Part shown: piece by piece, positions 1 through 64,000 of the stretch
How the letters are laid out: each line of letters begins with the position of its first letter
Position numbering within the stretch: the stretch's first letter is position 1
Source of the DNA: a virus
Reading direction: 5' to 3' (one strand)
Length of the DNA: 64,000 bases
Virus record (IMG/VR): IMGVR_UViG_3300048672_001051
Span: 124,001 to 188,000 of that record
Program-made: the position numbers and the translations under genes
The notes under the pieces: generated by a model
What the model was told of the DNA's origin: nothing
Database searches by the model: none
The model's input: only the letters and a program-made list of their open reading frames with translations

Positions 1-234
1 AGGTTTAGCTGAAAACATATAATTAACTCTATCAATAAAGTGATAACCGTTAAGTATAATTAAAGATCCGCCAGTATCAACAAGAGTCCAAATTAAAGAA
101 TCATGATTTTTTGAAATAAACTCAAGATCTTTGCCATATGTTTCAAAAAGACCGGCCTCATTTCCAGATTCTGTGGGGCCTAAATAGGGTGAATATTGTT
201 CAACCCACTCATCATAAGTTAAATTTGTAGACAT
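1..234 (-). CDS. hypothetical protein, cut by left edge
   Basis: An open frame begins with an ATG at 234 and runs off the left end of the window with no stop (at least 78 residues). The visible N-terminal part is acidic and aromatic-rich (Tyr, Trp, Phe). No motif is recognised. It would be the gene downstream of the CoaB-like gene, with about 130 bases between them in which nothing clear is seen. Confidence 0.6.
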
Positions 235-361
235 GCCAAAGTACCTAAGTTAAAGACTGTTAACAAATAGTTGCACCAAAGACTGTCTGATGAACCGCGA
301 AACGTTGGTATACCAGACTCGGCGCTAATTCCAGCGCCTGTTATAAAAACTAAATTTTCCA

Positions 362-1747
362 CTAAGTTAAGTCCTCAGATAACCCTGTAGTCTTAAGTGA
401 TAATTCCCAATGCATATCTATAAACCTAATTATAGCTTGAGCATCAACATCAGCACTAAATACAATATTTGGACCGTGATGATTTAGATGAACTACCCAA
501 ATTAATTGGCCATTGTCAAGATAATACTCACGTAAACCTTGTATTGTGTTTTCAGCACAACTTAAACTTATTGTTTTATCAATAGCATTGTGGGAACCAC
601 ACTCAGCTTCAAATTGAGACTTACAATTAATAAAGTCCCTACTAGCTGACTTTAAAGGGCAATGAAAATGGACAATACAATCTAATGTCGGATATGCATC
701 AAATACAGATCTTTGAGTCTGACCGCCAACAGATGGCTTAGCACCATAAGCATAAATATGATCTGGGCCATCTGTAACAACTTTAACTAAACCTAAAGAC
801 TCTAATTCATTAAAATTAGATTTACGCATGGATGTTAAGAAAGTATTAGAACTTATACGCTGTGCAAAATGCCCAACGGATCCGATCTTACCAGTACCAT
901 CACCTACAGTGAAAGTTTTATAAGCGCCTTTACTTGTAACGTAGTTTACAACGTCTCTAAGAGTGCTAGCGACTTCTTCTGAGTTCCAAGGTACCAATGC
1001 ACTATCAATTACAGTAGAGCGCGTAAACGCTAAATTAGAGCGCTTAATGGCCATATCTACTAATGCTTCTAGTGCATCCTCTCTGGTATTATACCAATAA
1101 GAAGATTCTTCAGGTGTAATTAAACCATTATTTAAAATATCTGGGGAGACATCGTTTACAAAAACAATATTGGCTGAAGATTGTTTTACCAATTTCAGTC
1201 CACGTTCAAACTGAATTTCTTTAGATTTCCCACAAGTGGTTTTAAAACCAACCAATAAAATATCTTTACGAGTTTTACGAATTTTATTAATTACTTTTTC
1301 ATAAGGCTCTAGAGCTAATTCTGCTGAAGCAACATTATGAAGTCTTTCTGCATATTTGTTAAACATTGGTGCATTTAAATCACGGCAAACTCTTGTATAC
1401 CTATGGCCAACATTTAAATTATCTCTAGCGTGATACTTTAAATGTGTAGGTTTAAATTCAACCATGGCGATATTGAATACAACAATACGAACATCTGGGT
1501 CTTCAATAATTCTATCGACTTCTGAAGAAACATCTTCAGGCGTATCCATAGTACTATTAGCAGGATCTGCCATCTTAGTTAATTTTAAAATAACATCCAT
1601 TTTATTTTGTGGATGTTCTTTAAAAAGCTGCTCTAATTGCCTAGCAGTATTGCCGTAAGCAGGTGCAGACAATGCAAAATGATTGTAAACATAGGAGTTA
1701 GTGCCACCACCTAAAATTACTATTTTTTTGTTAGCTGGTAAAGCCAT
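362..1747 (-). CDS. CoaB-like plus class II aldolase-like fusion protein
   Basis: 461 residues that read as two domains. The N-terminal part (about 1-240) resembles the phosphopantothenate-cysteine ligase (CoaB) fold: a Gly-rich GGGT loop near residue 13, then further on VGFKTT and a VNDVSPD segment, close to the VGF and ANDVS signatures of CoaB. The C-terminal part (about 260-450) resembles class II aldolase/adducin proteins, with a HFHCP metal-ligand-like segment and a later NHHGPN. Known families: CoaB joins CTP-activated phosphopantothenate to cysteine in CoA synthesis; class II aldolases are metal-dependent lyases. That this phage protein does either reaction is inference. It ends the operon-like run with the DHH gene upstream. 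Confidence 0.55.
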
Positions 1748-1754
1748 TATATTT

Positions 1755-2606
1755 TTACTCTAAGAAGAGTTTAAAAAACTCTTTTGTTGGAATTTTAACA
1801 CCGCTAGACATCTGATGCCCGCCACCACCAAGCTCTTTAGCTATTTCTGAAACATCTACACCAGTCTCAACTGATCTAAAACTAACATGTGCAACATCCC
1901 CACGTATTTCATACATAATAGAAAAAGTATATGGATTTGCTTTAGCTAAAGCATTTCCAACATGACTACTAAATTTGTAATAACAATTACAAATAGGTAC
2001 AAACATATCTTTATATTTAATTATAGTAGAATTCTCAACACACTGAGATATACACTTATCGTAATACTTTTTAATTATAGTACCTTGATTTATTAAAAAA
2101 TTAGTATGTACTGTACTTTCAGTTATAGACTTTTCTAAAACAACTGAATAGGTTTCTAGATTAAATGGTTCTAATTCAATAGCCATTAAGTATTCTTGAG
2201 TGTTAGAATACTTCCAATTCCATAAATCTCTATCTTCAACATACTTTATTAAATCTGGTACAGCCTTATTAGGATAAAAATAATCCCAAGTAAGTCCAGC
2301 GCCAGACTTTTCTAAACTAACATAAGGTGTAAATTTAGGGTGATTAAATATTGGCGCCAAAGCTTCAATTGCAGTCTTATGGTGATCAATAAAATAAACA
2401 TGATTTGCTGTTAGCAACATTTTTGAAACAACTTCGAGACTGTAAGAAAAATCTACAAAGTAAACATTCTTACCTACAACAGAAGGTGGAGCATCCGTAT
2501 AATTTCCTGGAAAATACTCAGCTTGATCTTTAAAATGTAGTTTAGTTACAGCAGCTGCTGCAAAACCGTCGGAACAGTTGTTGTGATAAATAACTATATT
2601 ATTCAT
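1755..2606 (-). CDS. DHH-family phosphoesterase
   Basis: 283 residues. The N-terminus has NCSDGFAAA, the first Asp motif of DHH phosphoesterases. It is followed by a VDFSYS segment and the name-giving IDHHKT near residue 75. The C-terminus has GGGGHQMSSG, the Gly-rich substrate motif of a DHHA1 domain. The family includes RecJ exonuclease, NrnA oligoribonucleases and c-di-nucleotide phosphodiesterases, all Mn-dependent. The length is nearer to the NrnA/oligoRNase type than to full RecJ, so degradation of short nucleic acids or signal dinucleotides is the best guess. It is followed within 8 bases by the CoaB-like gene. Confidence 0.8.
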   Translation of the reverse strand: MNNIVIYHNNCSDGFAAAAVTKLHFKDQAEYFPGNYTDAPPSVVGKNVYFVDFSYSLEVVSKMLLTANHVYFIDHHKTAIEALAPIFNHPKFTPYVSLEKSGAGLTWDYFYPNKAVPDLIKYVEDRDLWNWKYSNTQEYLMAIELEPFNLETYSVVLEKSITESTVHTNFLINQGTIIKKYYDKCISQCVENSTIIKYKDMFVPICNCYYKFSSHVGNALAKANPYTFSIMYEIRGDVAHVSFRSVETGVDVSEIAKELGGGGHQMSSGVKIPTKEFFKLFLE

Positions 2607-2665
2607 TTTTAATTAACTAGTTTTTAATATATTGCTATTATAAATAGCGTGTATTTGTTTAGATA

Positions 2666-2896
2666 CTAACAAGTGAGTTCAGGCTTTATTCTCGTGTAAT
2701 ACAAACTCTTCGGGAAGCTAAAACTATCTGGAAATTCTTTTAAAATATCTGAAGTGATATTCGGTGTCTCTTTTTTAAACACTAAATTTAAATGATCTTT
2801 TATAACTTTAACTTGTAGTGGTGTTATTGTTTCTGAATTAGAAAGTTCAAAAAAACCTTGGAGCCAATAACAGAAAAGTTCAGGATTATTAGTCAT
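2666..2896 (-). CDS. hypothetical protein
   Basis: 76 residues, not recognised. The ATG overlaps the stop of the preceding 94-residue gene, implying translational coupling. No membrane segment or Cys cluster is visible. Confidence 0.6.
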   Translation of the reverse strand: MTNNPELFCYWLQGFFELSNSETITPLQVKVIKDHLNLVFKKETPNITSDILKEFPDSFSFPKSLYYTRIKPELTC

Positions 2897-3180
2897 TATA
2901 AATCCACCATATTTAAAACACTGTTTAAAGTTTGAGTGTTAATCTCAAGCTCTGAATAGCAAGCGCGAATCTGTTTAGCTAAAGGCGATACATTAGGACT
3001 TCCAATAGCGCCTGAAATTGGTTGATCTTCAGGTTGAGGACTTTTTAAAACAGGCGTCAAAACTTGAAGCAGCTTGCTAATAACTGAAGATTGATTGTTA
3101 ATCTGAGCTTGCAAATTTGCAAGCTCAGATGTTAACGTAACTTCAGAGGGTGGTTTTAAAAATTGTTGAGGTTGTTGCAT
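2896..3180 (-). CDS. hypothetical Gln/Ser-rich protein
   Basis: 94 residues, polar and Gln-rich at the N-terminus (MQQPQQF), with a predicted helical centre and a Pro-rich middle. It lies in a tight operon: 4 bases after the membrane-protein gene and sharing its stop with the next start. No family recognised. Confidence 0.6.
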   Translation of the reverse strand: MQQPQQFLKPPSEVTLTSELANLQAQINNQSSVISKLLQVLTPVLKSPQPEDQPISGAIGSPNVSPLAKQIRACYSELEINTQTLNSVLNMVDL

Positions 3181-3184
3181 AAAA

Positions 3185-3610
3185 TTATGCTTCCGGGTTA
3201 AATTTAATTATATTTGAAAATTTTTTAAAATGTTGTTTAAGAAATGGTTTTATTACAGGTTTACCATCAAGCCAAATACCTACAAAGATAATTGCTAGAC
3301 TAATAACTACGTAAAAAAGTATTGTCAAATAACTTACAAGTAACGCTAAAGCCGAGCTTAGAGTGTCAAGCTGCCAAGCAATTATAGGTGAAGTTACAAC
3401 AATTAAAATTGGAGCTAAAATTAAAAGTACTAGACCTGTAATAAAAATATTAAACAAAGTTGCTTTTAAAAAAGCAAAAGTATCATTAAATGCGCCAGTA
3501 CTTTCTGGGTAATTATCTGACTCTGGTTCTAAACAACCAAAAAGATAAAGACGAGAATGATAACTTTGATAAAATTTATAGATAGCTGAATGCCTAGTGA
3601 CAGTGAACAT
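3185..3610 (-). CDS. small integral membrane protein
   Basis: 141 residues with two strong hydrophobic blocks at about 48-76 and 84-112 and a basic C-terminus (KPFLKQHFKKF). It is probably in the inner membrane with both ends cytoplasmic. No family recognised. It follows the RNA ligase gene by about 9 bases. Confidence 0.65.
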   Translation of the reverse strand: MFTVTRHSAIYKFYQSYHSRLYLFGCLEPESDNYPESTGAFNDTFAFLKATLFNIFITGLVLLILAPILIVVTSPIIAWQLDTLSSALALLVSYLTILFYVVISLAIIFVGIWLDGKPVIKPFLKQHFKKFSNIIKFNPEA

Positions 3611-3619
3611 AAATAGACT

Positions 3620-4729
3620 CTAAGTGCAGGTTTTTAAACAACGTAAAACTGCTTGTGGGTATAAAGTCTTGAAGTGATCTTCAAGATTAAAATTTGGATC
3701 TTGTTTAAGCTTAAATAAAAAAGCTTTGCAAGGGTAATGTTTAACAGATTCTGCAAAATCTTTAGCAGAAAGAGCTGAGTCTATGCTGTTAAAAATAGTA
3801 TAAACATCTAAATAAAATTTATCTAAAGTGCTAAGTAATGTATCTATACAAAATTTATACTCAGGACAATAAGCAAGATACTCATGATATTCACCGCTGA
3901 GACATAATTCAATAGCTCTAACTGGTGTTAAAAAGTTACCTTTCAAATGATGTACTTTTAAATATGCATCAGATTTAACTTTAAGACGTAAGTTGTTAAC
4001 ATCTCTTAAAACAAAACCTTCTTGAAGATCTGGTAATAAATTTGCTGCTAAAACAATACTATCAAAAGTTGTAAAAGAATACTTTAAAGGCCTGTGAACA
4101 TTTAAATCTAATGCTATAGTATCAAGAATATCAGTAGTTGTATCATATCCACTTATGTTATTAAAACAACCTAAAAGAAATATTTTAGGTTCTTCGTACA
4201 TATGAACAACTTTATTATCCATAGTGCACAATTCAAAACAATACGTAAATTGTTTATCAAGCTTACTGTAAAATACTGATATGTCTTGACCTGTAGTTTC
4301 AGTGAAAGTTTTAATAAACAAATCTTTAAAAGAAATTAAAGATTCTTTTTCAAACATTGCACTTAACTGTTGGACAGGTGATTCACCATTAGGTGTACCA
4401 TTAGTACCAATTTCAAAAGACTCTGTCAGTTCATTATACCAAACGCCAATAATAGAACCATCTTCTTTAGATTCAATGGTGCAGTTTTCAAATTGAAATT
4501 TAAGATCATTTTCAGGAAATTCTCCTAAATTAAAAAATCTTGGAAACATTCGGCGGACAATTTTCATATCAGACTTACGTACAACAGTGCCACGACAATT
4601 ATGAACAATGGCAGATTCTCTAGGACTTTTTAATTGGTCATAGCTTAAAAGTATATGATCACCGTAATCACGGATATTTACAGATAAATCTGTTAAAGTT
4701 TGAAGTAATGGCTGTAATAAAATATTCAT
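3620..4729 (-). CDS. RNA ligase, T4 Rnl1-like
   Basis: 369 residues. The nucleotidyltransferase motif I is SKEDGS, with the adenylated lysine at K88. Upstream sits FPRFFNLGE, typical of Rnl1 proteins. Later motifs include CFELC (motif III-like), EGFVLRD (motif IV) and LKVKSDAYL (motif V). The length matches T4 RNA ligase 1 (374). Family role: ATP-dependent sealing of 5'-phosphate and 3'-OH RNA ends, classically repair of anticodon-cleaved tRNA after host PrrC-type attack. This fits the large tRNA set in the window. No polynucleotide kinase partner is seen here. Confidence 0.85.
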   Translation of the reverse strand: MNILLQPLLQTLTDLSVNIRDYGDHILLSYDQLKSPRESAIVHNCRGTVVRKSDMKIVRRMFPRFFNLGEFPENDLKFQFENCTIESKEDGSIIGVWYNELTESFEIGTNGTPNGESPVQQLSAMFEKESLISFKDLFIKTFTETTGQDISVFYSKLDKQFTYCFELCTMDNKVVHMYEEPKIFLLGCFNNISGYDTTTDILDTIALDLNVHRPLKYSFTTFDSIVLAANLLPDLQEGFVLRDVNNLRLKVKSDAYLKVHHLKGNFLTPVRAIELCLSGEYHEYLAYCPEYKFCIDTLLSTLDKFYLDVYTIFNSIDSALSAKDFAESVKHYPCKAFLFKLKQDPNFNLEDHFKTLYPQAVLRCLKTCT

Positions 4730-4735
4730 AAAATC

Positions 4736-5665
4736 TCAACGAAAAGAACAATTATATCTAGACAATGATCTTGAAAGATCGGGTGATTGTAAATTAAAAA
4801 TTGCAATATATTGTGCAAGAGAATAATAGTCTGCAGGTTGTTTAAAAAACCAAGTTAAAAATAATTGCTGTCTGGAGTAATTATAACCAAACATTTTATA
4901 ATAGATGTCGTGTTCATCGAGCAATAATTGTAGAAGCTTATCGGAATAATTTCTTCGAAAAATACTGACAATTAGTGTAAAACTTGTTTTAGTATATAAG
5001 TTAGATAAGCAAATAAGCTTCCTAGCTCTATCAGCATCAATACGTCGAGTTAGTTGTACAAAAATTAAATAATGCGTAATCTTATCTAGCCCGAGATATT
5101 CTTCAAAAGGTAAACTTGTAACTACCACAGGCATATTATATTGCTGCAAAGAATCGGCTAAGCCTGCATAGTAAAGCTCTGCAACCTTTCGATACTTAGG
5201 TCTCTCTGTATTATATAAATTTAATAAATAATTATTAGTATCAGTAGTTATTGAAGCTAATTTATTCATATTATAACGTCTAACAGCACTACCTTTTCTG
5301 TAAGAACTGGCAGCTCTAATTTTAAGAATAGGTATTAAATGCTGCAAGTTTGTCATCAAATATTCATAAAAAGCAGCATTTAAAGTTTTAGTCAAACCTT
5401 TAATTGTTATACCATACTCTTGAAAAAATTTCTGATAAACAGTTGGAAAATATAGTGTAGGTTGAATGCCAAGGCGGTTAAGCGCATTGGAGCCGTAATT
5501 TTGCAATTGCCGCATTATTATATGAGCAGTTTGAGTAATTGAATAAGAGTTAAAAGGAAAACTTAAGAGTGGAGTTTGAGTGTCAACAAGAAGCACATCT
5601 AATCTAAATAATAGACGTGCTTCGTCACAGCTGACTACCTGAACTCTAAAAGGTAGAGTAGACAT
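4736..5665 (-). CDS. hypothetical protein
   Basis: 309 residues, not recognised. Rich in Tyr, Leu and Arg, predicted mostly helical, soluble. No catalytic motif stands out. It is 6 bases upstream of the RNA ligase gene and probably co-transcribed with it. Confidence 0.65.
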   Translation of the reverse strand: MSTLPFRVQVVSCDEARLLFRLDVLLVDTQTPLLSFPFNSYSITQTAHIIMRQLQNYGSNALNRLGIQPTLYFPTVYQKFFQEYGITIKGLTKTLNAAFYEYLMTNLQHLIPILKIRAASSYRKGSAVRRYNMNKLASITTDTNNYLLNLYNTERPKYRKVAELYYAGLADSLQQYNMPVVVTSLPFEEYLGLDKITHYLIFVQLTRRIDADRARKLICLSNLYTKTSFTLIVSIFRRNYSDKLLQLLLDEHDIYYKMFGYNYSRQQLFLTWFFKQPADYYSLAQYIAIFNLQSPDLSRSLSRYNCSFR

Positions 5666-5679
5666 AAAGAGTTTTTAAA

Positions 5680-6261
5680 TTAACGCCGACGGCTAGACGA
5701 ACTGCTAACACTACGGACTGAACGAGTAGAAGACTTACTAAAAGACGGTTTACTTGAATAGTTTGAAGAAGATGGTTTGTTAATAACAGGCTTAGGTGCT
5801 TGAGGCTTAACAACAACTGTTTTATTAATAATTACAGTTTTCTTAACTTGTTGTGGTTGCCGATTATAGCTACCATAATTGTTAGAATTCCCATAGTTAT
5901 TGTTATAGCGGTTGTCATAGCCATAATCTGATGAGCGATTGTTATTACTCATAGCACTAGTTAGCGCAGCACCTGCAACGGCACCAATTGCAGCACCAGC
6001 CAATGCATCACCCATACCACTGTCTTGTTGTACAATGACAGGTTGCTGTGTTGGTTGTTGTACAACCACAGGCTGTTGATACTGTTCAGCAGGCGGCTCA
6101 GATGTATAATACACAGGCGCTGGAGGCTGTTGTGTTTGAACAGGCGCAGAAGTGCGAATCACTTTTGAAACAGCAGGCTCTGAATCATCAGAGCATGCTG
6201 TAAGTGGAAACGCAACTGCTAATGCTAAACAAACAATAAGAGATTTTCGATAATTTAACAT
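5680..6261 (-). CDS. lipoprotein with glycine-zipper and low-complexity tail
   Basis: 193 residues. A signal peptide with lipobox LTAC puts the lipidated Cys at position 23. Then come Pro/Gln-rich repeats (TQQP, VVQQP), a glycine-zipper segment (ALAGAAIGAVAGAAL, about 88-102), an Asn/Tyr/Ser-rich region and a Ser/Arg-rich end. Lipoprotein processing places it in the Gram-negative envelope of the infected cell. Glycine-zipper lipoproteins insert in or span membranes. A role in superinfection exclusion or lysis is possible but not shown. Confidence 0.7.
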   Translation of the reverse strand: MLNYRKSLIVCLALAVAFPLTACSDDSEPAVSKVIRTSAPVQTQQPPAPVYYTSEPPAEQYQQPVVVQQPTQQPVIVQQDSGMGDALAGAAIGAVAGAALTSAMSNNNRSSDYGYDNRYNNNYGNSNNYGSYNRQPQQVKKTVIINKTVVVKPQAPKPVINKPSSSNYSSKPSFSKSSTRSVRSVSSSSSRRR

Positions 6262-6277
6262 ACAGTTGGCGCTCAGT

Positions 6278-6730
6278 TTAAGATTGAACTTTATATTTTG
6301 AAGAGTACCGTTTCAGAATCAAATCAGCGCCTTTAATCAAAACAGACTGCATTGACTCATCTTCGCCTTTTGGCAAAGTAATCAAACGTTTGGTAAGACT
6401 AGCAGCAGTAGCTTCATCTTCAATAGGCAGCAAAGACGCATGAAGTGCATCTGCAGCAATTTTCAAACCAAGGGCACGAGAGAAGTTACACTCTTCACCA
6501 CAAATTGACAACGCCATGTGAACTTCGTCGACATCATTCAAAACACCGGCAATAGTGGCACCGCCACCAATCAGTTCTGGAATGCTAAGTTCTTTTTGAA
6601 CAGCAGGTGTGCAGAAAGTACGACGATCATCTACGTAGTTACGTAGGTGAATAGCGGCAACAACTGGCTCAACACCAGGATTTACACGACGAGCAGAAGC
6701 TTCGAGACTTTTTTGAGCAGGAGAGGTCAT
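6278..6730 (-). CDS. hypothetical protein
   Basis: 150 residues, Ala/Leu/Glu-rich, predicted helical, soluble. No family recognised. It is in an operon with the next upstream gene (3-base spacing). Its codon use is less AT-biased than that of many neighbours, suggesting good expression. Confidence 0.65.
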   Translation of the reverse strand: MTSPAQKSLEASARRVNPGVEPVVAAIHLRNYVDDRRTFCTPAVQKELSIPELIGGGATIAGVLNDVDEVHMALSICGEECNFSRALGLKIAADALHASLLPIEDEATAASLTKRLITLPKGEDESMQSVLIKGADLILKRYSSKYKVQS

Positions 6731-6732
6731 TA

Positions 6733-7074
6733 TTATTTCATACCTTTTTTAAGTTCACTTTTATGCACATTTTCAACTTTGGTTACAAATTTGATTGTTT
6801 GTGCAATGCCGTTAGCCACGTCTTTAGTGACAGTGGGGATATTACTTCGAATATAGGAAGTAACTGTGGCGTTACTTTGAAGCCAGCCGAGTTTATTTTT
6901 TGGTTTTTTACGAATGTTAGCAGAGCCAACAACAGTTAGAGCTTGAGCAGCTTTAACATCATTTGGAAACTTTTTGACATGTTTTTCAATTTTGCTACGC
7001 TTATTTTTGATAAACGAGCCGAGCTGTTGATAAACGGTGCCTTTTGACGGTTTACCACCTTTTTGGGGAGCCAT
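6733..7074 (-). CDS. basic hypothetical protein
   Basis: 113 residues, strongly basic (Lys-rich N-terminus and centre), possibly nucleic-acid binding. The ATG at 7074 is preceded by AAGGA at good spacing, which supports this start over a longer alternative frame. It is just downstream of the first tRNA gene pair. Confidence 0.65.
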   Translation of the reverse strand: MAPQKGGKPSKGTVYQQLGSFIKNKRSKIEKHVKKFPNDVKAAQALTVVGSANIRKKPKNKLGWLQSNATVTSYIRSNIPTVTKDVANGIAQTIKFVTKVENVHKSELKKGMK

Positions 7075-7162
7075 GAAAATAAATCCTTAAAGATAAAAGG
7101 GAGGGGAGAGATTAGGGTCTTTAAGAAGCAGAGTAACAATCTACACTTAAAGACCCAGGAGG

Positions 7163-7234
7163 TTTCGAATGCGGGATTTGAACCCGCGATGACGCCTTGA
7201 AAGGGCATTGTTATAACCGCTTAACTAATTCGAA
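7163..7234 (-). tRNA. tRNA-Glu (UUC)
   Basis: Cloverleaf on the minus strand: 7-bp acceptor TTCGAAT/ATTCGAA, anticodon stem ATGCC/GGCGT with loop CTTTCAA (anticodon UUC), T-arm loop TTCAAAT. 72 bases with discriminator A; CCA is not encoded. Confidence 0.9.
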
Positions 7235-7249
7235 ATAGTATTTAATTGG

Positions 7250-7322
7250 AGCTACCTATAGGACTCGAACCTATAACAGGCTGATTACAAATCAGCTACT
7301 CTACCAATTGAGTTAAGGAAGC
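7250..7322 (-). tRNA. tRNA-Thr (UGU)
   Basis: Anticodon stem GCTGA/TCAGC with loop TTTGTAA gives anticodon UGU. T-loop TTCGAGT. The acceptor pairs 6 of 7 (one T-T mismatch). Encoded directly after tRNA-Glu. Confidence 0.88.
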
Positions 7323-7323
7323 T

Positions 7324-7521
7324 TTAAGTAGCATCTGAAATCTTAGAAACTTCGACTACAGAAGAACATTTTAAACATTTAATATAATAAAGAGTATAGT
7401 CAACATCCCAAACAGAACCAAGTTTTGTTTGAATATCAGTTTGAGAGTACTGTAAAAGAGTATAGCACCTCTTACACACAACTCTACTAAAAGAACCAAC
7501 CATACCAACCATACTGACCAT
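7324..7521 (-). CDS. small zinc-ribbon-like protein
   Basis: 65 residues with two CxxC pairs (CKRC and CLKC) about 33 residues apart, the spacing of a small zinc ribbon. Several Met codons near the start (1, 4, 7) leave the exact start open. Placed between tRNA-Phe and tRNA-Thr on the same strand. Function unknown. Confidence 0.55.
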   Translation of the reverse strand: MVSMVGMVGSFSRVVCKRCYTLLQYSQTDIQTKLGSVWDVDYTLYYIKCLKCSSVVEVSKISDAT

Positions 7522-7547
7522 GCTAGCTATCTCAATAATATTAAATT

Positions 7548-7624
7548 TGGTGCTACGGGCTGGAATCGAACCAGCGACACCTGGATTTTCAATCCAGTGC
7601 TACTACCAACTGAGCTACCGAAGC
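7548..7624 (-). tRNA. tRNA-Phe (GAA)
   Basis: Acceptor GCTTCGG, D-arm GCTCAGTTGGTAG, anticodon stem CTGGA/TCCAG with loop TTGAAAA (anticodon GAA), T-loop TTCGATT. Discriminator A and a genomically encoded CCA. Confidence 0.92.
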
Positions 7625-7751
7625 AAAATATTAGCCGATGCCTAATAAAGCGATACTCAGTTCTTAACACTTGACCTCGCTCGAGGGTGCTGCTCGGATC
7701 CGCAAACAAGTTTGTTTGTTCTTTAGAGACCGTCGGACATATAAACGGTCT

Positions 7752-7775
7752 TTTGTGAAAGTTAACTTTCACAAA
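7752..7775. repeat. 24-base perfect palindrome
   Basis: TTTGTGAAAGTT followed by its exact reverse complement. It overlaps the left arm of the larger inverted repeat at 7770-7867. It may be an operator or part of an alternative RNA fold. Confidence 0.6.
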
Positions 7776-7867
7776 TCATTGTAAGCAGATAAAAATACTT
7801 AAGCTGGTTTATTTGCCTAACATGCGAAGTAAGCCTAAGACAACAAAACTACTTACAATGATTTGTG
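7770..7867. repeat. 16-base inverted repeat pair flanking 66 bases
   Basis: CACAAATCATTGTAAG at 7770-7785 is exactly inverted at 7852-7867. The enclosed 66 bases contain no ORF. It could be a structured RNA end, a remnant of a small mobile element, or a regulatory hairpin. It stands directly beyond a terminator-type hairpin. Confidence 0.55.
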
Positions 7868-7869
7868 AA

Positions 7870-7899
7870 AAAACCTAGAGTAACTATACTCTAGGTTTT
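7870..7899 (-). terminator. perfect 13-bp hairpin, terminator-like
   Basis: AAAACCTAGAGTA, loop ACTA, then the exact inverse ending in TTTT. The A/T tracts on both sides make it read as a bidirectional terminator. It ends the small operon of the two short ORFs at 7913-8170. Confidence 0.7.
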
Positions 7900-7912
7900 A
7901 ACAATACAACAA

Positions 7913-8053
7913 TTACATGACACTTAGCCAAGCTGATTGTTTACCTTGACGCCTTGCATGCTTTTTACGATCACGTAAGTTACACATTCTATAAGGAAAA
8001 CAGCATCCAAATTTACAAGCAGCTTGGGGGAATATCTGAACGTTTAACGCCAT
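7913..8053 (-). CDS. 46-residue Cys-containing basic peptide
   Basis: ATG at 8053, stop at 7913. Four Cys (C13, C17, C18, C24) and a basic centre (RDRKKHARR). The ATG lies 13 bases after the stop of the next upstream small ORF, and a strong hairpin terminator follows 14 bases after the stop. This layout supports a real gene. The family is unknown. Confidence 0.5.
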   Translation of the reverse strand: MALNVQIFPQAACKFGCCFPYRMCNLRDRKKHARRQGKQSAWLSVM

Positions 8054-8065
8054 AAGCTTTCAAAG

Positions 8066-8170
8066 TCAGACAAGCCCAAAGCTTTCAGCAATGCCGTCAC
8101 CATCAAACACACCCAGACCATAGCCAGCAGTCTTTGCATGAGCAGGTGAAGCAAGTACACTATACTGCAT
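8066..8170 (-). CDS. 34-residue peptide
   Basis: ATG at 8170 is preceded by AGAGGT at about 8 bases, a strong ribosome site that selects this frame over a longer overlapping one. Gly/Ala-rich with a GVFDGDG segment. Unknown function. First gene of a two-gene unit ending at the hairpin at 7870-7899. Confidence 0.5.
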   Translation of the reverse strand: MQYSVLASPAHAKTAGYGLGVFDGDGIAESFGLV

Positions 8171-8269
8171 AAAAATACCTCTTTGTTTGTGATAATTAAA
8201 TGAGTACTAAAAGTACACGTTGTATTTGTGCAATTAAGCACAAAGCAGTTGTTTATTTCAAACAACTGC

Positions 8270-8364
8270 TGGCGGTAAGTGTGGGGTACGATCCCACAAC
8301 CCGATTCATCATCAGGCTCTAGTTTTCAGGACTAGTGCAATTATTCCATTTCTGCCAACTTACC
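8270..8364 (-). tRNA. tRNA-Ser (UGA)
   Basis: Class II tRNA. Acceptor GGTAAGT/ACTTACC, anticodon stem CTAGT/ACTAG with loop CCTGAAA (anticodon UGA), long variable arm, discriminator G and encoded CCA. Confidence 0.9.
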
Positions 8365-8368
8365 GTTG

Positions 8369-8457
8369 TGGAAAAAGAGCTAGGATTCGAACCTAGGACA
8401 GCTCACGCACGACGGAGTCAAATTCCGTTGTGTTGAACCAGACTTCACCACTCTTCT
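8369..8457 (-). tRNA. tRNA-Gln (UUG), long variable region
   Basis: Acceptor AGAAGAG/CTCTTTT with discriminator T and encoded CCA. D-stem GTG/CAC. Anticodon stem ACGGA/TCCGT with loop ATTTGAC, giving UUG. T-stem CTAGG/CCTAG. The stretch between the anticodon and T stems is about 15 bases rather than the usual 4-5, which is odd for a Gln tRNA. Confidence 0.7.
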
Positions 8458-8460
8458 ATT

Positions 8461-8537
8461 TGGTGCGGAAAGCGGGACTCGAACCCGCAGCATCTGAAAT
8501 CTAAATCCAGCGTGTTTGCCAATTTCACCATTTCCGC
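8461..8537 (-). tRNA. tRNA-Leu (UAG), short variable loop
   Basis: Acceptor GCGGAAA/TTTCCGC, D-arm of Leu type, anticodon stem CTGGA/TTCAG with loop TTTAGAT (anticodon UAG), T-stem GCGGG/CCCGC, discriminator A, encoded CCA. Only 5 bases (ATGCT) separate the anticodon and T stems, so the long variable arm expected of a Leu tRNA is missing. Confidence 0.8.
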
Positions 8538-8542
8538 AAAGG

Positions 8543-8615
8543 TACATCGTAATGGATTCGAACCATTGACCTACTCCTTGTAAGGGAGCCGCGCTACCAA
8601 CTGCGCTAACGATGC
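8543..8615 (-). tRNA. tRNA-Val (UAC)
   Basis: Acceptor GCATCGT/ACGATGT, D-arm GCGCAGTTGGTAGCGC, anticodon loop CTTACAA (UAC), T-loop TTCGAAT, discriminator A. CCA is not fully encoded (CCT follows). Confidence 0.9.
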
Positions 8616-8670
8616 ATCTAACAAGAGCCTAACATAAGTATGCTCTTGTATTTTAAAAATTTATTAAAAA

Positions 8671-8765
8671 TGGTGTATGCAGTAGGAATCGAACCTACAC
8701 TGTGATCATTAATCCGGGATCGCGTTTACAGCGCGGTGCAACCAACCAATAGTTGCATTACATAC
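8671..8765 (-). tRNA. tRNA-Tyr (GUA)
   Basis: Class II tRNA. Acceptor GTATGTA/TGCATAC, anticodon loop CTGTAAA (GUA), long variable arm, T-loop TTCGATT, discriminator A, encoded CCA. The window also encodes a tyrosyl-tRNA synthetase at 39270-40481, its natural partner. Confidence 0.88.
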
Positions 8766-8778
8766 ATGGAAAAAATCG

Positions 8779-9165
8779 TTATAAATAACGATTTACTAGA
8801 ATTGCATCGCAATTCGAAACATAAACATCGTGAGCATAATAACCGTTATGCTCATTATAAACAGTAATTTGAAACAAACCTTTAGTAGTTTCAATATTTA
8901 CAAAGATACAGTTGTCAGCTTGCACTTCTTTCAATTTTAAAGTTGTCAAATTTAAAGCGCTGTCTACTACAGAAACAGATAAAACTTGAGAATCAATAAA
9001 ATCATCAAAATTATCTAGAGAACTGAGGTAACCGTAAGATTCACAACATTTCCGTCCTTCCTGTATACCTACACCGATACACCCAGAAGATGTTTCAATT
9101 ACAAATCCAACATATCTTAAGTGTCCAACTACAAAAGAAGATTCTGATATACTTAAAATTTTCAC
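8779..9165 (-). CDS. hypothetical protein
   Basis: 128 residues, Val/Ser-rich and predicted mostly beta. No family recognised. Followed within 14 bases by tRNA-Tyr on the same strand. The 209 bases upstream (9166-9374) hold no gene that I can see. Confidence 0.6.
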   Translation of the reverse strand: MKILSISESSFVVGHLRYVGFVIETSSGCIGVGIQEGRKCCESYGYLSSLDNFDDFIDSQVLSVSVVDSALNLTTLKLKEVQADNCIFVNIETTKGLFQITVYNEHNGYYAHDVYVSNCDAILVNRYL

Positions 9166-9374
9166 ACAATAACCTCAATCTAAAAAATAACTACTACAAT
9201 GCTGGCCGCCGAAACTCTTTAGCACTTACTCTAGCCTACAAAAATGCAAACTAAACCGGGTTCAGGTTGTTTAAACCATTACAGAATAAACCCTCCAGCA
9301 ATTATACCGCAACTTGTATAACAATCTAGAACAGAACAGTGCATTAAGTATGTTGCTACGCTGCTGGATCCTCG

Positions 9375-9752
9375 TTATTTTGAAGTAATTATTAAACCTT
9401 CTAAAGTTATAAAACCATACTGCTTAGAATGGTAGTAACCATATTGTCTAATATAATAAACTTCACGGTTAAACATATCAATAAAATAACTTTGATATTT
9501 TTTATGCTCTAAGAAATAAGGACTTTTAACAATATCTTTATAGACATTGTTTATAGACTTATTAATATTTTGGGCTAAAGATTTTTTAAATATTTTATAA
9601 AAAACATTAAGAATATTATTAGCACGCCAAGGAATTTTTTCTGAAACTTCATAATAAGTATTGTTTTCTTTGAATCTATATTTCATAGATTTAATATGAG
9701 TAGAAGACTCATTATTAAACTTTTTTATTTTATGCTGAATACTCAAAAACAC
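9375..9752 (-). CDS. hypothetical basic protein
   Basis: 125 residues, Lys/Tyr/Asn-rich, not recognised. The start appears to be a GTG with AAGTAGG just before it. Very AT-rich, like the array genes at 44-58 kb, but without their FW-x3-R or HG marks. Confidence 0.55.
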   Translation of the reverse strand: MFLSIQHKIKKFNNESSTHIKSMKYRFKENNTYYEVSEKIPWRANNILNVFYKIFKKSLAQNINKSINNVYKDIVKSPYFLEHKKYQSYFIDMFNREVYYIRQYGYYHSKQYGFITLEGLIITSK

Positions 9753-9819
9753 ACCTACTTAAAAAGTAATATTTGGTCGAGTATTTTTTAAAGAAGATCT
9801 CGAAAACTCCACCCAAATC

Positions 9820-9845
9820 GGCTACAAGTTGGGATCCTTGTAGCC
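9820..9845. repeat. 9-bp hairpin
   Basis: GGCTACAAG, 8-base loop, CTTGTAGCC. No T-run follows, so it is not a classical terminator. It lies between the 125-residue gene and a probable frameshifted gene. Confidence 0.5.
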
Positions 9846-9862
9846 TGACGCAACTTTTACGA

Positions 9863-10133
9863 CTAAGTCCAAGGTGTAATAGACTTATAGCTAAAATTTA
9901 AGAGTTTTTCTGAAACTAAGTTATCAGAAAAAACAACATTATTTATAACTAATTTAGCACTATCGCCAGCAATTGTAATAGTCCAATCTGTAATATTTTT
10001 TGGCAACTCAGTATTATTTCTAAAAATTTAAAGGCGGAAATTCAGGGATTTTAACCCCATTATATTGAGCAATTACTTCAATATTGTGAACTCTATGAAT
10101 AACTAAATTATACATAAGAATAATTTCTACCAT
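9863..10133 (-). pseudogene. probable frameshifted small gene
   Basis: An ORF starting at 10133 (ATG, AAAGG about 12 bases upstream) reads 37 residues to a stop at 10020. A second open stretch in the +1 frame continues at once and ends at 9863 with protein-like content (NITDWTITIAG, LVINNVVF). Joined, they give about 90 residues. It is a decayed gene, a sequencing error, or less likely a +1 shift. No homologue is recognised. Confidence 0.35.
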
Positions 10134-10161
10134 TTTAAACATGCCTTTAAGTTAATTGTTT

Positions 10162-10207
10162 TGGTTGGCCGGGAGGGATTTGAACCCTCGATACCCTGAT
10201 TAAAAGT
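10162..10207 (-). other. 3' half of a broken tRNA
   Basis: Contains the 3' side of an anticodon arm (CTTTTAATCAGG), an intact T-arm (GAGGG, loop TTCAAAT, CCCTC), the acceptor 3' strand CCGGCCA, discriminator A and CCA. The 5' half is missing next to it. A matching 5' acceptor strand TGGTCGG occurs about 760 bases away at 10971, beyond an HNH gene. Confidence 0.6.
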
Positions 10208-10215
10208 GTAAATAT

Positions 10216-10289
10216 TGGTTGGCCTTGAAGGTATTGATCCTTCTTCTGGAAATTAAAAGTTTCCTGCATCACCTTAATGCTTAAAGCCA
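10216..10289 (-). tRNA. tRNA-Lys (UUU), unusual T-loop
   Basis: Acceptor TGGCTTT/AAGGCCA, anticodon stem GGAAA/TTTCC with loop CTTTTAA (UUU), T-stem GAAGG/CCTTC, discriminator A and encoded CCA. The T-loop is ATCAATA instead of the TTCRANY consensus, so tertiary contacts with the D-loop may be weakened. Confidence 0.75.
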
Positions 10290-10391
10290 ATTATACTTGA
10301 CAATATATTATAAACATAATATAGTAGTAGTTCAATAGTTAGTAGTAAACTACTAACTCAACTTACAATTAAAATTAAAGAGTATCATATT

Positions 10392-10904
10392 ATGAATAAA
10401 CAAATATTATTAGATTTTATTAAACAAAATAAATCTTCTAGACAAATTGCAGAAGAACTTCAAGTATCACAAACAACTATTAGATATTGGCTTAAAAAAT
10501 ATAATTTAAAAACTAAAATATACACACAAATTATAGATAATAAAAAAGTTTGTACTAAATGCAATATTAATAAAGAAATTTCAGAATATTATTTTAAAAA
10601 TAAAAAACATAAAAATATGCACTCGGAATGTAAACTGTGTTTTAATTCTAGAATTACCGAGCAGTTTAGAGATTTAAAAACACAGTGTATAGAATACAAA
10701 GGATCTAAATGTCAAATTTGCGATTATAATAAATATCAAGGAGCTTTAGAATTTCATCATTTAGATCCAAATGAAAAAGATTTTGCTATTTCAGCAGCAA
10801 CTTCAAGGTTGTTAAATGAAACAATGAAAAAAGAATTAGATAAATGTATATTAGTTTGTTCGAATTGCCATAAAGAAATTCACGCTAAACTAGTTGATAT
10901 TTAA
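10392..10904 (+). CDS. HNH homing-type endonuclease with N-terminal HTH
   Basis: 170 residues, plus strand. Residues about 14-36 form a helix-turn-helix (SSRQIAEELQVSQTTIRYWL). Then comes a CTKC...CKLC zinc-binding pair and a C-terminal HNH with CQIC, FHHLDP and CSNCHKEIH. This is the build of free-standing phage HNH endonucleases. It stands back to back with tRNA-Lys and beside tRNA halves, suggesting insertion into a tRNA gene. It is one of only four convincing plus-strand genes in the window, all of them nucleases of this kind. Confidence 0.85.
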   Translation: MNKQILLDFIKQNKSSRQIAEELQVSQTTIRYWLKKYNLKTKIYTQIIDNKKVCTKCNINKEISEYYFKNKKHKNMHSECKLCFNSRITEQFRDLKTQCIEYKGSKCQICDYNKYQGALEFHHLDPNEKDFAISAATSRLLNETMKKELDKCILVCSNCHKEIHAKLVDI

Positions 10905-10908
10905 ATTT

Positions 10909-10971
10909 TCTACCACTGAAATATACTCCAAAATTGCTTATTTTAAAAAATAACCACTAATCTACCGACCA
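10909..10971 (-). other. tRNA 5'-half-like remnants
   Basis: Minus strand: TGGTCGG followed by TA at 10971 could be a 5' acceptor strand, pairing fully (one G-U) with the CCGGCCA of the orphan 3' half at 10162-10207. A D-arm-like hairpin TTTC-AGTGGTA-GAAA follows near 10920-10909. The assignment is tentative. Confidence 0.3.
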
Positions 10972-10979
10972 ATTGTGTG

Positions 10980-11165
10980 TTAAGTATTTTTTAATAACCA
11001 ATCAGCACGAACTCCTGTGAGAATATTACACTGGCTGTTATACTCACCCTCTATTTCAGCTAATTTTGTCTTAAGAATTCTATTTTCTTGAGCTAGCTGC
11101 ATATTTGCACGTCTTAAAATTTGTAATTCTTCAGTAAGCTTTAAATATTTTACACTTTCTTGCAT
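10980..11165 (-). CDS. small coiled-coil protein
   Basis: 61 residues. Residues about 5-42 form a heptad pattern of Leu/Ile (a short coiled coil). Not recognised otherwise. Preceded on the same strand by other small ORFs with moderate ribosome sites. Confidence 0.55.
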   Translation of the reverse strand: MQESVKYLKLTEELQILRRANMQLAQENRILKTKLAEIEGEYNSQCNILTGVRADWLLKNT

Positions 11166-11293
11166 AATAAACCTTTAATACAGTTAAAAAATAAGGGTCT
11201 TTTGTTTATGAGAATAGACTGTAGTATTAAACTACAGTGAAATCAAAACATTCTGAAGACTTAAAAGTCTTACACAGGGGCGACCTACTCCTG

Positions 11294-11527
11294 TCACTTT
11301 GCCTTACGGCTACGATAATACTTTTTAAAAACACTGTAAGGAATCCGATAACTATTCAAAAACTTATTTAAATAATGCGCAGAAATTTCAGGATGATCTA
11401 TGACAAATTGATGTATATTACACAAGTATTCAAGAAGTTCTGCTCTTTCCATTTGATGTCCAGGTTCTATTGGACAATGGTACGAAGGGCCTTGTAAGTG
11501 ACGTTCCATACGATCTTTATCAAACAT
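11294..11527 (-). CDS. hypothetical protein
   Basis: 77 residues, His/Tyr/Arg-rich, with no recognised motif. AAGG before ATG 11527 supports the start, and the preceding small ORF ends 8 bases before it. Confidence 0.6.
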   Translation of the reverse strand: MFDKDRMERHLQGPSYHCPIEPGHQMERAELLEYLCNIHQFVIDHPEISAHYLNKFLNSYRIPYSVFKKYYRSRKAK

Positions 11528-11535
11528 AATAAACC

Positions 11536-11715
11536 TTAATTTTTAAAATAATACTTAGAATTTAGTTGAGGAGGTTTTACTACATACTGTTGAGTTTTAT
11601 CACACCAGATAAAAGAAGATTTTCTTTTATACAAAGTAGGTATAAGTATATTTTCATTTGGTATGTTAATAACTGCATGTATATAACTAGCATATAATTT
11701 TTTAAATAAGCTCAT
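11536..11715 (-). CDS. 59-residue hypothetical protein
   Basis: ATG at 11715 with TTGAG at 6 bases, stop at 11536, 8 bases before the next gene. Lys/Tyr-rich and AT-rich. Unknown function, but the spacing fits the operon. Confidence 0.5.
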   Translation of the reverse strand: MSLFKKLYASYIHAVINIPNENILIPTLYKRKSSFIWCDKTQQYVVKPPQLNSKYYFKN

Positions 11716-11743
11716 TTTAACTCAATCTTAAAATATATAAAGG

Positions 11744-11815
11744 CGCATTTAATGGGAATCGAACCCACATAAGACTCCTAGACAGGGAGTTACCTTACCA
11801 ATCGGCCTCAAATGC
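11744..11815 (-). tRNA. tRNA-Asp (GUC)
   Basis: Acceptor GCATTTG/TAAATGC, anticodon stem ACTCC/GGAGT with loop CTGTCTA (GUC), T-loop TTCGATT, discriminator G. Confidence 0.9.
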
Positions 11816-11970
11816 GTAAAAAACCAACACGTATAAGTCATAAACCTATGCTGATGTTGGTAAACAGTTGCATTGCTAATTACTTTGTAATATACTTGCG
11901 CTACACAAGTTCGAGTTGTTATTAAATAATCGAACAAACATTAAAATTAATAAATTACAGAGTTATAAAC

Positions 11971-12567
11971 ATGCTAAAAGAAACATCTTTAAAAGAGAAA
12001 ATAATTGATTTAAGAAATCAAAATTTAAGTTACAGAGAAATTTCTGAAAAACTTAACTGTACAAAAAGTGTAATATGCTATCACCTTACAGAAAAAGAAA
12101 AACAGAGAGTTGCAGATTCGACTAAAAAATTTAAAGAAAATAACCCTTTAAGTACAAAATTAACTCAATTTACAAGAGAGCAAGCAAAAGGACTTAATAA
12201 TAAAGCTCTTAAATTCTCTCAAGATAGAGAGATTAGAAAAGGCTTAAAATTACATAAAGATGGTGAAAATTATATAAATTATAAAAATCTTTATGAAGAG
12301 TTAATAAAAAAGCCTTATTGTTATTTAACTGGTGAAAGTGTTGATTTAACAAAGTCAGCAGATTATCAACTAGATCATATTATACCTATTTCAAAAAATG
12401 GTAGTTCTACTCTAGATAATATGGGGTTAACAACTAAAGCAGCTAATAAAGCTAAAAGCGATCTAACTTTAGAAGAGTTTTTTGATTTATGCGCAAGTGT
12501 TATTGTTCATAATAATTTAATGCCTTTAGTGGAGGCAAAACTTGCCAATAAAATATTAGCAAAATAA
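11971..12567 (+). CDS. HNH endonuclease with N-terminal HTH
   Basis: 198 residues, plus strand. HTH at about 19-37 (SYREISEKLNCTKSVICYHL), a basic middle, then an HNH core: CYLTGE, YQLDHIIPISKNG with the catalytic DH, and a final NKAKSDLTLEEF segment typical of this HNH type. It lies between tRNA-Asp and tRNA-Asn, both on the minus strand, and its stop is 2 bases from the tRNA-Asn 3' end. Probably a free-standing homing endonuclease that targets tRNA loci. Confidence 0.85.
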   Translation: MLKETSLKEKIIDLRNQNLSYREISEKLNCTKSVICYHLTEKEKQRVADSTKKFKENNPLSTKLTQFTREQAKGLNNKALKFSQDREIRKGLKLHKDGENYINYKNLYEELIKKPYCYLTGESVDLTKSADYQLDHIIPISKNGSSTLDNMGLTTKAANKAKSDLTLEEFFDLCASVIVHNNLMPLVEAKLANKILAK

Positions 12568-12568
12568 G

Positions 12569-12647
12569 TGGCTGCCCATCTAGGTAACGATCCTAGCTAT
12601 TCATTGTTTAACAGACAAGTCCGTGCACCATGCTCGGATTATGGGCA
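12569..12647 (-). tRNA. tRNA-Asn (GUU)
   Basis: Acceptor TGCCCAT/ATGGGCA, anticodon loop CTGTTAA (GUU) on a TTGT/ACAA stem with a mismatched outer pair, T-stem CTAGG/CCTAG, discriminator G, encoded CCA. Confidence 0.82.
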
Positions 12648-12716
12648 AAAATTTGAAGTTATGTTTTAAATGCACATAACTTCAACTACAACAAGAAAAT
12701 ATAAAGTTAAAAAATT

Positions 12717-12968
12717 TTATATAAAAAATTCACACCAGCTACTTCCAAACTTATCACTATTATTCTCTTCAGCTAATTTTTTAAATTCTTTAGCTGTGTA
12801 AGGTGTGTTAACAATAATAGATTCAAATGCTTGAGTATGTTTAAACTTAGACCAAGTTAAACTAGCACAAGACCCGCATAAATTATAAACTTGTCTAATT
12901 TGTTTACTAATTACTGGAACGTTGAAAGATACTTCTACTTCACCATTATGACAATTTACGCAACCCAT
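12717..12968 (-). CDS. small zinc-binding-like protein
   Basis: 83 residues. CVNC at the start and CGSC about 30 residues later form a likely zinc ribbon. The rest is unrecognised. Follows the 33-residue ORF by 3 bases. Confidence 0.55.
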   Translation of the reverse strand: MGCVNCHNGEVEVSFNVPVISKQIRQVYNLCGSCASLTWSKFKHTQAFESIIVNTPYTAKEFKKLAEENNSDKFGSSWCEFFI

Positions 12969-12971
12969 TTT

Positions 12972-13073
12972 TTAAAACTCTAAATAAATTTTAATTTGTT
13001 GTCTTGCACAAGCTTCACAACAACCATCAGGTACAGTAGCACCTGTTAAAGAATTCCAAATTACTTTTAACAT
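12972..13073 (-). CDS. 33-residue Cys-rich peptide
   Basis: ATG at 13073 with AGGA at 6 bases selects this short frame. A longer reading would run into the tRNA at 13118. It holds the cluster CCEAC. Possibly a small metal-binding protein paired with the next gene. Confidence 0.45.
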   Translation of the reverse strand: MLKVIWNSLTGATVPDGCCEACARQQIKIYLEF

Positions 13074-13117
13074 GCTTATCCTGCATTTTTTTAACACGTT
13101 ATAAAAACAGTGTATAA

Positions 13118-13206
13118 TGGTCCGGCCGGTGGGACTTGAACCCACAATGTGCTGTAGCACGCTCGATTATGAGTCGAGTCCATTTAACCAATTCTGGCAC
13201 AGCCGG
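13118..13206 (-). tRNA. tRNA with CAU anticodon and long variable arm (Met or Ile2)
   Basis: Acceptor CCGGCTG/CGGCCGG, anticodon stem CTCGA/TCGAG with loop CTCATAA (CAU), T-stem GTGGG/CCCAC with loop TTCAAGT, discriminator A and encoded CCA. The variable region of about 15 bases forms a hairpin (GTGC-TACA-GCAC), normally a class II trait of Leu/Ser/Tyr only. Because the phage encodes TilS (28541-29167), this may be the AUA-decoding tRNA-Ile2 whose C34 becomes lysidine; elongator Met is the alternative. Confidence 0.7.
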
Positions 13207-13240
13207 ATAAATTTAAAATATAAATAAAAAGGAAATAAAT

Positions 13241-13999
13241 ATGACTACATTACCAAAATATTACATTACAACTCAACATGAAATTGACAACATGAAATCA
13301 AATTCTTTAATTTTTATTAATTGTGAGTATTGCAATACAGAGTTTTCACTGCAAAAGAAGTATTTAACATTACAGCTTAAAAATCAAAACACTTACAGAA
13401 CAACATGCAGTGGAAGTTGTTTTATAAAGCTTAAATCAATAGACTCTAAAGTAATTACAAATTGTAAAACATGCGATAAAGAAATTACTAAAACAAAAAA
13501 AGAAATAGAAGGATCTAAGTCAGGTTTTGTTTTTTGCTCTAGTTCTTGTGCAGCTAAAACAAATAATATCACAAGTAAATTAAAATACTCAATTAAAAAT
13601 TGTTTAAACTGTCTTGTAGATTATAAACCTACAAGATGTAGAGATAGTGGAACATGTTCTCAATTTTGTTTAATGGAGTATGGCATGAAATCAAGAAAAT
13701 TATCAGACGTAGTTAAAAGAACTCATTCAAATAAATACGACGGCGTTAGAAGTAATGCAAGGCTTTACGCTAAATACCACTATTTACCAAAATGTGCACT
13801 ATGTAATTATGATAAACATTTTGAAGTTTGTCATATAAAAGCTTTAACTAATTTTAATAATAATGATTCATTATTTGAAATTAACAATAAAACTAATTTA
13901 ATCCATTTATGTCCAAATTGTCATTGGGAGTTTGATCACAATTTAATACAGCTTGAAACTATAGTTAAAGCACAAGTAGAAAGTTTGCTAGTCTTGTAG
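13241..13999 (+). CDS. HNH endonuclease with zinc-finger repeats
   Basis: 252 residues, plus strand. Four Cys pairs in the N-terminal two thirds (CEYC, CKTC, CSSSC, CLNC) look like repeated zinc fingers for DNA recognition. The C-terminus is an HNH core: CALC, FEVCHI and LCPNCHWEFDHN. It sits head to head with the CAU tRNA, 34 bases away. GGAAA precedes the ATG. Likely a mobile endonuclease. Confidence 0.8.
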   Translation: MTTLPKYYITTQHEIDNMKSNSLIFINCEYCNTEFSLQKKYLTLQLKNQNTYRTTCSGSCFIKLKSIDSKVITNCKTCDKEITKTKKEIEGSKSGFVFCSSSCAAKTNNITSKLKYSIKNCLNCLVDYKPTRCRDSGTCSQFCLMEYGMKSRKLSDVVKRTHSNKYDGVRSNARLYAKYHYLPKCALCNYDKHFEVCHIKALTNFNNNDSLFEINNKTNLIHLCPNCHWEFDHNLIQLETIVKAQVESLLVL

Positions 14000-14188
14000 A
14001 CTAGCTATGCTACAGTTGCTAAATAAAAAACGCGTACTCCCAGAATGAATACGACTAGTTGTTTAAAAATATATTTTTAAAGGATAATAACTCAGCGCTG
14101 TCTTCACACGCATAAAAAACCTAGAAGCTTTATATTCCTTCCTGTCAACACTTTCTAGTTTTATAGTCTAAAAGTGCGAAAACGACAA
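14000..14188. other. no gene seen
   Basis: About 190 bases between convergent genes hold no convincing ORF. Only the hairpin at 14189-14207 at its end is notable. Confidence 0.4.
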
Positions 14189-14207
14189 AAGCCTTTCTGA
14201 AGGGCTT
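14189..14207 (-). terminator. short hairpin terminator
   Basis: On the minus strand AAGCCCTT-CAG-AAGGCTT followed by TTGTCGTTTT, just after the stop of the 142-residue gene. Confidence 0.6.
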
Positions 14208-14213
14208 AATTTG

Positions 14214-14642
14214 TTATTTAACCAATTCATAAATATGATAACAATAAACTTTTTCAATAAAAGGTTCATCATAAATATATTCATACTGAGGGTCTAAATT
14301 TCCAATATACTCACCCCATTTATGCCAACGCCAACCACCTTCTGCGGGTTGATCAGCTTTAACAACTGGAGTTAATGTAATCACAAATGAACGATCAGTA
14401 GAATCTACCAGTTCAGGGCATTGCTCTAGGATTTGTTCACAATTATCACAAACGCCATAAGGGCCAATATCCAAAGTTGGATATCGTTCAAAATCAGATA
14501 AAATATGGGTACCACCAAAAGAATTAATCTGGTAGATTCCAGGAATAATTTCTACAGATGGAGGTAAGTTGTGGAACTCAGTTAACATCTTTAACACTGG
14601 ATCAGCTGGATCTGCCAATAAAGAAGGCATTGGAATTAACAT
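14214..14642 (-). CDS. hypothetical acidic protein
   Basis: 142 residues, acidic, Pro/Tyr/Trp-rich, with one CDNC pair. Predicted beta-rich and soluble. Not recognised. Followed by its own terminator. Confidence 0.65.
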   Translation of the reverse strand: MLIPMPSLLADPADPVLKMLTEFHNLPPSVEIIPGIYQINSFGGTHILSDFERYPTLDIGPYGVCDNCEQILEQCPELVDSTDRSFVITLTPVVKADQPAEGGWRWHKWGEYIGNLDPQYEYIYDEPFIEKVYCYHIYELVK

Positions 14643-14667
14643 AATATATTTACCTATTTAAAAAGTT

Positions 14668-14742
14668 TGGAGCGGTGTGGCAGATTCGAACTGCCAACTA
14701 TTGGTTGGAAGCCAAGGTGCTGACCGTTACACTACAGTCCCC
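14668..14742 (-). tRNA. tRNA-Gly (UCC), poor acceptor pairing
   Basis: D-arm AGTGTAACGGTCAGCAC of Gly type, anticodon loop CTTCCAA (UCC), T-stem GGCAG/CTGCC, encoded CCA. The acceptor strands GGGGACT and ACACCGC pair in only about 4 of 7 positions, so it may be decayed or need editing. Confidence 0.65.
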
Positions 14743-14762
14743 ATCACATTACAACAAAAAGG

Positions 14763-14847
14763 CAGAGTGCAGTGGACTCGAACCACAACCGTAAAAACAA
14801 TCACGTTGCTTAGCAGGCAAGTCTTAACCCAGTTAAGTTTACACTCT
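14763..14847 (-). tRNA. tRNA-Ser (GCU)
   Basis: Class II tRNA. Acceptor AGAGTGT/GCACTCT, anticodon loop CTGCTAA on a TTGC/GCAA stem (GCU), long variable arm, T-loop TTCGAGT, discriminator G. Confidence 0.85.
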
Positions 14848-14849
14848 AT

Positions 14850-14987
14850 TTAATTGACAATTATATGCTTCTTTTGCCGTTTAGACATGCTGTACATATC
14901 TTTAGCATTAAGAACATCTTTATATGTTGCTTTAAGAGCTTTAGATAATAACTCAGAAAACTCTTTTAAGTCAATAACTTTTTTCAT
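14850..14987 (-). CDS. 45-residue Lys-rich peptide
   Basis: ATG at 14987, stop at 14850, between tRNA-Ile and tRNA-Ser(GCU). Helical and basic. No clear ribosome site, so support is moderate. Confidence 0.4.
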   Translation of the reverse strand: MKKVIDLKEFSELLSKALKATYKDVLNAKDMYSMSKRQKKHIIVN

Positions 14988-15007
14988 ATTTTTAACAATA
15001 ATAAAAA

Positions 15008-15082
15008 TGGTAGTTCTATCAAGACTTGAACTTGAGTCAAACGATTATCAATCGTCCGTTTTACCGACTAAACTACAGAACT
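15008..15082 (-). tRNA. tRNA-Ile (GAU)
   Basis: Acceptor AGTTCTG/TAGAACT, D-arm TTTAGTCGGTAAAAC, anticodon stem GACGA/TCGTT with loop TTGATAA (GAU), T-loop TTCAAGT, discriminator A, encoded CCA. Confidence 0.88.
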
Positions 15083-15087
15083 AGTAA

Positions 15088-15117
15088 TGGTCTACTGTTG
15101 TATTAAACAGTAGACCA
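15088..15117 (-). terminator. perfect 12-bp hairpin
   Basis: TGGTCTACTGTT, 6-base loop, exact inverse. It lies 8 bases after the stop of the VWA gene and before tRNA-Ile. A terminator or tRNA-processing barrier. Confidence 0.65.
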
Positions 15118-15124
15118 TAAAGAA

Positions 15125-15979
15125 TTAACGATTGCAGTAAGCTTGATAATCTTTAATCCAATTTGGAAATTCAGTTAGAAGTTTATCATACAGCTGCTCG
15201 TCAGTAATTGAAGACAAAGAGTCTACTTCAAAGAAGTTGCAGTTGTCAACAGCACGACCTGACATTGTATCAAGATGCTCAAGAATGCCGTAATTGCTGC
15301 CACCCAAACCTACAAACTGCCAGAAAATATTTTCTGTAGAAGCCTGACGGATTAGTTTAGTAATTTCAGCGTCTTTATAGACGCCACCATCACTGATGAA
15401 AATAACGTAGGTTGGTAAACCATTAGTTTCATTTTTATGGTTGGCAATAACTTCATGAATAACTTTTGGCTCATCATTTGAAAAACCAATACCTACGCCA
15501 CTGCCAGCACGGCTCAAGCTTACATTCTTAACGTAGTCTGCGATTGTAGTTAAAGTAATGCTAGGCATTTGGCGAGTCTTACAAGCGAACGCATGACACT
15601 CTAAAATGCCGTCAGGATCGAAATGAGTGGCTAGTGGTACTACACGGTCAAGAACACCCTGAACAGCGCCTGAGCCGTATTGTGAGGTCATAGAGCCAGA
15701 CGCATCAAGAACAATAACAACATTTGCTTTAACTGTAGTTAAGTTATTTTTAACCAAACTAATTGCAGCCGTTTTTGCAAAATTCAGCAAGCTTGGATTT
15801 TGAGTTTCGTACTTTTTAACAAAGTCTAATGTGCTGCTAGGGCGTTCGCCAGCGGCAAACATTTCAAGAGGAGATTTTGAAGGTTGCGGCTTAACAGCTG
15901 GAGTTGGACTTACAGGGGCAGGTGGTTCTGCTACAACAGCAGCAGGTTTACTACCAAAGAGATTTGAAAAAAAGCTCAT
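15125..15979 (-). CDS. TerF-like VWA-domain protein
   Basis: 284 residues. A Pro-rich linker (about 15-40) precedes a von Willebrand factor A domain with the MIDAS motif DASGS at 92-96, a later Gly/Ser-rich GSGVG segment and FISDGG. This resembles the TerF/TerY group of tellurite-resistance VWA proteins. TerD (26761) and a TerC-like protein (35048) are also in this window. In bacteria Ter proteins form membrane-linked complexes tied to stress and phage resistance; the role in a phage is unknown. Less AT-biased codon use suggests strong expression. A 12-bp hairpin follows the stop. Confidence 0.75.
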   Translation of the reverse strand: MSFFSNLFGSKPAAVVAEPPAPVSPTPAVKPQPSKSPLEMFAAGERPSSTLDFVKKYETQNPSLLNFAKTAAISLVKNNLTTVKANVVIVLDASGSMTSQYGSGAVQGVLDRVVPLATHFDPDGILECHAFACKTRQMPSITLTTIADYVKNVSLSRAGSGVGIGFSNDEPKVIHEVIANHKNETNGLPTYVIFISDGGVYKDAEITKLIRQASTENIFWQFVGLGGSNYGILEHLDTMSGRAVDNCNFFEVDSLSSITDEQLYDKLLTEFPNWIKDYQAYCNR

Positions 15980-16049
15980 AGATTACTCGTAAAAAATCTG
16001 AAGAATATTCTTCATTAGAAATAAAGGCTGATGTTTGTATCAAACATCA

Positions 16050-16181
16050 CTAGGGAGTTACTGCAACTGAAGGGCAGAGTGGCTGATGATTTAGGAATAA
16101 TTCACTAACATTGTATGTAGTAACTGATACAACAACTGTAATAATCACCCAAAACCATTGACGGCTTGTAAGTACAACCAT
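16050..16181 (-). CDS. 43-residue single-span membrane peptide
   Basis: ATG at 16181 with AGGAT at 5-6 bases. One hydrophobic segment (residues about 9-22), then a polar tail. An inverted repeat at 16028-16049 directly follows the stop and may terminate the message. Confidence 0.5.
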   Translation of the reverse strand: MVVLTSRQWFWVIITVVVSVTTYNVSELFLNHQPLCPSVAVTP

Positions 16182-16189
16182 AATACATC

Positions 16190-16480
16190 CTAAAGTTTAT
16201 TGACAAATCTGGATGATTTTAAGTCAACTGGAGATACATCATTTATCAAATACTGATAGAGTTCGTCAGTAAGTTTGATTGTTCTCAAATAAATTTGAAA
16301 AGCGTAGTCAACATTTTCATGCTTATAATGAAAATAACTAACTTCTAAATCAATACTAACATCATACAGAAAATGATGATCACCACCATGAAAATTCTCT
16401 ACAGCATTTTCAAATGCTTCAATAATTTTTTTAGAAGAACTATCATTAAATAAGTCTTTCATTATAAAACGTTTAATCAT
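16190..16480 (-). CDS. hypothetical protein
   Basis: 96 residues, acidic, helical, not recognised. An internal Met at residue 7 is an alternative start. Eight bases after the preceding 92-residue gene. Confidence 0.6.
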   Translation of the reverse strand: MIKRFIMKDLFNDSSSKKIIEAFENAVENFHGGDHHFLYDVSIDLEVSYFHYKHENVDYAFQIYLRTIKLTDELYQYLINDVSPVDLKSSRFVNKL

Positions 16481-16488
16481 ATTAAGTC

Positions 16489-16767
16489 TTAATCTTTTTT
16501 CCGAAATTGCCAGCCAGAAGTATGTGCATAATACATAACTGTTTTTAAGTCTGAACTTACATAAACTTTACGGCTACTTTTTAAAGTCTGATAAAAAACT
16601 TTAAAAAGTTCTTGTTGCTTGTTAAGTTCTACAGTAGTCAAAGCGGTTGAGAGTCTGTTAAACAGGGGATGTTGTATAACATTAAGTTGCTTAGCTAGCG
16701 CTAAAGCATCTGATAAACAGCCATTAATTAAAAGAAACTCAATAACAGAATCATTAAGCTTATTCAT
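16489..16767 (-). CDS. hypothetical protein
   Basis: 92 residues, Leu-rich and helical, not recognised. Ribosome site GAGAGA before ATG 16767. In an operon with the next gene. Confidence 0.6.
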   Translation of the reverse strand: MNKLNDSVIEFLLINGCLSDALALAKQLNVIQHPLFNRLSTALTTVELNKQQELFKVFYQTLKSSRKVYVSSDLKTVMYYAHTSGWQFRKKD

Positions 16768-16791
16768 AATAAAATCTCTCGAATATGTGGC

Positions 16792-16899
16792 AGTAGACCA
16801 AGGACTTGAACCTAAAAGATATTTATTTTAAATATCTCACAGCACCATTTTAAATAACAGTAACTAGTATGTTAAATAAACTTGACCTGTGGGGTCTAC
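16792..16899 (-). ncRNA. tRNA-like RNA with expanded D-loop
   Basis: Perfect 7-bp acceptor GTAGACC/GGTCTAC, a D-position stem CACAG/CTGTG enclosing about 44 bases instead of 8-10, an anticodon-position hairpin GATATT/AATATC, and a T-like arm AGG-TTCAAGT-CCT. 108 bases in all. The anticodon cannot be read with confidence. It is a decayed or interrupted tRNA, or a non-coding tRNA mimic. Confidence 0.5.
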
Positions 16900-16906
16900 C
16901 ATAATT

Positions 16907-17416
16907 TCAGCTTAAAATTTTTAACAAATCTGGAACTGCACTAGTCATACAATAAAACTGATTGACTTGGACTTGTAGAGTTTGACGCATAAAATGCGAA
17001 AAATTATCTAATCCTTTTTGTCGATCGTCAGTAATTAGATGAACTCTTGCAAATTTTAATTGATTAACAACATCAAAAACAATATTTGCTGGAAAAATAA
17101 ATTCTTTTACATTAAAAGGATCTAATGTAAAGGAATAAGTTCTTAAATTAATGTTAATATTTAATTTATTAACAGTAATAAATTCAAACCAGACTAAAAT
17201 CTCCGGTGTTAGAACAACTTTATCATTTATAGTATTTGCTTTAAAAAAAAGACCATTGACAGCTAATACATTATTTAAAAACTCTAATCGCTGTGTAGCA
17301 GAAAATGTGGCTATAAGCCACAAATGAGGCTCAAGATTTCTTTTTTGACTATTTAAAAAACTTAAAAGCGTAGGAAAGCTTGAGCCGTGAAAACTTTCAA
17401 AAAAATGATTATTCAT
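16907..17416 (-). CDS. hypothetical protein
   Basis: 169 residues, Phe/Leu/Asn-rich, mixed alpha/beta by eye, not recognised. Ends 8 bases before the tRNA-like element. Confidence 0.6.
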   Translation of the reverse strand: MNNHFFESFHGSSFPTLLSFLNSQKRNLEPHLWLIATFSATQRLEFLNNVLAVNGLFFKANTINDKVVLTPEILVWFEFITVNKLNININLRTYSFTLDPFNVKEFIFPANIVFDVVNQLKFARVHLITDDRQKGLDNFSHFMRQTLQVQVNQFYCMTSAVPDLLKILS

Positions 17417-17475
17417 TTTTAAAGCAACCTATAATATGGGAGTACTCTCGAGATTTGGACTAGTTCTAAAAAACT

Positions 17476-18165
17476 TTAATTTATTAAATCTAGCGTGCTT
17501 TTAACAAAATACAAATCTTGCAAAGATTTTTCAATATCTTTTAATTGAGCTTCATGTCTAAGACGTGGTGAAATACATTCTAAAATATTATTAAAGTATT
17601 CAGAGTCAGACAAACAACGACTATAAAAATCAATGTAAACTTGAGTAATAAGTTTACTTAGTTTTAATAGATTCTTTTCTGTATTATCATTGATTTTAAA
17701 AACTCTAGAGTAATTTTCTGAAATACACATTGTTGGAAAATATTTTAAATCAGTAACTAAGTTTTCATACCAAAAATCATAATTAAAAATATTTTCAGGT
17801 GTTAAAAATACTATAGAGTTAATTTTTTCATCTGTTTCTTTTAAAGCTTTTTCCCACTGCTCTTCTTCAGTTAATTTTAAAAAATTATTTATACGTTTTC
17901 TAGATTTGTAATTTTCTTCAAGTCTATTTTCTATATAAACATTTTCATAATATTGAAGGCACCTTTCTGGTGTTTGTACATCTTTATAGTACTCTGTAAA
18001 AGGAATGTGCCTGTAAAATTGAACAGACTCTACTGGATTACCTTCTACAAAATCAACTCCATTCCCTATAGTAAATAAAAAATGGCTTAATACATCAATC
18101 GGTTTTGAAAAACCTGCTGTATATTTAATTTGAGTTTCAGTTACATATTGAATTAAATAACTCAT
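17476..18165 (-). CDS. hypothetical protein
   Basis: 229 residues, acidic and Tyr/Phe-rich, predicted helical, no motif recognised. ATG at 18165 follows a run of tRNA fragments. Confidence 0.6.
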   Translation of the reverse strand: MSYLIQYVTETQIKYTAGFSKPIDVLSHFLFTIGNGVDFVEGNPVESVQFYRHIPFTEYYKDVQTPERCLQYYENVYIENRLEENYKSRKRINNFLKLTEEEQWEKALKETDEKINSIVFLTPENIFNYDFWYENLVTDLKYFPTMCISENYSRVFKINDNTEKNLLKLSKLITQVYIDFYSRCLSDSEYFNNILECISPRLRHEAQLKDIEKSLQDLYFVKSTLDLIN

Positions 18166-18186
18166 TTTTAAATTAACCTGGAATAT

Positions 18187-18286
18187 TGGTCGGCGCAGTC
18201 GGAATCGAACCGACGGTGTACCATTACGATGTACGCGATTCGAACTAAGAATTTGGTATCACGAACGGGATTCGAAACTGTACTAT
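18187..18286 (-). other. two broken tRNA 3' halves
   Basis: 18187-18250: T-arm GTCGG-TTCGATT-CCGAC, acceptor strand TGCGCCG, discriminator A and CCA, with an anticodon-like hairpin on GTAC/GTAC stems but no matching 5' acceptor. About 18255-18286: a second T-arm-like piece (loop TTCGAAT) ending ATACC. Both look like tRNA relics. Confidence 0.5.
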
Positions 18287-18288
18287 AT

Positions 18289-18350
18289 TGGTGTGGGTAG
18301 GGAGAGTCGAACTCCCAAGGCCGAAACCTGTCAGATTTTCTTACCACTAT
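18289..18350 (-). other. degenerate tRNA (possible GAC anticodon)
   Basis: T-arm GGGAG-TTCGACT-CTCCC, acceptor 3' strand TACCCAC with A and CCA, and a possible anticodon loop CTGACAG (GAC, Val). The 5' acceptor strand does not pair, so it is probably a pseudo-tRNA. Confidence 0.4.
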
Positions 18351-18411
18351 AGTGTAGGTTTTGGTATACAGTATAAACTTGTAATTTATGTGTATAGCTG
18401 TTATAATATAT

Positions 18412-18497
18412 TGGTGGGCGCGACAGGACTTGAACCTGCATGCTTTAAAGCGGGACTGTTTAAGAATCCTGAGTCTACCTGATTTCTCCACACGCCC
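18412..18497 (-). tRNA. tRNA-Leu (UAA)
   Basis: Class II tRNA. Acceptor GGGCGTG/CGCGCCC, anticodon stem GGATT/AGTCC with loop CTTAAAC (UAA), long variable arm, T-loop TTCAAGT, discriminator A, encoded CCA. Confidence 0.9.
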
Positions 18498-18526
18498 AAT
18501 AAATTAAAACTAATAAAGGATTAAAA

Positions 18527-19285
18527 ATGAATCAATTATCAAAAGAACAATTATATAGTTTATATATAAATTATTATCAAACAAATATAAGTAAATTAAA
18601 AACTGCTAAAGAAACTAAAATAGATCGCAGTACAGTAAGAAAATACTTTAATTTATTTCAAACTTCTAATATTGAAGATATTATAAATACAACACACTCA
18701 GAACTTGCTTCATTAAAAGACTATATAAATAGCTGGTCAGTAGTTGAAAAACGTTGTTATACTTATATTTTAGCACAATATTTTGGGGATGGCTATATAA
18801 ATAAAACAGCCAGAACTTGGAAATTAAGGATTTCCAATGATAAAAAATATGAAAATATAAACTGTCTTATAGAAGATTGTCTTACTACTTTATTTCCAAA
18901 CAATTGTGTATCAAGGATTAATAAAACAGGGTGTTGGGATATTTGCGTTCACAGTAAAAAACTCCCTATTTTATTTCCTCACTTAGGGCAGGGTAAAAAA
19001 CATGAAAGAAAAATAAGTTTAACAACAGAACAATTAGAACTATTAAAAATGTATCCTAAGGATTTTATCTTAGGTTGTTTACATTCCGATGGTGCTAAGT
19101 GTAAAAGAAAAACAACAAATCACTTTTATCAATTTACTAATTTATCTTTAGATATAAAAGAATTTTTTGAAATTGCTTGTAGTTGTATAGGCATACCACT
19201 TAAAAATATTAAAGCTAAAAATGTTTATATTTATAAAAGAGAATATATAAATATTATAGATTCATTTTATATTGATAAATCTTAA
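18527..19285 (+). CDS. LAGLIDADG homing endonuclease
   Basis: 252 residues, plus strand. An N-terminal HTH-like segment (about 20-40) precedes two LAGLIDADG-type helices: LAQYFGDGYI near residue 80 and FILGCLHSDGAK near 180, each with the acidic residue. GGA precedes the ATG. It stands 30 bases from tRNA-Leu(UAA), head to head, next to a cluster of broken tRNAs. A free-standing homing endonuclease is the best call. Confidence 0.85.
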   Translation: MNQLSKEQLYSLYINYYQTNISKLKTAKETKIDRSTVRKYFNLFQTSNIEDIINTTHSELASLKDYINSWSVVEKRCYTYILAQYFGDGYINKTARTWKLRISNDKKYENINCLIEDCLTTLFPNNCVSRINKTGCWDICVHSKKLPILFPHLGQGKKHERKISLTTEQLELLKMYPKDFILGCLHSDGAKCKRKTTNHFYQFTNLSLDIKEFFEIACSCIGIPLKNIKAKNVYIYKREYINIIDSFYIDKS

Positions 19286-19437
19286 TTTTAACAACCTGCT
19301 TCGCCATGCGCCGATATGTTTCTAACAACAATATAAAATCTTCTGGCTATATTTTCGTATACAGCATATCTGTTTTGTTAAAAGATCCGGACCTTTCAGA
19401 TGTTTTTACTCTTAAACTACAGAAGATAAACTACTTA

Positions 19438-19614
19438 TTACAAAATTTTTGCAGTGCAAACTGCTTTGTAATCCGTATAAAAACGTGTATTAAATAACTT
19501 AGTTTGTACTTGTTTCGCTTCTAAGCAAGCTTTAGGCGTTGAATACTCTTGAGAGCCGCTAGAAACACTGTCAGTGCTACTTACAAGAACCCAAGTTAAA
19601 ATCCAAATATTCAT
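19438..19614 (-). CDS. 58-residue possibly exported protein
   Basis: ATG at 19614 with AAGGA at 7 bases (strong), stop at 19438. A hydrophobic N-terminus (about 1-13) and two later Cys suggest a small exported or membrane-anchored protein. Not recognised. Confidence 0.55.
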   Translation of the reverse strand: MNIWILTWVLVSSTDSVSSGSQEYSTPKACLEAKQVQTKLFNTRFYTDYKAVCTAKIL

Positions 19615-19624
19615 ACAAAAGTCC

Positions 19625-19840
19625 TTAAATAATAAATTCGACAGTACTTGGTGCTGTCACCATGTAATAAGTTTCTTTAAAAAGTTTTAAAGAAACACTT
19701 ACGTTTTTAAACGGAATTTTATCACGAAAAGCATTAATCAAATTTGGTAAAGATTCTGCAAGAGCTAGTTTAATATCAACTAATCCAGACTCTTTTTCTT
19801 TATCCAATAACTTTAAAAGTTCTTGTTTAAAGTTAATCAT
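19625..19840 (-). CDS. hypothetical protein
   Basis: 71 residues from ATG 19840, which overlaps the end of the lipoprotein gene by 8 bases. This start avoids a longer overlap. Helical, not recognised. Confidence 0.5.
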   Translation of the reverse strand: MINFKQELLKLLDKEKESGLVDIKLALAESLPNLINAFRDKIPFKNVSVSLKLFKETYYMVTAPSTVEFII

Positions 19841-20054
19841 ATGTAATCGTCCGTTGTTTAAAAGTTGCACTACTAGTAGTGCTATTTTCGCAACGTGCAA
19901 TGTAAAGTCTTTCGGCATTAACCCACAATTTTGTTAATGCGCAGTCTTCAAAACCTGAACGTAAATTTAATTCACGCTCAGCTTCTTCTATAGACGTACA
20001 GCCTTGTAAAAAAGCTAAAAACACTGCAGCAATAATAAAACTTTTAATTTTCAT
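19833..20054 (-). CDS. small lipoprotein
   Basis: 73 residues. Signal peptide with lipobox LQGC (Cys19), then an acidic helix and two further Cys in the mature part. Size and shape recall phage Rz1-like or superinfection lipoproteins, but no Rz partner is seen. Translationally coupled to the next gene. Confidence 0.65.
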   Translation of the reverse strand: MKIKSFIIAAVFLAFLQGCTSIEEAERELNLRSGFEDCALTKLWVNAERLYIARCENSTTSSATFKQRTITYD

Positions 20055-20080
20055 AAGTAATCCTAGTTATAAAGTCATGC

Positions 20081-20173
20081 TTACTGAACAGCTTCAGCAG
20101 CTTTAAACATTTTATCAATAATAATTTCAAGCTCATCGAGTAAAAGATGAGCTTGTTTAATAAGTTCTGGCAT
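20081..20173 (-). CDS. 30-residue helical peptide
   Basis: ATG at 20173 with GAGGT at 4-5 bases, stop at 20081. Amphipathic helix, Leu/Ile/Glu-rich. Just downstream of the NMN adenylyltransferase gene. Confidence 0.45.
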   Translation of the reverse strand: MPELIKQAHLLLDELEIIIDKMFKAAEAVQ

Positions 20174-20180
20174 AAATACC

Positions 20181-20717
20181 TCAACAATATTGTGAGTGGT
20201 TATTTGGTGCAATACAAAAATTGTTAGTCAACAGTTTAAAACAACCTTGAGGTACAATTTTTGAAAGCTTGATATACTCATTGGCATTTAAAAGTTCACG
20301 CACAAGTGTGCCTGAAATGTTTAAATCTGATGTAAAATCACAAAAAGTAACTTTTGGATTTAACTCTAAAATTTGATTTAAATATGTAGTAGTACTTAAG
20401 TCTTTCTTAGAACCCGCTAAATGACTGATATCAAAAAGATCAATGAGTTTTGAAACAGACTGTAGCCAGCTGTTGGTGTCTAAGTCATCGTATAACGGTA
20501 TAAATAAGAATTTATCTGCGTCATCAGATGAAAAAGAATTTTTAATACAGTTGACTCTAAAATTAAAATCAAATGGATTTAAATCGTCTACAATACCTAC
20601 GCCTATAGCGACAACAACATTGTTCAAAGTTTTATTCAAAGCTTGTTGAAGTTGCTGAAAATGTCCATTATGGAAACCTTGAAAACGCCCAACAATTAGA
20701 AAATTTGAGTTAATCAT
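20181..20717 (-). CDS. nadM: nicotinamide-nucleotide adenylyltransferase (NMNAT)
   Basis: 178 residues of the HxGH nucleotidyltransferase family. GRFQGFHNGH at 10-19 carries the ATP-binding HxGH, and the ISGTLVREL segment near residue 145 is the ISxTxxR signature. The length matches archaeal-type NadM or the NMNAT domain of NadR. Known reaction: NMN + ATP gives NAD+ + PPi. With the nicotinamide phosphoribosyltransferase and Prs-like genes at 31-35 kb it could complete a two-step salvage of nicotinamide to NAD+. It overlaps the HAD-like gene end by 8 bases. The symbol denotes the family only. Confidence 0.8.
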   Translation of the reverse strand: MINSNFLIVGRFQGFHNGHFQQLQQALNKTLNNVVVAIGVGIVDDLNPFDFNFRVNCIKNSFSSDDADKFLFIPLYDDLDTNSWLQSVSKLIDLFDISHLAGSKKDLSTTTYLNQILELNPKVTFCDFTSDLNISGTLVRELLNANEYIKLSKIVPQGCFKLLTNNFCIAPNNHSQYC

Positions 20718-21195
20718 TTTGACAACCTTGAAGCTTTTTAATTAAATTATCAGCAACTTCAGCAGTAAAACCATAACTATTATCAATTTTTAGAAACTTA
20801 GTTTCATGTTGATAACTTGCATCAGAATCGTCGTCTAAGACGTAGTAATCTTCACAAGTGTTATTGGCTAACCAGTCGGAGATTTGCAAGCCACGGGCAA
20901 TTAAGCCCGCGCGCTTACGGTGTTCTTCAGGTACTAAATCTTTGCAAGTTGTTGAACCAACAACTTCTGCTGTTAAACCCATTGATTTACAAACTATCTG
21001 TAAAGTTTGAAAGTCATATAGTTTGCGCCAACTACTGCTGACAACTATTTTAAAATTACAAACATCAGTTAAGCGATTAATATTTGCAATTAATATTGGA
21101 GAATAAGAATCAATATCATTAGATTGTAATGTTACTAAGTCTGTCGACTCACAAGCATTTATAACACCATCAAAATCAAGAAAAAGAATTTTCAT
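20710..21195 (-). CDS. HAD-like phosphatase
   Basis: 161 residues from ATG 21195. The start was chosen because FLDFDGV, with the HAD nucleophile pair D7/D9, then sits at the N-terminus as usual. SSSWR resembles HAD motif II (Ser). YVLDDDSD near the end resembles the acidic motif IV. Known family role: Mg-dependent phosphate transfer on nucleotides, sugars or polynucleotide 3' ends. Coupled to NMNAT by overlap. Confidence 0.7.
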   Translation of the reverse strand: MKILFLDFDGVINACESTDLVTLQSNDIDSYSPILIANINRLTDVCNFKIVVSSSWRKLYDFQTLQIVCKSMGLTAEVVGSTTCKDLVPEEHRKRAGLIARGLQISDWLANNTCEDYYVLDDDSDASYQHETKFLKIDNSYGFTAEVADNLIKKLQGCQND

Positions 21196-21209
21196 GTCTA
21201 AACTCAAAA

Positions 21210-21284
21210 TGGCAGCTATGCACGGACTCGAACCGCAACTAATGGTTTTGGAGACCATTGTCCTGCCAATTAGACGACATAGCT
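21210..21284 (-). tRNA. tRNA-Trp (CCA)
   Basis: Acceptor AGCTATG/CATAGCT, anticodon stem ATGGT/ACCAT with loop CTCCAAA (CCA), T-loop TTCGAGT, discriminator G, encoded CCA. Confidence 0.92.
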
Positions 21285-21291
21285 ACAACAA

Positions 21292-23829
21292 TTAACGATA
21301 CATTTTTGTTAAATATTTTGTTAACAAAAACTGTGCGTGTAAATCAGAACGCTCTTCTGCGTACTCAATTTCTAACTCAGTTGAAAGCTCTTGTAAACGT
21401 TTATCAATTTTAAGTAATAAAGAGTCAAGGCTAAAAGTCATTTCATTTAAACCTACCACTTTTAAACCTGCCAAAGTTTTTAAACGTGATATGGCAACAT
21501 AACCCTGACCTTTTTCAAAAACTTTTGATAAATCTATCTCAGCTTCGTCTAAACTCATACCTTGACAGTTTGACATTACAAAGCCATTTTGAATAAAATT
21601 TCCAGCATTTGGAACCTCAACACATTGCGATTCAAGTTCAATATTGACTAAATTTTCAATTCGAACGTAATAAAAATCTAACAAGTCAGAACAAATTGAA
21701 GGTACATAATCTCTAGTGACGTAACCTCTTTTTAAACTAGCTTTATACATTGTATAAGATATGTATTTATTCGTATACCAATTTAAAAGAGTTTCCTTAG
21801 TTACTGGAACTCTACTATTAGAATCAGTTCTGATAATAGTGTAATTTAAAAGTCTTTGTTGATTAAATTTATTTATAAATCCGACATAATCTCTAAAAAG
21901 CTTGCAGTACTTACCATAAATATATAAATAAGTAATGTTATCTTTTTTTGATATTGTACAAGCAATCCCTACACGTAATAAGACTTGCTGTACAAATTGA
22001 CAAACAGTAAAAGATTTATTAGCAAATTCAATGTGATCTACTTTACTTTGTTTAATATTTACAGTGCCGTCTTCATAAAGACCTTTTAAAAAAGATAACT
22101 GAACAGAAAGGGGTGATTGTTTTATAATATGAGGAACTTGTTTTAAATTTGAAACTAATTCAGGACACCACTCATTCAGTATATAATGAGAAAGATGACG
22201 AGAACAGACTTCAAATTGATAAAAATCTTTACCACCCACATTTAAAATTCTAATAGGGTTATCAACGACATTAAATAAATTAATACATAATTGTTTAAAA
22301 CGTTCTACTGTTTCAATATGTTTTTTAGTTAAGCTAAAAGAACTTTTTCTAACAGTTCCGTCAGCTAAAAGCAATCCTAAGAATTCTGAGAAATTTTCAT
22401 CAAGTACTTCTGGTAATTTGTATTTTACAGTGCGTACATCAAATATTTTTGAAGTCGCAGATGACAATTTTAAATAAGGACTATTACATGTTTGATTAAG
22501 TTTCAGTTTAAGCCATTGACCTACAATAAGCTCTTTAGCTTCTACATAATTCCAAGAATCTCCAGTAAAAGCTAAGCACTTGTGAGAATCAGTGACCTTA
22601 ATACTATAGTTACGCTCACAAATAATTTCTTTTCCAGTTAGTAAGTGGTTATTAACTTTATTAACATAAGGCAACACTTCAAACTCAGTTTGTATTGCGC
22701 CTGACTCTTGTATATCTTTAATCTGCAATAAGCCTTGAGTAGTATTAACATAAGTGTCAGGATGAATACACTTATGGACTGTTATAGCGTAAGCAAGCGT
22801 TAAAGGCACTTGAGTATAAGTAGCGGTGTTACCAGCGCCATTGTTTTCAAAACGCCATTCAACAGGGTCGGCAGTCACTGTTAATCCTGTTGTTAATTTA
22901 ACTTTAGGATAATATTGACCATTAAATCTTTCAAAACCTACGACTGTACCTTGAGACCCATTAGCGTACTGTCCATTTATGTTGTCATTTTTAACAAACA
23001 TAACTTTAGTGTTAAGTTTTAATTCAAGAACTTCAGGAGCTTTAATATTTGCTTTTAACATATCTACAAATATAGATTTACCTGTAGTTTTAGCCTTATT
23101 AGTATACACAATACCTGGCAGGGCATCAAAATGTTGTTTATTAATAGCTGTAACGTCTCTGTTGTGAGTATACAACTTTAAAGGATTTGTGAGCGTATTT
23201 GAAGAAGTCGCAGCAATAATATCAATGTGCTCTTGAGTGACAGTTTGAGATCTTATTGCATTTAAAATATCATTTAACTTATCACCATCAGCTTGACGAT
23301 ATTGTTTTGTTAAGTAGCAAGACTTAAAATTTGCTCTAACCCAAACAGGTGACATAAAGCAAAATTTATCGCGATTGGCTTCACCATTAGTACTAACTGG
23401 TGGTAATTGTAGCCCATCACCAGCTAATATAACTTGAAGACCGCCAAATGGTTTTTCACTCTGCCGTAGCCTACGTAGTACAAAATCAATTGCTTCAAAC
23501 TGATCTTTGTGCAACATAGATATTTCATCAATAACTAAAACGCGAGCTTTAATTATCTTCATGTATTTTATTTGATTTTTCTTAATCTTGTCGACATGTG
23601 TTTGTGTAATGTGGCTTTTAATTCCAATGCCAGTCCAAGAGTGAATTGTCTGACCATCAATATTTGTAGCTGCAATACCTGTAGACGCAGTAATAGCGTA
23701 AGGCACGTTACGAGCTTTAAGATAGTCTAAATACACTTTTAAAGTATAAGATTTACCAACACCTGCAGAGCCAGTTAAAAATACATTGGCACCTGTTTTA
23801 AGAATATTTAAAGCAGTTGTTTGATCCAT
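21292..23829 (-). CDS. Dda/Pif1-like SF1 helicase interrupted by an intein
   Basis: 845 residues as read; the spliced product would be 444. Extein motifs: Walker A GSAGVGKS at 20-27, an Ia-like segment near 45-60, DEIS at 101-104 (Walker B), AGDGLQLPPV (motif III) near 136, KQYRQ (motif IV) near 175, and a final VAISR (motif VI). The conserved HK(S/C)QGM motif near the C-terminus is cut after HK by a 401-residue intein (354-754) and resumes as CQGMSLDEA. SF1B helicases of this type work 5' to 3' in replication and recombination. Confidence 0.88.
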   Translation of the reverse strand: MDQTTALNILKTGANVFLTGSAGVGKSYTLKVYLDYLKARNVPYAITASTGIAATNIDGQTIHSWTGIGIKSHITQTHVDKIKKNQIKYMKIIKARVLVIDEISMLHKDQFEAIDFVLRRLRQSEKPFGGLQVILAGDGLQLPPVSTNGEANRDKFCFMSPVWVRANFKSCYLTKQYRQADGDKLNDILNAIRSQTVTQEHIDIIAATSSNTLTNPLKLYTHNRDVTAINKQHFDALPGIVYTNKAKTTGKSIFVDMLKANIKAPEVLELKLNTKVMFVKNDNINGQYANGSQGTVVGFERFNGQYYPKVKLTTGLTVTADPVEWRFENNGAGNTATYTQVPLTLAYAITVHKCIHPDTYVNTTQGLLQIKDIQESGAIQTEFEVLPYVNKVNNHLLTGKEIICERNYSIKVTDSHKCLAFTGDSWNYVEAKELIVGQWLKLKLNQTCNSPYLKLSSATSKIFDVRTVKYKLPEVLDENFSEFLGLLLADGTVRKSSFSLTKKHIETVERFKQLCINLFNVVDNPIRILNVGGKDFYQFEVCSRHLSHYILNEWCPELVSNLKQVPHIIKQSPLSVQLSFLKGLYEDGTVNIKQSKVDHIEFANKSFTVCQFVQQVLLRVGIACTISKKDNITYLYIYGKYCKLFRDYVGFINKFNQQRLLNYTIIRTDSNSRVPVTKETLLNWYTNKYISYTMYKASLKRGYVTRDYVPSICSDLLDFYYVRIENLVNIELESQCVEVPNAGNFIQNGFVMSNCQGMSLDEAEIDLSKVFEKGQGYVAISRLKTLAGLKVVGLNEMTFSLDSLLLKIDKRLQELSTELEIEYAEERSDLHAQFLLTKYLTKMYR
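21568..22770 (-). mobile_element. intein with LAGLIDADG endonuclease domain
   Basis: 401 codons inside the helicase gene. Block A starts at Cys354 (CIHPDTYV). A Hint-type block-B-like histidine (VTDSHKC) follows. The LAGLIDADG pair is GLLLADGTV and FLKGLYEDGTV. Block G ends FVMSN before Cys+1. The penultimate residue is Ser where most inteins have His, seen in a minority of active inteins. Insertion in a universally conserved helicase motif is typical of homing inteins. Confidence 0.88.
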
Positions 23830-23885
23830 AGCAGTGTTTCATTTTTAATAATTGTATATTTAATGTGTTTTATAAAATTTGTGAG

Positions 23886-23961
23886 TGGTCCACCTGGAGG
23901 GATTCGAACCCCCAATCTAGAGAATAGAAGTCTCTTGCTTTATCCATTTAGCCACAGGCGG
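23886..23961 (-). tRNA. tRNA-Arg (UCU)
   Basis: Acceptor CCGCCTG/CAGGTGG, anticodon stem AGAGA/TCTCT with loop CTTCTAT (UCU), T-loop TTCGAAT, discriminator A, encoded CCA. Confidence 0.88.
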
Positions 23962-23971
23962 AAAATAAAAA

Positions 23972-24148
23972 TTAATCAAAAAAACTTTCAAGAATATCTA
24001 GAAAGTTTTTTAAAACATAATCTAGAAAAGCCAAAATAATTGCAGCAACAAATCCAATTAACAATGCAAAAGAAACTTTAGTAATTGTTAAAGAAATTCC
24101 TGCAACTACAATAAATACAGCAATAAAAAATTGGAGTCTTGCTGACAT
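23972..24148 (-). CDS. 58-residue membrane protein
   Basis: ATG at 24148, stop at 23972. Two hydrophobic stretches (about 6-22 and 26-45) and an acidic C-terminal end. Not recognised. Between tRNA-Arg and another small ORF. Confidence 0.55.
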   Translation of the reverse strand: MSARLQFFIAVFIVVAGISLTITKVSFALLIGFVAAIILAFLDYVLKNFLDILESFFD

Positions 24149-24166
24149 TTTGTGAAACCTTTTAGC

Positions 24167-24334
24167 CTAAAGCTGAGAAATTAAAGTGTAATCACTAAGT
24201 TTAAAATTCTTAATGATAAAAACTTTGCCAGTAAAAAAGCATACTTCTTCATAATGCTGCCCTAAAATTTTTGGAGGCTTACATAAATAAAGACGACACA
24301 ATGCTTTTGTTTTATTATTACGATAAAAACTCAT
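24167..24334 (-). CDS. 55-residue hypothetical protein
   Basis: ATG at 24334, one base after the stop of the preceding zinc-ribbon gene (stop-start junction TAATATG), stop at 24167. Lys/Tyr/Leu-rich with three Cys. Unknown. Confidence 0.5.
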   Translation of the reverse strand: MSFYRNNKTKALCRLYLCKPPKILGQHYEEVCFFTGKVFIIKNFKLSDYTLISQL

Positions 24335-24335
24335 A

Positions 24336-24548
24336 TTAATAAAGTTTCTCTAAATATCTGTCTAGATTAGTTTTCAGCTTAAGTTTTTCTTCAGGCGTAC
24401 ATTTTGAGTAATAGCTGTAGAAAAAACTAAATTCTATCCAACCTTCCGTATTAATTACTGAACATTTGCGACACACAACATCGGTAGTTTTTAAAAACCA
24501 AGAGATTGTCGTGCCACAGGAGTGGCAGTGAGAATAAAAAATACCCAT
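24336..24548 (-). CDS. small zinc-ribbon-like protein
   Basis: 70 residues with CHSC at 8-11 and CRKC about 20 residues later, a compact zinc ribbon, followed by a Tyr/Lys-rich helix. Function unknown. Tightly coupled to the downstream 55-residue ORF. Confidence 0.55.
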   Translation of the reverse strand: MGIFYSHCHSCGTTISWFLKTTDVVCRKCSVINTEGWIEFSFFYSYYSKCTPEEKLKLKTNLDRYLEKLY

Positions 24549-24572
24549 AATATAGTAAAATCCTGCGTATTT

Positions 24573-24809
24573 TTAAATTGCTAAATTCATTTTACAACAA
24601 AAATCGTCAATGTCCCGATGGTATATCTCTCCAAGACTACTTTGGTAAACAATCAATATAGGAGTACCTTTTAAAACACCTGCTGGTTTACTAATACCTA
24701 AAACTTTATATGTATTAGGTTGATCTGAATAAGTAGCTTCAATATCATTATGATCGTTCAACAGTTTTAATAAGAGATCTGGAACATAACTCTTTGCAAC
24801 TAAATTCAT
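24573..24809 (-). CDS. hypothetical protein
   Basis: 78 residues, mixed alpha/beta, no motif. Fifteen bases downstream of tRNA-Cys on the same strand. Confidence 0.55.
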   Translation of the reverse strand: MNLVAKSYVPDLLLKLLNDHNDIEATYSDQPNTYKVLGISKPAGVLKGTPILIVYQSSLGEIYHRDIDDFCCKMNLAI

Positions 24810-24823
24810 ATTTAAAATCTATA

Positions 24824-24900
24824 TGGAGCTTGTGCAGAGACTTTAACTCTGTATCACTGGATTTGCAATCCAGTCCCTCGAACACTTCGGGTTAACAAGC
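24824..24900 (-). tRNA. tRNA-Cys (GCA)
   Basis: Acceptor GCTTGTT/CACAAGC (last pair mismatched), anticodon stem CTGGA/TCCAG with loop TTGCAAA (GCA), T-stem CAGAG/CTCTG with loop TTAAAGT, discriminator T, encoded CCA. Confidence 0.85.
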
Positions 24901-24904
24901 ATGT

Positions 24905-25114
24905 TTAATGGATGTTTAAAACATACCACAAAATACAACCTGCAACAATTGAAGAAGCTGCAGAAACTAAAAAACTTGCGAAATATGATTTAAAATCACA
25001 ATCTTTTTTTAAAACTTCAGGTGGAGTAGTTTGAGGGCTGCTGGATGCAATTCCCAAATCGTTACCCAGACCATCCCACATTTCAAAACAATTTTGAGAG
25101 TAAATGTTAAACAT
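24905..25114 (-). CDS. small membrane protein
   Basis: 69 residues with one C-terminal hydrophobic segment (about 47-66): a tail-anchor-like layout with a polar N-terminal part. Sits between the Ro-associated RNA and tRNA-Cys. Not recognised. Confidence 0.55.
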   Translation of the reverse strand: MFNIYSQNCFEMWDGLGNDLGIASSSPQTTPPEVLKKDCDFKSYFASFLVSAASSIVAGCILWYVLNIH

Positions 25115-25129
25115 AAAAATACCTTAAAA

Positions 25130-25261
25130 AGTACAAGGCCAGGACTCGAACCTGGAACCAGCTGATTGGTCGATGTAAACCTTTACTACAACACTCTATG
25201 GAGGTTAAAAGTGCAAAAGTTACTTTTTGTCGGCTGCTCTACCGATTGAGCTACCCTGTAC
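25130..25261 (-). ncRNA. tRNA-like RNA with about 57-base anticodon-arm insertion, candidate Ro-associated (Y-type) RNA
   Basis: Acceptor GTACAGG pairs with CTTGTAC, the D-arm GCTCAATCGGTAGAGC is canonical, and the T-arm CCAGG-TTCGAGT-CCTGG is canonical. The anticodon stem GCCGA/TCAGC, instead of a 7-base loop, encloses about 64 bases with two possible small hairpins (AAAG/CTTT, AACCT/AGGTT). No CCA is encoded. It starts 12 bases after the stop of the Ro60-like gene on the same strand. Bacterial Y RNAs are Ro partners that contain a tRNA-like domain and are often encoded beside the Ro gene. An interrupted tRNA is the alternative. Confidence 0.55.
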
Positions 25262-25272
25262 TATTTTAAAAC

Positions 25273-26697
25273 TTAAACTGAAAGTGTATTAATTAACACT
25301 TCAGCATCACCAGACATGCTAAGGTATTGTAAGATGTTGTCGCTATAGCCTGCAAACTGAGTCCAACCATTAGATGGCTGTGCAGCAGATGTAGGTGAGC
25401 GGCCCATATTAAAAGCAAATTTATGCTCAATACTTCTAAAAAAGCTGTCAAAAGAATTGCCAGTGGCTAAAGACTGCAGCTGCATGTCTGAAAACATGAA
25501 CACAGTGTCTAATTCAACATTTGGAATGTTGTCAACAATACTTGCTAAATTAGTTCCACCGCCGACATCAAAGTGTTTAATCTTATTAATGATATCTTGA
25601 TAAGAATCACTAACAGACACTTCAATATTTTTAGAGAATGTGCCAAAGGTTGTAATGTAAACTGGTATGTTGTAATTATGTAATGATTTACAAATCACAG
25701 CAGCCAGAAAAGCACTATTATTCATTGGAATGCCCTGCATTGACAAGCTTGCGTCAACAACTAACCAACAAGCTCGTTTAGAAACTTGTGGAACATTGTC
25801 AATAGCGTAGCCCAAAGCTTGCACTAACTCGCTTTTGTACGATTGCGTTTGGTCGATAGCTGAATAAAACTGATATGGATACAGTTTTGCTCTAGCTACT
25901 GAACGACGATCGACAAGTTTTGAGCGAATTAAACTTTGAATTTCAGTTAAGCTTTCTGAAGCAACAAGCATACTAATAGACATGCGTTCGATATTAGCTA
26001 AGTTTTTAAGCAAAGCTTGATAACCGAGTTTATTGTTGCGTAGAAGGCTTAACCAACTGTCAATTCGAGCTTGAGGTGTTGAATTTTGCGAACTATCACT
26101 AAGCAAAACTTCGTGAGTGTCAGGTTTTTCTAAAGTATTATTTAAAATACATTTAAAAATACGTGACTGCTCAGAATCCTTAGGTTGAGGCCTTGCTGTT
26201 AAAATAAGAAACTTCAAATTGACATTGTTAATCTTTCGGTTATATTTGCCAAATTGATAAGCATCAAACTTATTTAAACCAACTTCCAAAGATTTTTTTA
26301 CAATTTTAGGAAGTTCTTTAGGCAGCAAACCGCCTGCAAGTAAATTACCAACTAGTTTCAACATGTCATCGACACGATAAAAATACTCGCCAATCAACTT
26401 ATAAGAGTTTGGAGGAAACTCAGTACAAGTTAAAAGATAGCTAGTTAGTAAATCTAAAGGTGCTTGTTTTAACCCAAGTATATGCCGTGCAAAAATAGCC
26501 AGATTAAAAACAAATTTACTTTCACCTGCAGCGTGTAAGTCTGCAAGTAGTTTAATAACAACAGTCTGAAGTTCAGTCTGTGTGTGGTAAAAAGTATCAC
26601 CTTTAATTAAACTGTTCAACACAATGTTTAAAAGTTGTTGTTTAGAGCTTAAAGTTAGTTGAGGATTCCCCTCAAGAGAAATTGACATTTTTGTCAT
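25273..26697 (-). CDS. Ro60-like protein (TROVE plus VWA domains)
   Basis: 474 residues from ATG 26697 (AAGGCG upstream; a longer frame would begin inside a hairpin). The N-terminal two thirds match the TROVE/HEAT-ring style: FVFNLAIFARHIL, YRVDDMLKLV, LLPKELPKIV and YQFGKYNRKI. The C-terminal third is a VWA domain with MIDAS DASLS at 315-319, GGGTNL and FSDMQL. Ro60/Rsr proteins are rings that bind Y RNAs outside and misfolded RNA ends inside, guiding RNA quality control with exonucleases. The directly downstream tRNA-like RNA is a natural partner candidate. Confidence 0.8.
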   Translation of the reverse strand: MTKMSISLEGNPQLTLSSKQQLLNIVLNSLIKGDTFYHTQTELQTVVIKLLADLHAAGESKFVFNLAIFARHILGLKQAPLDLLTSYLLTCTEFPPNSYKLIGEYFYRVDDMLKLVGNLLAGGLLPKELPKIVKKSLEVGLNKFDAYQFGKYNRKINNVNLKFLILTARPQPKDSEQSRIFKCILNNTLEKPDTHEVLLSDSSQNSTPQARIDSWLSLLRNNKLGYQALLKNLANIERMSISMLVASESLTEIQSLIRSKLVDRRSVARAKLYPYQFYSAIDQTQSYKSELVQALGYAIDNVPQVSKRACWLVVDASLSMQGIPMNNSAFLAAVICKSLHNYNIPVYITTFGTFSKNIEVSVSDSYQDIINKIKHFDVGGGTNLASIVDNIPNVELDTVFMFSDMQLQSLATGNSFDSFFRSIEHKFAFNMGRSPTSAAQPSNGWTQFAGYSDNILQYLSMSGDAEVLINTLSV

Positions 26698-26724
26698 TTG
26701 AACATCGCCTTTTAAAAGGGAAAT

Positions 26725-26748
26725 GCTGACTTTCAATTGAAAGTCAGC
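26725..26748 (-). terminator. 24-base palindrome, terminator-like
   Basis: GCTGACTTTC-AATT-GAAAGTCAGC, 12 bases after the stop of the TerD gene and 27 bases before the Ro60-like ATG. Probably ends the TerD message. Confidence 0.55.
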
Positions 26749-26760
26749 TTTAAATTTAAA

Positions 26761-27330
26761 TTACTGAATTGAGCGGATAAAACCTGCCAAGTCAGTCTTA
26801 CTACCTGCGCCAACAGCTTTAAACTTCCAATCGCCGTTATGTCGATACAGCTCTGCAAAAGTCACAAGAGTGCTTGTCGAATGATCTTCAGTCAAGTCAA
26901 AACGAAGAATTTCAACGTTAGTAACATTGTCAACCATACGTGCATACGAGTTATCGACTTGGCCAAAATTTTGCGAATTTTCCGCTGCATTGTGGATGCT
27001 AACCACGATTACAATTTTGGCAACATCAGCAGGCACTAGTGGCAAGTTGATAAAAATTTCTTCATCATCACCAGAGGCGCCACCAGTACGGTTATCACCA
27101 CTTAAAGTGACAGCCTTGTTTGGAGATTCTTTTTGGTTATAAAAAATGACGTTGGCTTCAGTGGCAAGTTTGCCATCTGAATTTAACAAATATGCAGAAG
27201 CATCCAAATCATGCGGATATGGAGAAGCAGTGGCATTTGGATTCCAGCCAAGTCCAATCATAATTTTACTAAGAGTTGGACAATCTTTGCTCAAGTTGAG
27301 GCTTTGGCCCTTTTCAAAAGACAATGACAT
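26761..27330 (-). CDS. terD: TerD-family protein
   Basis: 189 residues from ATG 27330, the family-standard MSLSFEKGQ start. Features: GLGWNP, DLDASAYLL (Ca-binding-like Asp cluster), GDNRTGGASGDDEEI, and the final FAELYRHNGDWKFKAVG. This matches TerD/TerE/CABP beta-sandwich proteins of the tellurite-resistance and stress complex. Length is equal to TerD (192). Codon use is less AT-rich than the surroundings. Works presumably with the TerF-like VWA (15125) and TerC-like (35048) proteins. Confidence 0.9.
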   Translation of the reverse strand: MSLSFEKGQSLNLSKDCPTLSKIMIGLGWNPNATASPYPHDLDASAYLLNSDGKLATEANVIFYNQKESPNKAVTLSGDNRTGGASGDDEEIFINLPLVPADVAKIVIVVSIHNAAENSQNFGQVDNSYARMVDNVTNVEILRFDLTEDHSTSTLVTFAELYRHNGDWKFKAVGAGSKTDLAGFIRSIQ

Positions 27331-27366
27331 ATTTATACAAACCTTTGTTAACAGCATTAAGATTAA

Positions 27367-27714
27367 TTAGTCACAAATTTTGTAACTAACATTACAAGTG
27401 CCTTGGTTTAGGAAACCTAAACTTTGTGCAGCTTTTTTTGATAAATCAAGAGCTCGCCCTTTAATATAAGGCCCTCTGTCATTAACACGAACTTTAATTG
27501 TCTTAGCAGTCTTCAAATTAGTGACACACAAAACAGTACCAAAAGGTAACGTTTTATGCGCTACGGTCAAATCATTTTGATTAAACCTTTCACCATTTGC
27601 AGTTTGTTTTCCATGAAAACCTGGCCCGTACCAAGAAGCTTTACCGTGAAGTAAATCTGCAGCTGGGCATAAACTACTAAAACAAAGAGCTAATACTGAA
27701 ATAAAATATTTCAT
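27367..27714 (-). CDS. RlpA-like exported protein
   Basis: 115 residues. Signal peptide about 1-18, then a double-psi beta-barrel: KASWYGPGFHGKQTANGE, LPFGT, VRVNDRGPY and ALDLSKKAA are the RlpA signatures. The catalytic Asp of the DRGP motif is present. RlpA proteins are septal lytic transglycosylases or cell-wall binding proteins. In the phage it may help lysis or envelope remodelling. No SPOR domain. Coupled to the next gene by 4 bases. Confidence 0.85.
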   Translation of the reverse strand: MKYFISVLALCFSSLCPAADLLHGKASWYGPGFHGKQTANGERFNQNDLTVAHKTLPFGTVLCVTNLKTAKTIKVRVNDRGPYIKGRALDLSKKAAQSLGFLNQGTCNVSYKICD

Positions 27715-27908
27715 ATAAACTCTCCTTCTATAATATTTTGCAGAATTGCAAAAATAGTATGTAAGTTTTGTCGGTTATGTTCCGACATTGGATTGTCGTA
27801 CCAATCATTGAGACGGTCAGGTGTGAGACCTGGCAGAATATAGTCAACATACTCACATAATCGACTATAGCAACACACAGTATTTTGTACGAAGTGTGTT
27901 ACAAACAA
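27711..27908 (-). CDS. hypothetical protein
   Basis: 65 residues, probably starting with TTG 27908 directly after the NADAR stop. Helical with two adjacent Cys. No motif. Fits the operon but the start is uncertain. Confidence 0.45.
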   Translation of the reverse strand: MFVTHFVQNTVCCYSRLCEYVDYILPGLTPDRLNDWYDNPMSEHNRQNLHTIFAILQNIIEGEFI

Positions 27909-27909
27909 C

Positions 27910-28392
27910 TCAGGTGAGCATTAGCTTAATAGTTTCTCGAACTTCCATAAGTACAAGACCCAGCTTATTTTCACCTAGCCATTTTTCTTTTTTATAGATA
28001 TCTGGATTATATAAACTTAAACCAACACCCCAAAGTAAATCTTTAGGTGAGGCTTCAACAAGAATTTTATCACCAGTTTCTAAAAGACGAGTACGGATAT
28101 AAGGATTTTGCATAAACTTCAACAAGTTAGCTTCCACCATATACTCGTATGAAACTTGCAACCAATCTTCAGGTACAAAGTTGGCTACACGTCGACCAAA
28201 ACCTTTAATTTCGTCTGGGTTTGAAGTCTTTAAAATCTTTTGTGCAATTTTTACATCGTTGAAATACAAAGCTTTAGAATACATAAAGTATTGCTCAGTG
28301 CTCGTAAACCAATGATTATAGCGATCGCTATAAAATTTTGTAATATAAAAATTACTAAAATAATTTTTATAAAAAGGTACTATGTTATTCAC
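27910..28392 (-). CDS. NADAR-family protein (YbiA/RibX-like)
   Basis: 160 residues from GTG 28392. Signatures: F-x-S/T-TEQYFMYSKA near 30-40, the central GFGRRV, and C-terminal ASPKDLLWGVGLSL, all hallmarks of NADAR (DUF1768) N-glycosidases. Family members remove ADP-ribose from modified guanine in DNA or cleave riboflavin intermediates. In phages and TA systems they can reverse DarT-type DNA ADP-ribosylation. With the NAD+ synthesis genes this strengthens an anti-defence reading. GTG overlaps the stop of the preceding small membrane gene. Confidence 0.85.
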   Translation of the reverse strand: MNNIVPFYKNYFSNFYITKFYSDRYNHWFTSTEQYFMYSKALYFNDVKIAQKILKTSNPDEIKGFGRRVANFVPEDWLQVSYEYMVEANLLKFMQNPYIRTRLLETGDKILVEASPKDLLWGVGLSLYNPDIYKKEKWLGENKLGLVLMEVRETIKLMLT

Positions 28393-28547
28393 GGAGTAAC
28401 TCGTTTATTTTTAATATTACGGGAATTTCGCCATGTACGATAAGATGTTTTCTTTGTTGTAAGCCAACATCCAAAAACATAAAACCAGTAAAGAGCTGTA
28501 ATAAGCCCAATCAACGCTAAAACATTTGTTACACTGATAATCAGCAT
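28389..28547 (-). CDS. 52-residue single-span membrane protein
   Basis: ATG at 28547 overlaps the TilS stop; its stop overlaps the NADAR start. One hydrophobic segment (about 2-30) and a basic tail. The two overlaps strongly support a real gene. Unknown function. Confidence 0.6.
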   Translation of the reverse strand: MLIISVTNVLALIGLITALYWFYVFGCWLTTKKTSYRTWRNSRNIKNKRVTP

Positions 28548-29167
28548 GTTTGAACACTCTCTGCCTTAATGAGGTTGAAAATAGTTTTATACAAACCTGG
28601 ATGAATATCATGCAAAAGTGGTGTAACTTGTGCACGAATTCTATTACGCCTATATTTTAAATTTGAATTGGATTTATCTGTGTGATAACAGATTGAATGC
28701 CTAGCTGCATACTCGTAAAAATCATTCTTACGTACAAGCAAAAATGGTCTTATAACATTAACTGTCGAGTATGGAATTAACTTAGGCTTGCCAGTAAGAC
28801 AAGTCATAATCCAATTTTCAACCTGATCATCTAAATGATGACCAGTGATAATTGGGTATTCTTTTTTAGTGAAAAAGTTATAACGTTGTCTATGATAATA
28901 ACTTTCTTCATTAACAGAAGAGTCAGTTAATTTTTTTAGATAGTCAATATGCAACTTAATGTTTGGGTATTCTTTAACATTCGACCAATAAAAATTTAAA
29001 ACTGCATTTAAATTTGCAGAACTATCTTGTGTATAATGCCACAAGTAGTGGATATGAATTTCACGGCTTTTTGATTGCATTAAAAAATGAACAATACTCA
29101 AGCTGTCAACACCGCCAGAACAAGCTACACCTAAAATATTAGGAATTTTACCAAGAAGTTCAAACAT
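28541..29167 (-). CDS. tilS: tRNA(Ile)-lysidine synthetase, short form
   Basis: 208 residues. PP-loop ATPase motif SGGVDS at 17-22, then HHLDDQVENWIM and RNRIRAQV near the C-terminus, as in TilS N-terminal domains (GHH-x-DDQ-x-E and R-x-x-RN-x-x-R-x-x-V). The C-terminal tRNA-binding domains of full bacterial TilS (about 430 residues) are missing. Reaction: C34 of tRNA-Ile2(CAU) to lysidine, so it reads AUA instead of AUG. AUA codons should be frequent in this AT-rich phage. A CAU tRNA is encoded at 13118-13206. Confidence 0.88.
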   Translation of the reverse strand: MFELLGKIPNILGVACSGGVDSLSIVHFLMQSKSREIHIHYLWHYTQDSSANLNAVLNFYWSNVKEYPNIKLHIDYLKKLTDSSVNEESYYHRQRYNFFTKKEYPIITGHHLDDQVENWIMTCLTGKPKLIPYSTVNVIRPFLLVRKNDFYEYAARHSICYHTDKSNSNLKYRRNRIRAQVTPLLHDIHPGLYKTIFNLIKAESVQTC

Positions 29168-29179
29168 ACAATTTCGCTA

Positions 29180-29821
29180 TTAAGTAAAGTCTACTTCAGG
29201 CATAATTTTTTGATAAATCATTGTATTCATGTCTAACTCATATTCCAGCTCTGGTGGGAAATGAATGTGTGCATCTGGGCTGATATAAATCCGCAAAGTA
29301 TGATCTGGAGAGATGCCTTCAATGAGACCAATAAATTGGACTTCGTGTGCCATTTCTGGGAAAAATGGGAAAATCCAAGGAGTATCTTGATTATACGTAA
29401 GAAGCAAATATTCATAAGCTTCCATATGTAAATCAAAATCATCAATCATTTTCAGACGAATTTTATGAGGATACTCAGCAGTTGGTACCGTTTGACGGAC
29501 AACAGACCCATCGCTAGGTGTTGGAGTAGGTTCAACATAAGCACTCATTTGAGCAATACGTTCCAACAGTGCAGCGTCTGTCGCTGACACACCAGTAGTA
29601 GCTTGGATAGTTTCTTGTGGTGTACTGAAAGTTGCAGTAGGCTCAGATGTGGGAGCTAATGTCGCTGCAGCTTCTGTAGGTGCAGCAGCTACAACTGGCT
29701 GAATATTCAGCTGACTAGCAAGACTTTGCGTAGTTGTCACTGTAGCATCAGCAACCACAAGCTGCGGTGTATTTGCATTACGAGCATCTAAAGCGGTTTG
29801 TAGATTATTAGTCACTGTCAT
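29180..29821 (-). CDS. hypothetical protein with Ala/Thr-rich N-terminus
   Basis: 213 residues from ATG 29821. The first about 110 residues are low-complexity Ala/Thr/Pro-rich. The C-terminal half is a compact domain with several aromatic and acidic residues (LKMIDDFDLHMEAYEYLL). Not recognised. Well-expressed codon style. Upstream 29837-30178 is non-coding with iteron-like repeats and a hairpin. Confidence 0.65.
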   Translation of the reverse strand: MTVTNNLQTALDARNANTPQLVVADATVTTTQSLASQLNIQPVVAAAPTEAAATLAPTSEPTATFSTPQETIQATTGVSATDAALLERIAQMSAYVEPTPTPSDGSVVRQTVPTAEYPHKIRLKMIDDFDLHMEAYEYLLLTYNQDTPWIFPFFPEMAHEVQFIGLIEGISPDHTLRIYISPDAHIHFPPELEYELDMNTMIYQKIMPEVDFT

Positions 29822-29959
29822 AGAGATTATACTCAATTGATATTTATGTTGATAATTTTAAAAATAAAAGACCTAGCTTTGATCCTAAGGCTAGGGCTTA
29901 GCCTACACACCAGCTACGAGTAAACACCAAGGACAGACCCCTTGTAAAAACATATACGT

Positions 29960-30046
29960 AGATTTTAAAAAGCTTTAAGCATTACGCTTTAAACTTTGCC
30001 TATCATAAACTTTTAGCTTTTAGCTTTAAGCTTTAAGCTTTAAGAG
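29960..30046. repeat. AGCTTTA-type short tandem repeats
   Basis: A cluster of AGCTTTAAGC/TTTTAGC units, densest at 30011-30046 where TTTAAGC is repeated in tandem at 7-base spacing. No ORF. Could be iterons or regulatory binding sites between two genes. Confidence 0.55.
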
Positions 30047-30058
30047 TCGAAAAGCACC

Positions 30059-30077
30059 GTCTTGCCAGAAGCAAGAC
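30059..30077 (-). terminator. hairpin terminator
   Basis: GTCTTGC, 5-base loop, GCAAGAC. T-rich bases follow on either strand (GGTGCTTTT on minus). Probably ends the message of the gene at 30179-30799. Confidence 0.55.
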
Positions 30078-30178
30078 AGTCCACTTTTTTATCTTATGAT
30101 AGCGGTAATAAATAATGGCTATTACCAAGCCCGTCTGTAACGGTATTTGCAGTGTGCAAGTAAAGATCAGTTCAAATA

Positions 30179-30799
30179 CTAAAGTTCGAGTTCGACTTTA
30201 ATATTAATATTTGCTTCTGAAAGTACAGTGTCAAGTTCTGATTTCAAGAACTCAATCTGTACAGCCATTGCTTCCATATGCTCAGCTGGGGTACTTGAAG
30301 AGCCTTTATAAGCTAAGATAACTGGACAATGTAACTTGTCCAAACTATCTTTAAACGAGGCCACCATATCTGCAGGTGTAGTCGGATCCATTTTAGCTAA
30401 AGTTTGTGCTTCATAAGCTTCAGCAATTTTTTGAGTATCAAGAAATTGCCGACGATACGTAGCTAAAATAGTCTCAAGCTCTGCCACATAATTTTTACGA
30501 ATAATGGCTTCAGCAATAGACATTTCTACACCATTCACAACAACAGTGTTTTCAACGTTTGCTTTAGCAATAGCACTTTTAATGCGAATAATTTGATCTG
30601 CTTTTGCAGTCAGGCTTTGGCCTGACGACATAATAGCATTATTCAAACTTTTATCATCTGGATACGTCTTCAAACTTGGGCGACGTGTTTGAGTTCCAAT
30701 TACAAGACTGACAAGTACAGAACGATCTAATAGTTTTTTAAAACTATCAGGATGCTGTTTAACCATACTGAGAAGACGATGAAGGGTGTACTGGGCCAT
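30179..30799 (-). CDS. hypothetical protein
   Basis: 206 residues from ATG 30799 (AGGA at 7 bases; a longer frame would begin with a spurious Tyr/Phe-rich leader). Helical, Ala/Leu/Glu-rich, probably coiled coil near the C-terminus. Not recognised. Long leader upstream suggests its own promoter. Confidence 0.65.
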   Translation of the reverse strand: MAQYTLHRLLSMVKQHPDSFKKLLDRSVLVSLVIGTQTRRPSLKTYPDDKSLNNAIMSSGQSLTAKADQIIRIKSAIAKANVENTVVVNGVEMSIAEAIIRKNYVAELETILATYRRQFLDTQKIAEAYEAQTLAKMDPTTPADMVASFKDSLDKLHCPVILAYKGSSSTPAEHMEAMAVQIEFLKSELDTVLSEANINIKVELEL

Positions 30800-30946
30800 A
30801 AAAAATCCTATGTTTAAGTGTAAAGGAAAAAAGAAATAATAAGAAAAAGAATAGTTGTAGTATAGTAAATAAAACAACAATATTCTTTACAAAATAATGT
30901 TAAAAATTTCATGTTTAACCTTCAAAGGTAAACAAAGGCATTAATG

Positions 30947-30980
30947 ATGCTCCCTCTTATTTAAATAAGAGGGAGCATCT
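30947..30980 (-). terminator. 34-base perfect palindrome
   Basis: GATGCTCCCTCTTATTT followed by its exact inverse, 3 bases after the nadV stop. The strong GC-rich stem is probably the 3' boundary of the Prs-nadV transcript. Confidence 0.65.
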
Positions 30981-30982
30981 AG

Positions 30983-31272
30983 TTAAGACCAAAGACGCTG
31001 GCGAATTGCTTCCAATGAAGTTTCAGCAACAAACTGACCATCTTTATAGACAGTTTGAAGACATCCAACAGCTTCTTCTTCAAGTGTCACACTGTCTTTT
31101 AAGACGTATGCGCCACTCTCGCCAACAACTTGCAAAAGACCTTTTGCAGATTTTTTTGAAGAATCTGTTTTAGGATCTTTATAAATTGCTTGTGATTGGC
31201 CATTAACAATAGCGTTAGTGGCTTTCACTGCAGTGCCCAAATGATCACGAGAAAGCATATTCAAAGAGAATG
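30983..31272 (-). CDS. nadV: nicotinamide phosphoribosyltransferase, exon 2 (C-terminal part)
   Basis: The last 96 codons of the split gene. Its residues RDHLGTAVKAT, IYKDPKTD, KKSAKGLLQ and LQTVYKDGQ align with the C-terminus of NAMPT proteins (TRD...FK, VFKDP, KKGRL, LHTVFKNG). Exon 2 is inferred to begin at 31272. A T left by exon 1 joins CA to make Ser, restoring the GVGSF...RD spacing of the family. A bare ORF from TTG 31264 would lack the N-terminal enzyme and is unlikely to act alone. Confidence 0.8.
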
Positions 31273-32289
31273 CATTTTTAAATAGTCGCCTAAAGGCGAT
31301 ACTACAGGAATATTAAAAAGTTCTGTCGACCAGTTCGTAAACACGCGAAAACTTTTATGCGTGTCTAAAATTAGTTGTTCAATCTGATAGGCAGTGTATA
31401 AATTTGTTTGTAAGCTGTCTAATAAGCTAACAGAGAGTTTAGACTTACTTTCAATAGCTTTTAAACGCTTATCTAAATTAGTCGTAATACCTATTTTATA
31501 ATAGGGTCCAACTTTTAAATAATAGACAAAAGCATTTACAAATTTTTTATCAGGATTTCTCAAAAAGAAACAATCTGAATAATTGCCGAGTAATTTTTTA
31601 TTTGCAACTAAATCGTCTATAGCACATCTAAAACAATGCTGACCTTGCAAATGTTTTGCAAAAGATTTTTTAAACAATCCGTGAATTGGGCATACAATAT
31701 CAATTACACTACGCATATTAACATATAAATCCAAATTTGTTTTAGGATAAATATATTTAAAATTGTAGTGATTATTGCAACGATTGATAACAGAATAATA
31801 GTCAGAAGTTCTTGTAACTTTAGATAAGTTAATGACACATCTCGGACAAAATTCTGTATATAATCTTTTATAAGCAAAATTTGTTAATTGATAAAAATAT
31901 GCACAATTTTTACAAATAAAATTTACTTTCAACTCTTTAAGAGTTGTTACAGTCGGTTGATCAACAACTTCATAAATAAAAGCATTAGTTTCGAAATTTT
32001 CCTTTAAAAGTGTTAAACGTTCTAAAAACTTATTAGCCATAGCTTTTGACAAATTAACATGCCTTTTTAAAGCTACGGCTGCAGCTGTAGATTGTTTATA
32101 CTCTTTTAAACATAAATGACAAGAATGTTTAGCTTGTAAATGCTTATCAGCTGTTTGCTGAAAAACATAGTTATGTTTTAAACATTTTATATCTGATTTA
32201 TCTTTCCAACTTTTAGCTTGGAAATTTGAATAATCGTATAAGCCATTGTAACGATTTTTTGCTTTGTTTATAAAAAACTCAATATTCAT
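31261..32289 (-). CDS. intron-encoded GIY-YIG endonuclease
   Basis: 342 residues inside the group I intron; its last codons overlap exon 2. The N-terminal two thirds carry repeated CxxC/HxxxxH-like modules (CLKH, CHLC, CKNC, CPRC, CPIHG, CFRC) for DNA recognition. The C-terminal GIY-YIG-like nuclease has YYLKVGPYYKIGITTNLDKR and a Glu in IEQLIL. Such enzymes drive intron homing into intronless alleles, here nadV. Confidence 0.8.
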   Translation of the reverse strand: MNIEFFINKAKNRYNGLYDYSNFQAKSWKDKSDIKCLKHNYVFQQTADKHLQAKHSCHLCLKEYKQSTAAAVALKRHVNLSKAMANKFLERLTLLKENFETNAFIYEVVDQPTVTTLKELKVNFICKNCAYFYQLTNFAYKRLYTEFCPRCVINLSKVTRTSDYYSVINRCNNHYNFKYIYPKTNLDLYVNMRSVIDIVCPIHGLFKKSFAKHLQGQHCFRCAIDDLVANKKLLGNYSDCFFLRNPDKKFVNAFVYYLKVGPYYKIGITTNLDKRLKAIESKSKLSVSLLDSLQTNLYTAYQIEQLILDTHKSFRVFTNWSTELFNIPVVSPLGDYLKMHSL

Positions 32290-32640
32290 CTAGTATTACA
32301 CCTCCATTTTTTGTGTTAATTATTATAACACAAAAATTAAAAATGTAAATTTAAAAATGGACTATATCTTCACTCCTAAATAAGGAGGCTTCCTGTTTCG
32401 GGTGATAAAACCCTACTCTACTCGCTTCTTCGGGTAGTTAACCCTATGCTTTCGATAGTCTCTGAACTCTCATCTGTATTTATTATACAGATGCTCAGCT
32501 GCGGATTAATTCATCAATAAACTTTTTACTATACCTAGGTCATTACGCTAGCCCTTATCTATATCACTATGATAAGTTAGTATTTATTGATTAAGAACAG
32601 TCCCCGCAATTAAGGAAGTTTTACTTGGGCCATTTTGTTA
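31273..32640 (-). mobile_element. group I intron in nadV
   Basis: Core elements on the minus strand: P at 32602-32611 (AATTGCGGGG), Q at 32493-32507, R at 32456-32467 (GTTCAGAGACTA), S at 32359-32370 (AAGATATAGTCC), the classic group IA order as in T4 td. The 5' exon end TTGGGT pairs with an internal guide GCCCAA in the first 20 intron bases, leaving the required U-G at the splice site after 32641. The 3' splice site is placed after G31273, which restores the protein. Length 1368. Confidence 0.85.
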
Positions 32641-34096
32641 ACCCAACGCCAAATACAATATTGGTGCTAGCAAAGCCTTTCGCTTCAAGCCGTTTGAAAA
32701 TTTCAGTAGCACGTTCAAATGTAATGCCATCGCCATAAATCATACCGATATGACTATCTAGTACTTTATAGCCAAGCTCGTTAACCGTGCCGCCGAATAA
32801 ATCCCAAAGAGCTTCAATTGTGCCTTTGTACTCAACATCAATTTCTTTTTCAACAAAAGACATTACTGCAGTTTTATGATTGAGCTGATAATAATTTGGA
32901 GCTGCACGAACCCACGTTAATTCATTAGCAGTCACAACCCACAGCTTATCATCCCATTTAAAAGACATTGTGTAAGTAGTCACACCTTCTTTATTAGTTG
33001 GTGTGGTAGCTTCGACTTTGTTTGCAATACGCATTTTACAAACACTTAAAAATTCATCAAAAGTCTCAGCAGACTCTTTTGAAATTTCAATGTATTGCAA
33101 ATTTGTACCTGTAATGATATCGACAGGATTGCCGGAATCACCACGAATAACAAATTTGCCATCACGCGACATAATTTTGTCTTTGTGAATTGGTAAAATG
33201 TTTTCAATAACATTCCAATAGTCATAACTGTCAGCTACATAGCTGACAATACCCGTTTTGAATTGATTCAATACGTAGTCAATATACTTGACTTCACCAT
33301 CGTACTTATCATCAGGGTTAGACATTGTAATACCTAAAGTGGTAACACTATGCTCACCAGCTGGGACTGAATAGGCAATAGGTTGTTTTGAAATATCAGC
33401 ATTATAGTACTGTTCTAAGTACATGATTGCAGGCATATTATCTGAGCCCAAAGAGCTTAGAAGAAAACCTGCACCATTTGCTGCTGAACTTTCAAAACCA
33501 CTTTGACCGCGGAATGAAAAATCATGCAATTGAAAATCTACACCATCTGTTGAACCAGTGGTTTTGATTGCTGCCGCATTAGCTAAAATACGGAACAATC
33601 GGCCAACAGTTGCAACTGTCATTGGCTTCCAAATCTGAGCACTCAAGATAGTCTCAAGATAATTTGGAAGCCACTGAAAATCTGGATGAGTATTTTTTAT
33701 AGTAAACAGTGGAATGTTTGGTTGTACTAAGGAACCTTCAGGCAAGCCTTTGATTTCAATAGGTAAATAGCCCAAATCATGCAACTGTTCAAAATGCGAG
33801 TAATCACTCATACCGATGTATGGCGTGAGTACACGTTTCATCTCAGCGATAACTTCATCTTTTGGCTGATTAAAAAATGTGTCATTCCACATATTGTGAA
33901 AAATTTCTTTGATAGCTGCTTGCAAACCAAAGAAAACAATTTGATCATCAAACAACGGATAAAGTTGTTTCAAATAATGCGTAAATCGAGCAGTAAAGTT
34001 CGAATAAATCTGCTGTGTACCTGGAGTGGTAAACTGAATATGACTCAATTTGTATGAGTCTGTTAGTAGTGCTGCAAAAGCTGGAGTTAACTTCAT
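32641..34096 (-). CDS. nadV: nicotinamide phosphoribosyltransferase, exon 1
   Basis: 485 codons plus one base. Family marks: SYKLSH near the start, FRGQSGFESSAANGAGF, PAGEHSVTT, SRDGKFVIRGDSG (PRPP site), GGTVNELGYKVLDSHIGMIYGDGIT, ending NIVFGVG. Read unspliced, the ORF stops at 32621 after six intron codons. The spliced enzyme would be 581 residues. Reaction: nicotinamide + PRPP to NMN; related phage enzymes (Namat) instead use ADP-ribose pyrophosphate and give NAD+ directly. Ten bases downstream of the Prs-like gene. Confidence 0.92.
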
Positions 34097-34105
34097 AAAA
34101 ATCTC

Positions 34106-34933
34106 TTAAAAATCATTAGCTGTTTTAACAAACATAGTATTAATCATACCATGCCAATTATAATAAGCATAAACCATGTCAATATCTACAAGCAGAGGTT
34201 CGAGACCTTTACTGAAAATACCATGAGTAATGTATAGTGTAACAGTTTTAGCGCCAGCTTCTTTTAAAGCTTTAGCTAGTTGGATAAAAGTCCAACCACC
34301 GTCGCAGATATCATCTGCAATTAAAACATCCAAACCGTCAACAGGATCAGTTACACGAGTACCTGTGATTGCACCAGTAGTGACATCACGGTCTTTCAAT
34401 GCAACAATTAACTTGTTGACGCCAAGAGCTTTGCTAACATTTAAACACTTTTTATAAGCACCAGCATCTGGACTAATAATAGCGTCAAAAGTTTTTCCAA
34501 AGTCGAATGTTTTAATACACTCATATTGATTTATAACATAAGAGTTATTAATTAAAGCTGGAGCAACATCACTGTGAGGATCAGTTACTATAACTTTAGG
34601 AAGATTGAAGCTATTTAGCAATTCTGCAAATAACTTTAAACTTTGAGCATCACCTTCAACCATTGCACGATCTTGACGTGCAAAAGAGATATATGGCAGA
34701 TATAACACAATATCAGAAGATGTTGATTTGAGGACGCTTAAGACTTGGAGCAATGCAAGAACGCCACTGGAATCTTTTATTTTCGCAGTAACATTAAAGC
34801 TATCACAAGTGTTAGCAGCCCCTAGAGTGACTTGTACTTCTCCAGCTGAGAAAGTTTTGCAACTCACCTCAAGTGGGATTGTTGTTTGAAGTCCTTTGAG
34901 ACGACCAACAACGGTAATTAATGATTTCATCAT
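34106..34933 (-). CDS. ribose-phosphate pyrophosphokinase-like protein (Prs or Adps type)
   Basis: 275 residues, shorter than bacterial Prs (about 315). Motifs: YLPYISFARQDR (ATP loop), VTDPHSD (metal), ISPDAGAYKKC, and the PRPP-loop-like VLIADDICDGGWTF. Prs makes PRPP from ribose-5-phosphate. The homologous phage Adps enzymes of the NARP1 NAD+ rebuilding pathway pyrophosphorylate ADP-ribose. The direct pairing with nadV supplies its co-substrate in either case. Sequence reading cannot tell the two apart. Confidence 0.85.
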   Translation of the reverse strand: MMKSLITVVGRLKGLQTTIPLEVSCKTFSAGEVQVTLGAANTCDSFNVTAKIKDSSGVLALLQVLSVLKSTSSDIVLYLPYISFARQDRAMVEGDAQSLKLFAELLNSFNLPKVIVTDPHSDVAPALINNSYVINQYECIKTFDFGKTFDAIISPDAGAYKKCLNVSKALGVNKLIVALKDRDVTTGAITGTRVTDPVDGLDVLIADDICDGGWTFIQLAKALKEAGAKTVTLYITHGIFSKGLEPLLVDIDMVYAYYNWHGMINTMFVKTANDF

Positions 34934-35005
34934 AATTCCTGTAGAAGTTGTCTATATGATAGATACTAAAACAATACCTATCAGATAACCGCCTTATACA
35001 AAAAG

Positions 35006-35042
35006 AGTGGGGGGGTTGATTTAAAAAATCAATCCCCCCACT
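35006..35042 (-). terminator. intrinsic terminator
   Basis: A 15-bp near-perfect stem with a run of seven G on the plus strand (CCCCCC on minus), followed on the minus strand by CTCTTTTTG, just after the TerC-like stop. Confidence 0.8.
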
Positions 35043-35047
35043 TCAAA

Positions 35048-36031
35048 TTATTTAGCTTTTAAAGACTTAACAACAGCAATACCGATAAATACAATACCGA
35101 GAACTGCAGCTAAAAACTCATTAACATGGCTAAAAATTGAATAAAACATAATACCAACTAGACCTAAGATAGCCCAGAATGCACCATGTTCAAGATATTT
35201 CAGTGTTGAAATACGTTGATTATCAAGCAGTTGCAATGTAAAACTACGTACAAACATTGCACCAATACCTAGACCTAGCATAATAATAAAGATGTTGGTA
35301 CTAACAGCAAAAGCTGCTACAACGCCATCTAAACTGAAAGATGCATCAACAAGCTCAAGATAAAGCAAACCAACAACACCTTGTCGAATTACACCATCTG
35401 CAGTTCCATCAGAGAGTTTATCTGAAATGAAATGCAGTGCATAAAATGACACCATACCGATGGCTGCTGCGATAACTACTTCAACGCCAAAATATGCTTG
35501 ATAAAATCCATAAACAAATGCTGCAAGCGCAACGGAAGTTACCAGCAATGGTTGGCGAAGTTTTTGAAATAATGTTTCAAACTTAGGAAACAAGTGGTCT
35601 TCTTTATCTTTATTAATAAAGAAACCCATAGCAACACAAAGAAGAAACATACCGCCAAAAGCTGCAATCTGAGGATGAACTGATTGCAAAACTTCACCAT
35701 AGTGTTTTGAATCGTTAACTGCCATATTGAAAGTTTCAATCAAGCCTAAGCTTGCAGCAGAACTAACAATTACCAGTGGGAACACAAAACGCATACCAAA
35801 GACGGCGATAGGTAAACCAACCCAAAGGAAAATTTTACGCCATTTATCATTCCAATTTTTCAAAATTGTCATGTTAAAAACAGCATTATCCAATGATACA
35901 GAGGTTTCAACAAGGCCTAGCATTAAAACGCTAAGCAAGCCTGCCAGTCCAAAAAAATAAAAAGCAACAATTGCAGCAAAGATTGTTGCAAAAAAGGACG
36001 CAGTATGATACTTACGGATTTGATCAAACAT
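35048..36031 (-). CDS. TerC/DUF475-like integral membrane protein
   Basis: 327 residues from ATG 36031. About 8-9 hydrophobic segments. The signature GLVETSVSLDNAVFN near residues 39-53 and a second ELVDASFSLDGVVAAFA near 220 are the paired acidic motifs of the TerC/DUF475 family. These proteins are metal-transport or stress-complex membrane anchors, and in tellurite operons TerC binds the TerB/TerD module. A terminator follows. A third Ter-type gene in this window. Confidence 0.85.
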   Translation of the reverse strand: MFDQIRKYHTASFFATIFAAIVAFYFFGLAGLLSVLMLGLVETSVSLDNAVFNMTILKNWNDKWRKIFLWVGLPIAVFGMRFVFPLVIVSSAASLGLIETFNMAVNDSKHYGEVLQSVHPQIAAFGGMFLLCVAMGFFINKDKEDHLFPKFETLFQKLRQPLLVTSVALAAFVYGFYQAYFGVEVVIAAAIGMVSFYALHFISDKLSDGTADGVIRQGVVGLLYLELVDASFSLDGVVAAFAVSTNIFIIMLGLGIGAMFVRSFTLQLLDNQRISTLKYLEHGAFWAILGLVGIMFYSIFSHVNEFLAAVLGIVFIGIAVVKSLKAK

Positions 36032-36118
36032 GATAGAACTCTGATTTAACGCCAAGAAAGCCACGCGTTGTTGCCACTTTATACGTTTCACCTGTTAAGG
36101 TAGTGGGTTTTAACTGCA

Positions 36119-36514
36119 TTAATGGAGTAAGCTAAACAATTTACTGTTTTCTTCGCAGTAATTTGAATGCTGCGGGTTTAACAACGTTTCTTTTGTAACA
36201 AAAAAGACATAACCTAGTTTGGTCAAATCTATGTTATCAAAAGCAGGCCCTTGATATTTATAGACCATAATCATAACATCTGTGGTATGTTTTAAAAGAA
36301 AACGAACATGCTCAACTTCTAAAGCAATACCTAGATCTAGATGTACTTTACGGACTAGTCCATGCCAGTAATTTTCATAAGGCCCTAGAAGACCTCCAGG
36401 CAACCTGAATTTACCAGTAGTCTCATCACGAACTACAAGAATTAATCCTTCAGGTGTTTCGTGATACAAACAACTGGCTGCATCAATATTAGTCGTAGTC
36501 ATAGTCGTAGTCAT
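36119..36514 (-). CDS. Nudix-like protein with degenerate catalytic box
   Basis: 131 residues with the Nudix fold outline: FRLPGGLLGPYENYWHGLVRKVHLDLGI. Against the G-x5-E-x7-R-E-U-x-E-E-x-G-U box, the REUxEE core reads RKVHLD, so the metal-binding glutamates are largely lost. It may bind rather than hydrolyse nucleoside diphosphate compounds such as ADP-ribose or NAD(H). Its N-terminal MTTTMTTT is encoded by the same DNA that gives the Asp/Tyr tail of the overlapping upstream gene. Confidence 0.65.
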   Translation of the reverse strand: MTTTMTTTNIDAASCLYHETPEGLILVVRDETTGKFRLPGGLLGPYENYWHGLVRKVHLDLGIALEVEHVRFLLKHTTDVMIMVYKYQGPAFDNIDLTKLGYVFFVTKETLLNPQHSNYCEENSKLFSLLH

Positions 36515-36680
36515 TATCGCGGCCTTTAGATTTCCGTTGACGAGACTTCAATCGTCGGTCATCACGACCTGGTTTTTGAAGCCATCCTTTTTGACCAGTC
36601 TTTGTAACTGGTTGTTCGTCAAGCTCTTGAAAACCTGAGTTTTCAAACAACTTAATTTCATTATTAAAATCATCAGACAT
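36489..36680 (-). CDS. small basic protein with Asp-Tyr tail
   Basis: 63 residues from ATG 36680. Lys/Arg-rich centre (DDRRLKSRQRKSKGR) and a DYDYDYD C-terminus. It overlaps the Nudix-like gene by 26 bases; the repeat GACTAC/GACTAT codes DYDYDYD here and TTT repeats there. Function unknown, perhaps nucleic-acid binding. Confidence 0.5.
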   Translation of the reverse strand: MSDDFNNEIKLFENSGFQELDEQPVTKTGQKGWLQKPGRDDRRLKSRQRKSKGRDNDYDYDYD

Positions 36681-37014
36681 GATAAGCAAGTCCTGGAATA
36701 CCTGTTGCATTTACAGCCATAGTGTCAATCTGAATTGGCGCGTCTTTCCAGTACAAATGCCGAGTCCACTGCTTACAAGCCAACACTTTAATTTTCAAAC
36801 CGCGGCTTACAAGCAATTCGTGAGTACTTCGAATTTCAAATGTGCGTTGGGGTAACCCCAAAGTTTTTGCAATAATTTGACACAACCCTGTAAATTCAGA
36901 GTAGGATAATTCGTTAACTTTGTTAACATTTACAAATTTAACGAAGTTGTCAGCAAAACGACACAAGTCTGATTCTGACCAACGAGGGCGGGGGTTTACT
37001 GCTAAGCGTGGCAT
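36673..37014 (-). CDS. hypothetical protein
   Basis: 113 residues from ATG 37014 (AAGG upstream). Arg/Trp-rich N-terminus, then a helical domain. No family recognised. Overlaps the next gene by 8 bases. Confidence 0.6.
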   Translation of the reverse strand: MPRLAVNPRPRWSESDLCRFADNFVKFVNVNKVNELSYSEFTGLCQIIAKTLGLPQRTFEIRSTHELLVSRGLKIKVLACKQWTRHLYWKDAPIQIDTMAVNATGIPGLAYHV

Positions 37015-37060
37015 AAGGGCTACCTTACATACTAAAAAAGAATGAACTACAACAACATGC

Positions 37061-37573
37061 TTAACGCAATGCAGCAAAAATCTGCATATACTCAGCTTGA
37101 TATTTTGAAATGCGAAGCAAACTTTGCTCAACAGTTTCAGAATTTTTAAAGCGACCAATAAGACTATTGTGAGTTAAGTCAGCAAGTTTGATATATTTAA
37201 CATATTCAAATTCTGCTGGAACTTCACAAATATTCTGAATATACTCTGCACGAGACATATCCGATTTTTTTGTCAAGAAGACTAAAGCTTGATCTAGCAG
37301 TAGAGCTACACGATCGCCTAAAATGCTCTCTAAGCCGTTAAATAGCTCTTGAGCTACAACTGGACTTAAATCTTCGTACACGTCGTGTAGAAGGGCTACG
37401 GCGGCAGCAAACTCGCTATAGTCTGGCAGAAGAGCCTCTGTAAATACAGCCACTGTTTCGCAATGGAAATAATAAGGCAAACCATCAGAAAGTTTTTTAG
37501 CTGAGAATTCACATCTTACAAATTCAAGTGCAAAATCGTCTAAACGATTTTTAGGCTTGTAAGTGATATACAT
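37061..37573 (-). CDS. HD-domain hydrolase, SpoT/MESH1-like
   Basis: 170 residues. His37 begins the HD set, LLHDVYED (H63/D64) is the HD dyad with following acidic pair, and YIKLADLTHN matches the (V/I)KLADR-x-HN motif of (p)ppGpp hydrolases. The size equals a stand-alone small alarmone hydrolase. A phage enzyme could cut host (p)ppGpp or a related alarmone such as (p)ppApp. Also possible: a nucleotide 5'-phosphohydrolase. Two bases after the preceding gene. Confidence 0.75.
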   Translation of the reverse strand: MYITYKPKNRLDDFALEFVRCEFSAKKLSDGLPYYFHCETVAVFTEALLPDYSEFAAAVALLHDVYEDLSPVVAQELFNGLESILGDRVALLLDQALVFLTKKSDMSRAEYIQNICEVPAEFEYVKYIKLADLTHNSLIGRFKNSETVEQSLLRISKYQAEYMQIFAALR

Positions 37574-37575
37574 GG

Positions 37576-38001
37576 CTATGATCCCATAACTAGTGGTCGA
37601 TAACTTTCAAAAAGATTTTTAATATCTGCAGTAACTGGCTCTAAAGCCAATGTTGTAGCAGAATAAAAACCATCTTTGTCAGTATACAAAATTGCCGATA
37701 AATTTAAGTTATCACGAATATATTCGTGAAGACTAGAGACTGTGTCTGGCGCTACTAGCAAGATTAACTCTGGTTGCCGTTTACTAGGACTTCCATAAAG
37801 TAAACCAGCTTCATAAGCAGCCATAGCAATATGCTTTAAATAAACTTGAACAGGTAAACCTTTATTTACAAAAATATGCAAATATGTAGGCTCTTGTCCA
37901 AGCATGTCGCCAACAAAGTTGTTGGTAAACTTATCAGCAGTTAGCAACGCTTGGTCTGGTAGGATACCAGAAGTTGGAAATTCCATAGCAGTAGCTGGCA
38001 T
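37576..38001 (-). CDS. hypothetical protein
   Basis: 141 residues, mixed alpha/beta. No motif. Ends 2 bases before the HD gene start and begins 2 bases after the channel gene, so it belongs to the same operon. Confidence 0.6.
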   Translation of the reverse strand: MPATAMEFPTSGILPDQALLTADKFTNNFVGDMLGQEPTYLHIFVNKGLPVQVYLKHIAMAAYEAGLLYGSPSKRQPELILLVAPDTVSSLHEYIRDNLNLSAILYTDKDGFYSATTLALEPVTADIKNLFESYRPLVMGS

Positions 38002-38003
38002 GT

Positions 38004-38384
38004 TTAAAGTCCTCTGACTTTACAGATTGTTTGTTTGATTTCAATTAAATCATCTTTGATTTGTTCCTGTTCTTCGTGAGTAAAAATATCACGATCAACA
38101 ATAACTTTTGTAATCATATTTGCAATAATGCAAGGAATGATTACAAATATCCAAAAATGACCTAAAAGAATAGTTAAAACTTTACCTAAAACAGTGTGTG
38201 GTGATATATCTCCATAACCAATAGTTAATGAAGTTATGCAAGCCCACCAAAGGCTGTTGAACAACGTCTCATGCTCAACAATTGAGTAAACAACAGTGCT
38301 TAAAACAAGGCTTAGCCCGTATGTAAAAAATAACAGGCTGAGATTGTTTGAAAGCTTTGTAAACAGCTTTATAAATGAGGACAT
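38004..38384 (-). CDS. two-TM potassium channel
   Basis: 126 residues: TM1 about 15-35, pore helix WWACITSL, selectivity filter TIGYGD at 54-59, TM2 about 66-92 and a charged C-terminal helix. TxGYG is the K+ filter signature, so this is a minimal pore-domain channel of the KcsA/Kcv size. It would form a tetramer in the inner membrane and could depolarise the infected cell. It overlaps the phosphatase gene by 16 bases. Confidence 0.9.
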   Translation of the reverse strand: MSSFIKLFTKLSNNLSLLFFTYGLSLVLSTVVYSIVEHETLFNSLWWACITSLTIGYGDISPHTVLGKVLTILLGHFWIFVIIPCIIANMITKVIVDRDIFTHEEQEQIKDDLIEIKQTICKVRGL

Positions 38385-38824
38385 TTTGGATTGTGATCTT
38401 GAAAATGATCAAACAGTAGTGTAAATACGCGACTGTTATAAGTTTCAAAACGATACGATGGAATATGATTAAGTTTTACAGGCAATTTTAAAAGTTCAAT
38501 TACATCTTTAATGAACAAAACAATTGCAGCAGAACGACTTATACCCATTAAACAATGTACATAAATATTGTCGTAAGGTTTTAAATCACCATTCACATCA
38601 AAAACGAGATCGTAGATTACCTTAGCATGCTTTGTTGTGAAACTAAAGTGATCATCTTCAAAGATTAACTGTGCACTAGCCGCAAATTTGTCACCTAAAT
38701 CAAAACGATTATCAGGTTTGGTGATAACAGAAATTGCAAGAGTTTTAGACAAATCTAAATTACCTTGCATAATTTTTTCACCAAAAACATATTGTGAAAA
38801 AAAGTCAATATTTAAATTTTTCAT
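38369..38824 (-). CDS. dual-specificity/tyrosine phosphatase
   Basis: 151 residues. The P-loop HCLMGISRS has the catalytic Cys91 and Arg97 (C-x5-R). An upstream Asp-containing loop (DVNGDLKPYD) could hold the general acid. Size and layout fit dual-specificity phosphatases (DSPc-like). Targets are unknown. Operon with channel and HD hydrolase, suggesting a signalling or physiology-control unit. Confidence 0.82.
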   Translation of the reverse strand: MKNLNIDFFSQYVFGEKIMQGNLDLSKTLAISVITKPDNRFDLGDKFAASAQLIFEDDHFSFTTKHAKVIYDLVFDVNGDLKPYDNIYVHCLMGISRSAAIVLFIKDVIELLKLPVKLNHIPSYRFETYNSRVFTLLFDHFQDHNPKCPHL

Positions 38825-38826
38825 CG

Positions 38827-39249
38827 TTAAGGCTCCAACCGTAGCTGCTCTTTTAAAAAAGAATAGTTAGGATATTTTTCAAATTGAATACAATGCCAAA
38901 CATTAGGCGTATCGGAATATTGCAGGATATTAGTAATAGTTCCAACACGCCCATGATACATTGAACCTGGATAATAAATTTTCACGTTATCATTAATTTT
39001 AAAAGACCGTGGTTGAGACGATGCAATTAAAATTTTTAAGAAATCTTCAGAGACTACTCGACAAGGCGGACTTCCAACTATTAAAGAAACAGTATTTTCA
39101 AAAATATCTAAACATTCAGTATTAGATATTTTTTTGAAAATACTGTAGCTACAAATTTCAAGTACACCATCAACTAAACGTTGTTTAGGTTGAATATAGT
39201 GCTGACCTTTCTTAACAAATAAGCTGAGAGGGTTTGTTAGAGTACTCAT
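38827..39249 (-). CDS. hypothetical protein
   Basis: 140 residues from ATG 39249 (AAAGG upstream). The C-terminal half has a KOW-like small-barrel pattern (YHGRVGTITNI). Not recognised. Two bases before the phosphatase gene. Confidence 0.55.
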   Translation of the reverse strand: MSTLTNPLSLFVKKGQHYIQPKQRLVDGVLEICSYSIFKKISNTECLDIFENTVSLIVGSPPCRVVSEDFLKILIASSQPRSFKINDNVKIYYPGSMYHGRVGTITNILQYSDTPNVWHCIQFEKYPNYSFLKEQLRLEP

Positions 39250-39269
39250 AAGAAGACCTTTAGAATAAA

Positions 39270-40481
39270 TCAAGCAAAGATTTTAATCCGTGCAATATTT
39301 TTCTTACCAAGTTGAACTACAACAGTTTGACCAGCTGTAAAAACAACAGTTGGTGTAGCAATAACACCATCAACTTTTACAGCACTATTTTTTAAAGCGT
39401 CCTTAGCCATTGCAGAGTTTTTAGCTAATTTAGCTCGTAGTAGTACACTACCAATAAACAACTGCTCCTGTCCTTCTAAAGATAGGCTGACTTCAGGCAT
39501 GTCCTCTGGTAGCTCACCATCCATGATGCGGTTGCCTGAGCTCTTGTGAGCATTGGCGGCGGCATCGGCGTCGTGGAAGCGTTCGATCAACTCTAATGCC
39601 AAGATGCGCTTGATCTCTTGCGGGTTACGGCCTGCTTGCATTTCGGCAAGTAGCGATTCGACTTCGCTCATGCTGCGGAAACTGAGCAGCTCGAAGTAAC
39701 GGGCGATCAGTGTGTCTGGCATGGAGAGGATTTTTTGATACATGCTGCCTGCGCTGTCGTGCACACCAATATAGTTGCCCAGTGACTTTGACATTTTTTG
39801 TACGCCGTCAAGTCCTTCTAGGATTGGGACGGTGATACAGACTTGTGGGGTTTGGTCGTAGCGCGATTGCAGGGTGCGACCCATCAATAGGTTAAAGGTT
39901 TGATCGGTTCCACCAAGTTCGACGTCAGCCTTGAGTGCAACAGAATCATAGCCTTGTACTAATGGGTACAAAAACTCGTGAATTGCAATCGGTTGTTGGT
40001 CGTTAAAGCGCTTACTAAAGTCATTACGTTCCATCATGCGGGAGACGGTTTGCTGACTGGCTAGACGAATCAGGTCGGCGGCGGACATGGCATCAAACCA
40101 TGTGCTGTTAAACACGACTTCGGTTTTGGCGGGATCCAGAATTTTAAACACTTGTTCTTGGTAGCTCTTGGCATTTTCGGCCACTTGTTCGCGAGTCAGT
40201 GGTGGGCGGGTAGCGCTTTTGCCTGTGGGATCGCCAATCATGCCGGTGTAGTCGCCAATCAAGAAGAGGACGTGGTGGCCAAGTTCTTGGAAGGTGCGTA
40301 GTTTGTTGATCAATACGGTATGACCCAAATGCAGGTCTGGTGCGGTGGGATCGAATCCGGCTTTGATGCGCAGCGGGCGATTTTCTTGCAGTTTTTTGAG
40401 CAGGTCTTCGCGCGAGATGATTTCGCTGGTGCCGCGTTCGATCAGGGCCAGTTGTTGCTCGGCTGGGAGAAAGGAGGTCAT
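39270..40481 (-). CDS. tyrS: tyrosyl-tRNA synthetase
   Basis: 403 residues, full bacterial length. Class I signature HLGH at 51-54, the Tyr-binding loop [18 protein letters not shown] and GGTDQTFN, and KMSKS near residue 230. A C-terminal S4-like domain ends it. Reaction: charging of tRNA-Tyr; the phage encodes its own tRNA-Tyr at 8671-8765. The first about 330 codons are clearly GC-richer and host-like, while the last about 70 are AT-rich like the phage, so the gene looks mosaic. The closest overall style is gammaproteobacterial TyrS. Confidence 0.95.
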
Positions 40482-40557
40482 GTTAATATGCTCAAGATGA
40501 CAGAAGCAATAGCAACTGTTTCAGAAGAATGAGCAATTAAAAAATAAGTTAAGATAA

Positions 40558-40638
40558 TCATGTGTCATCATCACAAGTAAAAGATTTAAAAAAGAATAAA
40601 GCTATAAAAATAGCTAGAGGATATTTTAGAAGTTTCAT
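40558..40638 (-). CDS. 26-residue signal-like peptide
   Basis: ATG at 40638 with AAAGG about 9 bases before, stop at 40558. Hydrophobic core (residues 7-20) and an FTCDDDT end. Could be a tiny membrane peptide. Confidence 0.4.
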   Translation of the reverse strand: MKLLKYPLAIFIALFFFKSFTCDDDT

Positions 40639-40669
40639 TTTGAATAGCCTTTGAGTCGTGGTATAACTT

Positions 40670-40960
40670 TTAATGGAAGTGTTGGTATAAAACAATCCCG
40701 ATACAATGAGTTAAAATAAGACAAATAAAATTAATTAAAAAATAATTTTTAAAAGTCTTTTGAGCATAGTATTCTCTATTAAAAATTAAAAAGAATACTA
40801 AAGCTTGTGCAAAACAGCTAAGTAAAATACCTACGTAAGTCAATTCTGGTGGTGGCGCAACAAATGCTAACCAACCAGAAATTGCAATAACATAGATAAT
40901 AACTCTGCCAAAAAGCATAATATTATTAAAAAAATTTGAAGGTTGTGCTGAAGAATTCAT
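40670..40960 (-). CDS. membrane protein
   Basis: 96 residues with three hydrophobic segments (about 14-32, 36-58 and 72-92). Not recognised. Two bases after the next small membrane gene. Confidence 0.6.
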   Translation of the reverse strand: MNSSAQPSNFFNNIMLFGRVIIYVIAISGWLAFVAPPPELTYVGILLSCFAQALVFFLIFNREYYAQKTFKNYFLINFICLILTHCIGIVLYQHFH

Positions 40961-40962
40961 TT

Positions 40963-41190
40963 TTAAATACTCTCAGAATACTTTAAAAGCCAATGACGAG
41001 TTACTGTACATTGATCAACTGGATAAGCTTTATCACCAATGAAGTAGATGTTTTTAATACGACTTACTTCAAAATTTAATACATACATTTTTTCAGTATT
41101 ACAAACAACTGTCAAAGGCATGATAATTAAATACAAAATAAAGAATATTCCAGCAGTAATCAAAACAAGTTTACTAATACTTTTAAACAT
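40963..41190 (-). CDS. small membrane protein
   Basis: 75 residues, one strong N-terminal span (about 6-27), then a soluble tail with two Cys that could be periplasmic. The ribosome site AAAGG lies in the last codons of the 26-residue ORF upstream. Confidence 0.6.
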   Translation of the reverse strand: MFKSISKLVLITAGIFFILYLIIMPLTVVCNTEKMYVLNFEVSRIKNIYFIGDKAYPVDQCTVTRHWLLKYSESI

Positions 41191-41194
41191 TGCG

Positions 41195-41275
41195 CTAACC
41201 TTTAGCTAAAAAATTATTAGTTGTAGCGCCAGAGTCGGCGTACATTCCGTTTTGTGTTAAAAGAACAGTACTCAT
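41195..41275 (-). CDS. 26-residue hypothetical peptide
   Basis: ATG at 41275, stop at 41195. Its final codons AAA GGT provide the ribosome site of the next gene. Polar, Thr/Asn-rich. Modest support. Confidence 0.35.
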   Translation of the reverse strand: MSTVLLTQNGMYADSGATTNNFLAKG

Positions 41276-41311
41276 ATCGGTAACACTTAATCAGGGTAGA
41301 GAGGAAAAGCT

Positions 41312-41868
41312 TTGTTGTTTCTCAATAATAGTCTATTTTACAAAAGCATTATTGAGAAACAACAACTTTTTAAGGTTGTTGTTTCTACGGCGTTCTTTAG
41401 ATTCTAATTTTAAATAAGGTTGATGTAATTTAGCCTTTCGGCTAACGATAAAGCAGTAATTTAGGCATATTTTATCTCGCAAGGTGGGGGCGGGAACGGC
41501 GGAAAGAACTGGGCTAATGTTACATTACAACAAAGAATTAATAGTTGCAAAACAGACAGACTAGCTAGAAAGTTTTGCAACATGGGTTTTACCGATTAAG
41601 CAGATAAATAAATCAACTGCCTTGTAGAGCCTATAGCAAAATAGGTTTTACGCGCTGTATACACTATATTTTAGTATATTAGTGTATTTCTCAACGCTTA
41701 AAAAATTGCTTTTTGACTAAACAAACGGTACGGTTGTCGCACTTTTTAGTCGCTATAATATTTTAAAAAGTGCGACATTTACTCAGAAAGATGGAATGCC
41801 ACTTTTGGACATTCAATATACACCCCCTGAGCTATGCTATAAGCGTAAGACGCCTTTTACAAGGCGTC
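41312..41868. repeat. hairpin-rich non-coding region
   Basis: About 600 bases without a gene but with four strong inverted repeats: 41312-41365 (18-bp arms, TTGTTGTTTCTCAATAAT, followed by CTTTTT and a third partial copy), 41544-41581 (10-bp arms GTTGCAAAAC), 41735-41777 (14-bp arms TGTCGCACTTTTTA) and 41849-41868 (8-bp arms GACGCCTT). Looks like structured RNA, a transcription boundary or an origin-like region. Confidence 0.65.
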
Positions 41869-41903
41869 CGGTGACTTTCACACCTTTAAGTACCTAGGGC
41901 ATT

Positions 41904-42329
41904 TTAAGTGCGGGCTGGTTTTTTGATCTTTGCCAACTCTTTCAAATCTTTTGGATCCAGAAGAATTTCAAGCGCTTGATCTTTCAATTGGCACTTGCCA
42001 ACTAGCAACTGCAAAAGCGGTACAGGATTCGAAGATTCACATGCGTAATTTTCTGCTTCTGTAACGTCTTTAAGCAACTTTGTTAGGCGAGTTTCTTGCG
42101 CGCGAAGCGAACGAAGCTCGGCCACCATCTTAATGCGAGTTTCTTGGCTGATATTAATCAAGCGAGTTACACCAGTAGCGTAAACAGTAGCTTTCTCAAT
42201 TTCAGCTGCAGCATTTTGTTGCGCTAAGATTTGCTTGACCAAGTCGATATTTACACCAGCTGGTGCCATACTTGTCAAGTCGTCAGGTTTCAAATGTGCT
42301 TGAGCAGCACGGCTCAATACGCTAGACAT
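41904..42329 (-). CDS. hypothetical helical protein
   Basis: 141 residues, Ala/Leu/Lys/Glu-rich, with a long helix or coiled coil in the centre. Less AT-biased codons than neighbours, so perhaps strongly expressed. Not recognised. Confidence 0.65.
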   Translation of the reverse strand: MSSVLSRAAQAHLKPDDLTSMAPAGVNIDLVKQILAQQNAAAEIEKATVYATGVTRLINISQETRIKMVAELRSLRAQETRLTKLLKDVTEAENYACESSNPVPLLQLLVGKCQLKDQALEILLDPKDLKELAKIKKPART

Positions 42330-42396
42330 GGGCTTATCCTCATAAGGGCGGATTGGTATGAAAGATTACTGCAACAACAACACAAACATGCTTTTA

Positions 42397-42819
42397 CTAC
42401 TTTGTTAAAACAACACTTCCATTTTGAAAATGTTTACAAAGTTCGTTCGTAGCTACAGCAGATAAACTTGTAACTAAAGGCAACATTTGATCTGTTGTGC
42501 GTAATGAGTTAGCACTACGTGCAAGTTTTCCATTGTTATCGCGATAAGTTTCGTAAATAACCTCTGAGTTAATTACTAACTTAAATTTTGAAAAATTGTC
42601 AAATGTGCATTTTAAAGTTCGAGATTTATTTGTCAAAACTAAAAGACCATTTACTTTAGTTTTGACAATATCTTTTCGAGCATAAAGATTAAAAATTGTG
42701 TAATAAACAACTTTTTTAACAGGATATTTTTGGATAACAATCCAAAAAAGAATTAAAATCAATAACAAAAAAGCTAGCAGTGTAAAAATTGCTTGTAAGC
42801 TTATAAGTATAAAAGACAT
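42397..42819 (-). CDS. membrane-anchored protein
   Basis: 140 residues from ATG 42819. One N-terminal hydrophobic helix (about 3-27) followed by a soluble basic domain. A longer start (GTG 42849) is possible. Not recognised. Confidence 0.55.
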   Translation of the reverse strand: MSFILISLQAIFTLLAFLLLILILFWIVIQKYPVKKVVYYTIFNLYARKDIVKTKVNGLLVLTNKSRTLKCTFDNFSKFKLVINSEVIYETYRDNNGKLARSANSLRTTDQMLPLVTSLSAVATNELCKHFQNGSVVLTK

Positions 42820-42859
42820 GGTGGTTGCTACAGTATATGGAGGACACACACATGCTTAT

Positions 42860-43450
42860 TTATGGTGCTAATGTTGTACTATCTAAGTGCAGTCCTGCTT
42901 TCAAAGCTTCCATGAAATCTACATCCATTCCAGGCGAATACTGAGATTTAATTTTGGATGCGACATAAGAGGTTCTAGGCTCTGCTAAACCAGTACCATA
43001 TTGATATTCCCGACTAAAGAAATCTCTTTGGCCATAGCTACCTAACTCAACACCATCATACTCCAAATCGCAGTCTACTTTTTTACAATACAAGCCTATG
43101 CTTCTAAAAAAAATCAAAGCATCTTCTTGTATATTTCTAGTTGTAGGTCCAATTGTACACAACTCTAATTTTAAAAAAATCTTTTGATGTGTCTCATCTT
43201 CTACGTCATTTCTAACACAAGGAGTTAGAGCCATGTAAGCTCCATCTTCAAGTTTAGGTAGTAGACTAAAGAATGACTGTTCGGCACTACCAACATAATA
43301 TTGATTTGTTGGTGGATAAGCTTTAGAAATTCCTTCAAAGCTTAAATCAATAAATTCTTTATCAATGATATATGGCACTGATAATGCTTTATAACCTAAA
43401 CTTTGATAAAAATTTATTGCAGCAGTCAAGTAAGGTAAGGATATCATCAT
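42860..43450 (-). CDS. class II aminoacyl-tRNA synthetase-like protein
   Basis: 196 residues from ATG 43450. The order of features resembles a class II synthetase core: YYVGSAEQ, then LTPCVRND...THQKIFLKLELC (motif 2-like P-x-x-R...F-x-x-LE), GVELGSYGQR, and YGTGLAEPR (motif 3-like G-x-G-x-x-x-R). It is much shorter than a real synthetase and lacks an anticodon-binding domain, so a paralogue acting on an amino acid or tRNA is more likely. Inference only. Confidence 0.4.
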   Translation of the reverse strand: MMISLPYLTAAINFYQSLGYKALSVPYIIDKEFIDLSFEGISKAYPPTNQYYVGSAEQSFFSLLPKLEDGAYMALTPCVRNDVEDETHQKIFLKLELCTIGPTTRNIQEDALIFFRSIGLYCKKVDCDLEYDGVELGSYGQRDFFSREYQYGTGLAEPRTSYVASKIKSQYSPGMDVDFMEALKAGLHLDSTTLAP

Positions 43451-44043
43451 AGCGTAAATCTCTGTAAATGATACATTGGAAGTTTTTCGCAATTATCTAG
43501 AAAGCTTAACTCTAATTTAGATTCATGAATAACTCTAAAAACACTGAAATCATGTGAATTTTGAACAGCAAGTTTATCAATAATTTCAAGATCATTTGTA
43601 AAATACATTTTAGAATTAATTACAGGAGTACCTTTAAGAATCTCTAAAATAGCATTTTTTGAAAAAATTGTCTGATCATTTGAATTAGGGACTGAGTTTT
43701 CTGTAACATAGTAAGTTATGTTACCAATAACTACTACATGACAATTATTCTGGCAAACAATATATTCACCATTATCTATCAGATACTCAAATAAGTTAAA
43801 ACAAGGTCTTGAACCTGTTTCAAATACTTCTTTAGTTTTACTAGCCATTATGTCTAGATCTTTGACAGTTAAGCCTAATTTAAATGCTTCTGATTTTATA
43901 CATAAAAATAAATCAGACAACTCTGTAGCTGCCATTATTTTATTTTTATGACTAAGCGCATCAATATATTCTAAAAATTCTTCATAAATTTTAAAAGGTG
44001 ATGTGTGCGGAACTTTTGGAATTTCAAGTGTATGATAAGACAT
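43447..44043 (-). CDS. hypothetical protein
   Basis: 198 residues, mixed, not a member of the paralogue family next to it: it lacks the FW-x3-R and HG marks and ends LQRFTL. The first gene downstream of the array, 38 bases away, and overlapping the synthetase-like gene start. Confidence 0.6.
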   Translation of the reverse strand: MSYHTLEIPKVPHTSPFKIYEEFLEYIDALSHKNKIMAATELSDLFLCIKSEAFKLGLTVKDLDIMASKTKEVFETGSRPCFNLFEYLIDNGEYIVCQNNCHVVVIGNITYYVTENSVPNSNDQTIFSKNAILEILKGTPVINSKMYFTNDLEIIDKLAVQNSHDFSVFRVIHESKLELSFLDNCEKLPMYHLQRFTL

Positions 44044-44081
44044 ATTTAAATATTTCTCTAAATTATAATACTTAAATGCTT

Positions 44082-44546
44082 TTATAAATATCTAAGATTG
44101 TGTATAGGTACAACTTCACCTGCAATGTAAAAAATTGAAGAGTATCTTTGTCCAGAATTTACATTTGAAATTCGTGCAGTAGATCCGTGTAATAAGCCAT
44201 TTTTAAAAAATCCTTCAGGTACAGTTGAATTATAAGCTCTGCGGCTATTTTTAAAATTACCGAACATACGTCTATTTGAAAGGTAAAAAGAATCTTTAAA
44301 TGTTGCAACAGTTGATTCATAATCAGTAACACACTTACAAGATTTTGGGATATTAGGATACGTATTATAAAAAACAACTTGATTATAAAAATATTTTAAA
44401 ATATTTTCAAATTGAAGTAGTCTGTTAGTTTTTAATAAAAATTTTAAAATTTTTATTTTTTCAATTAAAGGATACCTTGAAGTCATCCTGTGAGAATTAT
44501 TTAAAATAAATGTGTAATATTCTTCAGCTTCACTTCTTTTTAACAT
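44082..44546 (-). CDS. array paralogue (last, 35th)
   Basis: 154 residues. The N-terminal half is diverged, with no FW signature. C-terminal HGSTARI, then FYIAGEVV and the end NLRYL. The 3'-most member; 38 bases follow before the non-member gene. A longer hydrophilic insert separates the halves. Confidence 0.75.
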   Translation of the reverse strand: MLKRSEAEEYYTFILNNSHRMTSRYPLIEKIKILKFLLKTNRLLQFENILKYFYNQVVFYNTYPNIPKSCKCVTDYESTVATFKDSFYLSNRRMFGNFKNSRRAYNSTVPEGFFKNGLLHGSTARISNVNSGQRYSSIFYIAGEVVPIHNLRYL

Positions 44547-44547
44547 A

Positions 44548-44934
44548 TTATAAATCTCTTAGTTGTAAATATTTTGGTAATTCTTCATCATTAATGATAA
44601 AAGAAACTAAACTAGTAGCCATATCTTTAAAAGCTCCGTGAAGTTCATAGCTCTCTAAAAAATACATTTTATTTTGATAAGCATGTTGAAAGCCACTAAC
44701 TTGTAAACCAATTTTATTTAATTTAGAAGTTAAATAGTATGAGTTATATCTACTCTTACAAAAACCTGACGGAATTTTAAGAGAACCTTTTCGACAATAA
44801 ATATCATGAAGTATCGCTCTAAAATACGCATTAAAATCTTTAGGGTTTTCCATTGTAATTAGATGTTCGTACTGGCTTTTATTAAACTCTTTAAGGTTTA
44901 ATAAAAAATCTATATATTCTTTTGTATATATCAT
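44548..44934 (-). CDS. array paralogue
   Basis: 128 residues. DFNAYFRAIL replaces the FW signature. LHGAF and the end LQLRDL are clear. The LRDL codons (AAGAGA) precede the next ATG by 8 bases. Confidence 0.75.
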   Translation of the reverse strand: MIYTKEYIDFLLNLKEFNKSQYEHLITMENPKDFNAYFRAILHDIYCRKGSLKIPSGFCKSRYNSYYLTSKLNKIGLQVSGFQHAYQNKMYFLESYELHGAFKDMATSLVSFIINDEELPKYLQLRDL

Positions 44935-44951
44935 ACTTTAAACCTGTAACT

Positions 44952-45305
44952 TTATAAATGTGCTAAATTTGTTATATTTAAAACTAGTCGTTTATTTATA
45001 TAAAAAGAATATTTTTTAGTATATTTTTCAAAGTAGCAGCCGTGTTGATTCCCACAAGTTAAAAAAGAATTTACATATAAACTTTTAGAAATTCCGAAAA
45101 TATAATTTTCGGAATGTTGATAAAATTCAACATTTCTCCATTTAGCAAAACCTGCTTTTTTAAAATGTTTTCTTAAATCTTTAAATAAATTAAGCCTGTA
45201 GAAACTATAACGCATTAAAATATCAAAATCTACACAAGAACCTACTTTAGCAGTTTTTATCAGGTCAGTATACAAATCAGTTAAGTATCTTTCGTTCATA
45301 CTCAT
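44952..45305 (-). CDS. array paralogue, C-terminus LAHL
   Basis: 117 residues, the shortest full member. QHGCYF present. The end is NLAHL: Arg is lost, and here a separate ACAGG ribosome site lies in the 17-base spacer before the next gene. Confidence 0.75.
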   Translation of the reverse strand: MSMNERYLTDLYTDLIKTAKVGSCVDFDILMRYSFYRLNLFKDLRKHFKKAGFAKWRNVEFYQHSENYIFGISKSLYVNSFLTCGNQHGCYFEKYTKKYSFYINKRLVLNITNLAHL

Positions 45306-45306
45306 A

Positions 45307-45708
45307 TTAAAGCTCTCTTAAATTTGAAATTTTTAATCTTTGATTATTTATTGCAAAATGTGTTTTTTGATATTCTGATGCAACTGCGCCCAAGAATCTG
45401 TTAGCCACAACAAAGCCAGTTCTCCTTGTAGTGCTAGTACAAAGACCTATTGCGTCACATTTAGTGGTTAAAAAACCTGACAGGCCAGAATCACTTTTAA
45501 ATTTACCAGCTAAAGGTTGTTTATAATCCCAAGCAATTGTTCGATTACCAGTTGTTTTGTTAAGATAAACTATAGACCGAGCATACTCCCAAAACATTTT
45601 TTTACTTTTAATTCCTAAAAAATATTTATTATTAAAGTACTTTTTATCCCAATTTTTTGTAACAAATTTACTAGCTTCTGGGTCGTGTTGCCAATCAAAT
45701 GTTTGCAT
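45307..45708 (-). CDS. array paralogue without HG
   Basis: 133 residues. MFWEYARSIVY present. HG is replaced by LG (FLGAV). Ends NLREL, whose codons AAGAGAG serve the next ATG. Confidence 0.75.
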   Translation of the reverse strand: MQTFDWQHDPEASKFVTKNWDKKYFNNKYFLGIKSKKMFWEYARSIVYLNKTTGNRTIAWDYKQPLAGKFKSDSGLSGFLTTKCDAIGLCTSTTRRTGFVVANRFLGAVASEYQKTHFAINNQRLKISNLREL

Positions 45709-46106
45709 TATAAGTATCTCAAGTTAGTAATTGGTTTTTTGTATCCAGCTATGTAGTGCGTCAGCTGAGCGTTATAAACCTCTGCACCATGTTGTGCTGA
45801 ACTATTTAGATGGTACTTAATTCTATCACCACGAACTGATTTGACTAAACCAATTGTTTTTGCCTTAGCTGTAATAATATAGCTAATATCTGAGTTAGGT
45901 GAATACGCAATTCCACCTATATTATAAAAAATATCTAACAGATCATATCTTAGCATGTCTCTAACAAGAGAATAAAATTCTTTAGAATTTTTATTTCTAG
46001 TTGTATTTTTAAAAATTCCTATTAGTTGTGGAGTTACTTTTGAACAAGCACTAAAGCCATCTAAAATTTCTTGCGGTGTTGAATTATTAAAATCAATTTT
46101 TTTCAT
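45708..46106 (-). CDS. array paralogue
   Basis: 132 residues. QHGAEV, ends NLRYL; stop and next ATG overlap (TAATG). The middle (FYNIGGIAYSP, IGLVKS) closely resembles the member at 49068-49466, eight genes away, indicating a dispersed duplicate. Confidence 0.8.
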   Translation of the reverse strand: MKKIDFNNSTPQEILDGFSACSKVTPQLIGIFKNTTRNKNSKEFYSLVRDMLRYDLLDIFYNIGGIAYSPNSDISYIITAKAKTIGLVKSVRGDRIKYHLNSSAQHGAEVYNAQLTHYIAGYKKPITNLRYL

Positions 46107-46483
46107 AAATGTCTCAAATGTGTAGCTGCTACACGTTCACCATCAATATAAAGTTTTAAAGAATTTGCGACAGCACCATGACGGATGTCGTTAGCATAAA
46201 ATATTCTTAAATCGCCTTCCTCGAAAATCCCAAGCATGCCACTATTTTTTAAATAATAATTACAACCGTAAGTACTTCGTATAAAGCCATTTTTTAATTT
46301 AGCTAGTAACCTATGATTAAATAGAGAAGGGTATACTTGAATCGTATTTCTCAAGAATCCCCAAAAATATTTAGGATTTTTTTCGTATGAATATTTTATC
46401 AAATATTTATAATAAAGATTGGAAGTTCCTAAATGTTTTTTTATAAGTTTAATAGCATCAAAAACATCTTTAATTTCATGCAT
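46103..46483 (-). CDS. array paralogue
   Basis: 126 residues. YFWGFLRNT, YYLKNSGMLGIF, RHGAV, LYIDG, ends HLRHL. Overlaps the next ORF by ATGA. Confidence 0.8.
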   Translation of the reverse strand: MHEIKDVFDAIKLIKKHLGTSNLYYKYLIKYSYEKNPKYFWGFLRNTIQVYPSLFNHRLLAKLKNGFIRSTYGCNYYLKNSGMLGIFEEGDLRIFYANDIRHGAVANSLKLYIDGERVAATHLRHL

Positions 46484-46484
46484 A

Positions 46485-46922
46485 TTACAAATACCTTAAA
46501 TGTGTACAGGATACAACTTGATCAGCAATATTAAAATAAGTTTCTACGTAAGAGTGATATGTGTCTGTCGCGTCGTCATAATCTTCTCCGCTGTAAATAG
46601 TAGCTCCATGCTCCCCAACTGAAGACTTAAACCACTGCGAATCTGAAGTGGTAATTAAGCCTCTGGTGCTATTGTGGTAAGAACTGTAGTAGTGTGTTGG
46701 TGGAGAATGTGTAGACTTGAGTGGATCATAACTCTCAGCCGGTCCAGAACTTACTGTTATAGTTTCGTTTTTAAATGTTCTTCTAATTTTTAAATATCTA
46801 ACATACCGCCAAAATGATTTTAGATCTTTTTCTAATAATAATTTTTCAAGCATTATTACTTCATGCTGATAATTTTTAATTGAGCTAAGCTCTTTAAGTA
46901 TTTCAAGAGGTGTACTATACAT
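46485..46922 (-). CDS. array paralogue with His/Ser/Tyr-rich insert
   Basis: 145 residues. SFWRYVRYLK, EHGATI, ends HLRYL. Two polar inserts rich in His, Ser, Tyr and Asp (centre and near the end) make it the most unusual full-length member in composition. Confidence 0.8.
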   Translation of the reverse strand: MYSTPLEILKELSSIKNYQHEVIMLEKLLLEKDLKSFWRYVRYLKIRRTFKNETITVSSGPAESYDPLKSTHSPPTHYYSSYHNSTRGLITTSDSQWFKSSVGEHGATIYSGEDYDDATDTYHSYVETYFNIADQVVSCTHLRYL

Positions 46923-46942
46923 TATAAATCTCTAAATTTTAA

Positions 46943-47353
46943 TTACAAGTATCTTAAAGATGCCGTATCAATAGGTCTGTTGTTAATCCAAAAGCGTTTT
47001 GTTCTGTTAGGTTCATATAAACTCCCATGCACAGAACAACGTTCTTTGCAGAAATATTTCCTTTTTGTAGGTGATAAGTGAAAACCAATCAGTTCAAGAT
47101 TTTTTTTACGATAATAGATTTCACTATTAAAGTCTAAGCTGTTGACATATTTACCAGCACCTAACTCTTTTTTAAATTTTTTTAAAAATTTAGAATTCTG
47201 GGAGTTATAATTTTCTAAAAAATGCCTAATTCTTGGAATAATATTTTTTAAATCTGTAGAATTTTCAATTTTAATATTATTAAAATAATTAAAAAAAACA
47301 GTTTGTTCAGAAATTTTTTTAACAAATTTTCTAAATTTTTTTTCGGTTAACAT
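46943..47353 (-). CDS. array paralogue
   Basis: 136 residues, Lys/Asn-rich. RIRHFLENY in place of FW, VHGSLYE, FWINNRP, ends SLRYL. In the 20-base spacer after it the sequence TTTAGAGATTTATAATG repeats the look of another gene end plus start, a possible remnant of a deleted member. Confidence 0.75.
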   Translation of the reverse strand: MLTEKKFRKFVKKISEQTVFFNYFNNIKIENSTDLKNIIPRIRHFLENYNSQNSKFLKKFKKELGAGKYVNSLDFNSEIYYRKKNLELIGFHLSPTKRKYFCKERCSVHGSLYEPNRTKRFWINNRPIDTASLRYL

Positions 47354-47370
47354 TATAAAGTCCTTAGTAG

Positions 47371-47760
47371 CTACAAACTTCTTAAAGAAGTTATTAATGT
47401 TTGGTGCCCATTTAGATATAAAGATATATCATTAAAATGTTTAGAAGCGCCGTGTTGTTTAGTATCTAGTAAAAAATACATATATTGCTTATTTTGAAAT
47501 ACTAATTTATGTCTACGATTTGGTGGACCTATAGTGTAAATAGCATAAGTAATTTTATTAACTTTTAAATATACGCTACAAACATAACCAAAACTGCTGT
47601 TAAAATTTGGTAATTTAATATACTTTCTTGATGCTAAAAATCTAACATAAGCCCAAAAGTCTTTAAGATTACCATTACTACTTAAAGACAGCATATAATT
47701 TGTTCTACTTCCAAGAGTATATTTATCAATTTCATTTAGTACAGTTTGAATTTTATTCAT
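47371..47760 (-). CDS. array paralogue
   Basis: 129 residues from ATG 47760, chosen because it follows the preceding stop by one base; an upstream ATG would overlap it. DFWAYVRFLA, QHGASK, LYLNG, ends SLRSL. Spacer contains AAGGA for the next gene. Confidence 0.78.
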   Translation of the reverse strand: MNKIQTVLNEIDKYTLGSRTNYMLSLSSNGNLKDFWAYVRFLASRKYIKLPNFNSSFGYVCSVYLKVNKITYAIYTIGPPNRRHKLVFQNKQYMYFLLDTKQHGASKHFNDISLYLNGHQTLITSLRSL

Positions 47761-47761
47761 A

Positions 47762-48187
47762 TTACAATTCACTTAATTTTAAATTTGAAATATGTTTATC
47801 ATTAACATAAATTAGATAAGAAGTAGTACCAATCTGCGCCATACCGTGAGACTCATCCTGTTTTTTATAAGTTTTTTGATTTGACATACTAAGTAAACCA
47901 AAAGTATTGTCAGAACTATTAACATAACCTACAACTTTTAAGCTGTGCGGTGCTATAAGGTGTCCAGCAATTTTTAATTCTAAATCTTCTAGATTAAAAA
48001 AAGTGTAACGTTTATAAAATCGCAGAGTACCAAAAAATTTCATTAAATTTTTATAATTATTTAATGAAATTTTTTTCAAAGATATCAAAGCATTTGTTGC
48101 AAAGTATGAACTAACTACAGAATTTTGCTCTGCAATAGCCTCTATTTCACCTAATATTTGTAAACATGAATCTTTAGTTTCTAGCAT
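47762..48187 (-). CDS. array paralogue, C-terminus LSEL
   Basis: 141 residues. KFFGTLRFYK, SHGMAQ, LIYVND, ends KLSEL, one of the few ends without Arg. AAGTGA is the remaining weak ribosome site. Confidence 0.75.
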   Translation of the reverse strand: MLETKDSCLQILGEIEAIAEQNSVVSSYFATNALISLKKISLNNYKNLMKFFGTLRFYKRYTFFNLEDLELKIAGHLIAPHSLKVVGYVNSSDNTFGLLSMSNQKTYKKQDESHGMAQIGTTSYLIYVNDKHISNLKLSEL

Positions 48188-48202
48188 AATTTGTAATAAT
48201 CC

Positions 48203-48583
48203 TTAAAGATTTCTTAATGTTCTATATGCAGGTACCCTACAGCCTTCAAAATAGAAGGTTGTTATATTACCTGTCTTAGAGCAGCCGTGTATAACATTTT
48301 TAGAATAAAAATTAACTCTAATAAAAGATACTGAAAAACCTACACAACTATTATTACTTGTTAGGTAGTAACTTACTGTATTATCTGTTGAAATTATAGC
48401 ACCATAGCTTTTAGAGCACAGGTACATCTCAAATAAGCCTCTAGATATTTTTTTTAAATAGCGCACTTTAGCCCAAAAATACTTATATTCACCAGCATCT
48501 AAATGTTTTTTTAAAGTTTGGATACTCTTATCTTCGTATATATCTAAATCTATTATATATTTCAAAACATCTTGTGGGGTCAT
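48203..48583 (-). CDS. array paralogue
   Basis: 126 residues. YFWAKVRYLKK, IHGCSK, FYFEG, ends TLRNL. TAAGGA spans its stop codon and can serve the next start. Confidence 0.78.
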   Translation of the reverse strand: MTPQDVLKYIIDLDIYEDKSIQTLKKHLDAGEYKYFWAKVRYLKKISRGLFEMYLCSKSYGAIISTDNTVSYYLTSNNSCVGFSVSFIRVNFYSKNVIHGCSKTGNITTFYFEGCRVPAYRTLRNL

Positions 48584-49065
48584 AAGTCTCTCAATCTTAA
48601 GTTTTTTGGGGCGTAGCAGTCTGGTTTAAATAAAAATTTAAATTTTATAGACTGGGCTTCGTATACAGTACCGTGTGACCCAGTAAATTTTGTTTGAAAA
48701 TGTTTAGAATATGTATGCACTACTAACCCTACGTTGTTTAAATTTTTACCATTTGCGTAATAACTACAGTTTTCTTTATAATAATATCCAGACATATTTA
48801 AATTAAGTCTAAAATAGGTTGGAAGTTGATAATTTATATATCTTGCATACCCCCAAAATTTTTTAAAATCTTTGTCCATAAAAAATTTTAAAAGTTTATC
48901 GTATTTTGCGCTTGATACCGTGTCTAGTGCATAAAAATATTGCAAAACTTTTAAAGGATTAACAATAACTGTGTAGTTAAAGCTTTTATAAAAAAGCATT
49001 AAAGTTTTTGTAGAATTATCATATATCTTAATATTTAAAATATAGTTTATAAGCTTATTAAACAT
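48580..49065 (-). CDS. array paralogue, longest
   Basis: 161 residues, with about 30 extra N-terminal residues. KFWGYARYI, SHGTVYE, ends LRLRDL; stop overlaps the next ATG (ATGA). Confidence 0.78.
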   Translation of the reverse strand: MFNKLINYILNIKIYDNSTKTLMLFYKSFNYTVIVNPLKVLQYFYALDTVSSAKYDKLLKFFMDKDFKKFWGYARYINYQLPTYFRLNLNMSGYYYKENCSYYANGKNLNNVGLVVHTYSKHFQTKFTGSHGTVYEAQSIKFKFLFKPDCYAPKNLRLRDL

Positions 49066-49067
49066 AG

Positions 49068-49466
49068 TTATAAGTACCTTAAATTTGAAATATGTATAAG
49101 GTCACCGTCTAGATAATAAGCTACCTCAGAGGAGTTGTGCTGATATGTGCCGTGCCTTGAAGAGTTTTTTAAAAAATAATTAAAATAATATTTATTGCTT
49201 TTAACTAAGCCAATTAAATCTCTAGCTGTATTTATAGTGTATAGTGCGTTTTCACCCGGAGTGTTTGCACTCCCCGCTACATTATAAAAGTTAGTTAATT
49301 CATAAAAATGTACTATATATCTTAAATATTTTAAAGCTTCGTTAAACATTAAATTTTTAATATAGTCTTCAGCAGTTTTTATATGACTAAAGTGTATCTG
49401 AGGTATTTGTTTTAAAATTTTTAAAATCTGCTGAGGTTTTAAATTATTAAAATCTGTTGTAATCAT
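49068..49466 (-). CDS. array paralogue
   Basis: 132 residues. EALKYLRYI, FYNVAGSANTPG, RHGTYQ, YYLDG, ends NLRYL. A sister of the member at 45708-46106. Confidence 0.8.
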   Translation of the reverse strand: MITTDFNNLKPQQILKILKQIPQIHFSHIKTAEDYIKNLMFNEALKYLRYIVHFYELTNFYNVAGSANTPGENALYTINTARDLIGLVKSNKYYFNYFLKNSSRHGTYQHNSSEVAYYLDGDLIHISNLRYL

Positions 49467-49834
49467 AAATTCCTTAAACCTGTATACGGTATTTTTTTAC
49501 CCATCAGATATAACCTTGTATTCTTGCGATCAACATCATCTTTAAAACTTCCATGTTGCATATTATTACTTGTAAAATATTTTAAATATTTATATTCTAA
49601 ATAGCCGACTTTATAAAAATCCTTAGAAGTGCCTATAAAAAAAGTATGCCAATTATTAATATCTCTAGTTTGACCGGTTTTAAATTTGCCTAGGTTTAGA
49701 TGAGGAATTAAATAATATCTAGCGCGCTCCCAAAATAATTTAATATCATTTGTAAGGTAAATTTTATTCAGTGCATTAAAAATTGAAGCATATTTTAAAT
49801 ATTCTAAAACTTTTTCTGGTGTGTCGTAAATCAT
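49463..49834 (-). CDS. array paralogue
   Basis: 123 residues. LFWERARYY, QHGSFK, LYLMG, ends GLRNL; TTAAGG plus ATGA overlap couples it to the next gene. Confidence 0.78.
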   Translation of the reverse strand: MIYDTPEKVLEYLKYASIFNALNKIYLTNDIKLFWERARYYLIPHLNLGKFKTGQTRDINNWHTFFIGTSKDFYKVGYLEYKYLKYFTSNNMQHGSFKDDVDRKNTRLYLMGKKIPYTGLRNL

Positions 49835-49846
49835 TTTATAAGCCTA

Positions 49847-50278
49847 TTAAAGATTTCTTAAAGTAGTTTTTAAACTTAACTTTTGTCCATAAATATAGTG
49901 AAAAGCTGAAGTAATTTTATAATATTCAAAAATGTTGATATCAAAAAATTGTCCATGAGGCAAACTTGCAGTGTAGTAACCTTTTTTTGTAGCCCTTTTA
50001 TAAAGTCCAAATCTTTCTGAGTTATTTTTAATATAATAGTTTGGTGCGTCATTATAGTCGAACGCTACATAACCTTTAGCAGTATGTGAATTTAAAAATT
50101 TTGCATCTAAGCGCCAACGCATAGTGTTAATATATCTAATATTATTCCAAAAATTATTTAAATCATCGTTAATAATATTTGTAACTAATTTTTCATAAGT
50201 TTTATTATTAAGATTATTTTTTATATATTTTAAAATATCAAATATTTCTCGAGCTTCTTCAACACTTACTTTACCCAT
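49847..50278 (-). CDS. array paralogue
   Basis: 143 residues. NFWNNIRYIN, YYIKNNSERFGL, PHGQFF, HYIYGQ, ends TLRNL. Its N-terminus (EAREIFDILKYIKNNL) is close to that of the member at 50682. Confidence 0.78.
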   Translation of the reverse strand: MGKVSVEEAREIFDILKYIKNNLNNKTYEKLVTNIINDDLNNFWNNIRYINTMRWRLDAKFLNSHTAKGYVAFDYNDAPNYYIKNNSERFGLYKRATKKGYYTASLPHGQFFDINIFEYYKITSAFHYIYGQKLSLKTTLRNL

Positions 50279-50279
50279 A

Positions 50280-50669
50280 TTATAATTCCTTTAAAGCTAC
50301 ATTTAAAATATTATTGTTAACCAACAACTCGTAACGTCGCCTATTTAGTTTTGTTGTTGCAGGTAAAACTCTACCATTCATAAAAGTTTTATGACTGCGG
50401 TTGGCTATTACGAGGCCAACTTTTAAGTTATTACTTTTTATGTAAAAAGTGCTTAACATACTATGAGTTATAACAAAAGCTTTACCGATGTTGTAAATAC
50501 CTAAATCAATTTTTAATTTATAATAGGATTTTATTCCACGCGCAAACATCCAAAATAACTTATCGTTTTTAGATAACAATTCACGTCTTAGCTTATAAAA
50601 TTCTAAATAAACTTGAGAATGATTTCTTAAAAGTTCATCCATAAATTCTTCAGGTGTGTCAAAAACCAT
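50280..50669 (-). CDS. array paralogue without HG, C-terminus LKEL
   Basis: 129 residues. LFWMFARGIK, FYIKSNNLKVGL; HG replaced by NG (MNGRVLP). Ends ALKEL: Lys replaces Arg, yet the codons still give AAAGGA before the next ATG. Confidence 0.75.
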   Translation of the reverse strand: MVFDTPEEFMDELLRNHSQVYLEFYKLRRELLSKNDKLFWMFARGIKSYYKLKIDLGIYNIGKAFVITHSMLSTFYIKSNNLKVGLVIANRSHKTFMNGRVLPATTKLNRRRYELLVNNNILNVALKEL

Positions 50670-50681
50670 TGCATAATGCTC

Positions 50682-51068
50682 CTATATATATCTTAAATTA
50701 TTTACATTCAAATTTGAACCATTAATAAAATATACACCTGAAACTTTACTAAATCCGTTTAGCATGTTTTTATTATAAAAAGAACTCGAAGAATCACGGT
50801 TGTGTAGTCCAAATTTTACAAAATTTTTTTTAAAATAGTAAAAATTTCTAAAAGAGTTGCTTGCAAAACGTCCGGTAGATATTTTAGAATTTTTACTGAC
50901 AGGTTCTAAATCTAAAATACAGTTATTAGTATATCGGATAATTTCCCAAAACTTTTTATAATCACCTTCGTTAATACTATTTAATAATCTTACACAGAAA
51001 GAGTCTTTAGCGCCTAAATTATTTTCAATATATTTAACTATATTAAATATTTCTACAACTTCAGTCAT
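50682..51068 (-). CDS. array paralogue with NG for HG
   Basis: 128 residues. KFWEIIRYTN, FYYFKKNFVKFGL, LNGFSK, YFING, ends NLRYI. TAGGAG overlaps its stop. Confidence 0.78.
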   Translation of the reverse strand: MTEVVEIFNIVKYIENNLGAKDSFCVRLLNSINEGDYKKFWEIIRYTNNCILDLEPVSKNSKISTGRFASNSFRNFYYFKKNFVKFGLHNRDSSSSFYNKNMLNGFSKVSGVYFINGSNLNVNNLRYI

Positions 51069-51070
51069 AA

Positions 51071-51445
51071 CTACAAATCTCTTAATTTTAAAAATTTTGG
51101 TAAAGGTTTATTATCAATAATAAACCTACCCCTAGTATTTTGTCCGTGATAGCAGTCATTTTTAAAATATTGTACTTTACGGTCATTATAATGTTTTCCA
51201 AATCTCTGTCGACGACTGTTTACATAAAATTTATCGTTAAATAAACTGTATTTTGCAAAACCAGCTTTACGTTTATCGGATAAAATTTTTAACTCTTGAG
51301 TAAATTCAATATGTCTACAAATTTTCCAAAAATCTTCTAAAGATTTTTGGAAAATAACTTCAAGAATTTTTTTAAGACCGGGAGATTTATTACCCAAGCT
51401 TTTTTGAAATTCTTTATATGTTTGAAATATTTCTTCATGATCCAT
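51071..51445 (-). CDS. array paralogue
   Basis: 124 residues. DFWKICRHIE, FYVNSRRQRFGK, YHGQNT, FIIDN, ends KLRDL. Confidence 0.8.
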   Translation of the reverse strand: MDHEEIFQTYKEFQKSLGNKSPGLKKILEVIFQKSLEDFWKICRHIEFTQELKILSDKRKAGFAKYSLFNDKFYVNSRRQRFGKHYNDRKVQYFKNDCYHGQNTRGRFIIDNKPLPKFLKLRDL

Positions 51446-51446
51446 T

Positions 51447-51872
51447 TTATATATACCTTAAGTTTTTTACAGATAGAGGTCGGCCATTAATAATAATTCC
51501 AGTTTCACTGCTAGTACCATGATACTGACTATTATTAAAAAAATTTAATTCGCCATTCCAGTTATCAAAACCTAAAATACAATGGTCTTTAACATAATTA
51601 GTTACAGTTAAAGTTTTACCAGAAATAGCTTTACCAGTAGGATATTTATTAAATATCCTACTTAGGTTTAGCTCTTCATTTAAATTTAAATTTAAATAAA
51701 TATGTCTAACTACACACCAAAACAAATTTATATTTGGAGGTTCAGCCAAAAGGCTTAGTCTTAATACTTCAACACTAACTTGTGTATCATAAGCTAAAGA
51801 ATCGTAACAGTTATCTTCAGCTATAAGATTATTAATATAGTTTAAAAATTCTTCACATTCTAATATGTCCAT
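51447..51872 (-). CDS. array paralogue, NKYP subfamily
   Basis: 141 residues. LFWCVVRHIY, NKYPTG, YHGTSS, IIING, ends NLRYI. The NKYPxG form recurs at 53792 and 55003, pointing to block duplication. Confidence 0.8.
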   Translation of the reverse strand: MDILECEEFLNYINNLIAEDNCYDSLAYDTQVSVEVLRLSLLAEPPNINLFWCVVRHIYLNLNLNEELNLSRIFNKYPTGKAISGKTLTVTNYVKDHCILGFDNWNGELNFFNNSQYHGTSSETGIIINGRPLSVKNLRYI

Positions 51873-52252
51873 TATAAATACCTTAAGTTAGTAACATTGC
51901 ACGCGACAGCATTTACATAAAATCTTCTTGTGTGTTGACAATAACCGTGAACTTTACCTAAAAATCTAGCGCGGTACAAATAGCCTGATACTCCTGGGAG
52001 CCGAATAACGCCAAAAACTATAGAATTACTATTTACGTAAATTTTAAGGTCTTCAGCATGTCGGTTACAGACTCCAGCTTCATATTCATATAGTGTAAAA
52101 GTAAAATTACATAAATATTTAAAGTATCTTGCAACTTCCCAAAATCTTTTGAAAGACTTTTTAATTAAAAGATTTTCCAAATATTCATAATCACGGTGGC
52201 TTAAGTGTATAAATCTTTCTAAAACTTCAGTTGCTTTTTGAAACTCACTCAT
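51872..52252 (-). CDS. array paralogue, EYxAG subfamily
   Basis: 126 residues from ATG 52252, which follows the preceding stop; an upstream in-frame Met would overlap. RFWEVARYFK, LYEYEAG, IYVNSNSIVFG, VHGYCQ, FYVNA, ends NLRYL with TAATG overlap. Confidence 0.8.
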   Translation of the reverse strand: MSEFQKATEVLERFIHLSHRDYEYLENLLIKKSFKRFWEVARYFKYLCNFTFTLYEYEAGVCNRHAEDLKIYVNSNSIVFGVIRLPGVSGYLYRARFLGKVHGYCQHTRRFYVNAVACNVTNLRYL

Positions 52253-52254
52253 TC

Positions 52255-52638
52255 TTATAAATACCTTAAATTTGAACATTGAATATAAATATTTTTTATA
52301 TAAAATTCAGGGTTAGTCAGACTGCCTGAGCAGCCATGTAAAGTATCATTCACGTGAAATTGCTTTTTTTCGCAGTAGTTGTGTCGCCCAATTCTTTTAA
52401 AATTACTGTTAAAATAACAAAATTTTTTGTCTGTTAAATCTAGACTATATCCACTATTATATTTTCCAAAAGATACGTCGTACCTAAAACCGTGCTTAAT
52501 ATAACGAGCTACACTCCAAAATTTTTTTAAGTCTCCAGTTATTAAAATATTATTTAAAGTTTTTAATATACGTGTTGGGTACTTAAGTGTAGCCATATGG
52601 TCTATTATTACGTTTGGATCTTCAATAACTTGTAACAT
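52255..52638 (-). CDS. array paralogue
   Basis: 127 residues. KFWSVARYIK, FGKYNSG, YFNSNFKRIGR, LHGCSG, FYIKN, ends NLRYL; AAGG in LR codons sits 9 bases before the next ATG. Confidence 0.82.
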   Translation of the reverse strand: MLQVIEDPNVIIDHMATLKYPTRILKTLNNILITGDLKKFWSVARYIKHGFRYDVSFGKYNSGYSLDLTDKKFCYFNSNFKRIGRHNYCEKKQFHVNDTLHGCSGSLTNPEFYIKNIYIQCSNLRYL

Positions 52639-52639
52639 T

Positions 52640-53002
52640 TTAAAGCTCTCTTAATTTTAAATCGTAAATTGGCTTACCGTTAATTTTGAAACCTAAATAA
52701 CCTGTGCCATGCAATTTATCTTTATTTACAAACAAATGTCCAATTAAACATTTGTTTAGACCTACTCGCTCACTTTTTGAATTTACGTAAAAAGTTATTT
52801 GACTACTCATATTTTGTGAAAAACCAGAAGTGTGTGAATTTAACTTTAAGTGTGGACACAGACCTTTTAAAAACCTTGCATATATCCAAAAAAATTTAGT
52901 ATCACAACTTTTAACAATAGCTTTTAAATTTTTAAAAATAGTGTCATTAGACTCAAACTTAATTTCGTTTAAAAAAGTTAATATTTCTAATTCTTGATTC
53001 AT
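52640..53002 (-). CDS. array paralogue
   Basis: 120 residues. FFWIYARFLK, FYVNSKSERVGL, LHGTGY, FKING, ends KLREL. A compact member that shows all family marks well. Confidence 0.82.
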   Translation of the reverse strand: MNQELEILTFLNEIKFESNDTIFKNLKAIVKSCDTKFFWIYARFLKGLCPHLKLNSHTSGFSQNMSSQITFYVNSKSERVGLNKCLIGHLFVNKDKLHGTGYLGFKINGKPIYDLKLREL

Positions 53003-53004
53003 GC

Positions 53005-53388
53005 TTATAAATGCCTTAAACTTGTTATAGGTCGACTATTACTTTTTATATAAAATTTTTTTGTAAAATTAGAATAGCCGTGTGCATAACCGTCAAGTCT
53101 AAATGTTTCACAAGATTTTCTCTCTAAAAGAAAAGTTTTACCAAATTTTCTGCCAGTACTATTTAAATAGTAAGCCCAATTATTATCTGATCTTTTGGCA
53201 AGACCAGACTCATATTCATATAATCCAATAGGAAGTCTTGATTCATATTTAATATATCTAGCTATTTCCCAAAATATTTTAAAGCATTTCTGCTTTAAAA
53301 TATAATTAAGATTAATGCAAATAATTTTGTAGCGCGCAAAATTTTCAAAATATTCTAAAACTCTGGTTGCTTTTTCAGATTCATTCAT
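53005..53388 (-). CDS. array paralogue, EYxSG subfamily
   Basis: 127 residues. IFWEIARYIK, LYEYESG, YYLNSTGRKFGK, AHGYSN, FYIKS, ends SLRHL. Closest to the members at 51872 and 53390. Confidence 0.82.
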   Translation of the reverse strand: MNESEKATRVLEYFENFARYKIICINLNYILKQKCFKIFWEIARYIKYESRLPIGLYEYESGLAKRSDNNWAYYLNSTGRKFGKTFLLERKSCETFRLDGYAHGYSNFTKKFYIKSNSRPITSLRHL

Positions 53389-53389
53389 A

Positions 53390-53788
53390 TTACAAGTACC
53401 TTAAGCTATTAACATGGTTAATAAAATTATTTAAAAAATATTTTTGCATAGTAAAATTATAACCGTGAAGTTTGTTTTGAATAGTGAAATAACGTTGAGG
53501 ATCTTTTCTATTGTCAACAACTTTACCTACTCGTCTGCTAATAGAATTAACATACGCATAGTAGGTATTTGAGCTGTTTATAGCTTTTCCAGCGCTATAT
53601 TCTGCTAAGTCTAAAGTTATTAAAGATTGATATTTTAATTTCAAATATCTTACATACTCCCAATAACGTTTAAAAATTCCTGTCTTTAAACCAAAATTAT
53701 ATTGCTCAGTTAAAAACTGCAAATTAAATTTCTCTTTAGAATTTTTAATTTGCATAAAAATATTTGCACCAAATGTCAAAACATTCAT
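53390..53788 (-). CDS. array paralogue, EYxAG subfamily
   Basis: 132 residues. RYWEYVRYLK, AEYSAG, AYVNSISRRVGK, LHGYNF, YFLNN, ends SLRYL. Confidence 0.82.
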   Translation of the reverse strand: MNVLTFGANIFMQIKNSKEKFNLQFLTEQYNFGLKTGIFKRYWEYVRYLKLKYQSLITLDLAEYSAGKAINSSNTYYAYVNSISRRVGKVVDNRKDPQRYFTIQNKLHGYNFTMQKYFLNNFINHVNSLRYL

Positions 53789-53791
53789 CAG

Positions 53792-54226
53792 TTAAAGCTC
53801 TCTTAATTTTAAATTAAAAACATCTTCGTCATTAACACTAAATCCGAGACTATGAGTACCATGGCAGGTACTGTCTGTACAGTAGTACTTATGATCATCT
53901 GACGAGATATGCAAACCTATTGTAAAATTATCAGATTTTATATAACTAGTTGTTATAAGTTTTATCGGATCTATAATAGCACCTACTGGGTACTTATTAT
54001 AAAATTTATCTAAGTCTGCGTACCAACTAAATATATCATATGCATATCTGACTACGCCCCAAAAAAAGACTGAATTTAGAGGTTTTTGAGTTGCAATAAA
54101 ATCTAGCCTATTTACAATATCTATAAGTGTTGGTGAACACTCACCTTCAATACTTATTTTCACTATCTCTAAAACTTCTTTGAAGTATTTAACAACCTCT
54201 AAACACTCTTTTAATTTCAAATCCAT
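53792..54226 (-). CDS. array paralogue, NKYP subfamily
   Basis: 144 residues. FFWGVVRYAY, NKYPVG, SYIKSDNFTIGL, CHGTHS, ends KLREL. Confidence 0.82.
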   Translation of the reverse strand: MDLKLKECLEVVKYFKEVLEIVKISIEGECSPTLIDIVNRLDFIATQKPLNSVFFWGVVRYAYDIFSWYADLDKFYNKYPVGAIIDPIKLITTSYIKSDNFTIGLHISSDDHKYYCTDSTCHGTHSLGFSVNDEDVFNLKLREL

Positions 54227-54227
54227 A

Positions 54228-54620
54228 CTATAAATGCCTTAAATGCAGGTCAATCATGTCGCCATTAATAATAAAATAACTTTTATCGAGAGTATTACTT
54301 TGTCCATGGCTTGTACCTTTAAAACGAAAGCTGTGAGTTTTAATCCAGCCGGCTGCTACACAATTACCTAGTCTTATACCTGAAGTTGTACAGTAAAATT
54401 TTCCAAAAAATTTATTTGGTACTTGGCTAAAACCTTCAGAATATTTTTTTAAATCTACATTTTTCGTATGACAATTTTTTAAATAACGAGCTGCTTGCCA
54501 AAATACTTTAGCACTTCTTTCAATATTAATGACATTTAATAAAATTTTATAAGCTTCCTCATTTTCTTTTTTAAAGTCTGTTAAAACTTTAAAAATTTCT
54601 AACGCTTGAACTTCATTCAT
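54228..54620 (-). CDS. array paralogue
   Basis: 130 residues. VFWQAARYLK, KKYSEG, FYCTTSGIRLGN, SHGQSN, FIING, ends HLRHL. Confidence 0.82.
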   Translation of the reverse strand: MNEVQALEIFKVLTDFKKENEEAYKILLNVINIERSAKVFWQAARYLKNCHTKNVDLKKYSEGFSQVPNKFFGKFYCTTSGIRLGNCVAAGWIKTHSFRFKGTSHGQSNTLDKSYFIINGDMIDLHLRHL

Positions 54621-54622
54621 AT

Positions 54623-55003
54623 TTACAGATACCTGAGAGATTTGATACGATTAGGAATACCGTTTAAATAATATTTTTTATCTATTTGGTCATAGCCGTG
54701 AAGCTCACCTTTAATATAAAAATATTCACGATTATCAAAAATAGCGCGACCAAATCTTTCGAGAGAGCTTGATAAATATCCTGGACGTCTAGACTCTGAA
54801 TTAAATATAGGTCCAGCAGTGTATTCTTTTAAATCTATTTCATGTCCAGCACACGCTTTAAAAAATCTCAGTATCATCCAGTATTTTTTAAAATTGGCAG
54901 TTTTTAATGCCAATTTAAATTCGTCTTTTAGTTCACTGCCTAGCTTATGACGCGTGTCCGGAATAAGTTGAAAAATATGCTGTGCAAATAGTTCTTCTCT
55001 CAT
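54623..55003 (-). CDS. array paralogue, EYxAG subfamily
   Basis: 126 residues. KYWMILRFFK, KEYTAG, GYLSSSLERFGR, LHGYDQ, YYLNG, ends SLRYL (CTC AGG codons). Confidence 0.82.
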   Translation of the reverse strand: MREELFAQHIFQLIPDTRHKLGSELKDEFKLALKTANFKKYWMILRFFKACAGHEIDLKEYTAGPIFNSESRRPGYLSSSLERFGRAIFDNREYFYIKGELHGYDQIDKKYYLNGIPNRIKSLRYL

Positions 55004-55455
55004 TATAACTCTCTTAGTCTTAAAGTATTTTTTAGTGCGCGATCATTTATATTGAAACTAATACTATTATTAATACTGCAAGTCCCATGCTTCATATCTT
55101 TAAGTCTATAACTTGTACTCTCCAAGTAATAATCCAAACCTATTAGTTTAAAATCTGTTGTAAGATAACTTACAATTTTTAAATCTGTCGGTGATCTAGC
55201 CAAACCTGCAGGATATTTATTTAAAGTTTTGTCGAAATAATAAAAATAATTTGCCAAATTTAAATAGACATAACGGGTTATCTGCCAAAAACAAATAATA
55301 CTTGGACTAGGAGATTTAAAAATGTAGTCTAAAATTTTACAAGCAAGCGATAATTCATCAATATATTTTATACGAACATTTTTAAGCATTTCAGGCGTTT
55401 CTAAATATTCTTTAAAATATCTTAAGATTTTTTCAGAGTCTTCTAGTTGTGTCAT
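55003..55455 (-). CDS. array paralogue, NKYP subfamily
   Basis: 150 residues. CFWQITRYVY, NKYPAG, SYLTTDFKLIGL, KHGTCS, FNIND, ends RLREL with TAATG overlap to the next ORF. Confidence 0.82.
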   Translation of the reverse strand: MTQLEDSEKILRYFKEYLETPEMLKNVRIKYIDELSLACKILDYIFKSPSPSIICFWQITRYVYLNLANYFYYFDKTLNKYPAGLARSPTDLKIVSYLTTDFKLIGLDYYLESTSYRLKDMKHGTCSINNSISFNINDRALKNTLRLREL

Positions 55456-55457
55456 AA

Positions 55458-55835
55458 TTACAAATCTCTCAGTTTTAAATTAGAATTTAAAACACAATTA
55501 TTTATTTTTAAAATAAATATTTTTGAAGCCTTATTAACATACACGCCGTGCATTCCACCGTTATTTTGAAAAAATTTTAAATTAATATTGTCATATTCGC
55601 CGAAAGACCTGAGATAACTATTAAAATAATATTTTCGATTAGTGCCAGGCGATACATACAAACCAGCTCTTGTTAGAAAATTTGGCCGTACTGGACGGCC
55701 AACATCATATTGTAATTCTCTTAAAACACCTAGGAATTTAGTTGTCTCACCGTCAGCTAACATTTTTAAACATAAAATATATGCATACGTATTTTTCGGA
55801 ATATTTTGTAATAAATCTAAAAATAATATTTTCAT
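55458..55835 (-). CDS. array paralogue
   Basis: 125 residues. KFLGVLRELQ in place of FW, YYFNSYLRSFGE, MHGVYV, ends KLRDL. Confidence 0.78.
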   Translation of the reverse strand: MKILFLDLLQNIPKNTYAYILCLKMLADGETTKFLGVLRELQYDVGRPVRPNFLTRAGLYVSPGTNRKYYFNSYLRSFGEYDNINLKFFQNNGGMHGVYVNKASKIFILKINNCVLNSNLKLRDL

Positions 55836-56233
55836 TATAAATGCCTTAATTCTCTAGTTTTTACATCACGGCTGTTAATAATAAAAATAAAGCCTCTCTC
55901 AATGTCAAAAACCCCATGTTTTCGACTTTGTTTGTAATGCCTTCTAGCTACACTATTAAATTTAGCCATACCAATTACTTTGTCTTGTTTGTTTACATAA
56001 TAATGATAATTACCTAATATTGATGTAGCTAAGCCTGAACGCATGTGGCCTATATCTACACCCGAAGGCTTTATAGCTTTATGGTAATTATAATGTCTAA
56101 TAATCTCCCAAAATTTTTTAAAATTGTTAGTAGCAATTAAACTTTCTAATTTTCTAGTAGTTTTTTTGTCAATACTTGGTTGATTATACTCTTGTATAAT
56201 TTTTAAAATTTCATAAGGATTTGTAGTAATCAT
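55835..56233 (-). CDS. array paralogue
   Basis: 132 residues from ATG 56233 (AAAGGTG at 9 bases in the longer spacer; a GTG three codons upstream is the alternative). KFWEIIRHYN, YYVNKQDKVIGM, KHGVFD, FIINS, ends ELRHL. Confidence 0.8.
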   Translation of the reverse strand: MITTNPYEILKIIQEYNQPSIDKKTTRKLESLIATNNFKKFWEIIRHYNYHKAIKPSGVDIGHMRSGLATSILGNYHYYVNKQDKVIGMAKFNSVARRHYKQSRKHGVFDIERGFIFIINSRDVKTRELRHL

Positions 56234-56254
56234 TTGCCACACCTTTGTTAATAT

Positions 56255-56641
56255 TTATAAATACCTTAGATTTTTTTTGTAAAAAAAATCATTATTAATA
56301 TACATGGTAGTAATATTATTCAGGAAAGCCATGCCGTGAAAATAATTATTTTTAAAAAATAAACATTCTTTATTAATACCAGTCTTGTGTAAACCTATTC
56401 TTAAGCCTAAGGAGTTAATATAAAAACTTTCATTGCCTGAGTTTAGGCTAACAAAACCGCTTGCCTTACTTCCTAGCGGTATTTTTAAATCATAATTTTG
56501 ATTAACATACCGACATACTTCCCAAAATTTTTTAGTATTATTTTGATAAATCAATTGTGATAGTATTGCAGGGTAATCTTTTAAAGTAATATACTTTTTT
56601 GTATATTTTTCAACTTCTTTTATAATTTCTAAGGGTTGCAT
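56255..56641 (-). CDS. array paralogue
   Basis: 128 residues from ATG 56641, just after the preceding stop. KFWEVCRYVN, FYINSLGLRIGL, FHGMAF, MYINN, ends NLRYL. A 21-base spacer with its own AAAGG follows. Confidence 0.8.
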   Translation of the reverse strand: MQPLEIIKEVEKYTKKYITLKDYPAILSQLIYQNNTKKFWEVCRYVNQNYDLKIPLGSKASGFVSLNSGNESFYINSLGLRIGLHKTGINKECLFFKNNYFHGMAFLNNITTMYINNDFFYKKNLRYL

Positions 56642-56643
56642 TT

Positions 56644-57039
56644 CTAGAGATTCCTTAAAGACTTTGTTGGGCATTCAGAATTATTAATATAATTTTGAAA
56701 ATAAGAATTCACAGTACGAACTCCGTGTAATTTTCTATTTTTAAAAAATAATTTTGCTTTATGATGGATTGATAAACCCACCACCTTACCTTTACTATTT
56801 AAATAGTAACTACTAGATAAGTTATGCATACAAGCTAAGCCCACTAAACGTGGGCCTGTAATATATTTTAAATCAAATTCATTTTTTAAATATCTGTACA
56901 GTTCCCAAAATTCTTTAACATTTTTAGTAGTACTTAAAAGATTGTAAACATAATGATTACAGTCAGCAGGATCTTTTAAAATTAATTTTAAAAGATCATA
57001 TATTTCAATAATTTCGTGTTGTTCAATTGTCTTAGTCAC
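56644..57039 (-). CDS. array paralogue, GTG start
   Basis: 131 residues, probably from GTG 57039. EFWELYRYLK, YYLNSKGKVVGL, LHGVRT, NYINN, ends SLRNL. Confidence 0.8.
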   Translation of the reverse strand: MTKTIEQHEIIEIYDLLKLILKDPADCNHYVYNLLSTTKNVKEFWELYRYLKNEFDLKYITGPRLVGLACMHNLSSSYYLNSKGKVVGLSIHHKAKLFFKNRKLHGVRTVNSYFQNYINNSECPTKSLRNL

Positions 57040-57408
57040 TTATAAATACCTTAAGCTCCGCCATGTCAGTAAATTGCCTTTAAGCCAGAATTTATGAAAT
57101 CTATCATCGCAACCATGCCTATAGCCTTGACAATAAAAAACTCTATCTCGAGAGTTTCTTGCAAATCCAAATTCTCTAGCTTCTCTATTAATATAACTTA
57201 AAAAATTAGAATTAGAGTTATAAATTTTACCAGCAGTATACTCACCTAAAATTAAATTAAACTTTTCTGTTTTTTTAATTCTACGAGCTACACTCCAAAA
57301 TTCTTTAAAATTTTGGTTAAGAAGACATTCTTGCAAAAGTCTAGTGTCAATATGGTAACTAAATCTTAAGTGGTCTAAAACATTTTTAGCTGATTCTAAT
57401 TCAGTCAT
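57040..57408 (-). CDS. array paralogue, EYxAG subfamily
   Basis: 122 residues. EFWSVARRIK, GEYTAG, SYINREAREFGF, RHGCDD, FWLKG, ends SLRYL. Confidence 0.82.
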   Translation of the reverse strand: MTELESAKNVLDHLRFSYHIDTRLLQECLLNQNFKEFWSVARRIKKTEKFNLILGEYTAGKIYNSNSNFLSYINREAREFGFARNSRDRVFYCQGYRHGCDDRFHKFWLKGNLLTWRSLRYL

Positions 57409-57409
57409 A

Positions 57410-57886
57410 TCATAAATACCTTAGCCTAGTCACATTACTTCGTATTCCATCAATATAAAAATCAGGTGCATTGAATCTTTTATATGCGCCATGTCTAATA
57501 TTATTTTTAAAATAACATGATTCATTATCAGACCTTTGACACAGACCTATCATGCCACTATTTTTTAATTTATAATAAAAATTATTATAACGCATAAACT
57601 TACCATTAAAATAATGTTGTAAGTTTATTTCAGGGCAATAAGAAGTACTAATATATTTTATTTTAGGCCAAAAATTTTTGGTATTATTGTCTGATAGAGC
57701 ATTTTTAAAAAGTCGCAAAATATCTACAGACTTTAAAGATCTTTGATAAACAGTTCTAACTATATCTTCACGAGTGTGACACTTTTTTAAAATTTCTTTT
57801 GTATTACAAGGATTGTAAAAAAAAGGAAAAGGACTTGGTGACAATATGGTTGAATAAGCCATAGACGTAATATCTGTAGGGTACAT
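57410..57886 (-). CDS. array paralogue with N-terminal extension
   Basis: 158 residues. About 30 extra N-terminal residues rich in Ser/Pro/Thr, then NFWPKIKYIS, YYKLKNSGMIGL, RHGAYK, FYIDG, ends RLRYL. ACGGA upstream of ATG 57886. Confidence 0.8.
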   Translation of the reverse strand: MYPTDITSMAYSTILSPSPFPFFYNPCNTKEILKKCHTREDIVRTVYQRSLKSVDILRLFKNALSDNNTKNFWPKIKYISTSYCPEINLQHYFNGKFMRYNNFYYKLKNSGMIGLCQRSDNESCYFKNNIRHGAYKRFNAPDFYIDGIRSNVTRLRYL

Positions 57887-57898
57887 AAAATATCCGTT

Positions 57899-58117
57899 TT
57901 AAAGTTGTAATAGTGTAATATTTTTTGAAAGTTTTTTACCAGCTATATATAATGTAATATTCTCTTGATCCTGTAGCGAAGAACCATGTCTTCCAGCTAT
58001 AGAGTTAAAGAAACTTTCAAAAGAGTCCATATATAACCCAACAATTCTTGCCAAACTATCTCTAAAATAATTGCCGTATTCGCCAGTATAGTAACCTGCA
58101 ACTTCAGATTTTTCCAT
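57899..58117 (-). CDS. array paralogue, C-terminal half only (first gene)
   Basis: 72 residues starting just before the AGYYTG strand: only the second half of the family (YFRDSLARIVGL, RHGSSL, LYIAG) is present. This shows that the C-termin­al part can stand alone. It ends TLLQL without Arg, and the ribosome site of the next gene lies in the spacer. A 5'-truncated relic is the alternative. Confidence 0.7.
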   Translation of the reverse strand: MEKSEVAGYYTGEYGNYFRDSLARIVGLYMDSFESFFNSIAGRHGSSLQDQENITLYIAGKKLSKNITLLQL

Positions 58118-58234
58118 AAAAATGACTCGTTATTGTAAACAAAAAAGGGGTTTTAAGCTAAGATGCTAAAGCTTTGCACCCCTTAAAATAAGTATACTTA
58201 AATAATATTGCTTAAAAAAATGACTCGTTATTGT
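58118..58234 (-). promoter_or_regulatory. 19-base direct repeats flanking a terminator at the array head
   Basis: The sequence AAAAATGACTCGTTATTGT occurs at 58118-58136 and 58216-58234. The first copy ends at the array's first ATG, and the second is upstream of the hairpin 58145-58184. On the minus strand both read ACAATAACGAGTC, with a possible -10-like ACAAT. Candidate operator or promoter pair controlling entry into the array. Confidence 0.5.
58145..58184 (-). terminator. rho-independent terminator or attenuator
   Basis: Minus strand AAGGGG...CCCCTT with an inner AAGCT/AGCTT stem, followed by TTTTTTG. It lies between the 93-residue gene and the array, so readthrough must be controlled or the array has its own promoter. 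Confidence 0.75.
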
Positions 58235-58310
58235 GATAGAAAAATTTTTTAAAAACAATTCTAACAACAATAACGATAAAAAATAAAAAGTCAAAAAAGC
58301 CTTATAGCTC

Positions 58311-58592
58311 TTAAAGCTTTAAAAAGAATTTATTAGAATTTTCTAAATTAGAAAGCAGATATACGTGCTTAATATTCAGAAAAGAGTCAATAAATGAATA
58401 ACCTAAAATATTATTTTGATTTGAAGTTTTAAGAACCTTCAAATCTTTAATAAGATTCAAATTATTAATGAAATAATTCAAATAACTATGATTACCTTGA
58501 ACATTTGGAAAATTAGAATATAAATCTTCTAAAATTTTCCGAGTAGTATTCAAGTTACGAGCACGTGTTAAAACATACCGCGGGCGAGTCAT
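58311..58592 (-). CDS. hypothetical protein upstream of the array
   Basis: 93 residues from ATG 58592, which has GGAGG at 5 bases, one of the best ribosome sites of the window. Basic N-terminus, helical centre, Asn/Leu-rich. It is not a clear member of the array family. A regulator of the array is possible from position only. Confidence 0.6.
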   Translation of the reverse strand: MTRPRYVLTRARNLNTTRKILEDLYSNFPNVQGNHSYLNYFINNLNLIKDLKVLKTSNQNNILGYSFIDSFLNIKHVYLLSNLENSNKFFLKL

Positions 58593-58770
58593 TAAAACCT
58601 CCACAAAAAGAAAGAATTTTTGATACGGTAAACCAGAGATTGGGGGATTGTTTGCACTAGTCCAAGGGGGTTAGACCAGAATTGCAAATAAAAGAACCAC
58701 TACTACATAAGTTTTCCAAGACTACTCTAACGATCTTCAATGATCATTGATGCTATAATGCTTTTTAATT

Positions 58771-58800
58771 GGTGTTTCGGAAGTTAACTTCCGAAACACC
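58771..58800 (-). terminator. 30-base perfect palindrome
   Basis: GGTGTTTCGGAAGTT followed by its exact inverse, 10 bases after the stop of the polymerase-like gene. A strong stem though without a T-run on the minus strand. Confidence 0.6.
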
Positions 58801-58810
58801 GTGTTAAGGA

Positions 58811-61800
58811 TTACATACCTAAACTTTTCATTAGTGCATCTAAGTCATCTGGCGGAACGTTACCATTTGAATTAGCGCCTTCTTGAATGTTAAGGTCACT
58901 AAACTCTTCAGGATCTGCACAGAAAGCCTCAAATTTCTGACGGATCTCGAAAAGTTTTGAAACAAGTGAACCGAAATATGTGTTTTCAGAAATGAATGTC
59001 TCCCACATTTTCAATTCACTTTCGTCTACCGGAATTCGACCCTTATTGTATAAAGAGATAAAATTCCGACAACCTTTTAAAGCCTTCGAATGAGAACCCC
59101 AAGTGATAATAAACAAAAGTTTATTAATATCACCAAGGGTCATCCGATATTCAGGTTTTTGCAATTCAGCAATAATAATCTTACGATTTTCAGGCAATGC
59201 CATATTGCGCAGAAAGAACATTTCAAAGTCCTTACTACCATTTTTGGCATGCTTAATTGCTTCAATAACTTTTTCCTGAACCAAACGAGTATAAGCAAAA
59301 GAGAATTGTTTAAATTCTAAATCGCTAAGGGGCTGCAATAAAACAGGGTTAGGGACATTAGCAGTTTTGTATAAACCTTTATTTGCGACAAAGAATGCTT
59401 GATAACACTGCATTAAAGCAGTAGCAGTCCAAATGTCTAGGGTGGCAGGGCCAATATTAGCTTTAGCAACAGAGGCATTAAGCAAATACTGTTGATAGCA
59501 TGGAATGCCATTTTGAGGTGCCATTGGAACTTTGTTCAGTTTATAAACATGTTGACCAATAGGTAACAACTTGTTAGTTGTTTCATACTCACCATCAATA
59601 TACTCTTCATTCCAACATAATTCTTGCTCAAGAGGTTGAGGCCGAACAAATCGACGAAGAATTTCTTGACCAATTGGATTAGGAATAGCTAATGGTAGAG
59701 CATCACCATCACAATCACTTCGTGCTTCCAAAGCAATAGTAGGGCTGATTAACAGAATGTCACTATTGTACCGAGGATTCAAATACGCGTGCAAATCAAT
59801 ATTATGCACTGTCTTCAAATACATTCGGAACAAGTTAACATCCCAAATACGAGGTACTTGTAGCTGCATTTCCCAAAGTACAGGATTACGCACTGCTAAG
59901 CTACGAGGAACTTCGTTTAAAGCACGATCTACAGCTTGTTTGTCTAAAGTGCCATGCTCATTTAAACGCGCTAAGATGTCAATCTGAGAACTAACAAGAC
60001 GTTCCCAATCATCACCAAAGGCTTCATTCGAGATACGTTCAAATTTAGACTGACTCATAACAACAACAACATCAGGTGGTAGATAATGATCAACTACCTG
60101 TTTCATACCAAAGCCTTTCATACGAGGCTTGATAAGATGTTGAATTACCATTTGAGCGGCTTCTTCGTCTGAATAAAGCGTCGATTTAACTGCACGCAAA
60201 TACTCGTCTAAAGCATAAGACTGTTGTCGATTGTTGTCAGGCATTAACATGTTTCGGAAAACTTTATTATACCCTTTCAGGTATTTATAGTTTTCACGAA
60301 CAAGTCGCAAAATCTTAGACAATCGAATTAAAATGTCTGGATAATTTGTTTCGCCACTCATAAGTCGACCAGTAAACCGGTTCAACAAATAAGCACTAGG
60401 CATCCGGACACAAGGGCCGCCGAGAGAGCTGAAATCCAAATAAAAACCATTCGGATTATATTCAGCATTTAACAAGCGAGAATTAGATGGAAAAATTGCC
60501 TTCTTTGTTAATACAAAGTCGTCAGGTCCATACATAGGATTCTTACTAATTAAATCGGCAGGGGTGATAATTGGAAGTTCATCAACTTCTGAAAATACAG
60601 CGCGATCATCTGTTAGAATTTTAAACAATTCATAAACAGCTTTAATAGAATCAGGATCACGATAACTTTCAAAAATATGATTTGCAAGTTCAAGCGATAC
60701 GCCACCTTGGAATGTTAACATCTTCAAGGTTTCAAACATTACAGATTGAGGTTTCCAATCTGCGTAGATGTCAGTAATTTCAGTGTAGTTGATATAGACA
60801 AGTCCAATCTCAACGTTAACTTCATTACCAAAATTATCTACATATTTGTATTCAGGCAAAGACTGAGACGCAGCATTAATTTCAGCTTCATCCAATGAAT
60901 TTAAATAGCCTGAATTACCACGTTTAACACTGGGTTTATAGTAGCCCAGCTTAACAGCTAGAGCAGCTCGTGCTAAAACAATGGTGTTTGATGCAGCTTT
61001 AACAGCATTCATACCAGTAACAATGTCCGGTACGAGAAAATCTTTTTCATTCCAAGTGTTATCTGTCGAGGAATCTCCAAGATATTCAGAAGCATTTGGA
61101 TAACGTTCAGCAATAGCAGAGTCATCAAAAACATTCTTAAACATAATCTTACCAGTATTGGTAAGAACTTTAGTAACACCTTTAAGTCCGGTGCTACTTG
61201 TGATACGGCAGTTACCTGCACGGCAAATACCTTTAAAACGAATTTTAAAAGAATTTGCAATGCTTGTCGCATCAATAGAAAGTACAGTAATGGTTTTAAA
61301 ATTGTACAAGTCGATAGGACTTGACAAGTTATTCAACCCAACTGTAAATGTTTTAAAAGAAGGCTGATAAGTCTTGCCAGCTTCTACTAAAACTTCAGAA
61401 AAAATTTCTTCAATACTGAAAGAAACTTCTAAAGCTTGAGCTGCAATAGTTGCTGCAATTTCAATTTCACCGGAAACAAAACGTTTAGTGTCTGGGTCCA
61501 TTGGATGAAATACAATAAAAGCTTCACGTTGGCAATCGTCTTTACGAGTAAAGACGTCACCATTAATGATATAATCCTGTGTAAAAACAGAATTACTAGG
61601 GTTTTCAATCTTTAGATGCTCTCCTAAAGAATGAGTTTTAAGACGAGCAGCTAACGACTGTTTATTATCGAAAATAGTCAAGATCGAAGGAACTGTATCT
61701 CGAAGATTTTCAGAATAACCTGTGTTGCGAAACATAAAAGGCTGTTCACCTGTAAACAGGCTAACAGTAGCAGTTTTAGACATACTACCTTCAGATGTCA

Positions 61801-62434
61801 GATGAATCTGACAATCACGGATAATATTTGGCCAATCTTTTTCACGAGGTTGTGAATTAGAAATAATTTGGCCAAGAACAAACTTACCATTATTGATTTT
61901 GTCCAGATGTTGATTAAAACTAAGAATAACAAAAGAATGTTCAGATTTTTTCTGAGCATTAAAACTTACAGGCTTGGTATAATTTGCAAAAGACTGCAAA
62001 TTATTAATATCAGTGTTTAACAAACCTGTATAGATGTCTTTGCTGTACTGTTGATACATATTAAGACGATCTACTAAAATAAGATAAAATACTTGATTTT
62101 GATTAAGAATCAAATAATTATGATGACCAAAATAATCAATTCGACTATTAGAAGTCGAGCTGACTTCTACGAGAAAAGGATAATACGTTGTCTGCACTGG
62201 TGCAGTGCTAGGTGAAAACAATGTTTTACGAATAATAACTTCCATTGCATGAGTATCACTGCGAGGGAAAGCTATAATAACATCATCATCAGCATTAATA
62301 GAATAATTGCACAGCCCACTGTAACCTTGAGGCAGGTGTCCAATAAGTTCTTCAGCTGTGCAATTTGCCGGAATATCACGAAAGGCTTGTGTGCGTACAA
62401 TACCATCCAAACGTGCAATCGGAAATGAAGACAT
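58811..62434 (-). CDS. RNA polymerase-like protein with D-x-D-G-D motif
   Basis: 1207 residues. Residues 907-911 are DCDGD in the context EARSDCDGDALPLAIP, equivalent to the NADFDGD-x-M-x-x-H-x-P active-site loop of RNA polymerase beta-prime. About 50 residues before it, VRNPVLWEMQLQVPRIW parallels the NR-x-PTLHRLGIQAF segment. Behind it, KANIGPATLDIW resembles the LG-x-I region of single-chain two-barrel polymerases (YonO, QDE-1 type). The rest is too diverged to place. It could be a beta-prime-like subunit of a phage RNA polymerase or a one-chain enzyme. Coupled by about 20 bases to the small gene upstream. Confidence 0.55.
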   Translation of the reverse strand: MSSFPIARLDGIVRTQAFRDIPANCTAEELIGHLPQGYSGLCNYSINADDDVIIAFPRSDTHAMEVIIRKTLFSPSTAPVQTTYYPFLVEVSSTSNSRIDYFGHHNYLILNQNQVFYLILVDRLNMYQQYSKDIYTGLLNTDINNLQSFANYTKPVSFNAQKKSEHSFVILSFNQHLDKINNGKFVLGQIISNSQPREKDWPNIIRDCQIHLTSEGSMSKTATVSLFTGEQPFMFRNTGYSENLRDTVPSILTIFDNKQSLAARLKTHSLGEHLKIENPSNSVFTQDYIINGDVFTRKDDCQREAFIVFHPMDPDTKRFVSGEIEIAATIAAQALEVSFSIEEIFSEVLVEAGKTYQPSFKTFTVGLNNLSSPIDLYNFKTITVLSIDATSIANSFKIRFKGICRAGNCRITSSTGLKGVTKVLTNTGKIMFKNVFDDSAIAERYPNASEYLGDSSTDNTWNEKDFLVPDIVTGMNAVKAASNTIVLARAALAVKLGYYKPSVKRGNSGYLNSLDEAEINAASQSLPEYKYVDNFGNEVNVEIGLVYINYTEITDIYADWKPQSVMFETLKMLTFQGGVSLELANHIFESYRDPDSIKAVYELFKILTDDRAVFSEVDELPIITPADLISKNPMYGPDDFVLTKKAIFPSNSRLLNAEYNPNGFYLDFSSLGGPCVRMPSAYLLNRFTGRLMSGETNYPDILIRLSKILRLVRENYKYLKGYNKVFRNMLMPDNNRQQSYALDEYLRAVKSTLYSDEEAAQMVIQHLIKPRMKGFGMKQVVDHYLPPDVVVVMSQSKFERISNEAFGDDWERLVSSQIDILARLNEHGTLDKQAVDRALNEVPRSLAVRNPVLWEMQLQVPRIWDVNLFRMYLKTVHNIDLHAYLNPRYNSDILLISPTIALEARSDCDGDALPLAIPNPIGQEILRRFVRPQPLEQELCWNEEYIDGEYETTNKLLPIGQHVYKLNKVPMAPQNGIPCYQQYLLNASVAKANIGPATLDIWTATALMQCYQAFFVANKGLYKTANVPNPVLLQPLSDLEFKQFSFAYTRLVQEKVIEAIKHAKNGSKDFEMFFLRNMALPENRKIIIAELQKPEYRMTLGDINKLLFIITWGSHSKALKGCRNFISLYNKGRIPVDESELKMWETFISENTYFGSLVSKLFEIRQKFEAFCADPEEFSDLNIQEGANSNGNVPPDDLDALMKSLGM

Positions 62435-62455
62435 AATACGTTCCTTAAAAAATGT

Positions 62456-62806
62456 CTAAAGTGTTGTGTATAAAAAACACTCTTGACTGTTGAAAAACAA
62501 CGGTTCAGTTTGAATAAGATAACCATTGGTCATCAGATTCATCTGAATCCTCTTTACAGCAGTATGATTTAAGAGTTCTGAATTTTTTAAAAACAAAAAT
62601 CCTAAACCAGAATCTTTACAATAATCAATATTATTGAAAAAATCTGTGACATCAAAGTCTTGATAAGACTTAGAGTCAGAAGCTTTAATGACAGACTCAA
62701 GATCAATAAAAACATGTTCAACATTTTCAAAGATGTTGACAGATTGATTTTGAGATTGTTTGGGTTGAAGAGCCAGTACAACTGGTTTCAAAATAGTATC
62801 AGACAT
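62456..62806 (-). CDS. hypothetical protein
   Basis: 116 residues, acidic, mixed alpha/beta. Not recognised. Directly upstream of the polymerase-like gene, so possibly a small partner. Confidence 0.6.
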   Translation of the reverse strand: MSDTILKPVVLALQPKQSQNQSVNIFENVEHVFIDLESVIKASDSKSYQDFDVTDFFNNIDYCKDSGLGFLFLKNSELLNHTAVKRIQMNLMTNGYLIQTEPLFFNSQECFLYTTL

Positions 62807-62949
62807 GATAATAAGTCCTAAGAGGTATTGATAATAAAAAATCCATTATAGTCTGAATTTAAACATGTGGTAACCTCTTTAACCACATTAAAATTCAAAC
62901 CCTGAAATCGTAAAAACATTACACGATTCATCCTATCTGTTCAAAAGAA

Positions 62950-63015
62950 TTACTGTAACCAGTAAAGTATTACAAAAATTGAAAGCAATAAAACAAAAAA
63001 TGTTACATTAAACAT
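62950..63015 (-). CDS. 21-residue membrane peptide
   Basis: ATG at 63015 within a GATGTTTAATG junction after a 7-codon leader ORF (63008-63031) that has GGAGG at 5 bases. One hydrophobic span. Speculative; the rest of 62807-63080 holds no other gene. Confidence 0.3.
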   Translation of the reverse strand: MFNVTFFVLLLSIFVILYWLQ

Positions 63016-63080
63016 CAAAGATGATTAACATTTTAACCTCCGTTAAAAATTGATTAAACTTAATGTAATGCTCCAACTTA

Positions 63081-63344
63081 TTAAGTCAGAGCATTTTGAA
63101 CTTGAATGTTTTTAATACAGGCATTTTGTAAATAATGCCTATAAAAATACATCGCAATTCTTTCACAACATAAACCTGCAATAAATGTTGTAGCTAATAG
63201 CCAACTAACACTCATTACAGGTGCTAATAATGTAACGGAAAACCATGAAATTAAACAAAGAGAACTCAAAAGAACTACTGTATAAATTCTTGTAGAGTTT
63301 TCAAAAAATTTCATGTTAAGTGTTACTTGCCGCACGGGTTTCAT
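63081..63344 (-). CDS. small membrane protein
   Basis: 87 residues with two hydrophobic spans (about 20-40 and 42-62). ATG 63344 overlaps the preceding stop (ATGA). Not recognised. Confidence 0.55.
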   Translation of the reverse strand: MKPVRQVTLNMKFFENSTRIYTVVLLSSLCLISWFSVTLLAPVMSVSWLLATTFIAGLCCERIAMYFYRHYLQNACIKNIQVQNALT

Positions 63345-63586
63345 GCAGATACAGTTCGGATGTTGTTAATCATCGAATTGATACCTTCGCCAGCTAAATA
63401 AGCAGCAGCAAAGAGCCCCGCATAGTAAAAAACTTCAATGGCTGCATGTGCAAACAGCATATGAAAGCCAAAGAAATAACCAGCAGCAGCAACAACTGCC
63501 ATAGTAGCAGCGGTTACAAGAATACGTTGGCTGGTGTTATTGCTAACACAAATTTTAGCAGCAGGTGTGGCGGTTGCAGTAGTCAT
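63341..63586 (-). CDS. small membrane protein
   Basis: 81 residues from ATG 63586 (GAGGA upstream). Two Ala-rich hydrophobic spans (about 20-45 and 48-68). Part of a run of small membrane genes. Confidence 0.6.
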   Translation of the reverse strand: MTTATATPAAKICVSNNTSQRILVTAATMAVVAAAGYFFGFHMLFAHAAIEVFYYAGLFAAAYLAGEGINSMINNIRTVSA

Positions 63587-63608
63587 GATTTGAATCCTCA
63601 AAATTTGA

Positions 63609-63794
63609 TTATGCAGCAACAGAATTGTTACTTGCATTTAAAAGAGTTGAATTTTCAGCGTATTGTTTATATAACGCAACGCATAAAAATCCAATGGCAC
63701 TAACTAGCATAATGTTGGTAAAACCAACAACACTGCCAAGAATAATGCCAACAAAAAGCAGTAACCAGTCTTGGACACTGACTAAGATTTTCAT
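63609..63794 (-). CDS. small membrane protein
   Basis: 61 residues, one long hydrophobic stretch (about 10-42) that may fold as two short spans, then a polar tail. ATG overlaps the stop of the gene before (ATGA). Confidence 0.6.
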   Translation of the reverse strand: MKILVSVQDWLLLFVGIILGSVVGFTNIMLVSAIGFLCVALYKQYAENSTLLNASNNSVAA

Positions 63795-64000
63795 ACAAAA
63801 GCTCCCTGAGGTAAACCTGTCCAGTCGCTATAAGCTTTGCCATAACCATGTTTATACTGTAAGCCAATGCTTCTGTAGGCATAAACAAGATTTGTAAACA
63901 TTGTTTTCAAAGCAAACCCGAATTGACCAAATCGAACATTCATTATGTTATACCTTGCCATTGCAAAGTAATAAATGAAGTAAGATTTAATAGCCCAAAC
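63791..64000 (-). CDS. hypothetical protein, cut by right edge
   Basis: The frame is open from the right window edge to the stop at 63791 (69 codons visible). An internal ATG at 63943 with AAGG upstream could start a 50-residue protein, or the gene may begin outside the window. Aromatic-rich with KHGYGKAYSDW near the end. Not recognised. Confidence 0.5.
   Translation of the reverse strand, partial: VWAIKSYFIYYFAMARYNIMNVRFGQFGFALKTMFTNLVYAYRSIGLQYKHGYGKAYSDWTGLPQGAFV

Follow-up and report, generated by a model that had tools for sequence, protein, structure and literature searches.

Thirty-five consecutive open reading frames (ORFs), covering about 14 kb on the minus strand of a phage genome, are one protein family. 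The family is new; the tandem array as such is of a kind known, and unexplained, in jumbo phages. The array lies at 44082-58117 of the window, the whole stretch of 64,000 nucleotides analyzed (positions 124,001 to 188,000 of record IMGVR_UViG_3300048672_001051), and an earlier sequence-only reading of this DNA had both the coordinates and the gene count exactly right.

Membership and extent of the array

Each of the 35 members was linked to the family by a hidden Markov model (HMM) built from the other 34 (leave-one-out E 6e-26 to 3e-5; 18.7 to 85.7 bits), and every true score exceeded the best of 100 shuffles of the same protein (3.7-15.6 bits). The single family proposed by the sequence-only reading is therefore upheld, with HMM linkage holding throughout. 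No further copies were found beyond these 35 places when the 229,656-bp phage record (i.e., >200 kb) was searched with the family profile and the search was repeated on ORFs. The best pairs of members share 37% protein identity and the remaining pairs less, a divergence so high that synonymous sites are saturated. The G+C content of the array is 27-29%, versus 33-37% in its surroundings. Members are numbered from the low coordinate, transcription running from m35 to m01; all those listed were supported by leave-one-out HMM, with additional evidence in parentheses.

44082..58117, minus: tandem array of 35 paralogous genes
57899..58117, minus: m35, first gene, 72 aa, sheet half only (leave-one-out E 3e-5)
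57410..57886, minus: m34
57040..57408, minus: m33, EYxAG type
56644..57039, minus: m32, adjoins m31 and closely akin to it (BLAST)
56255..56674, minus: m31, start probably 56641
55835..56242, minus: m30
55458..55835, minus: m29
55003..55455, minus: m28, NKYPxG type, third in block m26-m28 (lag test)
54623..55003, minus: m27, EYxAG type, second in block m26-m28 (lag test)
54228..54620, minus: m26, first in block m26-m28 (lag test)
53792..54226, minus: m25, NKYPxG type, lag-3 partner of m28 (lag test)
53390..53788, minus: m24, EYxAG type, lag-3 partner of m27 (lag test, tree)
53005..53388, minus: m23, EYxAG type, lag-3 partner of m20 and m26 (lag test, tree)
52640..53002, minus: m22
52255..52638, minus: m21, most typical member (AlphaFold)
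51872..52279, minus: m20, EYxAG type, start probably 52252
51447..51872, minus: m19, NKYPxG type
51071..51445, minus: m18
50682..51068, minus: m17, NG replaces HG
50280..50669, minus: m16, C-terminal LKEL yet AAAGGA kept
49847..50278, minus: m15
49463..49834, minus: m14
49068..49466, minus: m13, reciprocal best hit of m05 (BLAST, AlphaFold)
48580..49065, minus: m12
48203..48583, minus: m11
47762..48187, minus: m10
47371..47772, minus: m09, start probably 47760
46943..47353, minus: m08
46485..46922, minus: m07
46103..46483, minus: m06
45708..46106, minus: m05, reciprocal best hit of m13 (BLAST)
45307..45708, minus: m04, LG replaces HG
44952..45305, minus: m03, C-terminal LAHL, then a 17-nt gap
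44548..44934, minus: m02
44082..44546, minus: m01, last gene

The starts given for m31, m20 and m09 are later than those of the longest ORFs.

Fold plan and shared residues

Two AlphaFold runs, one of m21 with a 35-row alignment (pLDDT 94.4) and one of m13 with rows m01-m16 only (pLDDT 71.7), gave one plan of three helices followed by a sheet of 6-7 strands. The common architecture described earlier is borne out by this agreement, except that m35 lacks the helical half. The motifs said to be shared fared unevenly: the R of FW-x3-R occurs in 32 of the 34 full-length members and the H of HG in 31, but the W of FW in only 26. Two polar residues, R45 and H101, are nearly invariant across members. 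Cysteines number 0-5 per member and none is conserved; the paired-cysteine zinc ligands of the phage G type are absent. A pI above 9 characterizes 82% of members versus 31% of other ORFs of 90-170 aa, with a median net charge per 100 residues of +6.4 versus 0 (p 4e-9) and an aromatic content of 15% versus 10%; m07, m19, m25 and m35 have an acidic or sub-neutral pI.

Foldseek matched the good model (m21) to MORN-type structures with a probability mostly of 0.9-1.0 over 65-90 residues, though with an E of only 0.01-0.1 and a TM-score by query of about 0.37; such matches were weak for the poorer m13 model. Even with E allowed up to 10, no member matched a Pfam MORN-type profile, and no PDB match fell below E 0.1. 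The likeness of the sheet to MORN repeats appears to lie in the fold and not in the sequence, and what had been called merely superficial is closer at the fold level. Like MORN and YwqK-like (MORN_2) proteins, to which Foldseek probability reached 1.00 over 65-90 residues, the members appear to end in a sheet of aromatic beta-hairpins that turn at N-G and H-G, and expanded MORN families likewise occur in many copies in single giant viruses such as Orpheovirus. Unlike MORN proteins, the members carry an extra three-helix head and belong to a virus of bacteria. MORN proteins of giant viruses can contain an F-box, and an F-box-like head was considered for this reason and dropped, there being no Pfam F-box match. 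CROP/choline-binding repeats, the top PDB fold matches, were also rejected (rmsd near 10 A, E >0.1). Searches of all 35 members against Pfam, PHROGs, NCBIfam and PADLOC, up to E 1-10, returned only single-member chance matches.

Translational coupling and duplication history

The 35 copies look like one operon, in which 26 of 34 junctions between members have a gap of 3 nt or less. Predicted anti-Shine-Dalgarno pairing has a median of -4.0 kcal/mol at array starts versus -0.9 at 216 other ATGs (p 4e-9), and the ribosome-binding site within the L-R-x-L codons usually serves the next gene. The terminal Arg of members is encoded by AGR (AGA/AGG) in 31 of 31 cases, versus 129 of 206 elsewhere (p 2e-6). 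Because this Arg is always AGA or AGG and the next gene begins a few bases away, the C-terminal L-R-x-L, previously taken for a protein motif, is at least partly an RNA signal, namely a ribosome-binding site. Two of the wider gaps, read from sequence, may be relics of the 3' ends of lost genes, the first possibly retained as a ribosome-binding site:

47354..47370, minus: m09-m08 gap with ..LRTL-stop
46923..46942, minus: m08-m07 gap with LKFRDL-stop

Residual similarity between members at a spacing of three genes was 16.1, against a standard deviation of 3.7 in 5000 permutations of gene order (p<0.0002), and no other lag among 1-14 reached p<0.05. In the same order, m23/24/25 match m26/27/28, and m24-m27 is the sister pair with the best support in a maximum-likelihood (ML) tree. 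The peak at three-gene spacing therefore suggests that three-gene blocks were duplicated within the array; both the recurrence of subfamilies at about this spacing and block duplication had been anticipated by the sequence-only reading. Its further claim, that two members eight genes apart are sisters, holds in part: BLAST pairs m05 and m13 as each other's best hits (E 8e-15), but a sister relationship between them is not resolved in the ML tree.

Relatives, known arrays and the role of the family

The phage is distantly related to Acinetobacter phage ME3; its relatives were found via the portal, and an ORF first taken as the terminase is a different, intein-bearing gene. Its virion genes form a separate block on the opposite strand, collinear with ME3, and the array lies outside this structural block. 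The array family is absent from the relatives ME3, G001 and G002 and, by HMM, from phage G, 121Q and others, and is thus restricted to one lineage among the phages compared. A tblastn search with three members against 50,697 phages found no homologue, nor did a peptide-pattern scan. Of two degenerate DNA patterns searched in IMG/VR, one matched nothing and the other 23 stretches, and one such pattern matched 17 stretches in GTDB genomes; these are chance matches, since none scored better than E 0.066 with the family HMM. In G001, the neighborhood of the array holds about 21 copies of an unrelated small-protein family. Like the array, these copies are tandem, diverged and on the same strand downstream of the same gene:

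58811..62434, minus: gene for a 1207-aa protein, upstream neighbor, conserved among ME3-like phages and bearing a DxDGD motif

They differ in being about 85 aa long, mostly near-neutral in pI and marked by a lag-1 signal. Because ME3, G001 and G002 lack the array family and G001 has its own unrelated one, the neighborhood suggests turnover at a conflict-type locus.

The sequence-only reading knew of no described system of this kind, which does not hold, since the literature describes arrays of >30 tandem genes in phages G and 121Q (PMC5646251). The zinc-ribbon expansion of Bacillus phage G comprises about 35 copies (PMC7824862, PMC5646251), of which we re-found 27 tandem paralogues between 353.9 and 371.0 kb, with hits at a median identity of ~31% and many neighboring genes <5 nt apart. 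As here, one jumbo phage holds a private family of some 30 tandem, strongly diverged copies. However, the phage G proteins are unrelated zinc ribbons of about 200 aa with mixed pI, the family HMM is silent in that genome, and its duplication signal peaks between neighbors (lag 1, z 6.9) rather than at three-gene spacing. Phage 121Q is also a jumbo phage with tandem duplication, but the HMM is silent there too, and only sets of 6-12 were recovered at E 1e-5, none of the array family. T-even phages under defense pressure undergo tandem amplification of genome segments, the 'genomic accordion' (PMC13096335; PMC9391042); those copies are near-identical, reversible and serve dosage, whereas the array copies are old and strongly diverged.

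Our leading reading, held tentatively, is that the array is a diversified repertoire of host-directed binders grown in place from one ancestral gene. It starts from computed features, namely the family, fold plan, three-gene periodicity, coupling and absence from relatives. The ancestor would have encoded a small basic protein with a three-helix head and a MORN-like beta-hairpin sheet, and would have multiplied in place, singly or as a three-gene block, probably by unequal recombination; the escape of T6 from Septu defense by tandem amplification of a tRNA/segB segment is a published precedent for this first step (PMC13096335). The copies would then have diverged to 37% identity or less with the fold kept. 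Since the final Leu-Arg codons of a gene furnish, at most junctions, the ribosome-binding site of the next, a copy gained or lost in register would leave working translation signals. That 34 full-length ORFs are intact despite very high divergence argues for selection on each copy, not simple gene dosage. The array may be maintained as a repertoire whose members share an unchanging core fold and vary elsewhere, each binding a host factor of its own (a defense or take-over target), at a place where a related phage has another such family. Profiles of known inhibitors and anti-defense proteins resembled no member, PADLOC covering defense rather than anti-defense proteins. Strong diversifying selection and a role as inhibitors or decoys, both put forward by the sequence-only reading, are likewise conjectural.

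The strong positive charge counts against a binder repertoire, as it fits nucleic-acid binding equally well or better. Members that are basic RNA- or DNA-binding proteins, acting either as specific regulators or in packing the nucleic acid of phage or host, are a possible if rather doubtful alternative, consistent with the high pI, charge and aromatic content, with the nearly invariant polar R45 and H101, and with the same proposal for the phage G expansion (PMC7824862). Four members, however, are acidic or below neutral pI, profile searches found no known nucleic-acid-binding domain, and an AT-rich array by itself favors Lys codons. In addition, MORN sheets are known mainly to bind protein or lipid. 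It is unlikely that the array reflects near-neutral expansion, in which a recombination-prone gene multiplies in a roomy capsid and harmless, translationally coupled copies keep their fold to avoid toxic misfolding. The capsid-headroom model does name tandem duplication as one route by which jumbo-phage genomes fill (PMC5646251), and deep divergence, the truncated m35, the possible relics and the lack of homologues in the phage, IMG/VR and GTDB searches all accord with it; yet neutral phage copies should decay or vanish, and here 34 full-length frames remain open with the same core residues, whose FW, HG and G positions composition bias alone would not preserve.

An ordered hetero-oligomer, a virion part or intracellular filament with sheets joined edge to edge, would suit the constant fold, single operon, fixed gene order and the free edges that the sheet of a MORN-like fold should have. 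It is made improbable by the separate virion block on the other strand, by relatives that share the virion plan and lack the family, and by a three-gene period unlike a conserved subunit order. Assembly artefact or chance ORFs might be suspected of an AT-rich region in one uncultivated-virus record, and are very hard to credit: the copies are too divergent for an assembly repeat, leave-one-out scores exceed all shuffles, and the codon structure forms a coherent picture with the coupling and the Shine-Dalgarno signals.

Tandem arrays of at least 30 genes have been noted since 2017 in two jumbo phages, with no function known. The present array is a third case. Its protein is unrelated to the earlier ones and has a confidently predicted fold, its unit of duplication can be measured, one 'protein' motif has an explanation at the RNA level, and a related phage fills this neighborhood with another family. 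Together these turn a curiosity into a recurrent, testable pattern. More speculatively, and with less confidence than for the host-directed repertoire, ME3-like jumbo phages might carry, beside the 1207-aa gene, a diversification locus at which every lineage builds up a tandem small-protein family of its own, in an operon made modular by terminal-codon ribosome-binding sites. If so, these families could gain or lose copies with translation intact, and the phage would have a standing stock of binders able to evolve.

The DxDGD motif of the 1207-aa protein was found in four phages, and we infer a candidate single-chain RNA polymerase, for which Pfam and PDB profiles gave no support. Between this gene and the array lie three further elements, the repeat having no third exact copy in the whole record and the hairpin being terminator-like or attenuator-like in appearance:

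58118..58134, minus: 17-nt repeat AATAACGAGTCATTTTT, immediately 5' of the first ATG (sequence search)
58216..58232, minus: second exact copy of AATAACGAGTCATTTTT (sequence search)
58145..58184, minus: predicted hairpin then T run, between the two copies (-17.6 kcal/mol for the stretch, z -2.4)

The array as a single diverged family

The window covers bases 124001-188000 of a virus record of 229,656 bp from IMG/VR. The structural block of the record is collinear with that of Acinetobacter phage vB_AbaM_ME3 (234,900 bp) at a protein identity of roughly 25-50%; the window thus comes from a jumbo phage that is a distant relative of ME3. The array consists of 35 consecutive ORFs of 72-161 aa on the minus strand (44082-58117), numbered m01 to m35 from the low coordinate and transcribed from m35 to m01. 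Leave-one-out profiles, each built from the other 34 members, linked all 35 proteins at 18.7-85.7 bits, in every case above the best of 100 shuffles. Because pairwise BLAST at E 1e-3 connects only 117 of the 595 member pairs, the family is deeply diverged and visible as a whole only by profile. A profile search of the whole record returned the same 35 places and no others.

AlphaFold, given all 35 alignment rows with m21 (52255-52638) as lead, predicted helices at residues 8-17, 22-34 and 37-51 followed by seven strands (pLDDT 94.4, pTM 0.85). The m01-m16 rows alone, led by m13 (49068-49466), gave a model of middling confidence (pLDDT 71.7) with three helices and six strands in the same order. 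The single family proposed by the sequence-only reading therefore withstood comparison both by mutual HMM scores and by predicted fold, on whose plan the two models agree. Against predicted viral proteins, Foldseek matched the m21 model to giant-virus MORN-repeat proteins over about 65-90 residues (probability mostly 0.9-1.0, E 0.01-0.1). A PDB search with this model gave no match below E 0.1, and profile searches matched none of the 35 members to MORN or any other family; we would thus speak of a predicted MORN-like sheet, as distinct from a MORN protein.

Gene junctions and growth of the array

After correction of three start positions, the stop-to-start gap is 3 nt or less at 26 of the 34 junctions, with ATGA or TAATG overlaps at several. 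The well-conserved L-R-x-L ending, recognized earlier as a protein feature, occupies the same place as the Shine-Dalgarno of the next gene (TTA-AGG-TAT-TTA-TAA-t-ATG and variants). The terminal Arg codon is AGA or AGG in all 31 array genes scored, versus 129 of 206 elsewhere (p 2e-6), and anti-Shine-Dalgarno pairing is -4.0 kcal/mol at array starts versus -0.9 at other ATGs (p 4e-9). The exceptions are telling: m16 ends in Lys-Glu and still keeps AAAGGA, m03 and m35 have no such Arg and leave 17 and 12 nt, respectively, before the next gene, and in m10 (Ser) no more than a weak AAGTGA is left. L-R persists even in the last gene, and the Leu residues are invariant; both points suggest that L-R-x-L is needed by the protein as well. 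In the longer m09-m08 and m08-m07 gaps, ..LRTL-stop and LKFRDL-stop, respectively, lie immediately 5' of the next ATG; these gaps may be relics of lost copies, retained as ribosome-binding sites.

Similarity by gene lag, corrected for the mean of each member, is highest at three genes (16.1, sd 3.7), a value reached in none of 5000 permutations. The m23-m24-m25 genes pair with m26-m27-m28 in the same order, and m20 pairs with m23. The block duplication proposed from sequence was thus right, and single-gene duplications (m31/m32; m05, at 45708-46106, and m13) seem to have occurred too. Terminal branches of the tree are long, with a median of 1.4 changes per site, and well supported forks number only four, so the history is old; at such depth, beyond the reach of dN/dS, the strong diversifying selection also proposed can only be inferred.

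Relatives, precedents and possible function

The family was not found in ME3, in two relatives from IMG/VR (G001, 183.7 kb; G002, 242.6 kb), in eight further records, or in phages G and 121Q. Collections of viral and bacterial sequences were also scanned by pattern, a method that reaches fairly close relatives only, and returned no homologues. One ME3 match at E 0.006 contains 14 stops and was rejected as chance.

Phages G and 121Q carry tandem arrays of >30 similar genes (Hua et al. 2017, PMC5646251), and zinc ribbons whose role is uncertain number about 35 in phage G (Iyer et al. 2021, PMC7824862), of which 27 were recovered here as a run broken by short interruptions. Our array is a tandem expansion like these, but differs in its protein, its duplication unit and its marked positive charge (pI >9 in 82% of members versus 31% of other ORFs of 90-170 aa, p 4e-9). 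It would be a good new case for jumbo-phage specialists, and a testable one, rather than a new category.

G001 encodes about 21 small proteins of about 85 aa, unrelated to the array family, with an LLLILxSYG motif near the N-terminus; they were gathered out of 105 ORFs by iterating at E 0.01 with four seeds as the start, and their exact count is soft. Their tandem or near-tandem genes (G001 154969-166014, loci L075 and L079) lie 8-19 kb downstream, on the same strand, of the counterpart of the 1207-aa gene that neighbours our array upstream, and G002 has a smaller group of similar-looking short genes in the corresponding neighbourhood. Because both sets sit there, the neighbourhood of this gene seems to breed private tandem families.

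The sequences support a maintained, diversified family rather than dosage. Conflict genes typically show a turnover of unrelated private families at a single locus, and for this reason we tentatively favour a repertoire of host-directed binders, at somewhat less than even odds. The positive charge keeps a nucleic-acid-binding family close to that repertoire, as a less probable reading. Near-neutral filling of a roomy capsid seems unlikely, and an ordered assembly of the members more improbable still.

Array leader and other genes

The 17-nt sequence AATAACGAGTCATTTTT has two exact copies in the whole record (58118-58134 and 58216-58232, minus), which flank a terminator-like hairpin (58145-58184, minus) just before the first array gene. 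The hairpin and the first ATG stand too close together to fit an ordinary sigma-70 promoter between them, which makes attenuation, or a promoter of unusual type, possible. The 1207-aa protein (58811-62434, minus) matched no Pfam or PDB profile; ME3, G001 and G002 conserve it together with its DxDGD motif (DcDGD, DvDGD, DiDGD, DsDGD), its counterpart in ME3 and G002 being spread over separate ORFs, and it is a candidate single-chain (YonO-like) RNA polymerase.

Other features of the window
7161-23961: 15 tRNA genes by ARAGORN (16 Rfam matches)
10392-10904, 11971-12567, 13241-13999, 18527-19285: homing-endonuclease-like ORFs among the tRNA genes
20181-20717, minus: nucleotidyltransferase (NMN adenylyltransferase-like)
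21292-23829: helicase with apparent intein
24827-24900, minus: tRNA-like Rfam match, not called by ARAGORN, near the TROVE/Ro60-like gene
25273-26736, minus: TROVE/Ro60-like protein with vWA domain (Pfam E 5e-13)
32621-34096, minus: NAMPT-like gene
34106-34933, minus: PRPP synthetase-like gene
39270-40481, minus: phage tyrosyl-tRNA synthetase (Pfam E 3e-82)
42860-43492, minus: two genes below the array, protein matching the PHROG "histidyl tRNA synthetase" (E 1e-36)

The nucleotidyltransferase, NAMPT-like and PRPP synthetase-like genes possibly form an NAD+ salvage set, of the sort used by phages against NAD-depleting defences. The tRNA-like element could be a Y-RNA-like partner of the TROVE/Ro60-like protein.
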